A DNA stretch of 64,000 bases from Ceratodon purpureus (Eukaryota; Streptophyta; Bryopsida; Pseudoditrichales; Ditrichaceae): NCBI GenBank assembly GCA_014871385.1, contig CM026422.1:9402564-9466563 (forward strand). The letters run 5' to 3'. Of the stretch, positions 1 to 64,000 are shown piece by piece; the first letter of the stretch is position 1; every line of letters starts with the position of its first letter. Under the pieces are notes generated by a model. It did no database searches and was not told the DNA's origin. It saw nothing but the letters and a program-made list of their open reading frames with translations. The position numbers and the translations under genes are program-made.

Positions 1-1243
1 AGAGTCGACGCCATCACAACAGCCCAAACCGATCCACACCGACACTAGTACTCACTCCGCACAACCGATCGCCTCCCAAAAACAATCACCACAAACTGAT
101 CAGATCAACATTAATATCTAGATTGATATTAGCAACTAGAGCCTAGATCGAGAGATGCTAGATGAGTCGCTACAGACAAGCACAAAGGGTAGTGTGTCGT
201 CGATCGGAGGCGATTAAATACTATTGACTGATCACTGATCAATGATCGATCGATGGACTGCAACCAGGTGGCGATGGAATGTTCCGATCGATCGGGGCAG
301 GTCTAGCTTTGCGAACGATATAACGTTCTCATCCGGGATCTGTTCCTGATCAATCAGGGAGGGCTGCGATGATCAGGGAGCGAATCGATGGACATGGGGG
401 CGGATGGGCGATGATTATTTTGCAGGGATGGGCACGATTTGCTTGTGGGATGTGTGTTGTGAGGATGCACGGGGATGGGGGACCGGGTCAGAGAGGTGCA
501 GGGGTTGCCAAGTGGCGGTTAAGTTGGGAGGGCCAGTTGGGGAATTACACTTGGTGGGTGGTTAATTGGATGCTAGGATTGGGAGATGCTATTTTTATCG
601 TTTATTTTTTGATTGAGTTTTGAGTTTCGGACGAAACGATGGACGGACGTTGTGGGACTGTGATCGGAGAATGATCAGGGGATGTCCGGTATTTATGAAG
701 AATTAACTGAAGTTTGTTTAATTGAATCTGTTTGCAAACCGGTCTGAGCTTGGAATTAAGGCTCTGCACAGGTACAGCTGCGCAAAAACTTGTCAGCGTC
801 TGCATGATGTATGAGAGTCAGAAATGTACAAAATCATTTACCGGTATATGATCTTCTTTCCTGACTCTGTATGAGCTTCTGCACAGTACTATACAGAGTC
901 AGGTGGCTGAAGCCTGCATTCTCGTAATTAAAGCTAAAAATGCTTCAAGCTCGTTACAAGTCCAAACCACTCTGGGACCTACAACTGGTCACTTTACTGA
1001 TGCTCACCAAACTCTCTACTGATAAAAATTAAACTTCCAACTGTATGTCCTGTAAACAGCCAAGGTGATTAGGATGATGGATCACGCTGTTTCTTGAGGT
1101 ATCTATACACTACGTTTCGTACTTTTACAGTCGATTACTATTTTGCGAATATTCACACCTCGAAAATTTGAAATTATTTCCAGCGGTACTAATAATACAG
1201 CATGCGTGAATCCTCAATCTTTCGAAGAGAACATGCATGGAGT
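1..1243. other. Non-coding flank downstream of the beta-propeller gene
   Basis: No convincing coding region. The first 320 bases are rich in GATC/TGATCA-type palindromes (around 220-260). Positions from about 1243 back to about 800 presumably include the 3' UTR of the minus-strand gene that ends at 1244; no poly(A) signal was assigned. Confidence 0.5.
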
Positions 1244-4200
1244 TTACAGGTAGTTGTAACCTGCGACTTGAGCAGTAGCTGTCATGTAGGGACACTGAAC
1301 TCTTCGCGTTTGCGTAGGCTTGTCAAGGAACCACACATCATCAAAATTACAAGTAGGATTCTCCCCTTCTGTTGAGACGATATCAGTCTTTGATGAAGGT
1401 AGCGGACCCCAAGTGGGTGTTCCGTCTTCGTATGCGTTGTGTGTCAGCCTTGTGAGCCCGGAGCCGTCAATATTGATAACAAAAACTTCACCGTAGGGTT
1501 GGTACGCATGCGGCCAGGCGATGGGTTCAGCTGAAACTCCTGCATAGTCACTTGTGAAGGCGATTTTCTTCGCATCAGGGCTGAAAGTGGGGTGGTTCGC
1601 AAGCCCACCGATTCCGGTATCGAAGAGCAAGTGAAGGTCTGTTCCGTTGGGACGAATGAGATATAGAGAAAATGATTTCTCACCTGCACCATTGTAAGTC
1701 ACTAAACCATTGTCACTACCTCACTTGAACAAATGCCACGAAAATTATTACAGGTACAAGATTTACTTCACGATACAGTGCTGTCCTCTGTGGACTCTCC
1801 TGGGATTTCTAAAAAGAACTTCAAACCAAGATAGCATCAAATGAATTAAACAAAAGAATTCAACAACTGGTATTCGACACATACCTGTTGGATGCAACCG
1901 GTTAGACGAAAACGCAATCCATTCATTATCAGGCGACCATGAAGGCATAGTATCAATCCAAGCCCCTTCGGTAAGTCGTCGCAAATACTTCTCTTCCCCA
2001 TCAACAGAATCCATGATATACAAATTCTTATGACCGTCCCTTCCAGAACGAAAGACGACATACTTCCCGTCTGGTGAAGGTGACGGAAATGCGTTATTCG
2101 CAGTGCCCTCCTTTGTCAAGTGTTTATACTTGACGTTCGCCTCGTCAGCTGTATCTGCCTTTTGAATGGCTACTATACGCACAGTGCTTTCCACAGAAGC
2201 AAAACCCGGCCCATGTGCAACATACACCACCCCCTTTCCTGTAGGATCCCAGGCAGTTCCGAAGAGGTTACCTCGGTACAAGATTCGTTTGTTTGAGCCA
2301 TCCAGGTTCATCACAGCCAAGCATTCTGTACTCTTGCAGCTATCCACATAAGCAATTAATGACCCGTCTGGTGAAATTACCCCAAAACTGCCGCGTATTC
2401 GAACTAAAGAAACGCTTGCAAGTGGTGATTTTACAAATTCAACTCGAGGTTCCACACTCTGGGCACTCTGTTCTGTTCCTCTGCATCGGTGATATCCAAT
2501 TCTGTTAGAGGTTGGAGAGACGAAGGGACTGTAGTGGTGGATGTTGGGGTTGATGAGAGCTGTCAATGGGAGGAACTTCTGTTCTTGCAAATCAAAGAGT
2601 TCAATGTGCCGAATTGATGTTCGGCGCGTGGCAACTGAAATCCACTTTCCAGATCTTGAAGCTGCTGGAGTGAAGGCGTGTACCCCTGGAGGAGTCACCC
2701 GCTCAGCTTCTGCATTGATTTGTCAGAAAACAAGACAAGCTAGTCAGTGTAAAATCGTTTGAAAGCTAAAACCCGTCATTTAATAAAGACTCAAAACCCA
2801 ACTCCAACAAGATCACAACAACGTTGAACGCTCTCCCCTTGAAGACAAGAGCAAGACAAACAGGAACAATGGGGGCAGACCTTGTTCGGCACTTGAATCA
2901 GACACGTTAACTCTGAATATACTCCACCATCCATCATCTGCTACGCGGTGGAAATACACTGTATTTTCATCCGCCCAGGAAGGCCACCCTGCATTATTGA
3001 CAATCTTTCGCCTTTGAGAGCCATCCTCTGCTTTGAAGACATGGAGGTCCAAGTTTAATGCTTCAATTTCTCGTTCCCACCCTCGTCCTTCATTGGAAGC
3101 CACTGCAACCCATTCACCTGTACACACAACCCCTGTTTAGCTAAACAAAATATATACTCAACGCATTACTCTTTCAATAATTCTAATCTCTATGTTCAAA
3201 TCTTATGAAAATATTGAACAAAGAGTCCGGGAATACAAATTTTGATGTCCAGTCTTTCATAAGCCAGTTATGAGACATTAGACAAGAACCCTGCAAATGA
3301 TTAAAGTGCGACTTGTGGCATAAAACAGGTTTCTAGATCAGTATCACTATATAAAAAAGAAATCTCACATTCAGTAAAACTAAGGAATCAAAACCCTAGT
3401 AACAGGAAGCTGAGATTTTACCAGAAGGGGAGAGTGCAGGGCTGTAGTCGGTGATCCCAGGTGGAGTCAAGCGCTTGGTAACGGAGGTTTTAAAGTTCAA
3501 CGAGTAAACGCCGTTCCACCCTTGCAAAGGCTTTCCAACGTCTTCTTCAGTCGAAACAAACACAACTATATCTCCGTTCATTGATGGCATGTCATTCAGA
3601 TAAGCCTTCGAGGGAGTATTCACGTCTACATTTCGTAATGCAAAACGCCTTTTCCTTCTTGTCCTTGAGAGGTCATTCTCCTCAGAACCTGCCACTTCCA
3701 AAACAGGATCAACATGAGGAAAATTGACACCCTACATCCATGGTTCCCAAAATATATCGTAATATCCTTATAACATCGAAAACTGTGAAAAATTCAACCA
3801 TTTTGAGACGAAAATTACAACAATAAAAAAATTCCACATCTCCTCAGCTTCTTTAAAACAATTTATGAAATCAACTGACTAAATTTTTGTTTTCAAAACT
3901 CAAGAACACCAACCACGGCTAAAATTTCAGCGACAAACTCCCAAATCAAACCGATTCGAACAACCCCAATTGAACTCAGAATTTTTACATCACCTAACCC
4001 TCTCTGCCAATTTCAAAATGGCACCTATGTTATGATGGTACAATAATAACCAATTCTTGCCGTCGACCAAAAAACTGGCCTCCGAATCCAGGAATTGAAG
4101 CCAGAATTCTACGCCTTACCTTGCATCGGCAAATCAAGATACAACTGCGCACTGCCTTCAACTTCCGAGACGTAAACGAGCAACTCCGTCTCCTCCAACC

Positions 4201-4534
4201 CGCCATCTTGCCCCTCACGCCCCACTTCCCGCAACAGCCTCTCCAAAATCGCGGAACCCCTCCCGCCCTTCACCAGCTGCGCATTGTAGCTCACGGACTC
4301 GCCACCCGTCACCCGCGTCTCCCTAAACCTCCCCCCTCCATCACCCCCACCCGGAAGCTCCACCGTATACACATCAAAGCCAAAGCTCAACCGCCCCAGC
4401 GTTGAGAACCCAATTGTACCTCCATGGGCAGCAGCCTCTCCCTCACCCTCCACCCCTGCAGCTGATGCAGCTCGGGTAGCAACAACTGCAAGTGCCACCA
4501 TCGTCACCCACATCCTCACCGCCATCTCTCCCAT
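1244..4534 (-). CDS. TolB/DPP6-like WD40 beta-propeller protein, 5 exons
   Basis: Seen: five open segments join in frame through GT-AG junctions. Exons are 4120-4534, 3422-3688, 2881-3117, 1885-2709 and 1244-1683, giving about 727 aa. Every intron is phase 1; the second donor is GTAAAA, the fourth GTATGT. The N-terminus (MGEMAVRMWVTMVALAVVATRAASA) is a likely signal peptide. The body repeats TolB/PD40-type blades: LTPPGITDYSPALSPSG, HYSPFVSP, GVISPDGSLIAY, AFPSPSPDGKYVVF, TMPSWSPDNEWIAF and NHPTFSPDAKKIAFTSD. Known: this matches plant proteins of the Arabidopsis At1g21670/At1g21680 kind, annotated as DPP6 N-terminal-like, with no peptidase domain. Inference: a secreted or endomembrane propeller of unknown ligand. 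The exon 2 acceptor could be 6 bases upstream (AG|TGGCAG|GT), since both keep frame. ATG 4534 is chosen because it starts the hydrophobic leader; a second ATG four codons later is possible. Confidence 0.85.
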
Positions 4535-6513
4535 TCCTTCAACTGCACCACAACATAACGTAGCCTAAATTCTCCACAAAATCAACACACAAAACTCAGC
4601 ATCTGAAGTGGCTGAAGATAACTCATTTCAATGGGTTTTTTCTCAGGATTAGCATGCACACTGTGCAAGTGAGAAGTGTTTGACGATCATATGCGATGCC
4701 GCAAGTTGGCGAGTTTAGGTGCTGAGCTGAAGATCTCTCTTTTGGGTAGATAAAAGGTGAAAAAAGTGTAGAATTTAGCAGTTCGGTGATGGATTTTCAG
4801 CGAGGAAGACATAGATTTTAGCTGTTGGGCGATTGGTTTTGGAGAAATGAACAGTTTGGGTGATTAGGAAGCCTGCCACGAAGACGCTCAATTGATACTT
4901 TACATACAGTACCTTAGCTTATATCATAAAGTCAGGAAATAACCTCATTTCTGCTCTACACTAATTTCAGATCGAAGCTTCACTGATTGGGAGAGTGACA
5001 TGCCAATCCATCGCTCTTTACTTGAAGCACTTCGATTGAGGGAGTGGATCTTTGGGCATTCTCTTATGGTTGAAACAGAGGTTTAGTTTCCTTTCGCCCA
5101 CCAATCATTTCGGGTCCGTGCAGATGAGGCAACATGCGTATGAGTGTCTCTTGTGAAGTGCAGCGTTTTTGTCAACTGCCATGCGTTTTTGCCAACTGCG
5201 GCCATGCGTTTGTGCAGTGGTCGATCATGAAGAAAGGAGGATTGATGGTGTTGCAGATAGTCTGACTAGTGAGCAGGGATCACAGGGATCACTGTTGTTG
5301 GATTTGTTGGAGGAAGGAGGGGTGCGGTGTTCGGCAACTCCATGTGCGTCCAGCGCTGAGATTGCATCAATTGTGGACTAGGTTATTGTAAAGTAGGTTA
5401 CGTTATCAAGAATAATTGCAAGGGAGTACTTTCCGTTTTGCAAATCGGCGGAGAATGTGATTGATTTTGATGGTTTGACCTACTTTACAATTACTAGACA
5501 TAATCTTAAAGTAATTAGTTTTAGTTGTTTAATTATTTGTAGATCACAAGTCTTCTTTGACCATGGCTATGAATTGGTATGAATGGATCATTATTGATGC
5601 ACAAATATCTTATAAGTATGTGGAGGTTTTGAAATCCTGATCAAGTACAAGGAATATTCAACCAATTAATATGTTTTTTTGCTATAGGTAGTAAGTTGTA
5701 ACTTACACAATTCTGTAAAATTTTATACAATTTTTAATAAATCCTCATATATTTACAGCCACGTTTCATTACACAATAAATTGAGTCACAGCCACCCTTC
5801 CCATCCTGGTGGTCAATGAAGGGAAGGGTGCTGAATAGAGACACGCCCTTCAAACTCCTCCCCTTTTTGAAACAACCTGAAGTGAATCCTCCCACAGAAA
5901 CCACCACACCTGCCTTGTCCACGTGTTTTCTGTGCCAAAGGAAAAACCCACACATGGCACAGAAAAAGCAGACAGATAAAATTCCCATTACACAAACCCA
6001 TTTCTTTCCAATGCAAAAAACAATCTCCCCCTAAACTTACAACTCACCACATCTGACTTCCAACACAGAAGTCCCCTCAAACACCAACAGTCTGCTTCAA
6101 AACAACTAAACACAATCAACCAAAAGTATGTCCAAGAGTCAGCTTCAAAACTGAAGCCTTGAAACTAAACAAAATCAACAGAAAAAGGATGTCGAAGTGA
6201 TTGGAAGAACACAGTACAGCTCAAATGCTTGCGACTGGGATGTGTCGCTGACATGGAAAAGGATCAGGAAGATGTGAATCCATCCTTGCAGAGTCAAAAA
6301 CGGAACAATGCCATGAGCTCAGCATGATCCCATCTCCGCAGAGTTATCCCAAGTTCACTGTTGGATTGGAGACACGGATGCGCATGTGCCAGATTTCTTT
6401 CCTATTTCTGTGGGGTGGGAGCTTCGAGCCTGGTTTTCAGGATTTGGAGATTGCTGGAAAGACGCAGGAGGAGAGGAGAGAGAAGAGAGGAGAAGAGTTG
6501 ATTGGCAGCTGAG
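4535..6513. other. Intergenic region and 5' leader of the VTT gene
   Basis: This holds the divergent promoter space between the minus-strand propeller gene and the plus-strand VTT gene. No ORF has family similarity that I recognise. 4900-5760 is AT-rich. The purine-rich stretch ending at 6513 (GAGCTGAG before GTAAGTGG) looks like the end of a 5' UTR exon of the VTT gene. Confidence 0.4.
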
Positions 6514-6657
6514 GTAAGTGGATTAACTTCTGGTTCCTGTTGTGGTGCGAAGTGGGTCAGCCGTGTTCATCCTTGCTTGATAGTTTTCTGTCTGTTTTTG
6601 AGATGGTGTGGAGGTTTTTGATATTGCACCTGTTTTGATGTTTTGATATTTGGACAG
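6514..6657 (+). other. Probable 5' UTR intron of the VTT-domain gene
   Basis: A strong donor (GAG|GTAAGT at 6514) is followed by a T-rich tract and an acceptor (TTTGGACAG ending at 6657). It lies 86 bases before the first candidate start codon. Leader introns are common in plant genes. RNA evidence is not available here. Confidence 0.45.
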
Positions 6658-6743
6658 GCATTAGATTGGGTGGAGTGAATCCACATTCACAACTTGCGCT
6701 TTGGCACGGTTTAGGACGTTGTTGAAGGGAGTAGGAGGAGAGA

Positions 6744-9485
6744 GTGAGTTTGAGGGAGAGTGGGATTGGTGTTGAGGTAGGAGGGGGAATGGCAGCGGCA
6801 CTCCTCTCGGGAGCGCTGTCGTTTCATGTTGGGGTGCAGCGGCATCCCTCTCAACAGGAATGGCAAGGGGATTCCGCTATGGCGTCCTCAATTGCGTCTG
6901 TGAGTGGCGCATCATGCCGGGGTAGCTCCTCGTCTTCGTTTCCTTATCCTGCGCAGCTGGAGTTTGTTTTGGGTTTTCGTGGAGGGAAGACGTCGAGGGT
7001 CGGAGGTTTTGTCGCTTCGTCGCGAGTCTCCAGCTGCATGCCATTGTTCTTATCCTCTGAGAATCCTTTTAGGCAACAGACGAGAGCTAGTTTAATGCAC
7101 TGGAGTAGGAATAGAGCGCGTAGCGTGCGAGTTGCATCTCTGAAGGATGGCCAGCGGGAGGCTTTACATGAGGTAGACGAGCAGTCAAAACCCATAGAAT
7201 TAGGTTCACCACCTGTACCCCATGGTAGCTCAGAGAATGGAAGTGACCGGAAGGAGGGAGAGGATACGCATTCTTCAGAGGCTCCCGAGGAGGTAGCGAA
7301 TTTCGTCGCGGCTAAAGCTGATGAAGACGCCGCCAGTTTGAAGGAGGAGGTTAAGGGCTCCGAGCAGGGTATGTCAGGGACAGTGAAGGGCACCATAATA
7401 GCCGCGGTTCTGCTGCTCGCATGTGTGGGTGGATTTGGGGCCCTAAGTTTTTTCTACAAGGAGCAAATAAATGAGCTCCTCACTCAGTTTTCTGATCTCC
7501 TCGAAGGTCAGGCAAATTCTGATATCACAGGCCAAGCTTCGTCTTTCTTGCACATAATTGGATTTTTTCCTAAGGTTTATCAGTAATTGTATATGTTTCA
7601 GATGGCCGCTGTTCTCTTGCTGTCCCGTTCATGTGTCTTTTAGGGCTTGAGCTCTGCATTTGAGATATCGCTCATTGTATTGTTGTGGGCACTGGAATTC
7701 AGGATATGGGCCTGCCGGATATGTCCTGTTTGTGCTTGCTTATGCCGGATTAGAGGTATGACTTCCCTTCCTCGCCTCATATATATTTCAATGGTTCAAG
7801 CTCTTTAGAACGAGATTTCGATGAGAATAAGTTGAAGTGCAATCGACTGTTTTGGGAAGAACTAACTTGTGTCCCATTGGACTACCGAGAAGCCGCTGCT
7901 GCAGGTGGTGCTCTTGTGGTTAAATTTCGATTTTTTCAAAGTAATCTGTAGTATCTTGCTACAGCAGAAAATATGAATATAATAGTTTTCAGATTGACAA
8001 AAGGGTATATAGCTGCCAATTACATGTGCTAGCTAGCGTAGTGCTTCAAGCTCACTCAAGTGGAATAAGGTGCAGGTTCTTAGGATTTGCAATCATGTAA
8101 GTTAACAGGCCGTTGCTACATTCCGCGTCTTTGGTGTTTAATGTTATGTTTTGTTGTATGCAATTTTCAGATACTTGCTATTCCAGCTGTTCCTTTGACT
8201 ATGTCAGCAGGATTGCTGTTCGGTACTTTATATGGGACGATTATGGTTTCCATAGCAGGCACGGTAAGCTAAATTAAATTTGCGCAAATTTTTATATTTA
8301 GTATATTTAGGGTTTTGAGTTATTGCGTGATGTGTTTTGTACACAAGATTTGTTGCAGGGGTATACTGACTTGATCTTTGTGAATCTCTTGCAGCTGGCA
8401 GCAACGGTTGCTTTTCTCATAGCACGGTATTTTGCAAGGGATCGTATTCTTAAACTGGCACAAAACAATCCAAAGTTTCTGGCGATTGACAAGGCTATTG
8501 GAGCAGATAGTTTTAGGGTGGTCACTCTTCTGCGACTTAGTCCCTTACTTCCTTTCTCTCTGGGAAACTACCTCTACGGTCTCACTTCTGTCGAATTAAT
8601 CCCTTACGTGCTTGGAAGGTACATTGTCTAACGAAGTTTGGGTTAGTCGTTACTTCCTCCCTGTTAGAGCTTAATGCTATGATTATCATGTCGATAGAGT
8701 TTTGGTGTATGTGCGTTAATTCATTATCTGAATATGATGTGCAGCTGGTTGGGTATGCTTCCTGGGACATGGGCGTATGTCAGCGCAGGTGCCATTGGAA
8801 GGGCATTTATTGTAAGTTATAACTTTGTCCAATAACCACAAATATCTATTGGTACTTTTTTTGTTCCGTCCTCAAAGAATTTTCTGTTTTGAAGTCATGG
8901 TATGCAATTTCCATAGGGTCGCCTGTGGTTAGAGCCAATTAGTTCACTTCTCAGCGCTCGCGTTTCTATGTACTCTTGAGAGCTGACGCTAACAGATGAT
9001 GAGTCATTTTCGAACTTTTAGAAAGTGTTGCTGAATCCCCTCAATAGTCTCTAGCTGTATTTGACACGGATGGGCAAGCATTAAAATATATGATCTTCCA
9101 TTCGCAGAAACAAGAGGCAGATGCTGTTTTCCCAGGCGGCCCAGAAAGTTATTGGACCTTGGGAATTGGATTAGTGGCTACCATTTTTGCAGCATCTTAC
9201 GTTGGCAAATTGGCCAAGGTTTGTTGCTTTCCTTCTCTATGTTCCTTTTCGGCACCAATGAAGTACTGTAGGCATAGAGTTTATTTTGAGAATTTTCCCC
9301 AGTTTTATGAACCTGTCTGTACGATGACGTCATACGCTCATGAAATTTGAAACATAACGGCCACTGTGAGAGGTGCTGAGCAGCAAACATGTTTTAGAGG
9401 TACATTGTCCATGTTCATCTAATTACGTTCTATTTTCCTGATCATGTGATTGCAGAATGCGATGAAGGATATCGAAGACGCATAA
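6744..9485 (+). CDS. Plastid-type VTT/SNARE-associated Golgi (DedA-like) membrane protein, 7 exons
   Basis: Exons 6744-7506, 7703-7755, 8171-8263, 8395-8618, 8745-8811, 9108-9218 and 9456-9485 join in frame to 446 aa. The N-terminal ~130 residues are Ser/Arg-rich and acid-poor, as in a chloroplast transit peptide. An acidic linker follows, then a membrane segment (GTIIAAVLLLACVGGFGAL). The VTT core reads GYGPAGYVLFV, ILAIPAVPLTMSAGLLFG, FLIARYFARDRI, FRVVTLLRLSPLLPFSLGNY, YLYGLTS and SWLGMLPGTWAYVSAGAIGRA; the C-terminus ends KDIEDA. Known: plant relatives such as Arabidopsis At1g22850 share this core; the wider VTT family includes TMEM41/VMP1 lipid scramblases and bacterial DedA. Inference: a plastid-envelope or thylakoid membrane protein, possibly moving lipid. 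ATG 6789 (GGAATGGC) is a better Kozak context and equally possible. Exons 2-7 are duplicated in the pseudogene downstream. Confidence 0.88.
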
Positions 9486-12087
9486 GGATTGTCGCTAGGA
9501 AAGAATTTGTTAGGAGATTCCAACTTTGGCCCAGCAGGGTGCAGACTATTGACGCAGACGTCAAGCAAAGCACGTCAGCGGTTTGAGGGCCATTACTGTT
9601 GAAGCGGATATTGGTAGAAACAGTGAGTGTACATAATTTCATTACACATCAATGGTTCTCTTCACATGCGAAACTTAGAATGAAATGGTGGTAGAAGAAA
9701 GTTATCAAGTAGACGGCGAGTGTTCCAACCTGCCCTGGAGCTGCATTTAGTGTAATGTCAAATGGGTAATCCCAAGCGTTTCTGTAAATTTATGATGTCA
9801 ATATCAATTCAAGGTCTTATTGTCGTCATGGAAACTTGGAAGGTCGTATGATACAGAAGCTGGAAGGTAAGGATAGCAGCTTTGCTTCTCTCATTGGCAA
9901 ATAGCTCATGCTTTTTTGGTGACTGATGTCAAATTGTCAGCCAGAGACTTTGATTTGTTTGACAAAACCAGAAACCTCAGAAGTGCATGCTAAATACTCA
10001 GAATCTGAAACCTTACTGGTGGATGTCTCAATGCTCATTGTGTCTGCTCGTGAGTAATCAAAACCATGCCGAACCTGAGGACTTGCTCAGGATCAAGTAG
10101 TGCTTGAGCTGTTGCACTGCCTCCAGCATGAACGCCTGTCCAAGTTGCTTATCTTCATACACCAAACTCACAAGGTCATAAACTTATGAGTTGTTATGTT
10201 CATGTTTTCTTTTCCAATTCACTTCTACCCTATTTATCTACATCTTTTTTTTCACTACTTCTATCCTATATTTTTTTATTAAAAAAAAATTAGATTACTC
10301 AGAATAATTGCATTTTAAGATACTTTCTAAACAACGAAGTACATCAAAAGCAACCATAAAATTTTAAGACATTTATGTGTTTTACAAAAGAATTAAACAC
10401 CCTATCTCTAAAATGACATCATTGGAATTAAAGATTTAAGTTATTTTGAGTTCTAAGTACTAAATTTTAATATTAACTTTTTTAGGTCTTTTTTGAATCA
10501 AAGAACATAAATCCTTTCTTCTCTACTACCGTTGAATTTAAATGTATACCATTTTGTAAAAGGAGACTAAAGAAGAATTACATATTTTCATTTATTTCTA
10601 AATATTTGTTGTATTGAAAATTTAATGATTGGATGAGTAGTACGTGAGTGTATTCTAGTCTAATAATTCTATTATTATATTATGATTGACGTTACAATCA
10701 AATTGTATCATTTGCGCAATATTTCATTCTAAAATATTGTTAATTTTTCTATATTTTTATTTTTAAAAATTGATAAAAATTTAATAAATTTCAAAATAAT
10801 GGATACTTAGATTTGAAGGTAGTTGGAAAAGTAGGTGTGTAAATCTTCTTCTTTTTATTAGGAAAAGATACAAATAACAAAATCAATGTTTTGAACTTTT
10901 TTAAATCCTAAATTCAAAGATGGTAGAGTTTTTAATTCTTGGTTTCTGATATGGATAATATAAAACTTCAGAGTCTATAAAAAAAAATGCTTTAAGAATT
11001 TTCACTTCTCAATAGTAAAAGTATTAAGTAAAAAATTTTGAAGTCTAAAAATCTACGTTAAAATGTGAATCCAAAGACACAAATTGACTTTTTCTTTCCT
11101 CTAAAATGTTTAGAAAAAAAATTACAATCAATTGACTATATGACCAAAGAGATAAAATTGTCAAAAATTACCATGAAGTTCAGACAAAAATAACTCGCTT
11201 GTAAGGAATTGTTGAAAGGCAATCTTTGATTTAGAATCATTTTGGACAAATATTAATTATAAGATCAATGCTTTAAAGAGTAAATTTATGAGGCTAAATT
11301 GAAAGAATAACAATGACATGTTTGTTTGTTAATGAAAACAAAGTCCCGTTTTTTGAAAACCTCTACAAAATTGTCATCTATAATTTTGACATTTTTTAGT
11401 TTATATATAACTTCTTTGAATAAAATATAGACTCATAGATTTCAATTATATTGACATACTTACAACTGAAATTTTATTCTAATATTCTCAACATAGATAG
11501 AATCTAAAGCATAAAAGTAAAAATTGAAGGATGTTACAATATGTTTTTAGAAGTATTAATTTTATATTCTATTAATTATTGAATAATGGATTGATTAATT
11601 TAAAATTATTTGGTATGATTTCTTTTATTTCTTAATTTACAATTCTATATACGAGTACAAAAAATAAAATAAAATATATAGATTGTAGCCATTTGAGGCT
11701 TAACGTCGAACGATCGTGGGCTCATTAGACTCGTTCGCTGCAATGCCCGACAAATCAGAAGAAATATTTATGAAATTGCAAATTATGTGAAAGATCAGTC
11801 TCGTGAACTACGCTCGCCAAACCCCCTTCCCGATGCAAACGGTCATAGATCTGTGAGAATTGGGACGGGGAGGTTATTATCCGATGTTGCCACTGCGACC
11901 AACATCCTCCCACTAGTTTCAATAGTTGTTCATGCGCCTCGAGAATAATTGTGTTGGTTAGTGATCGTAGTTGTCGGAGAAGATCAGTAACTTGCTGATT
12001 CACGGCTCACCCATGCATTCGTGAATTCCTGCGCATTTGAGGTCGTGATATTGGACTAGCTTGCTTGTATTCATGAACTGCTTGCGG
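6870..12087 (+). repeat. Segmental duplication, copy A
   Basis: From about 6870 (inside exon 1 of the VTT gene) to 12087 this DNA recurs between about 13350 and 38533. The match is almost base-perfect for 7490-7975 and for 7976 to about 10950 (offset +24477), with only isolated substitutions. From about 10950 to 12087 the match to 35430-38533 is clearly weaker and interrupted. Both copies stop matching right after the shared string CATGAACTGCTTGCG. Copy A keeps the intact VTT gene and lacks the 18.5-kb insertion. Confidence 0.85.
9700..11690. other. AT-rich non-coding spacer
   Basis: 3' UTR and downstream DNA of the VTT gene, becoming very AT-rich after 10200. No ORF worth calling. It is repeated in copy B with near identity up to about 10950. 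Confidence 0.6.
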
Positions 12088-12092
12088 TAAAC

Positions 12093-13286
12093 TTGCGAAG
12101 ATCAGATTCCAAAACCAACAATAAGGTACCTACTTCAAATAAAAAGGTACCTACTTCAAATGAAGAAGCAAGTAAACCTAAACCAACTACTCCAAAAAAA
12201 ACACTCACTAAATTAGGGAGTGTTAAATATTCTGAAACGTCCATGGACCATGTCTATGAAACTACTTTAAATTTTGATTTTACCAATACAGGATCCTCAG
12301 AAACTAGGAATCTATTTGCAAGGGTGGGAGAAGATTTTGCAAGGAAACTCAATATTGATCCCACAACCATGAGGAGTTATCCTTTTACTTTTCAAATAAT
12401 TTCAAAAGACTTGGTATATTGTTCATTGGTTCCTCAGTTTTCAGAGTTAGGGTTTCATTCTAAACTTTTGGCTTGCCGAGAAAGCCATATGAGCTCTATC
12501 ATGGACAATGAGAGTCTAAGAGAAGAGATGGAGCGACAAAACGCTCGTGGTGGTGAGGAAGGGGTGCACAGCTCAAAAGTCTCCGAGCTTCCGTTACAGG
12601 TCACCGAGCTTCAGTCACGAAACACCGAGCTTCAGTCACAGGTCACCGAGCTCCAATCGCAGGTCACCGAGCTTCAGTCACGAAACACCGAGCTTCAGTC
12701 ACAGGTCACCGAGCTTCAAGCGCAGGTCACCGAGCTTCAGTCACGAAACACCGAGCTTCAGTCACAGATCACCGAGCTCCAATCGCAGGTCACCGAGCTT
12801 CAGTCACGAAACACCGAGCTTCAGTCACAGGTCACCGAGCTCCAATCGCAGGTCACTGAGCTTCAGTCACAGGCTGCGGCGCTTCACTCAGAACATGTCA
12901 ACATGCAGAGTCACCTATCGATTTTGCTCTCCAACGCGGAGTTGCAGTTTGCAACTCGGCGAAGGATCCTATTGGAGCGCGCACGGGAGAAGGTTATTTC
13001 AAAACTATCAATTTCTCCGACCGACTCTCAGACATGGGAGCAATTTGTTGCTCTCTTAACTTTGTCAGAGAGAGAGAAATCTGGATTATCTCATTCTGCA
13101 TTGGAAAAGATCGCTTCAGGAATGTATGGACTTAACCGTCTTGTGCACAATGAGTCCAATATTCTTGAGATGGCACATAGTGTGAATTGTGTCCGGAATG
13201 TCTCGGAGAGGAGGGTGTGGGCTGAACTCTTCTTCTACATATTCGAACGCTCCCCTTCGTCTGTGGAGTTCCCCCAACCCATTTGA
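12093..13286 (+). CDS. Hypothetical protein with a long heptad-repeat coiled coil
   Basis: The frame is open for 397 codons. It opens with a TTG, so the first ATG is at 12243 (codon 51, about 347 aa); the upstream part may belong to a spliced exon. Residues 11-22 contain a direct KVPTSN repeat. Residues 51-150 are a non-repetitive domain (MDHVYETTLNFDFTN, NLFARVGEDFARKLN) that I do not recognise. About 12595-12880 encodes roughly 14 exact heptads of the TELQSQV/TELQSRN type, arranged in a 63-bp higher-order unit: a parallel coiled coil by sequence. The C-terminal ~120 residues look globular (TWEQFVALLTLSEREKSGLS). It lies next to the segmental-duplication boundary and has no counterpart after copy B. 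It could be a host orphan gene or a mobile-element remnant. Confidence 0.5.
   Translation: MRRSDSKTNNKVPTSNKKVPTSNEEASKPKPTTPKKTLTKLGSVKYSETSMDHVYETTLNFDFTNTGSSETRNLFARVGEDFARKLNIDPTTMRSYPFTFQIISKDLVYCSLVPQFSELGFHSKLLACRESHMSSIMDNESLREEMERQNARGGEEGVHSSKVSELPLQVTELQSRNTELQSQVTELQSQVTELQSRNTELQSQVTELQAQVTELQSRNTELQSQITELQSQVTELQSRNTELQSQVTELQSQVTELQSQAAALHSEHVNMQSHLSILLSNAELQFATRRRILLERAREKVISKLSISPTDSQTWEQFVALLTLSEREKSGLSHSALEKIASGMYGLNRLVHNESNILEMAHSVNCVRNVSERRVWAELFFYIFERSPSSVEFPQPI
12595..12880 (+). repeat. 21-bp tandem repeat (63-bp higher-order unit)
   Basis: Repeated units of the form caccgagcttcagtcac/ag. Each 21-bp unit encodes seven residues, with Q/R and V/N alternation giving a three-unit super-repeat. 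Third-position variation (AGCTTC vs AGCTCC, TCA vs TCG) recurs in register, so expansion was by whole 63-bp blocks. Confidence 0.9.
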
Positions 13287-13934
13287 CTATCGAATTGCAT
13301 TCATGGTGGGTATCTGAACTTTCTAATCATGTCTGTAAGTATGTAGATATTTCGTCTATGTCGCCCTCAATTGCGTCTGTGAGTGGCGCATCATGCCAGG
13401 GTAGCTCCTCGTCTTCGTTTCCTTATCTGTGCAGTTGGAGTTCTTTTTGGGTTTTCTGATCTCCTCGAAGGTCAGGCAAATTCTGATACCACAGGCCAAG
13501 CTTCGTCTGTATTGCATATAATTGGGTTTTTTTCTAAGGGTCATCAGTAATTGTATATGTTTCAGATGGCCGCTGTTCTCTTGCTGTCCCGTTCATGTGT
13601 CTTTTAGGGCTTGAGCTCTGCATTTGAGATATCGCTCATTGTATTGTTGTGGGCACTGGAATTCAGGATATGGGCCTGCCGGATATGTCCTGTTTGTGCT
13701 TGCTTATGCCGGATTAGAGGTATGACTCCCCTTCCCTCGCCTCATATATATTTCAATGGTTCAAGCTCTTTAGAACGAGATTTCGATGAGAATAAGTTGA
13801 AGTGCAATCGACTGTTTTGGGAAGAACTAACTTGTGTCCCATTGGACTACCGAGAAGCCGCTGCTGCAGGTGGTGCTCTTGTGGTTAAATTTCGATTTTT
13901 TCAAAGTAATCTGTAGTATCTTGCTACAGCAGAA

Positions 13935-13946
13935 AACATGAATATA
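13935..13946. repeat. Target-site duplication, left copy
   Basis: AACATGAATATA, repeated exactly at 32447-32458. Copy A has AATATGAATATA at 7969-7980, once. Confidence 0.9.
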
Positions 13947-13955
13947 TAGATAACT

Positions 13956-13974
13956 CTGGTAAATTAGTTACCAG
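13956..13974 (-). other. Hairpin at the 3' end of the retroelement
   Basis: A perfect 7-bp stem (CTGGTAA/TTACCAG, 5-base loop) lies 9 bases from the 3' terminus of the element as read on the minus strand. In several non-LTR elements without poly(A) tails a 3' stem-loop is what the reverse transcriptase recognises; that role is inferred here. Confidence 0.5.
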
Positions 13975-14852
13975 CGTGAATAAAGTGCCCTTTAATCTGT
14001 AAGAGTGCTGTTTGTAGGCCGTGTGGCCTACTCAGACTCTTCTAAGATTTAATGCCCCCTTTCGGAGGTGGGCTTTGTAGTAACCTATTTGTTTATTATT
14101 TTTATGAACCGACCACGACTTTATGGGAATGGGTTTTTGTGTGTAATCCGGGATTTTTGGTTAAGTAATAAGTGGTGATGTGTTGTGGTCACCCAGAGTT
14201 GTTGGGTATATTGGTTTATGCCGCTTGAATGGTACGCTCTTGGAGTGTAGCCGTCCGAGTTCGAGTCATGTTGAGGGCTTGGATGAAGGGATGCGGTGAA
14301 ATGCTAGTGGGAGTTTGGTAGGAAATAGGGCCCTCTTAAATCCTTGTGACATTTGGTGCTATCCGGAGTGAGCTATGTTTTCTGTGTCATATGTTGAATA
14401 AAGTATGTTTCTGTTTTATGGTTTTTGTAAGTGTGGGGAATTTTGGTTTAGTTGGACACGTGGTGTTGGCTGTGTTATGGGAAAATTTTTGGGGATGTTC
14501 CATATGGTTTGTGTTTGGTTGTTTTGGTTGGGTATATGTATGTGTGTTTTCTGTGTGGTGTATGCCAATGTCAGCATATTACTTATGGGGGTCACAATGG
14601 TCAGTGATCAGTTTGTGTGAGAGTATTGTGGTTTCCAGTGCTTCGATCCCGTGGACTTGTCTTCTCACATGGGTGCGGGGGAGTGGGGTATGTGTTGGTA
14701 TTTGGCACTTTTTGTACGTTTTTAGTGTGTTTTATTTTGGGGTTTGATGGCTGTGACGTTGTGGGGTTTCATTTAGAGGTTTGTGGGTTTGTGGTTTAGT
14801 GTGTTTGTGGTGTTTGGGGTTTGTCTTTTGTCTTGTGTTTGGTAGTTTTGAA

Positions 14853-15224
14853 ATGGATCTGTCGAAAAGTGGAGGCTCAGGTATTCGAGTTGTTGATGGA
14901 TCTGGGACTTCAGAGGTTCTGGAGGAGCAGTCTGAGAATGTAAGGGAGGATTTTCCAATTGTGGAGGGTTTGGATGGGCGAGCTCGGACTTTTGTTTTCT
15001 TGTTTCATGAGGAGCGTGTGGCTGGAGAGGCGGGAGTTCGGATATACGGAGGGTATTTTACCAAAGGAGAAGTGAGTGTGCGTGCGATGGAGCATCATCC
15101 TTCGACACCGGGTTTGATGAGGACTACTCTAGATATTGTTGGTCATTGGGGTTTTGCTGGGATTTCGCCAGTGCCAATGATACAGTTTTTTGTGGCATGT
15201 ATTCGGCAGTGCTTTGGGCACTAA
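14853..15224 (+). CDS. Unknown ORF or exon, antisense to the retroelement
   Basis: An ATG in a reasonable context (GAAATGG) opens 123 codons. The amino-acid mix is balanced (RTFVFLFHEERVAGEAG, VRIYGGYFTKGEVSVRAMEH, TTLDIVGHWGFAGISPVP), unlike the surrounding GT-rich, Leu/Cys/Val/Phe-heavy translations. A GT at 15209 has the right phase to splice to the acceptor at 15903 (TTCCAG|G) and would fuse this to the next exon, but the donor is weak. I do not recognise the protein. It lies within the insertion, so it is either carried by the element or was captured by it. Confidence 0.4.
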   Translation: MDLSKSGGSGIRVVDGSGTSEVLEEQSENVREDFPIVEGLDGRARTFVFLFHEERVAGEAGVRIYGGYFTKGEVSVRAMEHHPSTPGLMRTTLDIVGHWGFAGISPVPMIQFFVACIRQCFGH

Positions 15225-15904
15225 GTGATGTTGTTTTGGTGAAACTTTTATGATATGTAATTTTGCGGCTTTTAAGTAAAGTTTTATGAGTATTTTGAGT
15301 GTTTGAAGTGTGCAGTGATTGTTGTATGTTTGTGTTTTTTCGAACTTTATTTGTTTTGTTGTGGTGGTGGTTTTTTAGTGATCTTTCTGTATCGTGATTT
15401 TTGTGGGGGTTTTTCGGGTGGGTAACTCGGTGGTGTGGTTTAGATTTGGGTTAGTTAGTTTTGTAATTTTTGTGATTTCTAAGTTTTAGTTGAATTGTGA
15501 ATGATGTTTGATTATGGTGTTTTTGGTAGGATTTTGAATGATGGTGATTTCAGATTTTTAATGGTAAAGTTTGATGAGAGTGTGAGTTGATGTTTTGGAT
15601 AGGCTTTGTAATGATGATGATTTTAGAGAAATTTTTGTTTTATTTTTATTTTATTTTTTGAGTGTGAGTTGATGTTTTGGTAAGTTTTGTAATTATGATG
15701 ATTTAGACTTTTTGGTGAGATTGTGAGTTGATGTTTTGGTAAGTTTTGTAATCATGATGATTTAGACTTTTTAAGGTGAGAATTTGAGGAGGGTGGAGGA
15801 GGGTGGGTTTGTGCATTTTTGAGGTCTTTGTATATTTTGTGTGTACTTTGTTTGGAGGTGTTTTTTGGAGTGTACTTTGTGTATATTGTACTTTGTGTTC
15901 CAGG

Positions 15905-17220
15905 ATGGTGATGCCGTTCCGTTCCCCTTGGTCACATGGGCGGAGGAACAAGCGCCCTGGGCCTGGGGACGTGGTGACTTCCATCCGGAAATTTCGGCGT
16001 CGTTTGTGGTGGCGGCCTGAGCTCCCTATCTGGGGCTTTGCTTACCTCCATTTGCGTGACTACTACCCTGCGGTGCTGGAGGTGCCACAGACCCAAGAAG
16101 ATTTGGAGACTCTGTTGCAGTGGGTGGAGTGCTTTCGGCTTCGTCTCGGATTTCGTCTGCCGCCATATCCTCGTGTGTTTGCAATGTTGCAGCCAGGGTC
16201 CAAGTTTGTGTGGTCTAAGCGGGCGGCGTTGGAGTTGGCATTTCTGGGGATGGCTACTGGTTTCTTTTGGAGTGCCGAAGACCCACTGCCTCGTGAGTTT
16301 TCTGCGATTTTCTTTGTAATTGTATTGTGGTGAAGCTGTTTTGTGGGTTGGGTTTCATGGAAGATTGTTTGTTTTGTGTATGTGATGATGTAGTCAGTGT
16401 GGATTTTGGAGGTGATTTCATCAGCATTTTGGGATTGGTGAAAGAGGGTGCTCTGGTGGATGTGTAGTGGGAAGTGGAGTGGGTGTAAGTTTTGGATTCC
16501 TTGGATAGTCACAGCCTGCGAAGCTTTTTTGGGTCAGTGGATCGGCTTCGTGTTCGTTTGGTTTTTTGTTGGCTTGGTTTAGTGCGTCTGTTTACTTGTT
16601 TCTTACGGTTTCTTCTAGGTGTTTTAGAGTGGATTGTTGTTCTCTTTTAGATCAGTGAGTGGAGGTTTAGATTGAAATTGGGGAGGTCATTACCCCTAGA
16701 GTCTGATGACTTTGAGGAACCGATTACAGGGTTCTTTGAATGTGCAAATTGACGGAGATAGCTTAGCGAAAGGAGGAATTTTTTGGGAATCTTCTCGTAG
16801 AGCATGGGATTTGTTTTTGGTGGAGTGATGGATATGCGGCGGTTTGTGCTGATATGGGTTCATTTGCTTCGAATGGTTTTTGTGGTTTTGGGGTTGGGTG
16901 AGTCTGCTTCTGGTTGGTGTGATCGAGGACAAGCTGCGGTATTTTGCTGCTGATTTTGAAGTTTTGTTTGTATTTGTATGTTCAGGGTTTATGGATTTTG
17001 TTAGTTTGATGTTTTTGAGTTGGATGTGTTTGTAGAATTCTTGCAGATTTTTGTTTGTTTTGTAAGTTCTAATTGTGGGTGTGTGGTGGGTGCAGCTGTT
17101 CCTGATGAGCTGCGCTTGCGGTACAATTTGCCTCCTGTGGCCCTTGCTTCTCCGTCAGATTCGGTATTCGTTTTTCCGCCTACTCCCGAGGACAAAGCCG
17201 AGCCAGCTGTGACAGGATGA
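15905..17220 (+). CDS. Unknown two-exon protein, antisense to the retroelement
   Basis: Exon 15905-16292 and exon 17096-17220 join in frame (phase 1) across a donor CTC|GTGAGT and an acceptor GGGTGCAG|CTG, giving 170 aa. The first exon encodes a basic start (SPWSHGRRNKRPGPG, IRKFRRRLWWRPELP) and then YLHLRDYYPAVLEVPQTQED, RVFAMLQPGSKFVWSKRAAL and LAFLGMATGFFW. The second encodes PDELRLRYNLPPVALASPSD and an acidic Pro-rich tail. The exons are GC-balanced while the 803-bp intron and the flanks are GT-rich, which supports coding. No family recognised. An upstream acceptor at 15903 allows a further 5' exon. Confidence 0.5.
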
Positions 17221-18276
17221 ATTTGTGATGGAGGTTGTGGGCGAAGGAGTGTGCAGGCCCGAGAGGTGTGAAGGATTTGGAGTTTTGGTGTCATAGGGGT
17301 GTAGGCGGTGTTTTGTGGTGAAGGTTGATGTCAATGGATTCAAATTTTGATAAGGGTGTAGCTGCTTCAGAGGGGGTTTTGGAGATGTTATGAGATTTGG
17401 AGTGTTGGTGCTTTAAACTGTTTTCTGAATTTTCAGCAGGATTTAGACGATGCTAGATTCACTGTTTCGGGATTTGTCTGATTTAGGTGTTGATTACTTT
17501 CAACGGTGCTTTGGTGCCAGCAGTGATGACTGCTTTGTAATTTTGTAAAAATTGTGAATCTTGAATCGAAAGGAAAGTGGAGTTTATGTGTGATGATATA
17601 ATTTGTGAGTGTTTGTATATTTTGAATCAAATGGATTTCTTTTGAGTGTAGTTTGTGTGTGTGATGTGAGATGGGGAAGGTGGTGGTTCTTTGGTATGTA
17701 CTGTGTTGTTGTGTCTGTAATGACATATTGTATCAAGCCTGGAAGGTTTATAATGGACTTGTTGAATTTTTTATGGTCTTTAGTTGTAGGTTTTTGAGCT
17801 TGTCATTGCTTTGCAGGATGTGTTGTTTATATGTGTATTATGGTGCATTGTGAACTTGGTATGGGATTTGTGTAAGAGCTATGGGGTTTATAATTAGAGC
17901 TCACATCAGGCTTTGAGTTGTTGCCCGCCTTTGCATGAAGTCCATGAGTTAACTGGTATTTGTTTGTTGTCATTCGTTGCTGATGGTGATTTTCGATTAT
18001 GCAACCATTAGTGTCTGTTTGTATCAGGTGGTTATAAGGGCGTGGGTGAAGAGTTTCTGGTGTCATCCCTTTTGGTGTTTTTCATCCGTCGACGTTTTTT
18101 GTTTTTCATCTAGTTTGTTGGATTTTGGATGACTGTTTTTGAGTGTGGGGAGAATTAACAGTGAGTTAATATCTTGGAATGTGTGGTTTATTTACTAATT
18201 TGGACTTTAGTTTTGGGTTCATAGGGGGGGTAATTTGGTAGTGGGGTATATGGGTATTTTATTATCAAATTTTGGT
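17221..18276. other. GT-rich part of the retroelement 3' region, no gene seen
   Basis: Between the antisense gene and the end of the RT ORF. Plus-strand G/T bias continues; open frames here are short and compositionally trivial. Confidence 0.5.
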
Positions 18277-21200
18277 TTAATCATCGATTGTTTGTTGGTT
18301 GTTTTCTAATCGTCTTTTGTTTAGTATGATGTGGCATAAGTATTTGACAGCAATTTTGTGTATTTTGGTCATGCATTGTTTAATTGCTTTTTGTGGGATT
18401 TTCAATTTATTCTTAAGTAGGTTGATAGATGGTAAATGTATTCCACCACGAGGGCCTGCTGTAAGTATGATTATGGGTGCTGTGTTCCAGCCTTCATCTT
18501 GAATTTGTTGTATGAGTTCTTCATATTTTGCGATTTTTTCAGTGACTTTGTCTGGGCTGAATCTATCATGGCAAAATGTGAATTCGATGTATTGAATTGT
18601 TGTAGATGGATGTGGGATTTGTGGGGGATCAGATAGGTGGGGTTGGCCTTGTATACATAGTATATCGGGTTTGAGTCGTGCATTACAGTAGCATCGACCT
18701 TGGCAGTGACATGTAATTAGCCAGTTTGGTACGGTATTTTCTTGTGGTTTGTTTTCATATGTTCCTGCGTTCATGTATGTTAAAGATCTAGAGTTTTTGT
18801 TGGATAGGAGGAGTTTGCGTATTTCCCATACGGCTTTGTTATGTCTATTGCATCTGAGTTTGTGAAGGTGGGTTTGTGGGCATGCTAGTAGTAGGTGTGG
18901 CCATGTGTCTATGTTTTGTAGTCCACATAGGGAGCAATTGGGGTTTGGGAATTGAAGGGGAAAGAAAAGGTTTTTCCTTTGGTTACCCATGTATTGGCCG
19001 TATCTAAATTTGAGTAATTGTGTGATTTGGGCGTCTGATACCTCAGGATCTTTCCAGAATTGGTTGGATAGTTTGTTGTCTAATTCGTTATTGGATGTCC
19101 ATTTGGCAATGTTGAGGTGTCTTGTTTGTATGGTATTTATTTGTGTGGTGTTGATTTGGGTGGTGAGATATTGGTCTAGGTCTCGTATTGGGCCTGTTAT
19201 GGGGTGGTTATTTAGTTTGGAGAGCCAATATGGTGTGGTATGTGCTCTATGTTGTGGGGTGGTGATTTGTGGGATGTTATTTCCTCCGATTTTAGAACCA
19301 ATGTGTGCAAGTTTATCTACTACTTCGTTCCCGGTGATTCCAGTGTGTGCTCGGACTTTGTGGATGGTGGTATGGTTTCTACGGATTTGTAGTTGTTGGA
19401 TAATTTCATGTAGTAATATTTTGTCTGGATGATTATTGTGTTGTGTGGGGTGGTTCATATGTATATTAATTAGATATAGACTGGTGAGACTATCTGTAAA
19501 AATATGGGTATGATGTGTATTATTTTTTGTTAAAATGAGTGTTTCAAGTATAGCTGTGAGCTCGGCTCTTAGTATTCCTTGTAGGCCTATAAGTCTTTGT
19601 GAAATTTTAATGTTGTGGTAGCTATTGTAAATTCCGTATCCAGCTATATTGCCTTTGGGTGTTCCTGTAGTGGTTTCTGTGCTTGGCGGTTCAAAAGATC
19701 CATCTGTGTAGTAGTTGTGTTGGGCTGGGAATTTTATTTTGTATTTTTTATGGGAGATGGGATATGTACTTATGGTGTGTGGATGTTGGATGATGGGGTA
19801 TTTGGATGTTTTGTGCCATTTCGTGTGTTCTTTAACTTTTGAGTGTGGTGGTGTATTTACTGGTTGTATGATGGTGCTGTCTGATTGTAGTAGGTGTTGT
19901 ATTAGTGTTTTGAGAGGAGTGGTAATATCTGGGATAGTTGGGTGAGAGTTTTTGTTGTGTATGAATAAGATTTTAGTAGATAGTGGTTCGGTTATGTTGT
20001 AGTATTTGGGTAGTCCTTGGTGTGCTTCATATTTGAGTGTGTCTGGGAGGAATGTTGCTATTGTGTGAGTGTCTGGAAATTCATTATTGGTGAGTGTGTG
20101 GTTGGTATACCAGGTGGGGTTAGGGAATATTATTACTGTTGTGGAGTTGGGGTCTTGTTGGGCTGCAAGTCTGGCGCAATGTATTGCTTGGAGTGTAGCT
20201 TGGTGGTTAGGAGGGTGTGCGTATCCGTTTCCTTGCCATTGAAATTTAAATGCGGGTCCTAGTGAGCCAAAGATTTCATCTCTTTGGTGGATAGAGTGAT
20301 AGTGTGTGAATTTGGTATTACATGTTAGTGGATTTGAAAAATATGAGTGAGTTATATGAAATGTTTGTTGTAAATATTGTATTAGTTTGGATGGTATGGT
20401 ATAGTGTTCATTGTTATTTTTTATTTGTTTTGGGTTTATTGGAAGGTGGGTTATGTATCTATGGAAGAGCCATAGTATTTTTGTGGCAAAGTCTTGAATG
20501 GGAGGGTTTGTTGTAATATGGGTGTTTTGTTTAGTATGTTCAAATTTTTCCCATAACCATTGGAGTCTAGTAGAGGTAATGTTTCCAATGTATTTTCCAG
20601 TGTTATCATAAATGTATGCTAGGGGGGGGATGTTTTGGATAGTTGGTTTATTTGTGCATATGTCTAAGTCGGGGTTGCATTCTTGTATTGAAATGTGAAT
20701 GTTGGCCATTTTGTGTGGATTTGGGATATGTTTTGTGTCTTTTGTTTGTTTTTGGGAAAATTGGTTGTGGATTTTATTTTTTATTTGTGTGTTTTTTATG
20801 TGTGTGATGTGTTGGTGTAGTAGATATAGATTGTGTGTAATTTGGTTTTGTTGTGGTATGTTGAATAATTTTTGTTGTTTGAACCATTTGGTAGAGTTTG
20901 AGTGGTTGGTTTGGCATAGGAATTTGTAATGATTATTGGTGATGTTTAATGATGTTTCTTTTTGTTTGAGGTATTTGTATTTTATGATTTTTATTATAGG
21001 TTGGTTTTCATTGTTATGGTGTGTATGTTCATTGTGACTGGGGATGTCGGTGTGTGTTGGGGTTGTGGGTGGGTGTTCTGATTCTGGGATGTTAGTGTAT
21101 TGTGTCATTAGTGTGTGAGTAGTAGTATTGTTATGATGTGTACATTGGTGTTGGCAGTCTATTTTGCATATATGGATTCTTGTGCAGAATAGGTGTTGTG

Positions 21201-23385
21201 CTGTGGTGAGTGCGTTTTTGATTATTTTGGGTGTGCTCTTATATTTTTTTAAGAAGTCTTTTTGGCACATTATGGTAGTGTGGTTATCTTGGGTGATTTG
21301 TGTAATGGATGTCATTTGATAGAGTAGTAGTTTATTTAGGTATTGTTGTTTATTATTTTTTTGAGTGGGAGTTTGAGAGTTCCAGTGTATGCTTTTGGTC
21401 CATTGTTCTTCTAGTGGGGATTGGTATAGGTTAAATGGGGTGAGAAGGGATTCTAGATGAATGTCTTGTTCTCGAAGGATGTTAAAGGTTCTGGATATTG
21501 GTGATCTATGGCATGCATGGGCTGTTAATCGGGGTAGTTTATGAGATCCTCCATTTTTTGCTATAATGTAATTTGTTAGACCTCTGTATATTGTTCCAAG
21601 TCTGCCGTTGTCATTGAGAGCTTTGATGAGTTGGTTTCCTAGGCAATTAACGTAAGCTTTTAGGAAGGAGAATGCTTCTAGGCCAAAGTTGTCGTATGGA
21701 AGTTGTGTGGCTAGGTTGGGTGTACTTTGGGGAATATTGCATATTTTTTTGGTGAGTTGGATAATCAATTTGTCTAGTTTCTTAATTCCAGGGGTGGAGA
21801 AGGGGGCGGCGTGGAAGCTGTATTCTACTCCCGGGCGTAATACTGTGTTGGTAATTTTGATTTTTTGTCGGATTGTTGCTGGACTGGTGAGTAGTTTTGT
21901 ACTTTGGAGTTTTAATTTGTTTGTGGTAGTTTCTTGTTGTAAGTTCCACTTGAGAGATGGGATCAATTGGATTCCAAGGTATGTGTATGCTTCATTTTGG
22001 TGTAATACTGGGAAGTGTTGGCTATTGTATTTGATGTTGTGGCTTTGTAAGAAGGCTTTGAAGGTAATTGGATTTAGATTGGATTTATTTGGGCAGCCTG
22101 TGAGGGCGCATTTTGTGATGCTAAGGTCCATGCCTGCCCATTTGTTGAATCTTTCAAGTTTATGTATTTGGAGTTGTAGGTTTTTAATTTCATTTGCTAA
22201 GATGGCGAGGTCATCTGCATAGGCCGCTGTTGGTATTTCAATGTTGGATGTTTTGAATTTATAACCAAGATTCCCTTGTTGGAGCCAACGTAACAGAGGT
22301 TCTAGGAATATTAGAAATAGGTATGGGCTTAGTATATCTCCTTGGATGGTTCCTCTTTGGATTGTAACTGGTTTGGTGATTCCGAAATGTTGTCCTGAAA
22401 ATGATGTGGTGGAGTCTGTGTAAATGTTTCCTATCAGAGAGATTGCTTCTATTGGGTATCCAAGGTCTTCCATGAGTGCTAGAAGTCTGGCATGGTCTAT
22501 GGAGCCAAATGCATTTTTAAAATCGATGTATAGTATGTGTATGTCTTGTTTTGTAAATTTGGCATCTTCAAGTGCTGCTAATATTGTTTGTATTTGTCTT
22601 GTGGTACATCTTTCTTGCCTGAATCCTTCTTGTGCTTCGTTTAGGATTTGGTAATTTTCGCCATATGCAGAAAGGATTGATGTTAAGGTACTGGTAAATA
22701 GTTTGTAGATGGTATTGGCTAGTGCAATTGGTCTGAAATTTGTGAGATATGTGGGGTCTGATTTTTTGTAGAGTAGGACAGTTGTGCTGTGCTTCCAGTA
22801 TGGAGGTATTTCTTGCTGTAAGTAGCATTGTCTAAAGAATAGGAATAGCATGGTATGAAATTGATGGGGTAGGTGTTTGATTATTTCATTGGGAATGTTG
22901 TCTGGGCCAGGGGCTTTTCCATTTGATAAATGTTTGAGGCAGAGGTCATATGTTTCTTGTGAAAATAAGTTTTTCATGTGTCTGAGGGGTTGTCCTCTTT
23001 TTTCTAGGATGAAGCCATCTATATCATGCCAGGGATATTGCTTGACTAGGCATGTGCATTTGGGTTCGTGGTCAGTTGGGTCAGAGCATATTGGTACTGT
23101 TGGTTTAAAGTTTATTGTTTGTTGTTCATATATTGCATTGGCTATGTCTTCTGGGTGGGTAAGAATTTGGTTTTTTGAGTCACGGATACTGTCTAGAGTT
23201 ATGGATGTGTCATTTTTAAAGATGGTATTGTGTATTCGTTTTGGATGTGTGTTGAGGAGGTTCCGGTATTTGGCTATGGCTTTTGTACAGTTTGTGTTAA
23301 TTTGTTTGTATGTTATTTGTTGTGCTAGATTTTTTGCTTCTTTTGCTTTTGCTGCTAAATATTTGTATCCAATTTTGTGTGTCAT
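18277..23385 (-). CDS. Reverse transcriptase - RNase H - zinc knuckle - RLE-like polyprotein
   Basis: 1702 codons from ATG 23385. RT occupies about residues 150-420: HLSNGKAPGPDNIP, motif A LYIDFKNAFGSIDH (D288), RGTIQGDILSPYLF and the catalytic AAYADDLAIL (YADD 389-392). A Cys/His cluster follows at 734-751. RNase H (about 1222-1365) keeps D1228 (YYTDGS), E1275 (LRAEL), D1298 (FTDSL), H1347 and D1357 (GNEVVD). A zinc knuckle C1484-x2-C-x9-H-x4-C1502 precedes a second Cys cluster (CHCQGRCYC, 1559-1567). The end has PD1574, E1601 (IEFT) and K1617-x2-KY, the order of a PD-(D/E)XK restriction-like endonuclease as in R2 and Dualen. Known: these activities nick the target and prime cDNA synthesis there. 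Frame is open throughout, so the protein could be active. His/Thr/Asn/Gln excess reflects the A/C-rich strand. Confidence 0.85.
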   Translation of the reverse strand: MTHKIGYKYLAAKAKEAKNLAQQITYKQINTNCTKAIAKYRNLLNTHPKRIHNTIFKNDTSITLDSIRDSKNQILTHPEDIANAIYEQQTINFKPTVPICSDPTDHEPKCTCLVKQYPWHDIDGFILEKRGQPLRHMKNLFSQETYDLCLKHLSNGKAPGPDNIPNEIIKHLPHQFHTMLFLFFRQCYLQQEIPPYWKHSTTVLLYKKSDPTYLTNFRPIALANTIYKLFTSTLTSILSAYGENYQILNEAQEGFRQERCTTRQIQTILAALEDAKFTKQDIHILYIDFKNAFGSIDHARLLALMEDLGYPIEAISLIGNIYTDSTTSFSGQHFGITKPVTIQRGTIQGDILSPYLFLIFLEPLLRWLQQGNLGYKFKTSNIEIPTAAYADDLAILANEIKNLQLQIHKLERFNKWAGMDLSITKCALTGCPNKSNLNPITFKAFLQSHNIKYNSQHFPVLHQNEAYTYLGIQLIPSLKWNLQQETTTNKLKLQSTKLLTSPATIRQKIKITNTVLRPGVEYSFHAAPFSTPGIKKLDKLIIQLTKKICNIPQSTPNLATQLPYDNFGLEAFSFLKAYVNCLGNQLIKALNDNGRLGTIYRGLTNYIIAKNGGSHKLPRLTAHACHRSPISRTFNILREQDIHLESLLTPFNLYQSPLEEQWTKSIHWNSQTPTQKNNKQQYLNKLLLYQMTSITQITQDNHTTIMCQKDFLKKYKSTPKIIKNALTTAQHLFCTRIHICKIDCQHQCTHHNNTTTHTLMTQYTNIPESEHPPTTPTHTDIPSHNEHTHHNNENQPIIKIIKYKYLKQKETSLNITNNHYKFLCQTNHSNSTKWFKQQKLFNIPQQNQITHNLYLLHQHITHIKNTQIKNKIHNQFSQKQTKDTKHIPNPHKMANIHISIQECNPDLDICTNKPTIQNIPPLAYIYDNTGKYIGNITSTRLQWLWEKFEHTKQNTHITTNPPIQDFATKILWLFHRYITHLPINPKQIKNNNEHYTIPSKLIQYLQQTFHITHSYFSNPLTCNTKFTHYHSIHQRDEIFGSLGPAFKFQWQGNGYAHPPNHQATLQAIHCARLAAQQDPNSTTVIIFPNPTWYTNHTLTNNEFPDTHTIATFLPDTLKYEAHQGLPKYYNITEPLSTKILFIHNKNSHPTIPDITTPLKTLIQHLLQSDSTIIQPVNTPPHSKVKEHTKWHKTSKYPIIQHPHTISTYPISHKKYKIKFPAQHNYYTDGSFEPPSTETTTGTPKGNIAGYGIYNSYHNIKISQRLIGLQGILRAELTAILETLILTKNNTHHTHIFTDSLTSLYLINIHMNHPTQHNNHPDKILLHEIIQQLQIRRNHTTIHKVRAHTGITGNEVVDKLAHIGSKIGGNNIPQITTPQHRAHTTPYWLSKLNNHPITGPIRDLDQYLTTQINTTQINTIQTRHLNIAKWTSNNELDNKLSNQFWKDPEVSDAQITQLLKFRYGQYMGNQRKNLFFPLQFPNPNCSLCGLQNIDTWPHLLLACPQTHLHKLRCNRHNKAVWEIRKLLLSNKNSRSLTYMNAGTYENKPQENTVPNWLITCHCQGRCYCNARLKPDILCIQGQPHLSDPPQIPHPSTTIQYIEFTFCHDRFSPDKVTEKIAKYEELIQQIQDEGWNTAPIIILTAGPRGGIHLPSINLLKNKLKIPQKAIKQCMTKIHKIAVKYLCHIILNKRRLENNQQTIDD

Positions 23386-25651
23386 TATGTAGGGGTGGAG
23401 GTGGTGTGTTTTTGGATGGTTGGGTCATGTTTCTGATGTGTGGATGGGTTCTCCATTGTGTATTGTGTGTGATGATGTATATCATTTTCCTTAGTGAGTG
23501 GTAGTTTAGGAGGTGTTTTTTCCATTGTTTTTGTAATTTTCTTGGTAGATAGCCGCCTTGTTTTTTGGTTTTTTCAGTAAGGGTTGGATATGGTTTGGTT
23601 GTACATGTGTCTCTTATGCATTTTGTAATGGTTTTTATTATTGTTTTTAGGTGTTTGCAAGAGTTTTCCCATGTTTGTTTATTTTGTATTTCGTTGATTT
23701 GGAGTATGTGTGTGAGGTTTTCTATTGTGTTGTTGGATTTTTCTAAAAATAAGTTTTGGAAGTTTTGGAGTTGTTCTGGAGAGATGGGGTTTGATAGTTG
23801 GGCGGGAGGTTGGATGGATGTAGGAGTTGGTCTGGCAATTAGTGTGTTTTGTGGAATGTGGAGTTGTGTGGGAAAGTGGTCAGAGTTTTGTATGTTTTCG
23901 AGGTTGGTTGTGTTGGTGTATTGTGTGTGGTTGGCATCGTTGGTATAAAATCCGTCGATTAGGCTAGTGGCTGTGTAGTTGAGACCTCCTTGTCTAGTAT
24001 AGTGTGTGTTTGTTGGAATATAGGTTAGTTTTAATGCCTGAGTGAATTGTTGCCATTGTTTGTCTTTATTAGTGGGTGGTGTATGTTTTTTGTTAAAGTC
24101 TCGGCCGATCATTGCAATGTCACGGTTATAGTCTCCACTCATAATTGTGACATGTTGTGGTTTGAGTGAGATTTGTTTAGTGATTTCTTTTTGAATATGT
24201 GGGATGAGGTGGAGATCTTCAAGATGTGAGGGCATATAAAGATTGATGAGTAGTATGCTGGTGAGGGGTTTGTTTTCGATGGTGATGATTTGAAGGTAAG
24301 GTGAAATGTTTGATGGGCTTGGAATTTTGTTGATATTATTAATGTGAGTATATGTTTTGTGTATCATTGTGAGTAGCCCTCCTCTTGATGGGGTGTAGGG
24401 TAGATAGGGACGTTTTGCACATATTGTTGCCGAATTGGTGTTGTTAAATATTAGTGTGTAGTCTAGGAATAGTTTGTTTAGATATTTGGTGGATTTTGTT
24501 GTTGAGAACTTTGTTTCTTGTAGGTGTATAATGGCTGGTGTTTGGTCTTGTTTTTGGGTGAGTTTGTGCAGGCCAGGGATGGCTGTATTGAGTGATCCTA
24601 CATTCCATGTAGTAATTTGAGTTTTTGTTTGTGTATAGTTGTCTTTTCTTTGGTGGGGAATGTTAGTGTGTGTGTTTTGTGTTTGTGTTTTGTGTTGGTA
24701 ACCGATAATTGGGTCTCGACATTTTAGTGTTTCGTGTATAAGTTCTAGAGGTAAGTATGGAAATTTGTTATGGATGTCTTGGAGAGTAGGTGGAGGGTTT
24801 GTGTAGATGTACGTGTATATGTCTTTGTTAATAGTGTTTTGTGGATTAATGATGTCTTTGTTGTTTTCAAAGAAGATGTGTAATGGGTCCATTGGGCCGT
24901 ATTGAATGGTTTTGGATATAGAGAGTTTATTTAGTTTATGTAGTATTTTTGTCCATTTAGGGACTCTATGTGTGTGAATATATGTTTCACATATGTCAAT
25001 TGTAGGTCCTATGGTGATAATAAATCGAAATAGTAGGTGTTGAGGTGCATATTGTGTTAGTGTGAGACATTGGTTTGCTAGATTTGGGTGGGTAGTAGTA
25101 CTATAGGTGTGTAGGATGTGATTTGTATTTAAAAAAGGAGCAAACGGTTTTGCTAAGTGTGCGTAGGGAGAGGTAAGTCTTATTGTGTTAGGGTAAAAGT
25201 ATTTTTTTTGTTTGGCAATATGGGCTTTTGGTAGGTTTTGTGTGATGCGGTTGATGGGACCTGGGTTGCTTTCTATATCGCCACATTGTTTTAAGAAGAG
25301 GGATTTATGTGAAGGTATGTAGGTGTGAGAGAGTATGTTTTTGTTTCTTGTATTTTGGTGGATTTTGTGTTGTATAAATTGATGTTTCCGGATTTTAGAT
25401 TGTGTAATTATTGTTTTATTATTTGATGTTAGTTGGTGTAGATGTGTGTCTTTTTTGGTTTGTTTTATTATTATTATTATTATTATTTTTATTTTTATTA
25501 TTTTTTTGATATTGTGAAATTGGTGTTTGCAATTAGTGTCTGGTGTGAAGTTTGTTTTGGGATGGTCTTGGGGCTGGATGATGGAAATGCCTGTAGGCCG
25601 TGTTTGTTGGATTTGGAAGCCCGTGGGTGTTTGTAAGACCGTGGGTGTCAA
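23297..25651 (-). CDS. 2A peptide and AP-type endonuclease ORF of the retroelement
   Basis: 784 open codons that start at a TTG. The frame has no ATG before codon 254, so entry is probably by frameshift or a non-AUG start. Residues 123-132 (CGDIESNPGP) fit the 2A consensus D-[VI]-E-x-N-P-G-P. The AP endonuclease spans about residues 346-600, with TTWNVGSLN (N350), HLQETK (E379), RGGLLTMIH, IMSGDYNRD (D507, N509), SLIDGFY (D566) and NSDHFP (S590 D591 H592): all catalytic positions are present. The C-terminal ~180 residues form a linker. The ORF overlaps the RT ORF by 89 bases in a frame one base apart, whereas relatives carry both domains in one protein. A TTA/ATT-rich microsatellite encodes an oligo-isoleucine stretch near residues 51-62. 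Confidence 0.8.
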   Translation of the reverse strand: MTPTVLQTPTGFQIQQTRPTGISIIQPQDHPKTNFTPDTNCKHQFHNIKKIIKIKIIIIIIIKQTKKDTHLHQLTSNNKTIITQSKIRKHQFIQHKIHQNTRNKNILSHTYIPSHKSLFLKQCGDIESNPGPINRITQNLPKAHIAKQKKYFYPNTIRLTSPYAHLAKPFAPFLNTNHILHTYSTTTHPNLANQCLTLTQYAPQHLLFRFIITIGPTIDICETYIHTHRVPKWTKILHKLNKLSISKTIQYGPMDPLHIFFENNKDIINPQNTINKDIYTYIYTNPPPTLQDIHNKFPYLPLELIHETLKCRDPIIGYQHKTQTQNTHTNIPHQRKDNYTQTKTQITTWNVGSLNTAIPGLHKLTQKQDQTPAIIHLQETKFSTTKSTKYLNKLFLDYTLIFNNTNSATICAKRPYLPYTPSRGGLLTMIHKTYTHINNINKIPSPSNISPYLQIITIENKPLTSILLINLYMPSHLEDLHLIPHIQKEITKQISLKPQHVTIMSGDYNRDIAMIGRDFNKKHTPPTNKDKQWQQFTQALKLTYIPTNTHYTRQGGLNYTATSLIDGFYTNDANHTQYTNTTNLENIQNSDHFPTQLHIPQNTLIARPTPTSIQPPAQLSNPISPEQLQNFQNLFLEKSNNTIENLTHILQINEIQNKQTWENSCKHLKTIIKTITKCIRDTCTTKPYPTLTEKTKKQGGYLPRKLQKQWKKHLLNYHSLRKMIYIITHNTQWRTHPHIRNMTQPSKNTPPPPLHNDTQNWIQIFSSKSKRSKKSSTTNNIQTN
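25256..25279 (-). other. 2A-type ribosome-skipping motif (DIESNPGP)
   Basis: Codons GAT ATA GAA AGC AAC CCA GGT CCC read on the minus strand, preceded by LFLKQCG. This fits the canonical 2A pattern; in characterised 2A peptides the Gly-Pro bond before the last proline is not formed and translation continues. Inference: the endonuclease-bearing product is released from whatever is fused upstream. 2A-like motifs are known near the N-termini of some non-LTR ORF proteins (for example trypanosome L1Tc and sea-urchin elements). Confidence 0.85.
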
Positions 25652-25725
25652 TGGGTGTGGTAGAACCGTGGGTTGTGGGGTTTTGGTGATTGCGTTTTGA
25701 CTGGTTTTTGTGCATGGTGTTTGTT

Positions 25726-28374
25726 TTATTTTAGGTTTAGTTGCTTGCAGTCGGGTTTTTGTTTTATGTTTTGGTTTGGGGGGGGGGATGTTCTTGGATG
25801 TGTGTGCCGAGTATGCTGGTGTGTGTAATTGTGTGTATGTTTTATGGTATTTTGGTTTGTGGTGATGGGTCGATTGTGGGGCTGGGGTTGGGGAGACAGT
25901 CTGAGGGTTGAGTAAGTTTTGTTTGGGGGGTGTGGCTTTTGTGCGGCAGAGTGATGTGTTATAGTTTGGTGTTTGTGGTATGGGGTGTGTATTTGTGTGA
26001 GTGTTGGGGTTTGATTAGTCGTTGGTTTTAGTTGGGGGTTTCTATGATTTGTGCATTGGATTAGTAGTGGGTTGCGTATATTTATTAGGGTTTTGGATTG
26101 TGGATGAGTGTGGGACCGAGACTTGGGGATTGGGTTCAGGGATATGGGTCGGTGAGTGTGGGTTTGTGTTGGGGGTTTATTTTTGGTTTGTATGGGTGGA
26201 ATTGGTTTAGTGTAGTATGGGTTATGGGGTGGGGTTTGTTTGTGTGGGAAATTCGATATTTGTGTCTTGGGGTGGTGGATGATGGTGTGAGTAATCTGGG
26301 AGTGGTGTGAGGTTAGGGTTTTATGGGTTGGTGTTTTCTGTATGTGGTTTTTATTGTGAATGCTGGGGTAGGAGGGGTAGGATTGGTTTTGTGAAGAAGT
26401 CCAAAGTTCATGGTATGTGTTGGGATTTGATTGTGGTTGGGCTGGGTTGGTATTCCTGGATTGGGTGAAGTTTATGTGAGTTGGGTGAATTAGGTGTCGC
26501 ATGTGTGTGGGACGTGGGGGGTTAATTGCGTGTGTTCTCGATTTGGATGTGGGAGTTGGGGTTTTGCAGGTGGTGGGGACTGTAAGTTGTATGGAGTAGC
26601 TTTTTGTGCAGAGTTTTAATGTGTTTTTTGGTTGTGATTGGAGTGTGTTCAGGAGGGGTTTTTTAATATTTGGGGGTGTATGCAGTGGTGTGTAAAATTG
26701 GTTTTGTGATTTGAGTGAGGTCTGCGTTGATGGTTGTGGTCCTGGTTTTGTGTTGTCTGGGTATTGTTTTTGGAGTCTATTGAATAATGCTTCGTGTGTA
26801 TGTGTCGAGTAGTGGGAGATTGGTTCTATATGTGGAGTTAGAAAATTGGATAGGGGTGTGTTGTGTAGCTGTTTGAGTGAGTTTTTGTGGATTTTGTTTT
26901 TGAATTGGTTGTTTTTATTTAGGTTTTGTGCATGGATCTTGGTTTGTCGGGATATTATGCGGGTATTTAAGGTAGACGACCTGTTTCTGATCACCTTAAG
27001 CAATTCAGCATACTTCCAGTGAAGTATCAAACACACAAATAATTTTGGAGCATAGGGAAATAGATTTGAGGAAGATCATATATTTTTGAACAAATTTTGG
27101 AGCAATATTGAATTTACTATGAATTTTCAAAGTGAAGATTCTCTCCAACCCATTCTTGTTATATAGGCTGATCTATTTCCAAGAACTGAAAAACTACATT
27201 CCAATACTGGTGCTACTTGATATCAAGAACAAATGATATCCAAAAGTCAAACTTTCCTCCAATTGGAATTGAACACTTGTGAACTTTATACTATGTCGCC
27301 ATTTACAAATGAATACAAAAATAATGCGAGCCTATGGTTGGAAATAGGTCGGCCTATACTGCGTTATTGGGGGCCTGATCGGAAACAGGTCGTCTACCTT
27401 AGGAGATAGTTGGAGAGTTTGGTCTGTGTGTGTTTTTTGTGTTCGGATTTGTTTAGTGTGTTAGTGTGGCTGTGTGTGGAATGAGTTTGGTATGGGTTTG
27501 TGTGTGTCAAAGGGTTGGGTGTGTGATGGGGGTTAGGGTGGTGTTTATGTGTTTGTGTTGGTGTTAAGGTTGGTCGGGGTGTGTTTGGTTGGGGAGGTGG
27601 ATTCTGAATTTGGAGGGTGGGTTGAGGGAAGGTTACTATTTTGTGTAGTTGGTGCGCAGGTTTATGGAGCTGATGTGGGTCGTTGCTGTGTAGTCGGTAA
27701 GTAGTTTGGATCCATTTGTGGTGTGTGTGATTATAGTTATGTTCATAGGGGGGGATATGAGGATGGAGATGTTGCTGTTGGGGTGTGCAGGGAAGGTGAA
27801 TGGGATTTTCTCGTGAAATATGTAGATGAGTATTTCGGTGGGATGTGTGAGAGTTTTGAGGGGGATGAGATAGATGTTGGGGTGTGGGTTTTTGGAATGG
27901 TGGTGTTGTGAGTTTTGTATTTTTTGTGGTATGAATGTGGAATTGGTATGTGTTAGAGATAGCTCGGGTGGGAATTGTGAGATATGGGGAAGGAAGAAAA
28001 TATATTCCGTATGTGTTGTTTACAAGAGCAGTTTGTAAAGATACTGCTAGAGTGGAATCAGCTGCCCAGGGGTTTGCGATCGTCTGATTTCTAGGTATAA
28101 GAACGGAAAATGGTGCATTAGACTGTGATGCTAATGTAATTCTATCCTCTGTGTTCGCGTGTGTGTGGGGGGGCCTTGAGTTTGTATTACACATTACTGA
28201 TATTGGTTTTTGTGTAATATGGGTTGGGTGCAGATGTCCCGCCTGAGTGGGTCGAGGATGAGCCAAGGCGGTGTTGGGTGGGGATCTTGGCTGCATTGTG
28301 TGCGGACGTACTCCTGATGGGGGCCTCGGAGTTGAGTAGTGCTGGGGCGGTGGTGTAGAGGGCAGATTGTCCAA
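25726..28374 (-). CDS. Low-complexity His/Thr/Pro/Asn-rich open frame of the retroelement, interrupted by a MITE
   Basis: Two minus-strand frames, 27394-28374 and 25726-27036, are one frame split by a 430-bp MITE. Element plus one TA is 432 bp, so frame is kept once it is removed (NYLL | NTRIIS), giving about 740 codons. The present sequence has a TAG three codons into the MITE. The frame opens with TTG, not ATG. Composition is repetitive (QTHKHHPNPHHTPN, NYTHQHTRHTHPRT), with no domain I recognise. Because the strand is A/C-rich, stop codons are rare by chance, so openness is weak evidence of coding. Near its end it reads through ten consecutive C residues, where a one-base slip would enter the 2A-APE frame. 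Confidence 0.4.
25778..25787 (-). promoter_or_regulatory. C10 homopolymer, possible frameshift site
   Basis: Ten C on the sense strand, nine codons' width inside the overlap of the low-complexity frame and the 2A-APE frame (both open here). A -1 slip would fuse the two. Equally it may mark a one-base indel. Confidence 0.3.
26970..27399. mobile_element. 430-bp MITE inserted in the retroelement
   Basis: Terminal inverted repeats AGGTAGACGACCTGTTTC at both ends match over about 22 bases with one mismatch (TGATC/CGATC side). Flanking TA at 26968-26969 and 27400-27401 fits a TA target duplication (Tc1/mariner-like), although TTA is also arguable at the left end. Interior is not coding. Confidence 0.8.
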
Positions 28375-29671
28375 GGTCTGGGTGTGGGAATGTAGCTATG
28401 TTGGGTTGGGTGTAGTGGGAGGGTGCGGGGTGGGTGAGGGTCATGGCCAGGGAGGGGTTTTGTACTAGGAGTTGGTTTTGAGTGTAGTGAGTGGGTTGGG
28501 GGTACTTGGTGGGGTTCTGTGGGGTATATCCTGGGGGGGCTATGGCGGAGAGGCTACTCTGGAGCCCTGAAGTCAGACCATGTATACTGTTGGACATGCC
28601 CCCAAATGCTGCCGAGATCTCAGCCAGGGAATGGAGCATACGGGTTTGGGATTCCTGGATGCCGAGTCTAACATCTTGCATTTTACCTTCTAATGAGCTC
28701 TCTGTCTGGTGAACTATGGATTTTTCTAATGTCTGCAGTCTGTTTTCTAGTCTAATCTCATGTGCCTCGAAGCATTGGGTGATGTCCGATGTTTTGAGTG
28801 CATGTGATTGGACATTACTGAGCATTTCAACAGTTTCAGCCATAGCTTGGGGAGTGGTGGTCTTTGGGATGGCTTCGACGGCTGCAGATTTTTCTGGTCC
28901 ATTGGTACTCTTCCTGTGAGGTTTGAAGTAGATAAGTTGGCCGAGTAATTGCTTGGGTTTGGCCTTGCTCCAGTTGCTGTATACAGTAGCGTTGGATAGT
29001 TGTATGTATGCTATACCATCATGTCTCAGCTTCTCGTCGTCCTTTGCAGCACCAAAGGAGATGTCAAGAATGTTAGCAGCCCCTATGAGTGAGTTGATAG
29101 CTGTTTTGACTCTGGGTTGTGCTTGATCTATAGAGATATTTGTGACCTGAATGGTAGTACTAAGCTTGATGTCGGTTGCAGGGATTCGCTCACCTTCTGA
29201 GTGTGATAGCGGTAGGCAGACCATAAGTTTCTCATTGTTGAGTAAGAACGGCCTTGTAAGAAGAGTCTCTCGGGAGGCTATTGATCCTGTGGTAATAAAC
29301 GCATACTTTTGGTTGGTGCTGTGTTTGATCACTTGACTGATCTCAAGTTCGTATCCGTCCAGGTAGCCTTGGCGAGTGAGATCGCTGAAGACTTGGTTGG
29401 CGGATTTGCCTGAGAGGGAAGGGACTGTGATGTATAGCCTATTCTCTGAGGCTACTAGGTCGTAGGCTTTCTCAGCCTTGCCGATAACATTAGTTTGTAT
29501 GTTGTAGATGAGTAAGGGAAGGACAAACGGGCGCTTGCCTTGGAGAATGTCAATGGCGTCCTTCTCTGGATTGAGAAGATCCACTTTAAGAAATCCGAGC
29601 CACATGTGTGTCTTGGGGTGTACAAAAGCTATGATAGGTTCCCTATATCTGGTTCCTAGTCGAATTTTCAT
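28187..29671 (-). CDS. Retroelement ORF1-like protein with a C-terminal coiled coil
   Basis: 494 aa from ATG 29671 (CACCATGAAA). The frame is open from a GTG at 29704, but the ATG lies just 5 bases after the stop of the preceding ORF, so it is chosen. The first ~270 residues have normal, globular composition: REPIIAFVHPKTHMWLGFLK, AYDLVASENRLYITVPSLSG and LRHDGIAYIQLSNATVYSNW. Then comes a likely coiled coil (ENRLQTLEKSIVHQTESSLE) and a Pro/Thr/His-rich tail. In position and design it resembles the nucleic-acid-binding ORF1 proteins of LINEs; I see neither a certain RRM nor CCHC knuckles. Composition contrast with the neighbouring low-complexity frame argues that this one is a selected coding sequence. 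Confidence 0.7.
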   Translation of the reverse strand: MKIRLGTRYREPIIAFVHPKTHMWLGFLKVDLLNPEKDAIDILQGKRPFVLPLLIYNIQTNVIGKAEKAYDLVASENRLYITVPSLSGKSANQVFSDLTRQGYLDGYELEISQVIKHSTNQKYAFITTGSIASRETLLTRPFLLNNEKLMVCLPLSHSEGERIPATDIKLSTTIQVTNISIDQAQPRVKTAINSLIGAANILDISFGAAKDDEKLRHDGIAYIQLSNATVYSNWSKAKPKQLLGQLIYFKPHRKSTNGPEKSAAVEAIPKTTTPQAMAETVEMLSNVQSHALKTSDITQCFEAHEIRLENRLQTLEKSIVHQTESSLEGKMQDVRLGIQESQTRMLHSLAEISAAFGGMSNSIHGLTSGLQSSLSAIAPPGYTPQNPTKYPQPTHYTQNQLLVQNPSLAMTLTHPAPSHYTQPNIATFPHPDLGQSALYTTAPALLNSEAPIRSTSAHNAAKIPTQHRLGSSSTHSGGTSAPNPYYTKTNISNV

Positions 29672-29675
29672 GGTG

Positions 29676-30305
29676 TCAAATCTCTGGGTGGCTAGGCTGA
29701 TCACTGATGGCTTCTGGTTTGGAGAGGTGGTGGTATCCAGTTTCGAATCTAAGGAGGAGTTGATGGCCTTTGGAGAGGCCTGTAATGGGGTCTACGGGGT
29801 AGTTCTTTGGGATTTGAGTGTGGTGCAGGTACTGGCCAGCGGCGGTGTCAGTTCTTTCTTTGGGAAAGAGGAGCTGGGGAACATGGGGGTAGGCTTTATC
29901 GCAGTTGTAAAGCTCTATGGCTTCGGTTCGAGGCACTCCTATGCTAGCTAACTGTGCTAAAGTACGAGTTTCTATGATGGTTGGGCTGGCTGAGTTTGCG
30001 GCATTGGCTTCGTGTGTTGCAAAACTGAACCACAGGTCTTCTGTGAAGATGATGGGCGGTACTAACATTCTGGGTGCTTGGAAGGGGTTGGGTTGGGTTG
30101 GTAGGGGGGGTTGGCAGGGGTGAGGTTTGGGTTGATCTGGGGCGATATCTTCTACCAAGGCTTGCGGGTAGGGAGCTAGGCGCTGCGACTGGTCTAGGGG
30201 GGAGTCAAGAGCAAGTGGTGTATTATGGGGTTTGTCTAGGTCGATGGGCATGCCTAGCAAAACTGAGTCTGCGAAGGTGTTGGCGTCAGTGTCTGAATCA
30301 CTCAT
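29676..30305 (-). CDS. Retroelement ORF, 209 aa, unknown function
   Basis: ATG 30305 overlaps the stop of the upstream ORF as ATGA, and its own TGA lies 5 bases before the next ATG. The protein begins acidic (MSDSDTDANTF), has a Pro-rich middle and a more ordered C-terminal half (IFTEDLWFSFATHEANAANS, LAQLASIGVPRTEAIELYNC, NYPVDPITGLSKGHQLLLRF). No family recognised. The tight spacing on both sides suggests termination-reinitiation, as shown for the LINE SART1. Confidence 0.6.
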   Translation of the reverse strand: MSDSDTDANTFADSVLLGMPIDLDKPHNTPLALDSPLDQSQRLAPYPQALVEDIAPDQPKPHPCQPPLPTQPNPFQAPRMLVPPIIFTEDLWFSFATHEANAANSASPTIIETRTLAQLASIGVPRTEAIELYNCDKAYPHVPQLLFPKERTDTAAGQYLHHTQIPKNYPVDPITGLSKGHQLLLRFETGYHHLSKPEAISDQPSHPEI

Positions 30306-32317
30306 GAGTTCATCGGGTGGGAGTTGTTCCAGGTAGTTCTCTCAAGCTTGGCTTTCAAATTAGCTTTGGCTGTGCTATGCTGTTCTTGGTCTATGTCATC
30401 AGGTTGGGATTTGGCTTTCTTTCTGATGCTGGTTTTGGTGGTTTTGACAGGGGTCTGTTTTTCTGAGACGGATCTACTGATGCGTTTGTGACTAAGTCTC
30501 TTGAATGTGCGAGGTGCTACCTGTGCAGACTGGGTAGAGGCAGCTGCGCTGGGTTCTGGTTCTTCTTGCCCAACAGGGGCTCTACAAGTGATCTTAACTG
30601 TGGCTTTGGTCATGGTTGAGAGCTTGCTGCGGAAATCTACTGTATAGAGGTGAATGAGTAGAACAGTTGTGGAAAGGATAGGGGTGGGAAGGAGATGGTA
30701 ATATGGTTTTGTTTTTTGTTTTTTTTCTAAGGATAGGGAGGTGAGGGAGTAATGAACTGAAGAGGAAAAAAATTGGTTTCTTACTGGGTTGTGTACTGTT
30801 GTAGATGGGTCGGTGTTTGTGGTGCGGCAGCTGTGGCGTTTCGTGATGAAGGAGGAATGTTGCTGCAGGGGGTCGTGAAGGCTTATCTTGTGTCCATGCG
30901 CGATGTGAGTAGGAGATCGGAAGTTCGATGTGGCATAACTGTGGAGGCAGAAAGTAGTTAGTGTAGGTAACGTTAGTGCTGTATTGAATTTTGCAAAATA
31001 AATTTGACGCGGATGTGGAGTTCTGAAATTATCTGTTCTAGCATATGAGAAGAGCAATATGATGATACAAAATGAAAATAGTGATGGGGGAAGAGAAGGG
31101 TCTATGTGTTGGCTTCGTGCAGTCGGGGTTGGCTTGAGGTTGTCTGCAGGGTGGGTGTGTTGGCTGGTGTGAGGGATGTGAGCTACACGAGGTTCAGTGG
31201 CTGTGTAGGGGTTAGATGATGAGGAGTGTGAGGGGATATAAGAGATTGTGGGGTATCTAAGGTGGGGGTGAAAAACTGGTTCTAAGAGTTGGGTGGTGGT
31301 GGGATGGGGTCGTGCGTGAAAGAGTGGTGGTAGTAAGGGTGAAGTAGATATGCAGAATGTTCTAGAGTTTAAGGGTGTGCTACTCTCTGTGTGATGAAGG
31401 ATGGGTGAATGTGAGAAGGGATTTTTGTAGGGCCTGTGGGGGGGGTGTGGAGCGCAGAGGCTGTCTGTGCTAGCTGTACTGTGAGTAGAGGATAGGGGAG
31501 GTGAGAGAGTGAGAAAATCCCATGCCTGTTGAAGTGATGTGTGCGTTCGGTGATTATGTGTGGGAAGTGTCTGGTTTAAATAGTTTTGGGTTTTGTGTTG
31601 ATGAGTGTGTTGTGTGGGATATTTGGAGTGGATATGTTGAGGGAGTATGGGTGCGTGCAGTGAGAAGTGTGCCGAGAGGGTTTGATGGAAGTTAATGTTT
31701 GGGGGCGAGTTTTGGAATTTGGGAGAGATAGTATGTTTGGAGTAAATGCTTGGAGTCTGAAATTGGAATGTGAACTGTTGCTGGGCCGTCTTTGGCTGCC
31801 GTTGCGTGATGCGTGAAGCTGCTCCTGGTGTGTAAAACACCCACCTGGCCAAGAGATTTTTTCTAAGGCGCAAGGTGTTGAAATTCTTGTTTTCTTGTGC
31901 ACTGTTGAGTGTGTCAAAGGGGATGCATCTTGATGGCTTGGGCGGCGTTGATACTTCTCCATGATGTTGCAGGGTGTGGGGATTAGCTAGCAAGTCTAAT
32001 TCTGGCCTTTGCTTTGTTTTCTGAACTTGTCTAAAGGTGGGCCTGAGGGTGTCACTCAGAGTGTGTTGGGAGAGAAGCTGTGGTTCACTAGTTTGTCTAA
32101 AAACTCCTTCCTGTCGGATCTGGATATTTCTAAGAGGGTGTCTATGTTCGTCTCCCTGATTGGACTTGAACGAGTACAAGGGTTGCGACGGCACAAGCCT
32201 GTCACTGAGAAGAAGCCTATAGCTACTCTTGACACCAGTCCCGCCATCGCTACTCTTGACATCAGTCCCGCCATGGCTCCGCAGTTTGCGGTGCTCGCTG
32301 CTCTCCATCGCGCTCAT
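30302..32317 (-). CDS. First retroelement ORF, probably only its basic C-terminal ~103 aa is protein
   Basis: 671 codons are open from ATG 32317, ending in the TGA that overlaps the next ATG. Most of it (residues ~150-560) is low-complexity Pro/His/Thr/Ser, expected from an A/C-rich strand and perhaps just a leader. From the internal ATG at 30613 the sequence changes to a compact basic protein (TVKITCRAPVGQEEP, RTFKRLSHKRISRSVSEKQT, KTTKTSIRKKAKSQPDD), which could bind RNA. At the extreme start a 27-bp direct repeat encodes GGTDVKSSDGGTGVKSS. I recognise no domain. Confidence 0.45.
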   Translation of the reverse strand: MSAMESSEHRKLRSHGGTDVKSSDGGTGVKSSYRLLLSDRLVPSQPLYSFKSNQGDEHRHPLRNIQIRQEGVFRQTSEPQLLSQHTLSDTLRPTFRQVQKTKQRPELDLLANPHTLQHHGEVSTPPKPSRCIPFDTLNSAQENKNFNTLRLRKNLLARWVFYTPGAASRITQRQPKTAQQQFTFQFQTPSIYSKHTISPKFQNSPPNINFHQTLSAHFSLHAPILPQHIHSKYPTQHTHQHKTQNYLNQTLPTHNHRTHTSLQQAWDFLTLSPPLSSTHSTASTDSLCAPHPPHRPYKNPFSHSPILHHTESSTPLNSRTFCISTSPLLPPLFHARPHPTTTQLLEPVFHPHLRYPTISYIPSHSSSSNPYTATEPRVAHIPHTSQHTHPADNLKPTPTARSQHIDPSLPPSLFSFCIIILLFSYARTDNFRTPHPRQIYFAKFNTALTLPTLTTFCLHSYATSNFRSPTHIAHGHKISLHDPLQQHSSFITKRHSCRTTNTDPSTTVHNPVRNQFFSSSVHYSLTSLSLEKKQKTKPYYHLLPTPILSTTVLLIHLYTVDFRSKLSTMTKATVKITCRAPVGQEEPEPSAAASTQSAQVAPRTFKRLSHKRISRSVSEKQTPVKTTKTSIRKKAKSQPDDIDQEQHSTAKANLKAKLERTTWNNSHPMNS

Positions 32318-32446
32318 AGAGACAAGCCACGGTTACTCTGCAGCACCATATTGCCCCCAAGAAAGTCTGCATTTCTGCAGCAAACCATGACAAACCCGAT
32401 TATGTGGATAAGTATGAGGGCGTAAGATTAGTACTCGTACTGCAGT

Positions 32447-32458
32447 AACATGAATATA
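32447..32458. repeat. Target-site duplication, right copy
   Basis: AACATGAATATA; after it the sequence continues as ATAGTTTTCAG, exactly as in copy A. Confidence 0.9.
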
Positions 32459-35400
32459 ATAGTTTTCAGATTGACAAAAGGGTATATAGCTGCCAATTAC
32501 ATGTGCTAGCTAGCGTAGTGCTTCAAGCTCACTCAAGTGGAATAAGGTGCAGGTTCTTAGGATTTGCAATCATGTAAGTTAACAGGCCGTTGCTACATTC
32601 CGCGTCTTTGGTGTTTAATGTTATGTTTTGTTGTATGCAATTTTCAGATACTTGCTATTCCAGCTGTTCCTTTGACTATGTCAGCAGGATTGCTGTTCGG
32701 TACTTTATATGGGACAATTATGGTTTCCATAGCAGGCACGGTAAGCTAAATTAAATTTGCGCAAATTTTTATATTTAGTATATTTAGGGTTTTGAGTTAT
32801 TGCGTGATGTGTTTTGTACACAAGATTTGTTGCAGGGGTATACTGACTTGATCTTTGTGAATCTCTTGCAGCTGGCAGCAACGGTTGCTTTTCTCATAGC
32901 ACGGTATTTTGCAAGGGATCGTATTCTTAAACTGGCACAAAACAATCCAAAGTTTCTAGCGATTGACAAGGCTATTGGAGCAGATAGTTTTAGGGTGGTC
33001 ACTCTTCTGCGACTTAGTCCCTTACTTCCTTTCTCTCTGGGAAACTACCTCTACGGTCTCACTTCTGTCGAATTAATCCCTTACGTGCTTGGAAGGTACA
33101 TTGTCTAACGAAGTTTGGGTTAGTCGTTACTTCCTCCCTGTTAGAGCTTAATGCTATGATTATCATGTCGATAGAGTTTTGGTGTATGTGCGTTAATTCA
33201 TTATCTGAATATGATGTGCAGCTGGTTGGGTATGCTTCCTGGGACATGGGCGTATGTCAGCGCAGGTGCCATTGGAAGGGCATTTATTGTAAGTTATAAC
33301 TTTGTCCAATAACCACAAATATCTATTGGTACTTTTTTTGTTCCGTCCTCAAAGAATTTTCTGTTTTGAAGTCATGGTATGCAATTTCCATAGGGTCGCC
33401 TGTGGTTAGAGCCAATTAGTTCACTTCTCAGCGCTCGCGTTTCTATGTACTCTTGAGAGCTGACGCTAACAGATGATGAGTCATTTTCGAACTTTTAGAA
33501 AGTGTTGCTGAATCCCCTCAATAGTCTCTAGCTGTATTTGACACGGATGGGCAAGCATTAAAATATATGATCTTCCATTCGCAGAAACAAGAGGCAGATG
33601 CTGTTTTCCCAGGCGGCCCAGAAAGTTATTGGACCTTGGGAATTGGATTAGTGGCTACCATTTTTGCAGCATCTTACGTTGGCAAATTGGCCAAGGTTTG
33701 TTGCTTTCCTTCTCTATGTTCCTTTTCGGCACCAATGAAGTACTGTAGGCATAGAGTTTATTTTGAGAATTTTCCCCAGTTTTATGAACCTGTCTGTACG
33801 ATGACGTCATACGCTCATGAAATTTGAAACATAACGGCCACTGTGAGAGGTGCTGAGCAGCAAACATGTTTTAGAGGTACATTGTCCATGTTCATCTAAT
33901 TACGTTCTATTTTCCTGATCATGTGATTGCAGAATGCGATGAAGGATATCGAAGACGCATAAGGATTGTCGCTAGGAAAGAATTTGTTAGGAGATTCCAA
34001 CTTTGGCCCAGCAGGGTGCAGACTATTGACGCAGACGTCAAGCAAAGCACGTCAGCGGTTTGAGGGCCATTACTGTTGAAGCGGATATTGGTAGAAACAG
34101 TGAGTGTACATAATTTCATTACACATCAATGGTTCTCTTCACATGCGAAACTTAGAATGAAATGGTGGTAGAAGAAAGTTATCAAGTAGACGGCGAGTGT
34201 TCCAACCTGCCCTGGAGCTGCATTTAGTGTAATGTCAAATGGGTAATCCCAAGCGTTTCTGTAAATTTATGATGTCAATATCAATTCAAGGTCTTATTGT
34301 CGTCATGGAAACTTGGAAGGTCGTATGATACAGAAGCTGGAAGGTAAGGATAGCAGCTTTGCTTCTCTCATTGGCAAATAGCTCATGCTTTTTTGGTGAC
34401 TGATGTCAAATTGTCAGCCAGAGACTTTGATTTGTTTGACAAAACCAGAAACCTCAGAAGTGCATGCTAAATACTCAGAATCTGAAACCTTACTGGTGGA
34501 TGTCTCAATGCTCATTGTGTCTGCTCGTGAGTAATCAAAACCATGCCGAACCTGAGGACTTGCTCAGGATCAAGTAGTGCTTGAGCTGTTGCACTGCCTC
34601 CAGCATGAACGCCTGTCCAAGTTGCTTATCTTCATACACCAAACTCACAAGGTCATAAACTTATGAGTTGTTATGTTCATGTTTTCTTTTCCAATTCACT
34701 TCTACCCTATTTATCTACATCTTTTTTTTCACTACTTCTATCCTATATTTTTTTATTAAAAAAAAATTAGATTACTCAGAATAATTGCATTTTAAGATAC
34801 TTTCTAAACAACGAAGTACATCAAAAGCAACCATAAAATTTTAAGACATTTATGTGTTTTACAAAAGAATTAAACACCCTATCTCTAAAATGACATCATT
34901 GGAATTAAAGATTTAAGTTATTTTGAGTTCTAAGTACTAAATTTTAATATTAACTTTTTTAGGTCTTTTTTGAATCAAAGAACATAAATCCTTTCTTCTC
35001 TACTACCGTTGAATTTAAATGTATACCATTTTGTAAAAGGAGACTAAAGAAGAATTACATATTTTCATTTATTTCTAAATATTTGTTGTATTGAAAATTT
35101 AATGATTGGATGAGTAGTACGTGAGTGTATTCTAGTCTAATAATTCTATTATTATATTATGATTGACGTTACAATCAAATTGTATCATTTGCGCAATATT
35201 TCATTCTAAAATATTGTTAATTTTTCTATATTTTTATTTTTAAAAATTGATAAAAATTTAATAAATTTCAAAATAATGGATACTTAGATTTGAAGGTAGT
35301 TGGAAAAGTAGGTGTGTAAATCTTCTTCTTTTTATTAGGAAAAGATACAAATAACAAAATCAATGTTTTGAACTTTTTTAAATCCTAAATTCAAAGATGG

Positions 35401-35934
35401 TAGAGTTTTTAATTCTTGGTTTTTGATATGGAAAACATAAAACTTCAGAGTCTATAAAAGAAATGTTTTTAGAATATCCACTTCTCAATACCACAAGTAT
35501 TAATATTTAGTTTTTAAGTCTACAAATAGACAATAAGCGACAATGAAAGTTATTGAATTAAACCGCTAAATGAATAAGCTACCAAAAATGTAGTGATAAG
35601 GCTAATTTGAGAAAATCCTCCAATGTTGAAGACAAATATTGACTTTTGATATTTTTTGTATAAATTTTATAGGTCATTGTATTCATTTCAAGCTTTGTTT
35701 CATAAGATTCTATTAATATGTGATACAAAAATTGTGATTGGTTGAAGGTTTTAAATCTAACTCGTGTTGCTGCAAAAATGTTTTCAAAAAATAAAGATAA
35801 ATATCATCATTTTGTAGAGATTCATATATATATAAGAAGTTTTGAGTGAGTCCATTCCAACAAGTGAGGTAAGAAATATGAGTAGTCATGTTACACAAGC
35901 AATCTGGTCTAACTCTTTATGAAAGAAAATAACT

Positions 35935-36871
35935 TTAACCCCTAAGTGCCCAGGAAAGCCGAAATGGCTTTTCGCTGTTTCGGTCAGTCTAGATAAAGGG
36001 GTTAAAATTGATATTTTTGCCTAAGATTTTTACTGGATGCTCCTTGTACTGCAAAGTGTATGTGGTAAAATTTGCAAAGCCAAATTCCTATTTTAAGACC
36101 TTCATCTAGAAATTTTAGGTTTCAAGTCCAAAACGGGCAGCTTAAAATTAGGATTTTTTAAAAAAAAAATTCTTGAAATATATTCATAACCAAACCACCA
36201 CTCAAATTCCAAAGAGACCCAAGTCAAAAAATATACCAATTTTACAAGGGCAGCCTCTAAAAATTACAAAGACAAGCTACAATATTTTCAGTAATTTTTG
36301 AATTACTTCTTTCAAAATTCGTCAAAATTTGAGATTTTGGATTTTTTCAAAAATAATTTGGCCCAAAAATCAAAAACTTATAAAGGCACCTAACCACCGT
36401 TCAGATATTTCTAAAACCAAATACACGTGACGTCATGCATGTTTTACTTTATCAATGTTTTCAGACCTGCTTCTAAAAAACAATTTTTAGGAGAGTCAAA
36501 AATAGGAATGAGTCTCTCAAATTTTCCATGGAGGTACTCAACTTGATTACCTACATGGAAAAAAATATGAGCAAAATGTTTGGGGTAACAATCTTCAACT
36601 CCCCCTTTGCACCATTTTGACTATGTCATTCAGCCAATGCCTAAAAAAAGTTTTGCTGCAACTTTGAATATTATAATTTCTAAGATGGTAAACATCCAAC
36701 GGCTGAAAATTTTATCAGTACTTCTAAATAAGATTTAGTACAAGATCTTACGGCTGGATGTCTAAAAAAAGCAAATTTGTTTGGTTTAAATTGTCGTTTC
36801 TACAAGGTGGTCAAAAATCACTGTTTTGGAGGTTTTGAGACCCAAAACATGCTTGGGCACTTAGGGGTTAA
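35935..36871. mobile_element. piggyBac-type MITE, 0.93 kb
   Basis: TTAA target sites at both ends (35935-35938 and 36868-36871) enclose inverted repeats CCCCTAAGTGCCCAGG and CTTGGGCACTTAGGGG, matching in 15 of 16 positions. No coding capacity. Both the TTAA and the CCC-type start are piggyBac hallmarks, and the repeat start agrees with the autonomous piggyBac at 47370-53660. Confidence 0.85.
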
Positions 36872-36992
36872 CAAGTCATCCTGAATTCAATTTAATTTTC
36901 CAAATAACTAAGATTACAATTTGGTTTTTTTCCTATTTTACACCTTATTTTAATCTACATATCTTTTGAAGATAAAAATCAAGGTTTTGTCT

Positions 36993-37351
36993 TTAACCCT
37001 TAAACGTTTTTCATGACCCGAGGGGCTCCGTTTCCAGAGAATCTTCTCTGTAGCTCTTACTGAACCCAACTTTTCACTTATTTTTTTATATCATTCTAAT
37101 CATCTTCTCATTGTGCATTCTCAAAGTGAAATTTTACAATTCAATATACAATTTGTATGAGTGATTTGTGCTTTGAAAGGATTATGGTAGATAGGTAGGG
37201 GTTGCACATAGGTTGCAAGCTCATCATTGATTGGTTCATTCATGATGCCGAAGTTCAAAAAATGCACTATTCATGATGCCCAAGCACAAAAGATGCCGTG
37301 ATCCAATTTCGGGATGTTCGGCCCGACATCAAAATGACGTTTAAGGGTTAA
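36993..37351. mobile_element. piggyBac-type MITE, 0.36 kb
   Basis: TTAACCCTTAAACG at the left and CGTTTAAGGGTTAA at the right form a perfect 14-bp inverted repeat including the TTAA target. It lies 121 bp after the previous MITE. No ORF. Confidence 0.8.
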
Positions 37352-38533
37352 ATCCTTTGTGTAGACTCTCAAAGTTATTTATCTAATAAAATGTGAAGTT
37401 GTCCATTTCAAAATTTTGTAGCATATTTTTTGAAAACTCATAGAAGATAAGCTTCAGCTTTTTGAGGAATAAAAGAACTAGTTTTTGAACTTTAAAATTA
37501 CAATTTTGCTATTATATTTCTTTTTTCCTCTATAAATTGATTATATGATCATACGGTTGAAATTGCCAAAACTATCATGAAATTTAAAAAAAGATAACTC
37601 TGCTTACAAAGAGTTGTTGAAAGGCAATCTTTGATTTAGAATCATTCTAGACAAATATTGGTTATAAGATCCATGCTTTGAAAATAAAATCATGAAGACA
37701 AATTGAAAAAATACCAATGAAATGTTTGATTGTTGATATTCAAAAACAAAGTCCTTTTTATTGAAAACCTCTACAAAATTGTCATCTATAATTTTGACAT
37801 ATTTTTGGTTTATGAATAACCTCTTTGAATAAAATATAGATTCATTAATTTCAATTATAATGACATTACTTAGAATTAACATTTTATTATAACATTCTCA
37901 AGATAGATAGAATCTAAAACATAAAAAGTAAAAATTTGGAAGATGTTACAACATGTATTTAGAGGTATTAATTTATATTCTATTAATTATAAATAATGGA
38001 TTGGATTAATTTAAAATGATTTATTATGATTTCTTTAATTTCTTAATTTACACTTTTATATTAAAGTACAAACATAAGCAAAAAGAAGCCAATAATACAC
38101 CTATATTGTAGCCACTTGAGGCTTAACCAGACTCGTCGGCTCATTCAGTCTCGTTCGCAATGCAGCCAAACCAGATTCTAGAAGAAGTTCACCCCAGAAG
38201 AAATAATCATGAAATTGCAAATTACGTGAAAGATCAGTCTCGTGAACTACGAACTTTGCCAAACCCCCTTCCCGATGCAAAAGTCCGACAACGGTCACAT
38301 ATCTGTGAGAATTGCGATGGAGAGGTTATTATCCGACCAACATCTGCGACCAACATCCTCCCACTAGTTTGAATAGTTGTTCATGCTCGAGAATCATCGT
38401 GCTGGTTAGTGATCGTCGTTGTCGGAGAAGATCAGTTGCCGATTCACGGCGCACCCATGCATTCGTGAATTCCTACGCATTTGAGGTCGTTATATTGGAC
38501 TAGCTAGCTTACTTGTATTCATGAACTGCTTGC

Positions 38534-38966
38534 GCTCTCTAAGCACCCGGTTGATCGAATCGTTGTCGAGAGTTAGCATTAGACTTGTTGTGGAACCATC
38601 AGACTTTGTTCGTGAAATCCGGTCTAATTAAGTAGTTTATGATATTGCTTAGACTAGCACCCGATTGGTTCATTGTTGTCAGAGTGCCCGGTTGAATCCA
38701 AGGATTTTATAAGTGTCTGCTTGCATTGTAGCTTTGAACAGAGATTTGTTGCTCAGACTCAGTTCTCGGTTGGATCGTTTATGTGAAGAGTGGCTCGTAG
38801 CAGGAGGGAAGCACGTGAAGATACATGCCGGCAGCCCTTTCACCGGCTAATTGGTGACGTTGCATCGTCGTTTTGACTCCGCCCGGATACTGTCGATCGT
38901 AATGCGTTTCTCACTTGGGCAGTTCAGGAAAGGACTTTGAAGAGTACTAGTTGATAGTCTGGAAGT
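38534..38966. other. Leader region before the 321-aa ORF, no gene seen
   Basis: Unique sequence directly after the end of the segmental duplication. It could be the 5' UTR and promoter of the following ORF. Confidence 0.35.
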
Positions 38967-39932
38967 ATGGATATCCGGTATGTGAATGCCCGTATCGTTG
39001 GGTTGCTCTCGAATCCAGGGTTTAAGACCGTACTTAACGATGTCTTCGACTGGTACGACCAAGCCACACACAATTTGCTCATTAGTGGAGGCGCGCCGCA
39101 TGTATCGTCTGACGCTCAATTTGAACTAATGAGTAAGCGGGTAAGAAAATTCCAGCGAGCAATGAGCAGACATTGCATACGGGCGTTTGATACGAGTATC
39201 CATGTGGAAGCTTCCAGGAGGTCACATGTTCATGTATCTCCCCTGAGACAAATTCGTATTGATGGACGGCCGATACTGGTATGGAGAGCAGAGGTACACG
39301 AATCTCTTCGTCTCGTGGAGCGGCAAGGTATTCAAATTGGCAGTGGGGAGGAACTTAGCTCGGGTACTTATGAGTACAGTCATAGTTTCTTGATGGTCTC
39401 CGATGCAGGAGAAGAGGCCGGTGCCGAGGATGAAGCTGCTGAGGACGAAGCTGTAAAGGAGCTTCTAACGGACGAACCTCTAACGGGCCGTGGGGAGGAC
39501 CTTGTAAAGCTGTTCGAGGACCTTGTAAATTTTAGTGGCCTTCTAAGAATCATGGGGGATGAGGCTGCGAGAGGGAGAGGGGGTTCCCAAGTCGAAGCTG
39601 CACGAGGTGGAAATGAAATTGACGAAGCTGTCGAGGACCTTGTAAGATTTTTTTTTAATTTTAGTGGCCTTCCAAGAATCATGGGGGATGAGGCTGCGAG
39701 AGGGAGAGGGGGTTCCGAAGTCGAAGCTGCACGAGCTGGGAGTGATGAGGACTCAATTTCAGATGCGAATTACGAGGACGCGGCTAGAGATCAGGCGCCT
39801 CTGTCTCCTGATCATGCACGAGGTGGGAGTGATGAGGACTCAATTTCAGATGAGAATTACCAGGACGCGGCTGAAGATCTGGCGCCTCTGTCTCGTGATC
39901 ATGTTGTACGAAATTCATGTCATGTCTCCTGA
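38967..39932 (+). CDS. Hypothetical protein, globular N-terminus and acidic repeated C-terminus
   Basis: ATG 38967 in a good context (AAGTATGG) opens 321 codons. Residues 1-140 look folded (MDIRYVNARIVGLLSNPGFK, LNDVFDWYDQATHNLLISGG, ILVWRAEVHESLRLVERQGI). Residues ~140-321 are acidic with internal duplications. A unit with FSGL.RIMGDEAARGRGGS..EAAR appears twice, and GSDEDSISD.NY.DAA.D.APLS.DH appears twice. No family recognised. The position, directly downstream of the duplicated upstream block as with the 397-codon frame after copy A, suggests both use paralogous upstream DNA, but the proteins do not resemble each other. Confidence 0.5.
   Translation: MDIRYVNARIVGLLSNPGFKTVLNDVFDWYDQATHNLLISGGAPHVSSDAQFELMSKRVRKFQRAMSRHCIRAFDTSIHVEASRRSHVHVSPLRQIRIDGRPILVWRAEVHESLRLVERQGIQIGSGEELSSGTYEYSHSFLMVSDAGEEAGAEDEAAEDEAVKELLTDEPLTGRGEDLVKLFEDLVNFSGLLRIMGDEAARGRGGSQVEAARGGNEIDEAVEDLVRFFFNFSGLPRIMGDEAARGRGGSEVEAARAGSDEDSISDANYEDAARDQAPLSPDHARGGSDEDSISDENYQDAAEDLAPLSRDHVVRNSCHVS
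39540..39910 (+). repeat. Two imperfect intragenic duplications
   Basis: A unit of about 125 bp around 39540-39600 recurs around 39665-39730, and a 75-bp unit around 39748-39820 recurs around 39826-39900. Both keep the reading frame. They are followed by four TGATCATGTC repeats at 39896-39963. Confidence 0.7.
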
Positions 39933-39963
39933 TCATGTCTCCTGATCATGTCTTCTGATCATG

Positions 39964-42900
39964 TCAGTCGATAAATGGGGAGCTGGTGAAGTCATAGTTT
40001 GTAATTCATCACCGTTTGAGGAGATGTAGAACAGAGATAGGGTGTAGGCAAGCAGGAGACCGAGTATTTTTTTGCACGAAATTGGAGACGGGGAACACTC
40101 TGTGATTTGCAGTCAGTGGGCCAATCAAAAGTATTCACCAAATCATTCGCAAATTCATGTTCATGTTGCAAATTACAAGTAGTTTCAGATATCCCAGAGT
40201 TGGAAGCCCACAATAGAGACATAGAGTAGATTCTGGTTAAACATTGGATTTATTCTACAGTATATTAGACTCTGTTCCCAGAGTTTCTGTTGACTCTAAA
40301 AGCTACTAGCGACATCATCACACAGACTAGTTGGGTTGCACGCTTGATGGACGTCGTGTAATTAGAACCCGCAAGCCAGGTGATCTATACATTTTATCCA
40401 CTCATGAAGCGCTCCTTGTAGTCGTTCATGCAACCTACAAGCTCATGAGCTGGTTCATGAGATTTAAATACTGTTTTATTTACATGACATACTCCATTGC
40501 TTTTGATATGATCTTCTGCTATTGGCGTCTCCGCCTACAACGTTACCCGTACGTGATGGCTTCCGACTTCAAAGAATATTGAACAGATTGAGAAATATAA
40601 CATAACTTGATACTTGTATAAAACAACTTTGACATTCACTGTAGCACATTGATTTTTCAAGGCTCTAAGTGCCGGTTGGAAAGAAGCAAACAGATGTGGC
40701 CGCAGCCAACTAGACGTGCAGTGCATTGAAGCTCTTATAATCAGCTTTGATCGTTCACTTTGTAGCTTGTGTTATGCCGCTGGGTCCACATATTGGATTA
40801 CTGCGATCACCAAGAGCTGTGACAATGGGTACTGGGATTGAACTGCAGGTTGTGATGTGAAAATATGTGCAATTTTCCGTAAGGCAGAGAAACCATGTGA
40901 TTGAACCGCTGTACTTATGCTGTTTGGCTTCGTGTTTGTTTTTGTAAGAAAATTCCGTTTCATTGGTGGCATTGGATTTCATTGGGAATGCCCGTCTCAA
41001 GCACCAGTGATCACCATACTTATTGCTGAGACCTGATGGAGGGTGTGCTGCACAACAGCAAGAGCTAATGTATGAAAATGTTTGGATATTGTTCCTTGTA
41101 CTCTAAATGACTTGGATACAACTTCCAGTTTGAGTAGCACAACTCCATTTATGAAAATTTTGTTGTAAACACCATTTTTGAATACCAAAACAGTTCACCA
41201 ATAAAATGATCATGTTTTGGTGTTGAAAGCATTACACAGAGTTTAGTGTTGTTCTCTGTATACCGAACCTTAGGGTACCTAGCTTTGGTAACCCCTCGCC
41301 AAATAATTAATTAATTTCAAATTTTGATGTTTGGCAACAAGGAAATGTAATTTTTTGAATTTCGACTTTTCAAAAAATAAATAATTTAAGTTCAACTTTT
41401 ATCCACAATTGATGAATTTCATTGAATGTTTGTTATTTTAGTGGACTTCATGTAATCACTCTTAACATTTTTAGCCCCTAAACGGCCATTGTCCTAGAAT
41501 GGGCATTTTGAGATTTTGGGCAGGTTCCTAACTTCCTACAGTGTCAATTTTGAATATAAATTTTTGAATTTTTTATTGTGAAAGTGGGAAATTGCAAGAG
41601 CTTTGTGGGAGTATAATTTTTTATGAACTAGACATTGGAAAAAATATTTATGGTGCCCGAAGCAGTTTTTCCTACTTCTCGGGCAGCTCCAAAATTTTGA
41701 TGCACCCTTCAACTACCTTCGGGATTTTTTATGCAAGTAACTTACATGATTAGCTTTGAGGTTATCAAAAAGAAAATGTTATATAATATATTGTAGAAGA
41801 TTTTCATTCTATAAGGAGCCAAAGTTTTCTCAACTTTTTTGGTCAAGTTGAAAAAAAAAAAATCTTTATTACATAAAAGATAGATATTTTGTTCTTTTTT
41901 CTCTTCTTTTTTTCTACCTCTATAATAGACACAAACCTTTGTTTTGACCGCATGGATTTGTATTTTAAGGAAGATCAGTTTTTCACAAAAATAAAATGAG
42001 TATTAGCAATAACATGAACCTTTGCTCTTTTTTTCACAATGCTACATCTTTTTGATAAATCTAAATTTTTTTTCACAAGTAAGTAACATCCTGCACGTCA
42101 TATTAGTACAAAACCTCCAACTTTTGTAGTATAAAACATTTACACAAAGTGAGGTCAAAGTCTGCTAAACTTGTTTTGAAAGAATAAAAAAAAACAATGT
42201 TTCTTACTTCAAATTCTATTATCTTTTAATCCACAAGGTCAAATCTATTGAAAGTTTTTGTGCATAATCTTCTAGAAGATCCTACACTTGGAAATTCAAA
42301 TAAAGCTTTAGTTTTGGTTTGTTCACTCTTGCTATAGAAATGACAACTTTTTAGTGTTTTTGGTGAGAAATGGTCACGTCCAATTAGAGGTTAATTTATT
42401 TTATTTTAGTTCATGTATTCAATTTCAATAGATTTTATCATTCATCTGATTTTATTTCATGGTATTCTAGCCAATAGACAACATAATATTATTTTTTATT
42501 CAACATTTTACTTACTAGAATAGTTTTTTGGCGGATCTGCCCCTAAGATATGCTATAATGTTCAGTTTTTATAAAATCCAAATTGAATGCCACCATAAAG
42601 CTCAAGTTAATAGAGGATTCTAATTCCAATTAATAAAATAATTCTACTTTAGAGATAAGTGTTTAAGGTCAACTTCTTAAAATGTTCAAGTATAGTAAAT
42701 GACAACTTGCCATATACACTTGGAAAACCATTTCAAAATCTTGACTATCCAAGATGATTCACAAATTTTGATTTGGAACTTCATTTACTCATATCCTTTC
42801 CTTCAAAATGAAAAATTTCATTCTTTTTATTTTTTTTTCATAGTGACTACATTCAAGTAATTTTTCCTTTGATTTTACTTCCGATACATTTATTTTTCAA

Positions 42901-44049
42901 TTGCTAATTTTCAATTTCCATTGGAAGATCAAAAAACTTGTTACCAGTTCTCTATGTTTATTGGTAACGGTAACCGAATTGGTAAGCTAACTATAAGTCT
43001 ATATGGAGGATGATGCGATGGAAATGGTGAAGGATGGGGGAAGAAGTTTTTTCGGAAGTTTTGAAGTACCAAAGGATCGGCATCAGCCCTCCTTTCTCTG
43101 CCTCACCCCAAACTTACTCTGCGAGTCTCCATTCCTCCCTGCAGATTTGGGGCAGTCCCTTTGAGTACCTTCAAAGGAAATTTCGCCATGTTTAAAAGGA
43201 CCGAGCTTCTGCGTGAAAGATCAGCCCTTCAATCTCCCGGTTACATATTAAGATGTGTTTAGTGATGTAGCTTCTGTGTTTAGATGTCAGGCATAAATAT
43301 TAAATGAAAGTGTGCTTAGAGTTTTTATGTGAATATAGCATAGTAGCTAAGTTATTTCTCTCTTCGTGAGTGCAATCTACTCCCACTTCCATGGCCGGAT
43401 TAATCTATCCAGCATGAATGATGTAGTAACCCTGCTATGAATTACAGTAGTAGTAATATCAACGTACGTGAAGCCTGTTTCTGACAACCTTAAATTATCG
43501 TAACTGTCATGATGATTTACCCATTCACATGGTTTTAGAGTCTGATATAATTTACAAATCTCGTTTCAACATGAATGTAGTTGCAGATTCTAGCTTCAAA
43601 GTTTTGGATGTGTTCTTTCCTATCGAATCTTTCTTAGCTTATTAAGACTCACAACAGAGTATCATCAGCCAACATCCGTAAACAAGCGTAATGTTCATAA
43701 GCAACCAGAATTGATAAGTAACTCAACCAAAACCCTGAAATGAGGGCCACAAGCTGCCTAATGAACAGTATGGAAGGGAGCATCAGGCAGTCAACTGTGT
43801 GCAATATCAATAGACCATAAAAGCCAGTATACGACATCCACAACAAAGCATACAACATACCACTAGTGACCAATTTCGTAGATTATAAGCTTCCACTCAA
43901 AAGAAAGGCTCATTCGGTGAAGCACAACATCTGATGCCGGACATGCAGGAAGCAAGTCTCCCACAATCTCACCTAGTTTAAGTCATTTTTGGCTATGCAA
44001 TACCAAGTACAAGGAGCCACTATGTAATTTCCTACATTAAGACCACCTA
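39964..44049. other. AT-rich intergenic DNA
   Basis: No supported gene. A lone piggyBac-like end may occur at 41462 (TTAACATTTTTAGCCCCTAA). A string at about 43467-43490 (CCTGTTTCTGACAACCTTAA) resembles the end of the MITE at 26970. Neither has a partner I could find. Confidence 0.4.
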
Positions 44050-44058
44050 GCTGTAATG

Positions 44059-45373
44059 GGGTCTCTCTAAAAACCCTGGACGAGCGGTGCAGGCGGGCAG
44101 CGCCCCCACCCGGGCAGCCATCCGGCTGGATGAGAGGCCGCCCCTCCTCCGTCCGCTCCCCTTCCCGCCCATTTCCGCCCCGCTCCCCAGCAACACCTCC
44201 CTCCCGCTCCTTTCCGCCCGCTCCCCAGCAACACCTCCCTCCCGCTCCTTTCCGCCCATCAGTCCGCCCCATCGCTCGCTCCTCGCCTCCCCTCGCTGCT
44301 CGTGATCTCCTCGCCTCCGCAGCTGCAGCCGCCGTCCATCAACCCGCCCTCGCTGCTCGCCCTCGCTGCCGCCCTCACCTTCGATTCCGGAGCTGGCCGT
44401 TGCTGGCTGCTTCGGCAGTATTACAAGGACGAAGATCAGACGTCCACAAAAAATGTCCAATGCGTTTTTCGAAGTTAGTAGCTTGTGCTCAATGAGCTTG
44501 GCTCTGCTTGAGAACAGGAAACAGGAGATGATAGGGTAACGCAAAAAGATAAGCAATGTGAAAAGATCATCAGCATGAAGATGAAAATGTCTGGTTCGAG
44601 ATCTCTTGCCAAGCACCTAGAAAACTACAAATGGACTCGCTTTCGAAGTGAGATCTCGTCAACAAAAGCGGGTCTGTTGATGCTGAGCAAACTTATGAGC
44701 TGCTCACGTCGATCATACATGTAACCAGTATTTAATATGTACAAAAAATGAAGCTGCACAAAAAATGTTCAATGCGTTTTTGATTGCCGTTCGGCCTCGT
44801 TTTGTTTTGATTCGTTTTGGTGTGTTTGTGGGAGATTTTTGTGAGCGGAGTTTGGTTTAGGAAGTGGTTCCACGTGAGTTCAGAGTAGCAACGGCCAGCT
44901 CCGGAATCGAAGGTGAGGGCGGCAGCGAGGGCGAGCAGCGAGGGCGGGTTGATGGACGGCGGCTGCAGCTGCGGAGGCGAGGAGATCACGAGCAGCGAGG
45001 GGAGGCGAGGAGCGAGCGAGGGCGGGTTGATGGACGGCGGCTGCAGCTGCGGAGGCGAGGAGATCACGAGCAGCGAGGGGAGGCGAGGAGCGAGCGAGGG
45101 CGGGTTGATGGACGGCGGCTGCAGCTGCGGAGGCGAGGAGATCACGAGCAGCGAGGGGAGGCGAGGAGCGAGCGATGGGGCGGACTGATGGGCGGAAAGG
45201 AGCGGGAGGGAGGTGTTGCTGGGGAGCGGGGCGGAAATGGGCGGGAAGGGGAGCGGACGGAGGACGGGAAGGGGAGCGGACGGAGGAGGGGCGGCCTCTC
45301 ATCCAGCCGGATGGCTGCCCGGGTGGGGGCGCTGCCCGCCTGCACCGCTCGTCCAGGGTTTTTAGAGAGACCC
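44059..45373. mobile_element. Mutator-like element with long GC-rich inverted repeats
   Basis: A 9-bp duplication GCTGTAATG (44050-44058 and 45374-45382) flanks inverted repeats starting GGGTCTCTCTAAAAACCC. The left arm is about 346 bp (44059-44404), the right about 487 bp (44887-45373); the right is longer because of tandem repeats. Nine-bp duplications and long terminal repeats are typical of MULEs. The 480-bp middle has normal composition and no transposase, so it may be filler or a captured host fragment. ORFs inside the arms are GC-rich artefacts. Confidence 0.85.
44941..45174 (+). repeat. 78-bp tandem repeat, three copies
   Basis: Units beginning AGGGCGGGTTGATGGACGGC at 44941, 45019 and 45097; only one copy exists in the left arm of the element. 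Confidence 0.9.
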
Positions 45374-45948
45374 GCTGTAATGTGCTTAAACAATTTCACG
45401 CAGCTGCTATATCATTAACTTCTATCGTTTGACAATGTATCAGAAAGCAATAGTACATACTTCTACTAATGTTTTGCCATCGGTGAAACCCGCACAAATG
45501 TTTAGGCAACTCACTACATAGTGCACATGCCCACACTAACCCTGCGTGACCATGATTAAAATTGCTAGTAAAGTATTTACAAAGGCAAACAACAAGGAAT
45601 TCCTGAATTCATTTTTATGCCCAATTCCGAATTCAATCCTGCAATACGTTGCATAAGCCTCCATGAAGATAAAAATCCAGAAATATGCAATATTCAAATA
45701 ACTCACCAAGTTGAAAAGGCACAAATCATCATTTAAGCTAAACAGGTAGTATACACAAAAAAGAGCAGAAAAAACTCAAATGTCCAGGGCCAGGATTTTC
45801 CCCCAGTCTACTGGAAAGTATCAAAATCTATACTGACTCCACTAAACAGAGGACTTAAACCTCTGTACTGCAAGTCTCTATAATCCACTAAAATAAAGAT
45901 TACAATCCTCTTTTATACATGTGCAATTTGCGTAAAACCTATGGTATG

Positions 45949-46253
45949 TCAAGTGTTCCTTGACGGATTGGAGGCCCGAACTTGCACAGGAATCGGCTTC
46001 CCTGTCCCGCTGCCTCCACAGGAATTGCACCGCATCCTACCCGAGCCTTCGCATGTGCTACACCCCACGTCGTTGTCTGACCACCGTGTGCACATACAGG
46101 GCACTCTCCGAGATCCATTGCACGTCGGGCACTGGCTGAATCCGCCCATGGGCTTCTCTTGCTCTGCGTCTAGAATAGATTTTATAACCCAAGCACCCGC
46201 TAGAGCGCTCAGCCCTTGCACCACTGTTACTACTCCAGGAGACATTCTATAAT
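45949..46253 (-). CDS. Small DnaJ-type cysteine-rich zinc-finger protein
   Basis: 98 aa from ATG 46245 to a TGA at 45949. The N-terminus (MSPGVVTVVQGLSALAGAWV) is hydrophobic and may be a membrane anchor or organelle signal. Then come CxxCxGxx motifs: CPTCNGSRRVPC, CSTCEGSGRMRC and CNSCGGSG, a DnaJ/Hsp40-type zinc-binding domain without a J domain. Known: plants have several such short proteins (BSD2/LQY1-like relatives) that act as chaperone or thiol-exchange factors, often in plastids. Seen: an acceptor TTTTTGCAG ends at 46254, eight bases before the ATG, and a GTAAGT donor lies at 46415, so a ~161-bp leader intron is likely. The AUG upstream in the same frame lies in that intron and is not used. 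The neighbouring Mutator-like element ends 570 bp beyond the stop codon. Confidence 0.8.
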
Positions 46254-46415
46254 CTGCAAAAAGAGGTCCACTACATAAGCAAGAGACCTCACAAGATCGC
46301 TTCGAAACAACCACAAAAAGCCGCTCTAACGAGATGGAGAATAAAGAATACCCACAAACTTGCTTACAATTATGTCACATGGAGAAACAGGGGAAAATTT
46401 TAGGGTTCGACTTAC
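46254..46415 (-). other. Probable 5' UTR intron of the zinc-finger gene
   Basis: Donor GCTCT|GTAAGTCG (exon ends at 46416) and acceptor CTCTTTTTGCAG on the minus strand. The noncoding first exon and promoter should lie upstream, in 46417 to about 46700. Confidence 0.55.
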
Positions 46416-46416
46416 A

Positions 46417-47339
46417 GAGCCCGAGCAGGCACACAAAGTGAACATCAACCTCTACGTCTTTCGTTTCACTCTCTTATGAACAACAACAACTACAACAAGA
46501 CCTAATCCTAACAAACATCAGAGAATTCACCCTACAGAGAAGCAGAAAAGCACAAGCAACGATGTTTCACCTCAAAAATAATTTTCGACGAATTTAGTTG
46601 TCACGCTCCGCCAATTGATCACCAAACTGCAACAGACTCCAAACTACACCAAGTGATCGACCTCCCCTTCCGCTCTTAATCCGAGCAGCTGCAGCAATCA
46701 CCAAACCAAAACCCACAAAACTCCAAATCGCACCGAGTAGGAAAATAACGTCCGTGTCACACAACGAAGGCAAAATGTGTTGATCAACCGCTTGCCCAAA
46801 ACTCCGAAACTCTCAAGTCCCACCAGCAGGACACGGAGACGAAGATCATTCGCCCGGCACGGCAGCCCGACGCCACGAATCGACGCCAAAACTTGCCAAA
46901 ACGACCAGTAATCGAGTGTTGCGTCCGCTGCCGTCCAATCTGGCGCTGTAAAGACATCGGGACGAGGTGCACGCCGTCCGTTGCACGCAAACGTGGCTCC
47001 ACGAGAGGCCGGTAACTGCGGTGCCTGCGCACCGTCGGTGCCCCATTGAGCCGTGAACGTCCCAGATCCCGAACCGTGTCTGCGTCGCCAAGTTCAAGGC
47101 GTGGAGTTCATGCACCGCGTTCAATTGTCGCCCCACGAAGATACATCGGCGCTTGCTTTTGGTTTTCCGCCCAATTCCTGATTTTTGCCTGATTTTTCTT
47201 CCGGTTGGTCTCCGGAGGTTTACATTCTGGCAGATGATTAGTGGAGCTTTGGAAATTTTGCGTTTAAGGTTCGACTGAAATGGGAAATGTTTGTGAGTTT
47301 TATGGCAGATGTTGGTGCTTGTTATTACCACCTGTTTAG
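46417..47339. other. Upstream region of the zinc-finger gene, no other gene seen
   Basis: First exon and promoter of the minus-strand gene are expected here. Open frames at 46698-47331 have no recognisable similarity. Confidence 0.4.
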
Positions 47340-48468
47340 TACAGTCTAACCTTGATAATGTTACCCTTGTTAACCCCCAACTGCCTGTGCCCGTAACCGT
47401 GCCTCAAAGTCGCACAGTGTACCTATGGCCGTGGAATTTCAATTGAGGGTCCTTAGGTGAATAGATTGAAGCAGTTTGGAGGATCTAACTTGTGGAGGGT
47501 GTAAAGCATGCACTAGTGCATATCCCTACAGTGAAAGAATGTGCAAAAAAGGGAGCAATAGTGCAAAAACTAAGATTGAATGCTCAAATAAAGAGTTGAC
47601 CAAAGCAGGGCAGCAAGAGAAAATCTAATCTAGGGACTCCAAATTGTGATACACGGTAGGTTTGGAGTGTACAAATCATAGTCTAAGTATAAGAGAACCT
47701 TTTGCAAAAAAAATCCCCTCAAAAGCTATTATGGATTGAGAGAAATTGGCCTTGCAATCACAGCCACTCCAAAGATCTAAAAACAGTTTGTGAATGCAAA
47801 GTCACCTCCAAAAGAAAACACAATCATGCTTTACAAAATCAGACCACTCTTACACAAAGGGGATTATATTAGAATGCAAATGAAACCAATCTCACTACAT
47901 TTGGATAAAAAAGTTGAGAGATCTGCAGCTCCGAATGGGAGGTGCATCATGTGAGCTGCCCCACGCAGCTCGGCGTGCTGTAGAAGGAGGGAACAGCCCC
48001 CGAGGAGGGTGGGCAGCGTCAGACCAAGGTGCCCAAATTCTAGCTGGCCCTATCCCTAAAATAGTTTTGAGGTTGCCCGGCCCTCAAAGTCCACCCACGG
48101 ACCTGCCACATCAGGTGGTCAAGCCCGACCCTTGGCTGCGAAGCTCCCCCTCCCCGCCACCCTGTCAGCATCCCCTTATCCCAAAGCCCCAACGGCTCGG
48201 TCCCAACGTCCCCGCCCCTTGCCCCTGGCCCACCCCTCCTCAGTCCCCTCCCTCAGCCCCTTCTCTCTCCCTCGCCCTCTCCGCTCTTCTCCCCTCCCTG
48301 TTCACAGCCCTCAGTCCTTCACTGTTTTGGCATTTTTTTGTAATTTTTTTTTAAAATTTTTTTTTTGATTTTTTTTCAAACAATTCAGTACAGTCCACGC
48401 CCCGCCTAGCTGCAGGCTCTCTCCGCCCCTTTGAGTTCAGATTTCTCTGTCCCACCTTCTCTGTTTCA

Positions 48469-48499
<31 letters not shown>

Positions 48500-48624
48500 C
48501 TCCAAAGAAAAAATAGAATAAAAATACCCTGGAAAACTGAGGGCTGCTTTGCTCAAGATACTGTTTCTCTCCTTTCCTCCCAAACTTCGCCCTCCAAGGA
48601 GAAAAAGGCATGCTCACAAAAAAT

Positions 48625-51120
48625 TCAATTTCGATATACACGGTGAATGGAAAAGTAGCAATCCCCTTCACAAATGAAGAGGCCGGCACACACCGGGCAA
48701 GTCTTGTTTGTCCTCACGCCACATACAATGCACACCCGCCTCTTCTGTGATGTCAATGTGCCATGAGCTTTTGGCTCAAGAGGGGATACTGTTGATGTGC
48801 AAAGCCGTGGTCCGGGAATGGAGGCACCTAATTGCTGAGCAAGCTGCAAATGAAAGTCAAGATGAGTTAGAGGCTCAACTCCAAACCAGTAAGAAACCTC
48901 AGAATGAATAATCCAGGAGTTGATGAAGGCCGTGTCAAGTAAGAAGTCAAGGACTCTATGCCACCATTTGTGGCTCTTGGAAAGTAAAGAATAAGCCCCA
49001 CGTAGTTGGTCTGCTACGTCAACGCCCCGCATCTCCTTGGTGCATTCAAGGTGCATTGGGGTGGTAGGAATTCTCTTCCTCTCCCCTTCCACCAACCGCC
49101 ATACGTACATAGGCTTCTCCACAAGGCTCCTTGGCAAGGCATGGGTGGACAAGAGCAAGACGGGCTTTTTGTCCATCCACACCAAGCAACAAACCTTCCC
49201 ACTAGAATGCCACCTGAAATCACTCCATCCCTGATGATGCTTGGCATTCTCAACCTTGTTTGTCAAACAAGGGGGAAGCCCCTTGCGATCTGCTCGTGCC
49301 GTCCCCGTGGCAAAAACCCCGACCTCCAAAAGAGAAGTAAACAAGGGAATAGAGGTGAAAAAATTGTCTACCACCACAAGGTGCCCTCTATGGTGCAAGT
49401 CCTTCACCAAGTCCTTGACCACATCCCCCCCTTGCTTCCCAGCTCCTTTGCCACTATCCCCTTTTTTCTTCTCCCCATACTTAGAGCTTGCTCCGCAATA
49501 AACATCGAAGTTCAACACATACTTGGCCCTTGAATCTGCCAACACCCACACCTTGACTCCAAACTTGGTCGGTTTCTTGGGCATATATTGTCTTATGGGA
49601 CAATATTTGCCCTTGTACCGGATCATTGTCTCATCGACGGTTAGTGCCACGTTAGGATTCCATAACGTGGCACATGCATCCCTCACTTGATTGGCTAGCC
49701 ATCTTACTTTCCATATCTTGTCATAATTCGGATGTGTCTTGTCTCCCTCCCTCACCGAATCTGGAGTAAGGTGCAAACATCTCGTAATGGACTCAAACCT
49801 ATCCCTTGACATCATGGAGGAGAGAATTGCACAATGGTAGAGAACTTGGTCACGGGACCAATATAATCAAAGATTAGGTAAACGTTTGAGGCTCATAAAC
49901 ATGCGTATGGATAAGTAACCCTCTAAGTCCTTGTGGGTCACGGGGATCCATTTTTCCCCCCCTCTAGTGCTACCATCATCTCTGATAACCTCTAGTGCAT
50001 ATCGATTAGTCTCCTTTGCTATCTCCTTCAAAGCAGAAACTGGGAAAAACCTATGGAATAAGCCTAAAGGTGATGGCACCTTGTCAAAATCAACCTTCAC
50101 CCCAGGCTCTGGTCCACAAAATTCAGAAGTGTCGTGGCTGTAAGACTCCCCCTCTGCTACCCATGTCTCTGGGCGATATAAGTCTTCCAAGGAACCTGCA
50201 ATAATTTTTTTGGGTCTTGGGGCCCCAACCTGGCCCCTCCCACGACCCCCCCTTGACCCTGGCCCACCCCTGCTTCCCCGGCCCCGCAGAGGCAATGCGC
50301 TAGGGGCGGTCCCCGCCAAATCCCCCACTGCCCCGCCTCGGGCCATCCCTCTCCCCCGCCCACGTCTACCCCCCCGTCCCCGCGCCTCTCCTGCAACTCC
50401 CTCCCCGCCCACCGCTCCCTGAACTCCCCCTGTTTCCCTTCCCTCACTCCTGTCCAACTCCCACCCTCGACCATTTCCCTCTGTCTCTCCCCGCCCCTCT
50501 CCATCTCCACTCCCCTGTCCACTCTCCCTCACCATCTCTCCATCTCCGCTCTCTCTCGGCATTCCCCGCCCCTCTCCACTCCCCTGTCCACTCTCCCTCA
50601 CCATCTCTCTGATCACAGCCTCTCCCCTCTCCGAATCCACCTCGCCTTTGCGCCCTCGACCTCTCCCTCTCCCTCTCTTCCCCCTGCCATCCACCCCGCC
50701 TCGGCCTCTCCCTCTCCCTCTCTCCCCGCTGCCATCGACCCCGCCTCGGCCTCTCCCTCTCCCTCTCTCCCCGCTGCCATCGACCCCGCCTCGGCCTCTC
50801 CCTCTCCCCCTCTCCCCGCTGCCATCCACCCCGCCTCGGCCTCTCCCTCTCCCCCTCTCCCCGCTGCCATTCACCCCGCCTCGGCCTCTCCCTCTCCCCC
50901 TCTCCCCGCTGCCATCCACCCCGCCTCGGCCTCTCCCTCTCCCCCTTCCCCGACCTCTCGCACCTTCGGGATCCACGGCCCCGCCCCTCCTCCTCCGTGT
51001 CAAACTCACAAGTAAGCCCCCTCCCTCCCCTCTCGCCATTTTCCCTGCCCATTCATTGCAGTCCTCTCCCTCTACGTCCTCATCCGATTCAGTTGCAGAA
51101 TCCTCACTTGACGAATTCAT
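48625..51120 (-). pseudogene. piggyBac transposase with a single in-frame stop
   Basis: From ATG 51120 (MNSSSEDSATESDEDVEGED) the frame runs 831 codons to 48625 with one internal TGA at 49867-49869. Family features continue on both sides of it: FPVSALKEIAKETNRYA and GYLSIRMFMSLKRLPNL before, LYWSRDQ and MSRDRFESITRCLHL after. Catalytic aspartates are present: LTVDETMIRYKGKYCP, VVVDNFF and RGVDVADQLRGAYSL. The C-terminal cysteine-rich finger (CIVCGVRTNKTCPVCAG, then C..C...H) is complete. The N-terminal third is an expanded acidic and Gly-Arg region not seen in typical ~600-aa family members. A CGA to TGA change would explain the stop. Function in the family: cut-and-paste transposition at TTAA. 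Confidence 0.85.
50690..50945 (-). repeat. 45-bp tandem repeat encoding GSGERGRGRGRGGVD
   Basis: About six units in the transposase N-terminus, each 15 residues, with D/N and S/R variants. Composition resembles an RGG-box. Confidence 0.85.
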
Positions 51121-51772
51121 ATCTTTGCAAATTTTCCTAATACTTCTGTTTTCAATTTTTTTGTTTGTGTGTACCTTCAGATATCCATGGCCGCCCCCCA
51201 CGCATGTGGGCCTTGCCACGACTTGCTCGGATTCACGCACCTGCAGCGCTCGGCCCCCCTCCATGGCGATGCTCCCGCCCTCTTCCCCGGCCTCTCCGAG
51301 CGCGCCCTCGGCCTCCTGCTGCACCTGCGGTAGGTGATGCGGCCCAGCTTGGGAGGACCCTCCCTCCGTAGCCACTGCCGAATGTGATGGCAGCTGCAGC
51401 CACAAGCCCCCCGGCAGGCTGCTGTGGTTCCTCCCTCTCATCGTTGCTTGCCCCGATCCAAACAAGCCGGAGGTTTCCGCCTCCAATCGCCCCCGCGCCT
51501 CTCCCTGCACCCAGTCGCTCTCCATCGGCAGTCTCCGACTCTCCACCCCCGGTCTCAACTGCAGCTGCAGGGTCGGATCTGGGGCTTCGCGGCGCTCCTC
51601 CCCCTGGCACTGACTGCCGCGCCCAACCCCGGCTCTCCTCCGACCTGCAGGCCTTGTGCGGCCTGCAGCTGAGCTCGACGCCCTCGCCTTGCTGCAGCGG
51701 CTCTCCGGGCAGATCGAACCACCCGACCTCCGAAGTCCTCCCCATCTCCTGGCGCGAAGGATCTTGTCCTAC

Positions 51773-52234
51773 CTCCCGCAAGTGCAAGCGTCCATGGGCG
51801 GACTCTCCCCTCCCCATTTCCTCCATTTGTGGCGTCGATTGGATCTGGCCATACATACCTCCGAAGCAACTCATTCAACCACTCCGGGAATCCATCCTCC
51901 CTGCCTTCCTCACGTCGTTCTTGCCACCTCAGAACATACGCCGTGTGGCGACGGAAGGAGTAACGCAAGCCCCTGTTGCTGTTTTCAATTCTCCCCCACC
52001 TCTCTCCGACAAACCCAGGGAGTCTCCTCAAATAAGTCTCATCAAGCATCCCCAACACCACATTTGTTTGATACTCATTGGCGTTTTGGTCCTCTCTCAA
52101 CCAATGTGCTATTGCTACTGCATGCTCTGCTAGATCTTGAGGTGGCTGTGGTGGGGTTGGGAACATGTAGCGACTTGGTGCATATGCCATGCCAAACATG
52201 AATTTCGTCACTAATCTCTCTGTGTGCCTCTTCT
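51773..52234 (-). CDS. Possible 5' exon of the piggyBac transposase gene
   Basis: The frame is open with ordinary composition (RLVTKFMFGMAYAPSRYMFP, AEHAVAIAHWLREDQNANEY, VVLGMLDETYLRRLPGFVGE). It is preceded by an acceptor-like CTGCAG at 52235-52240. A donor GGGAG|GTAGGAC at 51773 would join, in frame, to GCAAAG|AT ATG at 51122, placing this segment before the start proposed above. The acceptor is weak. No family recognised; it is conserved-looking but I cannot show conservation from one sequence. Confidence 0.4.
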
Positions 52235-53854
52235 GCAGATTGCAAAGCAACCCGAATCTGCCCTCACCGAATGTCCTCTTCTAAAGCCCCAGATCCCCCC
52301 CTTGAGTCATTTGTTTCTCTCCCCCCCCCCCCCCTCTTTGTTTCTCTCCGAATCTGCTGCTTCTCTCCTCTTTGAATCTGTTGTGTCTCTCCTCTCCGAA
52401 TGTGCTCTCTCTCCTCTCCGAATCTCCCCTCTCTCCTCTCCGAATCTCCCCTCTCTCCTCTCGGAATGTGTTGCTTGTGCACCGAATTCTCTTCCTCTCC
52501 CCCTCCCCGCCCAACCTCTCCCACCCCTGCCTCTCGTCAGTGTCCCTTGCTCCCCCTGTACCCCGCCCCTTCTCTCCCCCCGTCTATGTTTTTTTTTCTC
52601 TCTCCGTCAATCCTCTCTCCACTCCCCTCAGCCCCCTCCCTCAGTCCCCTTCCTCCGTAGGCACTTGCTGCAGCTTCTCCCCGGCCCCTCCCTGCCAGTA
52701 ACCCCCCCCTTTTGCTACTACCTGCTCTCTCCGTCCACCCTCAGTCCCACTCCCCTCTCTCGATTGTCACTCCCATTCTCTCCCCCTGCAGTCGCCCTCG
52801 GCCTGTTCCTCACAGAAGCCCCGCCTCTCTCCCTCGCTAATTTCCCCTCCCTGCTGCTCCGACTCTGCACCCACTGGCCCTGCCTCTCTCAGCTGCGAAT
52901 GCTTCAATTTGTATTGTTGTTGAGTTCTTGCATTTCTAGAATTGATGGCCCCTTTGCTCACTTGCAGGCATCTTTGGAAGTGACGGCCAATTCATTTGTG
53001 TGACTGTTTTGGCATTGTCAGGAAGTAATCACTTCTTAGAATCCTAGCTTTGTAACTTTGATTGTATACTGATTTTGGAGGCTACAAGGATCTCCCCCTC
53101 TTGCCCCATTATTGCATCAACAAGGTTGGATTCCGTTGCTCTTTGAATGCTCTAGTAGTTGCTGCCCCTTCTTAGCCTCAGCCAAGCTCCTTGTTTTGAA
53201 TTTGAGTCAATTTGAATGTGGTTGTGCCATGTGGAGGCTTTGTTTTAGAGGGAACCCTTCCCCTCCACCACCGTGGGTGCTTACATGGCTCACTTTTTCA
53301 CACTCTTCTCCTTTGCCCCTAAAACTTCCAACTGCCCACTCAACAAATTTTGCACTTTCGGGCGGCTGTAAAAAGTTTTTGTAAGCACGAATTTTACACC
53401 CCAAAGCTACTGCCCCCACACAAACACCAAACTCCAGATTGAAAAAATGGACTGCGCGGTATTGAGGTTTTGCACTTTGGAGGGGTCCTAAAAATCACAA
53501 ACATTGAATTTTACTTCAAAATAAACTGTTTTGGATAGATTTCACCATCCTAAAGTAAAACAAAATTACCCGGATGAAAAAACGTCGACTGAATGACAGC
53601 TACGGGCGGTCAAAGAATGAAATCGACCAGTTTTTGGTCGTTTAGGCGTTTAGGGGTTAATAGAACACCTTGATATTGTCACCTAAAAGTTTGAAACCGA
53701 TTTTCCTAGTATAAAACTCCCTCGTTATTATCCCTGTCACCCTTGATAATGTCACTATATATTTCCAAAATCCGTAGTGTAAATGTGAAAATATCAAATA
53801 CGGATGGATGTATGTGATGGTTGGATGGACAAATTGTATGGATGAATGGAGTTT

Positions 53855-53973
53855 CACTAGTGGAAACCATGGCCAATTTGACCAGAACTTCTGGTCAAGT
53901 TCGCCATCTTCTGGTCACCAATGGCGAACTTGACCAGAAGTTCTGGTCAAATTGGCCATGGTTTCCACTAGTG
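53855..53973. repeat. Perfect 53-bp palindrome (fold-back)
   Basis: Left arm 53855-53907 and right arm 53921-53973 are exact reverse complements, with a 13-base spacer. Arms begin with the self-complementary CACTAGTG and contain a shorter nested palindrome (TTGACCAGAAnTTCTGGTCAA). It could be a small fold-back insertion. Confidence 0.95.
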
Positions 53974-54186
53974 TTTATGGATGGACAGATTGTATGGATG
54001 GACAGATTATATGGATGGACAATTGTATGAATGAACAGATTGTATGTATTTGGCTATACTCTAACCTTGATAATATCACATTATGCACAAATCTTCAAAA
54101 TGTGACATTATCAAATATGTCACACCTTGTTTATATCACACTTTATGGTGAAACGGATGGTGTGATATTATCAAGGTTAGACTGTA

Positions 54187-56192
54187 TGTGAGTGGTGTGT
54201 AGGTACGAGGTGGCAACGTAATTAGTCTCAGGTAGCTGCAGCATTAGATGTCATCAATTTTGGAGAGTTTTTGCTTGCTGGTTATGGTAAGGTGCTCAAT
54301 AATGGCTCAATTTTCATCGTGGGAAATCTACAGCGAAATTAACACTGCAAATAATTTTCATGCATGGGAAACTAAGTTGGAGCAAGTGGAATCATCATTT
54401 TTAGATTCTTCTACAATTAATTGTAAATTTCTGAAGCTGGATTCATAGGTGTTTCTAAAATGGTGCCTTAAAATGGCACCCTATAATGTTTGCCATCAGT
54501 ACATGGTATTGTTGGGTGGGGAAGCTATTATGTACCTCTGAGGGAAGATTACTAGAGCTTCATTGTTGGCATTGCTCCATTTTAGAGCATTCTACCATAG
54601 ATGGTACAAGTGGTGTAGAAAAAACTACTATAGGGGGTTGGGTGATCGTAAAGAATATGGAGCCAAAATATTTCAAGGGCAAAAGTAAAAGTTCAAATGT
54701 CTAAAATTAAAAGTTTTAGTAATTGATAGTAGATAAAAAATAGTAGTGGTTAGACTACATTGATAGATTGAGAATATAGTGCTATCATTATTAATTTATG
54801 TATCTGAAAACCCATGTAAGACCTAAAGTTGTATAATTAGTGATATTTGTCTTAAATTGGAGTTTTTGGTCTAAGCCAAAGTCGGGGCCTCTAAAATACT
54901 TTAGACTAAAATATTTAGAACACTTTCTAAAGTATTTAAGTACGCCATTAAATCATGACAACGTGCTAACATATGATCATTTATATAGATAATAATAAAT
55001 CAAAAAAAAATCAAAAAAAATTATTGAAAAATCAAAAAATCAAAAAATCAAAAAATCAAAAAATCATAACCACTTTTATACAATGCCATTCAAACATTTG
55101 CTAAATTGAGTCTTTTTAAAATTTTCCATTTTTTTATTTTTTTATTTTTTTAAATAATATTTAATTTCTTTACTGACTCTTTTATTGATGTTTAGTATTT
55201 GCAATACAATATTAGCAAAAGATTGATTATTGTGAAAAAATCACAGTTTTTAAATCCAAGGTTTTATCTTCAACGTGTGAAATATTTTAAGAGTCTTGTA
55301 ATTTTCCTTCATTTTTCACCAAAGCAAACAAAATTGGACAAGTCTCCAAATGATTATCTACTTGGATTTTTTCCTCCAAAACTACGAATGAAATCTCGAT
55401 TTTTTATTCTTGTTTTAATTTTTTTTAATTTTTAATTTTTATAATAATTATCTTCTTATCTTATTTGGATTTGACATAATATCAAAGTTCATTTAATTTT
55501 CAATGTACCATTATTTACTTCTTTAAATTTCATGACTTCAAATCCTTTAGCCATGATTTTAGATCTTTAGACACAAAGGCTAGTAATAAAAGTTGAAGTA
55601 TTAATACCTTGACTTCGTGAACATTCACTTTATTACTTCAAAAGTTAAGTTGAAAACATCACAATTGTTGAGAATGAAGATTGGAAATTGCCTTAGCTTC
55701 AAAGTTATTCTAAATGCAAAAAGTTAAGTCCGAACCTATATCTATCTACATTCTAATAAATATAATTTATGGTTTTTTTGTTTTGTTATTTTTCAAATTT
55801 TGTATCATTTTCCAAGTCAATTTATCATTTTTAATTAGCCATTTTATGATTTTTTATTTTTATATATTTCTCTTATTCACCCAAAGCAAAGTTATACAAG
55901 ACAAAATTAAAATTTCATTGTTACAATAAAGCCTTGCCTTTGTCTTAATGATAGGACAAACGAGTCCTCTCTCCTACTCTCCTCCTTGATTCTAATTTTA
56001 AAGAGCTTGTAGATTTTCTTTTAGTAGTTTGATAATTTTTTTAAACCAATGACTCCAAACTAATCTACAAAGACCTATCTAGTTACATTTTGATAAATTA
56101 TACATTTTAATTTTTAATTTGTTATTATCAAAAATATAACTTTACGGGTCTTTTTGCTCCTACAAATGGGTGCCCTGCTTGGGGCCTTTGTC
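54187..56192. other. AT-rich intergenic DNA with simple repeats
   Basis: No supported gene. AATCAAAA-type simple repeats at 54995-55070. Palindromic flank CCTTTGTCTTAA near 56190 borders the next MITE. Confidence 0.5.
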
Positions 56193-57050
56193 TTAACCCC
56201 TAAAGTTCTGAGGGTTTTCTTCATCAAAACTGCCTGAAAACAGCCCCTCTTCAAATCAAGGTGGATTTTGCTAAGTTGGGGTCTTAATTAGTACATCTAA
56301 CCGTAAGATCTTGTATCTAACTTCTATGTCTACATGTCCACCAAATCTTAGACACTCATTCCTCACCAATTGCAAGATCATAACGTTCAAAGTTGAAAAT
56401 CAAGTTTTTTTTCCCTGCGCAAAAAGGGAACAGCAGAGTTTTGAAGGCCCAAAAAACCATTTTTTTGCATTATGGATTTTGGCGGTTTTGATGCACATCA
56501 AAGAAGACTGAGTTAGCTAATTGTTCTAAAAAAATCATATTCAAAAAAATTGTGGAAGGTTGCCAAAAAAATCATTTTCCGCTAAGGGGTATACTGAAAT
56601 TCACAAACAAAGGCTGTTTTTTGACAATAAAAATAGCATATGAAAAAAATTTGGATTAAAAATCCGAACGGTGGGAACATGCTCTACTACCTTCTCTATA
56701 CATAGATTTTTTTTTTTTGAAAAATATCAAAATCTCAAGTTTTGGTGGAATTTCAAAGTTTTGCCTTTGGGCAGTTTTGGGCAGTTTTGGGCAGTTTTGG
56801 GCAGAATTTGCTGCATTCATTGTCATTCTCATTGGCTAACTGACTGCCCTTGGAGGACCTTTTGCGGTTCAGAGGTGAATAACTTTTCACTCCGACATCG
56901 GAATTGAGAATAAAAAATACCGACACAAAGCTCTCACCAAGGCCTACTTTCATTAAAATTTTCATAAATTTTGAATTCAAATTGCATTGGCAGGTACATG
57001 CCCAAACTCCAAAATAGCCCCATTTTGCCACATTGTCCTTTAGGGGTTAA
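56193..57050. mobile_element. piggyBac-type MITE, 0.86 kb
   Basis: TTAACCCCTAAAG at 56193 and CTTTAGGGGTTAA ending at 57050 form a perfect 13-bp inverted repeat with the TTAA. No ORF. A short GGGCAGTTTT tandem repeat occurs at 56767-56803. Confidence 0.8.
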
Positions 57051-57267
57051 AGACAAAGGTGAAGTTTATCACGAGGCTCGTTCATACTTCATGATAAGAG
57101 AAGCAGACACCTTGCAACTGCATGCAGCAAGCAGTGGAATTGATTTCGACATCTCACTGGCACGAGAGTAAAAGCCCTTCTTCATTTGAAAATTTTGGAT
57201 TTACTTGATAATAAATTTCAAAAGTTGTCATTTATCCACTCTGCACATTGATAACAGTGTGGCTATG

Positions 57268-57319
57268 ATTTGAAGTGTAGCTAGAACTTGAAGTGTAGCT
57301 AGAACTTGAAGTGTAGTTA
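57268..57319 (+). repeat. 18-bp tandem repeat
   Basis: GAAGTGTAGCTAGAACTT, about three copies, directly next to the MITE that follows. Confidence 0.8.
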
Positions 57320-57674
57320 GAGCATCGCCACGCTTGCACTGCAACGGGGAACTGCAACGGTCCTTGAGGGGCCCGGCCTCAAAATGCGCCCCACTGCATC
57401 CCATTCAACGACATTCTTCATCCAGGGCCCTCCAAATGCGACACCCGGCACGGCCAACTACAGTGTGCGCGCTCCTCCCTGCAAGTGCAGAATTTTATCG
57501 TTTGACCAAATCTTATCTGTTGACTCTGTCTGTGATAGGACTAAACCGCGTTGCAGTGGCAGACACGCTGTGCAAGGCTGGGGACACGCTCTGCCCATGG
57601 CCCTCTCACTCAATAGTGGTCCCGGTAAGAGTCTCTTGCAGTGGCTCGTTTACCGAGCAAGCGTGGCGATGCTC
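57320..57674. mobile_element. Harbinger-type MITE, 355 bp
   Basis: Perfect 18-bp terminal inverted repeats GAGCATCGCCACGCTTGC with TTA at both flanks (57317-57319 and 57675-57677). TTA target duplications and a G-start inverted repeat are typical of PIF/Harbinger MITEs. Interior GC-rich, no coding capacity. Confidence 0.85.
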
Positions 57675-58259
57675 TTAGAACTTGAATGTATATCATGATC
57701 CATTTCAATTGTTTTAAATGCAACATTAAGAAACATTCACAACCAAAATTAATATTTTTATTTATTTTTTGGTTTACTATTTGAAATAAAATAATACTAG
57801 AAAGACTTTGCTACTAAATCAAAGTAAGACATATGGTACTAAATATAAGTCAAAACTTTAGTACTAATATAACCCCCATTTACACTTAAATATCCATTTT
57901 AGCATATCTTGGAAAGGATTTTAACATGTCTTTATCTAAACAAAACAAGAAATGTATCCTCGTTTGTTGTTCAATATAATTAACTTCACTATATCATTAA
58001 CAATATCAACATCATACGCAATAACATATAGACCACAAGATGAACCATCTAATTTTTGTTGTACATTAGCCCATTCCATGTGAGTTGTTGCTACAATAAC
58101 GCTTTATGATCTTTAGTTCCATAAACTGACACGCGCCTTGCTAAATCACATAACATACAACATTGCAATATATGTAAGAGTTTATATAAACAAGAGCCCA
58201 ATGATTCCCTCTCACATATAATTGTCGTAAATATGGAAGTGTGACATTTTTATTCTACT

Positions 58260-59250
58260 CTGTAGAATAAACCGCACGTTGAAATCCTTTGTAGCATAAT
58301 TTAGAGTACTACAAAATGTCCATGACCGGATTTATATGTTCATCTTTTAACTATTCACTTGGTTGCCTCAATTCATTTTTATGCTTCCTTTGCAATTTTT
58401 CTCCACCATATTGCATCAGATTCATTTGAGTCTTGGCCCGCACTTCTTTTATTGTCTTCATCTTTTGGTTTTTTTTCCTCTTCTTTAGTTTCTATAATGA
58501 CAGCTACCAAAGCCTTCTGCATCTTCTGTCTTGCTTTATCCAATTCCATTTTATCATTTACTAATTTAAATAAAGTATCAAGAGTTTTTTTATTTTGCTC
58601 AAGATTAGTTTTTTTAAAAGGTCTAAGTTTACCATCATTGAAGTCTCTTTTAGACTGATTGATTTGTTGTCTAGTTACTTAATCTTTTTATTTGTCTTCT
58701 TTCTTTTTCTCATTCACCAATTCAGGAGGATCTTCAACAATTTAGATCTTGGCCCAATTGTAAAAGTTTTTTTCCTCCATCACAAGCTCTATCAAGACCC
58801 GCAGATTTAGGATTGGACCTTAAATCCTATCCAATGGCTGTAAAGTACTAGGCTACTCTGTAGAACCTGGACCATTATCCTCCTCTTTGAGCTTCAAATT
58901 CCTGTATTGCTTTCGTTGTGTATCATCTTGGTTTTGCATTGTGTAGCATCTCAAAAAAATGCATTTTTGGGCCTTTCAGGTTTGTTATTCACATGGTTTG
59001 CACAATACTCTCATTGCAATTTGCCATGACTAGGTCGCTCAAAACTGACATAATTGTATCCAACAATGCTTCATAGTCCACTTCTCACCATGAGATGAAG
59101 TTATTCGACTCTTATTTTCCACTATACTATTTCTTGAACTACCTTTTAGTGGCCTACTTCTACTCCTCACCCCAATCTCCTTCATTTTATTACAAGTTCT
59201 TCCATCATTCTTCACATTTCTATATCTGATACTATTAAAAAAAACTTTAA
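58260..59250 (-). pseudogene. Decayed Lys/Glu-rich and SANT-like coding remnant
   Basis: On the minus strand, 58375-58640 reads without stops as a highly charged helix (MELDKARQKMQKALVAVIIE, TKEEEKKPKDEDNK). About 59000-59230 reads RSRPLKGSSRNSIVENKSRI followed by EKWTMKHCWIQLCQF, reminiscent of the start of a Myb/SANT domain. Stops and frameshifts separate the pieces. It could be a relic of the Myb-like protein of a Harbinger element or of a host trihelix gene. Confidence 0.25.
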
Positions 59251-59454
59251 TTCCATTAAATAAACAATAAAATAAATTATTATATCACTCAAATCCAAAT
59301 ATAAAGAAATATAAAACAATAAGAAAAATACATGAAATGATATGTCTACATAAGTTTATATATTAAGTAACTTTTTGCTTTTAGAAGAAAATAAATACAT
59401 AATAAAAATTAAATTAAATTAAATTATTGGATTCTCAAAAATAAAATCATGATT

Positions 59455-59700
59455 CATCGATTGAATCCAATCCAAATTCAGCCGTTGAATTGAATCTTTA
59501 ATCCGATCGTTGAATCAAGGTTTGGATCGAACAATTGAATCAAAGAGTACATCCAACACTTAAACTAAGGCTTCAATTTGAGTGTGAAATTTACGTCTCA
59601 ATTCAACGGTTGGATTGAATTTTTGATCCAAAGGTTGTATCCAAGCTTCAATTCAATGGTCGGATGTAATACTCGGTTTGACCGTTGAATCAAGACTCTA
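59455..59700. repeat. Degenerate CCGTTGAATTGAATC-type tandem repeat
   Basis: About eight imperfect units of roughly 28-30 bp (for example GCCGTTGAATTGAATC, ATCGTTGAATCAAGGTTTGG, ACGGTTGGATTGAAT, ACCGTTGAATCAAGAC), with both orientations of the phrase. Confidence 0.6.
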
Positions 59701-59755
59701 ATAAGTTTGTAGTAGTAAAAGAATGATGTTTATGAAAACAAAGTTGTGAATATAT

Positions 59756-59830
59756 ATTTTTATGGGACCTTAAGGAAGCGCCTACGCTCCCAACATTGGG
59801 AACACAGGCGTTCCCTAAGGTCCCAATGAC
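59756..59830 (+). pseudogene. Decayed copy of the exon at 61574
   Basis: ATGGGACCT is followed by TAA and then a sequence closely parallel to 61583-61630 (GCC-ACGCTC-ACATTGGAA-CAC-GGCGTTC). Two stops in frame. The stretch 59765-59822 can also fold into an imperfect hairpin. Confidence 0.35.
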
Positions 59831-61573
59831 GAAGCATCGTTCTCTCTGTGGAGTTTGCTGGTTGAAGAGTTGTACCGGGTAGAGAGCAGTCCAAGAGGGC
59901 GGCAGGCCGCGAGCCCTAAGGTGGGGAGTTTGAAACCCCTTCGCGGCGTCGGCCATGTTTTAGAAGGTTGGAACTATCATCTCTTTAGCCTTTTTCTTTT
60001 CTAGCGAGCTTTTCGGCACACTGCTCAGTATCGAGTGCCCGAGTATCGAGGGACGCCATCATGTGTATTGGTGGTATGTTGCTAGATTATTTCAGTAAAG
60101 AAATTGTCCAAAATAGGATTGGAATGAACAGAGCTTGCGAAAATCAACTGCTTCAGTTCCCCAGCTCTAGAATACAAAGATTGTAGAGCTACCAGATATC
60201 AATGTCCGAAATGTACCCATTCTGAGCTTTGTAAAATCAGCATCATACATATAGATTCCAATTTTTTTTTGACGCATTCCTGAATCTTCAATGTGGAAGA
60301 TTTGTGAAATCTATATTTTCTAATAATTTTGGAGATTCTGATTATTTTTGGCAATCCTGAAATGTACAGAGCAATGAATTTACAAAATCTACATTTTCTT
60401 TTAAATTGTAGATATTTGAAAAAATATGTGGTTACAACCATTTGGGTTGAAACAACATTTCTTTGTTGTTTAACCCCTAACTGCCCAAGCGGGCTTTTTT
60501 GGCATGATGTGTAGATTTCATCTATATTTTCTCATCCATCATGTTCGTGTTGTGATTTTTTTACTGATTTTTGTATGTGTAATTTGATCGTATAGGAAAT
60601 AATTTTTGAAAAAATTATGCATCATTTTGTGTTGAAGTGTTTCATAAAAAATCTTGAAGATTTTGGTCTAAAAGTGTCCTTGAAGAAAAAACTATTAAAA
60701 TCAAGCATCCAAAAAATCTCCAAAAACCACCACACCTAAAGTGCTACATTATAACCCATTACATAAAAATTCAAGTACTTATTGTCAATATCTTATTCGT
60801 AATTGAATTACAAAATATTTTTTTATTTTATGTTTCAAAAATTACAAAAAAAGATTAGTCATAGCAGTCATAGATCTAACCGTATAGATAGAACATAAAA
60901 TTCAAGATGTGTAACTTTTGCAAAACTGCCTCAACTAGACATAGGTGTGGACGTTTAGGCAATGAACTGTTGTAGTTTCATCACTCTCAAAATGTAGTTT
61001 CAACCTGGGTGGTTGAAACAACAAATTTTTAACTACATTGCAATGTAGTTTCAACCACCCCCTCCTCGAGGTTGAAACCACATTTTAATGTAGTTTAAAA
61101 TGTGGTTTCAATCAGGGTTTTGCACCAATAGAACATGGATGCATTGAGTAGAATGGCTGCACAAGTTGTTGACTATCTGAACTTGTAAGGTTTCTTGTTT
61201 GATGAGAGTTTTGTGCAACAAAACATGAAATGAAATGCCAGACATTGCTGCATTTCTTCTGTTCTTTCTTGGATTACAAGAGAGTTTTTTATTTTCCTTC
61301 TCTAGAAGCTCTTGGTCTGTTTTCAATGCAAGGGGCTTCTAGGTCATTTTTCAATTGCTTTATTTGAGGAGTGTATACTTGAAAAACATTTAGACTAGGG
61401 TTGAATTTTTCAAACTAAACTAATCAAATGTAATTGCATGTACGGCCTAGTATTTAGTTGAAAACTTTCAACTATAATAAACCACCATAGGACAAAAGCA
61501 GATTCTTTTTACTCTTGAACGCATATTTAGTATTTTTTGAAAAATAAAGTTTGTCTTCAAAAACTGATAATTT

Positions 61574-61676
61574 ATGGGACCTCTAGGCCACGCCAACGCT
61601 CTTGACATTGGAAGCACTGGCGTTCTTGGAGTACTGATGGAAATCAGCATCACCTCCGAGAGCTCTTACTCCAGAA
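61574..61676 (+). CDS. Candidate first exon of an unknown gene
   Basis: ATG 61574 opens MGPLGHANALDIGSTGVLG and continues VLMEISITSESSYSR, ending at a strong donor (AGAAG|GTAAGGAAC at 61677). A second ATG at 61637 is in frame. The GC content is higher than around it. I do not recognise the protein. A decayed relative occurs 1.8 kb upstream. Confidence 0.35.
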
Positions 61677-61779
61677 GGTAAGGAACTCTTTTCCTTCCCT
61701 ATTCATCATTCTTCATCCTCTCATTCTCTTTGCCAAACTTTTAGCTCAAACGCGTTTTCCCGGAGTATAGATAAGCCCT

Positions 61780-62100
61780 CGTATACATGTTCAGTGCAAA
61801 ATTAGGGTTTGGTATTCGTGCTCTCTCATCGTTGTTCGACCCAAATTTAGGCTTTAGTATCTTTTTTCCAACATCTTACTTCATCACTTTCTGTAATCAT
61901 TGCCGGAACGTTATTTCATACGGACATAGATGATCTCCGGGTAACATGTTCTGAGCGAAGTTAGGATTTGGCATCTTCCTTCCCATAGCTTAATTTTGCA
62001 TTCTCTTCTGTAATTTTTGTTGCACTTTAAATTTGAATAGATTTATATGAAGTGGAGGTAGCCCGGGTATCTAACTATTATGTTAGGTGCGAAGTTAGGG
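61780..62100 (+). repeat. Three degenerate copies of a ~150-bp unit
   Basis: Phrases CAAAATTAGGGTTTGGTATT (61788), CGAAGTTAGGATTTGGCATC (about 61949) and CGAAGTTAGGGTTTGGTAGC (about 62089), each preceded by ATGTT and a CCGGGTA-like string. Probably intronic relative to the candidate exons on either side. Confidence 0.5.
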
Positions 62101-62157
62101 TTTGGTAGCCAAAATCTAAGGAGTGAAGACAAGTAGCGTTGTAAAGCTGCTTAAGTT

Positions 62158-62488
62158 TTGGACGGGGTGTTGATGCCCGGTCAAATTTTATATTACAAAG
62201 TTCTACTAGAAATTGTTGTTGTAGCTTGTAGCTCGTCTCAAAGACTTGATTTTTCTAGAGTTGCGCCATTTCAAAAGGAGAACATATCTGGCACTCCGAT
62301 GCTTCATTATTTTGATTCAGAGTATCCATGCGTGGGCATTTAGAGATATTTGAAGTAATTGACAAAGAAATACTTGAAGAAGCACAACATGAGGGATTGC
62401 TCCAAATGATTGCGACCAACAAGGACATGAATGTCTACAAGTTGCGGTACTTCAATATTGTTGATCAGGATGTCGAGGAGGAAAATTG
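62158..62488 (+). pseudogene. Coding remnant or 3' exon with a frameshift
   Basis: Two open segments in different frames abut: 62158-62343 (LDFSRVAPFQKENISG, MLHYFDSEYPCVG) and 62343-62488 (EIFEVIDKEILEEAQHEGLL, IATNKDMNVYKLRYFNIVDQ). The composition is that of a real protein. A one-base shift near 62341 would unite them, so this is either a pseudogene or two exons. No family recognised. Confidence 0.35.
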
Positions 62489-64000
62489 AATGCAATTTTC
62501 TTACTACTAGAGCACTGAGTGTGTAGAAGTAGGTGTGTGCATTTTTATTTTTTTATGGTTTTTGTTGAAAGTTGCCACCTTGCGAAGTGCTTGAAACTGA
62601 TATTCTGATGTGAATCACACTGATGATTGGCTATGTGATCCGTGTTTAATTTTGGATATATCCTTTGATGATAGACATAATTTGAGCGGTATTACATTCA
62701 AGTATTGAACTGCTCCTTAAAAGATGAACATGCCAATACAGTTTGCAACTTTCAATTGCTCTCAGACCGTTTCTCATCATACAAGCTTGTAAAATTTGAG
62801 AAATGTTGAACATGAAGTTTGTAGTTTTTTTTCAAACTAATTATCATGCTCCGGTCATGAACTAACACAGGGGGTCAAGCTTGGTATTGTGGATGTGTTA
62901 CAATTGTTTTTTTAAGCCTTCTACAAGAATGTAGATCATCTTTCCAAATACTTCTCATGAAACGTGTGTGCAACCAAATTGGTTTTTTTGACATTGCGAA
63001 TTAGGATCTTTTTCTTTGCATAGATCCACTGATCTCTTGGGCAAATGCATCTTCATTGGAAAAAAAACTTCAAAAGAATTAGATGCAAAATTGGCATCAC
63101 AAGCACCTATCTAAATTCTCAAATGTCCTGTGCATTGAATATAATACATTCACTTCATTGGTCAAATGGTTTTATTAGAAATGAAATTTATAAAGCACAA
63201 TTCCAAAATGTACATTAATTTTTGGAAGTTCATATGTTGCAACTTCTAAGGCTTAATGCACTTCTTTTTCTACTTGTAGTCCTACCTTGAATCCCTATAC
63301 TTTAGTTTCAACTTTCTCCGAGTTTTGTATTTGTAGGTGAACCTTGAGGTCCCACACGTCTTGTTTAAATATAAATTAAACTCAAAATTTTATTCCATAA
63401 GTAGTTTAATAAAGTAAAAGTGATTTCCTAAAATAAAATTTGGTTTAATATAAAATTTGTTTCATTTTGTAAATAAAATTGGAGTACAAAGTGAAATGGA
63501 TCTAAAATTCAACTTTTATTTCACGTAATAAACTTGTTGCTAATAGTTTAGTTTGCTTTATTTCTTAAATTAAATCATAAACTATGATGGTTTCAAATGT
63601 AAAATTACTTGAAAAGTAAAAGTGTCAATTTTAAATTATAGAATTTTTGGTCATAAATATTCAACATTTTGGTATCCTCTGTTTGAATTTAAATTTATTT
63701 ATTTAAAACTATTACTCTTGATTAATTGTAATCATTATTAGCCAATCTAGAAATTCAATAGCGCATAGAAACCTTTTGATATTATTTTTAAAAATTTAGT
63801 TGTACTCTCTACGTATTTTTTGGCTAATATTTGGTATATTACTAGCCATGACAAGTGTTTTTCCACCTTCATAATGATGGAACCCAAATCAAGTTACATG
63901 GATGGAGTATCTACCACAAACACAATGAAATGAAGTTTATCAAGGTCAGTATCTAACTAACCGACTTAAATTCTTGTAAGAGTTATAAAAGGGACTTTAA
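62489..64000. other. AT-rich DNA, no gene seen
   Basis: No ORF above 60 codons with plausible composition and no recognisable element ends. Confidence 0.5.

Follow-up and report, generated by a model that had tools for sequence, protein, structure and literature searches.

Does a plant genome hold a LINE with two kinds of endonuclease, one APE and one restriction-like (RLE)? The combination has so far been described mainly in algae, and the question is raised by a stretch of 64,000 nucleotides from Ceratodon purpureus (hereafter the window), in which an earlier note placed an APE domain in one open reading frame and an R2-like RLE in the next. Three papers describe the Dualen/RandI LINEs of green algae as APE and RLE elements (PMC4640811, PMC3636483, PMC8226300), and dual-nuclease elements have been used in one of them to argue that APE-only LINEs arose via replacement of the RLE (PMC4640811). 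We conclude that the window very probably holds a damaged member of a plant LINE family of the Dualen/RandI kind, a family that is large and has been active recently.

Domains and reading frames

The coding features described in this section lie on the minus strand. The APE endonuclease domain (23852..24619) has all catalytic residues and gives an ExoIII (xth) match in the first ORF at E 4.9e-6, which is below the NCBIfam cut-off. The reverse transcriptase (RT) domain (21946..22947) matches Pfam RVT_1 at E 2.4e-28, and its best solved relative is R2. RNase H (19261..19722) is recognized from the motifs YTDGS, RAEL, TDS and GNE..D together with a profile match. Further downstream are a CCHC knuckle (18880..18936), identified as a sequence motif, and the RLE (18316..18858), a segment predicted to adopt the R2-type PD-(D/E)XK fold. 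The two ORFs, the APE residues and the 2A, CCHC and RLE motifs that the earlier note had pointed out are all found in the sequence where it had placed them.

The C-terminal motifs are well conserved when counted per genomic place. Within the knuckle, the first CxxC and the HxxxxC are each kept at 34/36 places, either half being damaged at two, and at readable places the RLE motifs PD (25/25), EFT (19/19) and KxxKY (19/19) are invariant. Leave-one-out RLE profiles recovered 13/13 model members at E 1.1e-27 or better, and seven of eight further clade proteins scored at 2.7e-9 or better; the exception, P0021, had no score and may end before the RLE. Of the 21 dual-clade rows, the RLE was detected in 16; the remaining five end upstream of it. 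Two putative nucleases, called from sequence motifs and, for the RLE, from a predicted fold, are present in one element.

Intact copies elsewhere in the genome indicate how the protein is organized. In the copies on contigs C1 and C5, ORF1 is followed by an ORF2 frame of 3312 aa and 3042 aa, respectively (stop to stop), with the order 2A, APE, RT, PCIF1-like domain, RNase H, CCHC and RLE, and thus both nucleases in a single frame, as the pairing suggested in the earlier note would have it (the PCIF1-like text pattern matched C1 only, and the domain in C5 was found by Pfam). Genome-wide, in all 21 RLE frames of at least 2373 aa among 125 scored RLE places, an in-frame APE match lies upstream of the RLE on that strand. 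Conversely, 21/25 APE frames of at least 2373 aa have an RLE match in frame and 4/25 have none among the scored matches. These counts are lower bounds, given that 125/1040 RLE, 150/277 PCIF1 and 147/381 APE candidates were scored. Their location in two ORFs of the window could suggest that each nuclease comes from an element of its own and that the two elements are nested or joined there. This is refuted by the single ORF in the two copies read directly and by the 21 long frames; in addition, a relative whose RT is 59% identical (P0008) has APE and RT fused. We regard a composite of two elements as extremely improbable.

The window copy itself is damaged, with frame changes in both ORF1 and ORF2. 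Its ORF1 region (28187..30341) consists of two overlapping frames, which in three other copies are one open frame of 999-1380 aa (stop to stop); a Pfam search with the ORF1 pieces gave no match. The ORF2-frame ATG (28192..28194) overlaps the last ORF1 codons, and its constant -4 position in 4/4 copies suggests that ORF2 is translated by reinitiation. It is followed by a low-complexity N-terminal region (25286..28191), frame-disrupted in the window copy, and by the 2A motif CGDIESNPGP (25256..25285), which is identical in 4/4 copies. In intact copies, the ORF2 frame is about 3000-3300 aa long and probably starts at the ATG overlapping the ORF1 stop. The APE and RT frames of the window overlap at 23297..23424, and a programmed frameshift between them was considered and rejected: the shift is private to the window copy, and the single-base indels in the window and C7 copies lie at different places and are absent in C1, C5 and C9, so they represent damage.

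Ends, copies and selection

The whole inserted LINE spans 13947..32446 on the minus strand, about 18.5 kb, and to our knowledge it is among the longest LINEs. It is flanked by 12-bp target-site duplications, with the sequence AACATGAATATA both on the 3' side of the element (13935..13946) and on the 5' side (32447..32458); 11 bp were delimited by script and the twelfth base was read from the printed junctions. A duplicated target site without the insert lies at 7487..11052, with one mismatch in the 12 bp. It is 97.6% identical to 13451-13949 and 99.1% identical to 32429-35527, which indicates that the target was duplicated, with one half left empty and the other carrying the 18.5-kb insert. For the same reason, we rejected a reading of the 3.1-kb direct repeat as LTRs, since it is part of the target duplication whose other half is the empty site. 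The duplicated target region spans 6871-13949 and 32448-38534, and within it a plus-strand ORF with a coiled-coil-like product (12060-13286) contains a 21-bp repeat (12579-12873). The interval 13947-32446 has a strong strand bias, with the sense strand of the element rich in A and C over most of its length and a plus-strand G-C skew of up to 0.83.

Downstream of the RLE is a long 3' region (13947..18276, minus strand), parts of which are conserved down to a common 3' end. Homology to C1 and C5 fades about 180 bp past the RLE stop, and an element end at that point was considered and dropped because the match to C7 and C9 resumes and continues to the common 3' end. There, a terminal hairpin (CTGGTAA/TTACCAG; 13956..13974, minus strand) precedes a TA-rich tail, and C7 and C9 keep the hairpin with changes in the loop. 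An Rfam search returned no matches.

Many copies of the family are present in the Ceratodon purpureus genome. The C7 copy has both end regions in common with the window copy, its own 12-bp duplication and a length of 17.7 kb. The C9 copy is 5'-truncated inside the APE and has a 12-13-bp target duplication; among 500 random pairs of flanks, none had more than 10 bp in common. C7 and C9 are 99.5% identical over 10 kb, which points to recent movement. Target duplications of 12-13 bp are therefore found at three unrelated sites (window, C7 and C9), and the target sequences have no obvious likeness to one another. Truncation at the 5' end, together with duplications that vary in sequence, is characteristic of target-primed reverse transcription.

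Selection was estimated as pooled Nei-Gojobori dN/dS over non-independent pairs, with codons containing stops skipped. In the subfamily of the window copy, dN/dS is 0.03 for RT (5 copies), 0.06 for RLE (10 of 13 copies of at least 90%, three partial copies being left out), 0.08 for APE (4 copies, without the broken C9 APE), 0.09 for RNase H (9 copies) and 0.12 for the PCIF1-like domain (8 copies). The values in a second subfamily are 0.16 for RLE (dS saturated), 0.20 for the PCIF1-like domain and 0.10 for RNase H, and two parts of ORF1 give 0.09-0.14 and 0.05-0.11, with dS partly saturated. These low ratios indicate that every tested domain, including both nucleases, has been kept for its function.

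It is conceivable that one of the two nuclease domains, though present, is a vestige and that the other works alone in integration. The three insertion sites without a common sequence would be expected for APE alone, and the RLE lysine K1617 is replaced by alanine in 2/12 aligned relatives (P0015 and P0016), P0016 having a lysine one place off. We consider this unlikely nonetheless, given the strong purifying selection on both nucleases and the APE found with every one of the long RLE frames.

A cap methyltransferase fold and antisense exons

Between RT and RNase H, the element carries an inserted domain with the fold of the PCIF1 catalytic module (19846..20709, minus strand; PCIF1/CAPAM-like methyltransferase fold). 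The Pfam PCIF1 match covers residues 958-1099 of the second ORF at E 1.1e-12, above the cut-off. It resembles the m6Am cap methyltransferase PCIF1/CAPAM in its fold, the FGS.GP stretch and the flanking motifs. It differs in being embedded in a LINE polyprotein and in the missing NPPF motif: the window reads HPPN at this position, AH[PT][HPNY][NTD] is found at 34/34 readable genomic places, and NPPF is absent from 20/20 clade proteins examined, three of which have NPE. The domain itself is kept in 20/21 clade proteins that span the region. Our searches of openly licensed papers gave no report of LINEs with a PCIF1 domain.

The 3' region also contains exon-like stretches on the opposite, plus strand. 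Exon A (14853..15221, 123 aa) has a dN/dS of 0.20 over eight copies, two of them with one stop, and exon B (15905..16297, 131 aa) has a dN/dS of 0.12 over eight copies without stops. A possible third exon (17098..17217) is supported by a tblastx match of 61% to the C7 copy. In tblastx comparisons the frame of exon B is clearly the best conserved; the case for exon A is weaker because its other frames are nearly as similar. No Pfam match was found for exons A and B. The genome contains 48 matches to exon B. Fifteen of them reach at least 72%; for 12 of these an RLE match is listed on the other strand, no more than about 3.5 kb away, and for three none is listed. Contig C6 (110.5 Mb) has many antisense-exon matches with stop codons, which suggest old, decayed copies. 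Taken together, the antisense exons (14853-17217, plus strand) appear to be under purifying selection, most clearly exon B.

These parts suggest how a dual-nuclease LINE of this kind might work. ORF2 would be expressed by termination-reinitiation after ORF1, and cleavage at the 2A would separate a leader protein from the enzyme, which would then reverse-transcribe the element RNA at a nick, by target-primed reverse transcription. The RLE, positioned beside the RT as in R2, could make one of two staggered cuts and the APE the other, so that the duplication would be short and the target sequence not fixed. RNase H would remove the RNA. For the PCIF1-like domain, which has lost its catalytic motif, the likeliest role would be to bind the element RNA at its capped 5' end and not to methylate it.

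A bolder proposal, which we put forward tentatively and think may well be wrong, joins two ideas: the whole Dualen group would be a cap-handling machine by way of a PCIF1-like grip, and the antisense gene would be an accessory gene of the element. The domain would grip the m7G-capped 5' end and so hold the RNA in a loop. If true, the loop would help an 18-kb template to be copied in full, and within a single complex the two nucleases could make two staggered cuts. The antisense gene is apparently spliced, and copying of the element from the opposite strand could protect its introns.

Placement among known LINEs

Protein searches gave 38 relatives in the first and 15 in the third, with one common to both, and a search with residues 893-1702 gave two matches, both already known. 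The groups for the RT tree were set ahead of RLE profile scoring. The tree has 48 rows, of which the 21 from the dual clade come out as a single branch (support 99/97), separate from the 24 other LINE rows and the three R2 rows. Two members of this branch are from green algae, both Chlamydomonadales: P0016 from Haematococcus lacustris, which has APE and RLE, and P0044 from Pleodorina starrii, a protein that ends at the RT. Kinship with Dualen is judged from these chlorophyte relatives, in place of the type Dualen of Chlamydomonas reinhardtii and the Repbase sequences.

The tree and the fold bear on whether the element is instead a common LINE of the plant L1 or I-type, with APE only, in which the C-terminal zinc knuckle and KPD...KY residues are chance or a non-nuclease tail. 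In a 2022 review, L1 and RTE are the only LINEs given for land plants (PMC9033089). A phmmer search of the RLE piece against PDB did not find the R2 RLE by sequence alone, and three APE-only rows give weak scores against the RLE profile (E 9.9e-5, 6.2e-4 and 1.6e-3, the best in that group). However, both checks that the earlier note named as able to refute its reading came out in favour of that reading: the RLE is predicted to fold as expected, and the RT groups not with APE-only rows but with the chlorophyte-containing clade and its dual Haematococcus member. An APE-only LINE is therefore highly improbable. The element could also be of the R2 group with an independent gain of APE, in which case dual elements evolved twice. 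R2 as the best solved relative of the RT would fit, and a tree constrained to keep dual-clade and R2 rows together was not rejected (p-AU 0.41). The separate, well-supported branch of the dual-clade rows speaks against it, as do the RNase H common to the clade and the PCIF1-like domain in nearly all its proteins that span the region, and we hold it to be very unlikely.

There is good support for placing the element in the Dualen kind, as a branch from plants that has further parts. In the terms of the earlier note, the clade is much extended, and "new" fits less well; the true size of the element, ORF1, the union of ORF2 in one frame in intact copies, the antisense exons and the PCIF1-like domain go beyond it. 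No report of Dualen in land plants was found in our searches of openly licensed papers. With both nucleases under selection in a large and apparently recently active plant family, their division of labour becomes open to experiment in a plant instead of having to be inferred. The LINEs reported from land plants now extend beyond L1 and RTE, and the LINE parts list gains an RNA-cap methyltransferase fold and antisense exons.

The Dualen/RandI LINEs of green algae were reportedly described by Kojima and Fujiwara in 2005. The Ceratodon element resembles them in combining APE, N-terminal to the RT, with a C-terminal CCHC and RLE, in the RNase H between RT and RLE, and in an RT clade common with the Haematococcus and Pleodorina elements. 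It is unlike them in its land-plant-type host, its length, its separate ORF1 and its antisense exons. The host genome has 32 NAC-domain matches, which point to a land plant or a closely related streptophyte. Dualen has been described for Chlamydomonas and relatives (PMC8226300) and annotated in cryptophytes (PMC12747079). Where the Ceratodon element has a low-complexity leader and a 2A, P0016 has a Josephin domain, as well as a 2A motif of its own, and P0009 a weak-matching OTU protease domain. Cysteine-protease matches in P0009 (OTU) and P0041 (Josephin) are below cut-off, and P0042 has a PHD finger; Pfam found no Josephin, OTU or PHD finger in the C5 ORF2.

R2 elements are site-specific and are not known to have an APE. 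The Ceratodon element is like them in its CCHC, RLE fold and RT similarity, and unlike them in having an APE, so that the RLE is not the sole endonuclease, and in its three differing target sites instead of a fixed 28S rDNA target. Plant L1 LINEs have APE, RT and often RNase H, and are not known to have an RLE. The Ceratodon RT lies elsewhere in the tree than P0052 (Centaurea) and P0054, two sister rows that we take to be L1, and the element, with its RLE, ends in a hairpin and a TA-rich tail rather than the (A)n tail that the review gives for plant L1 (PMC9033089).
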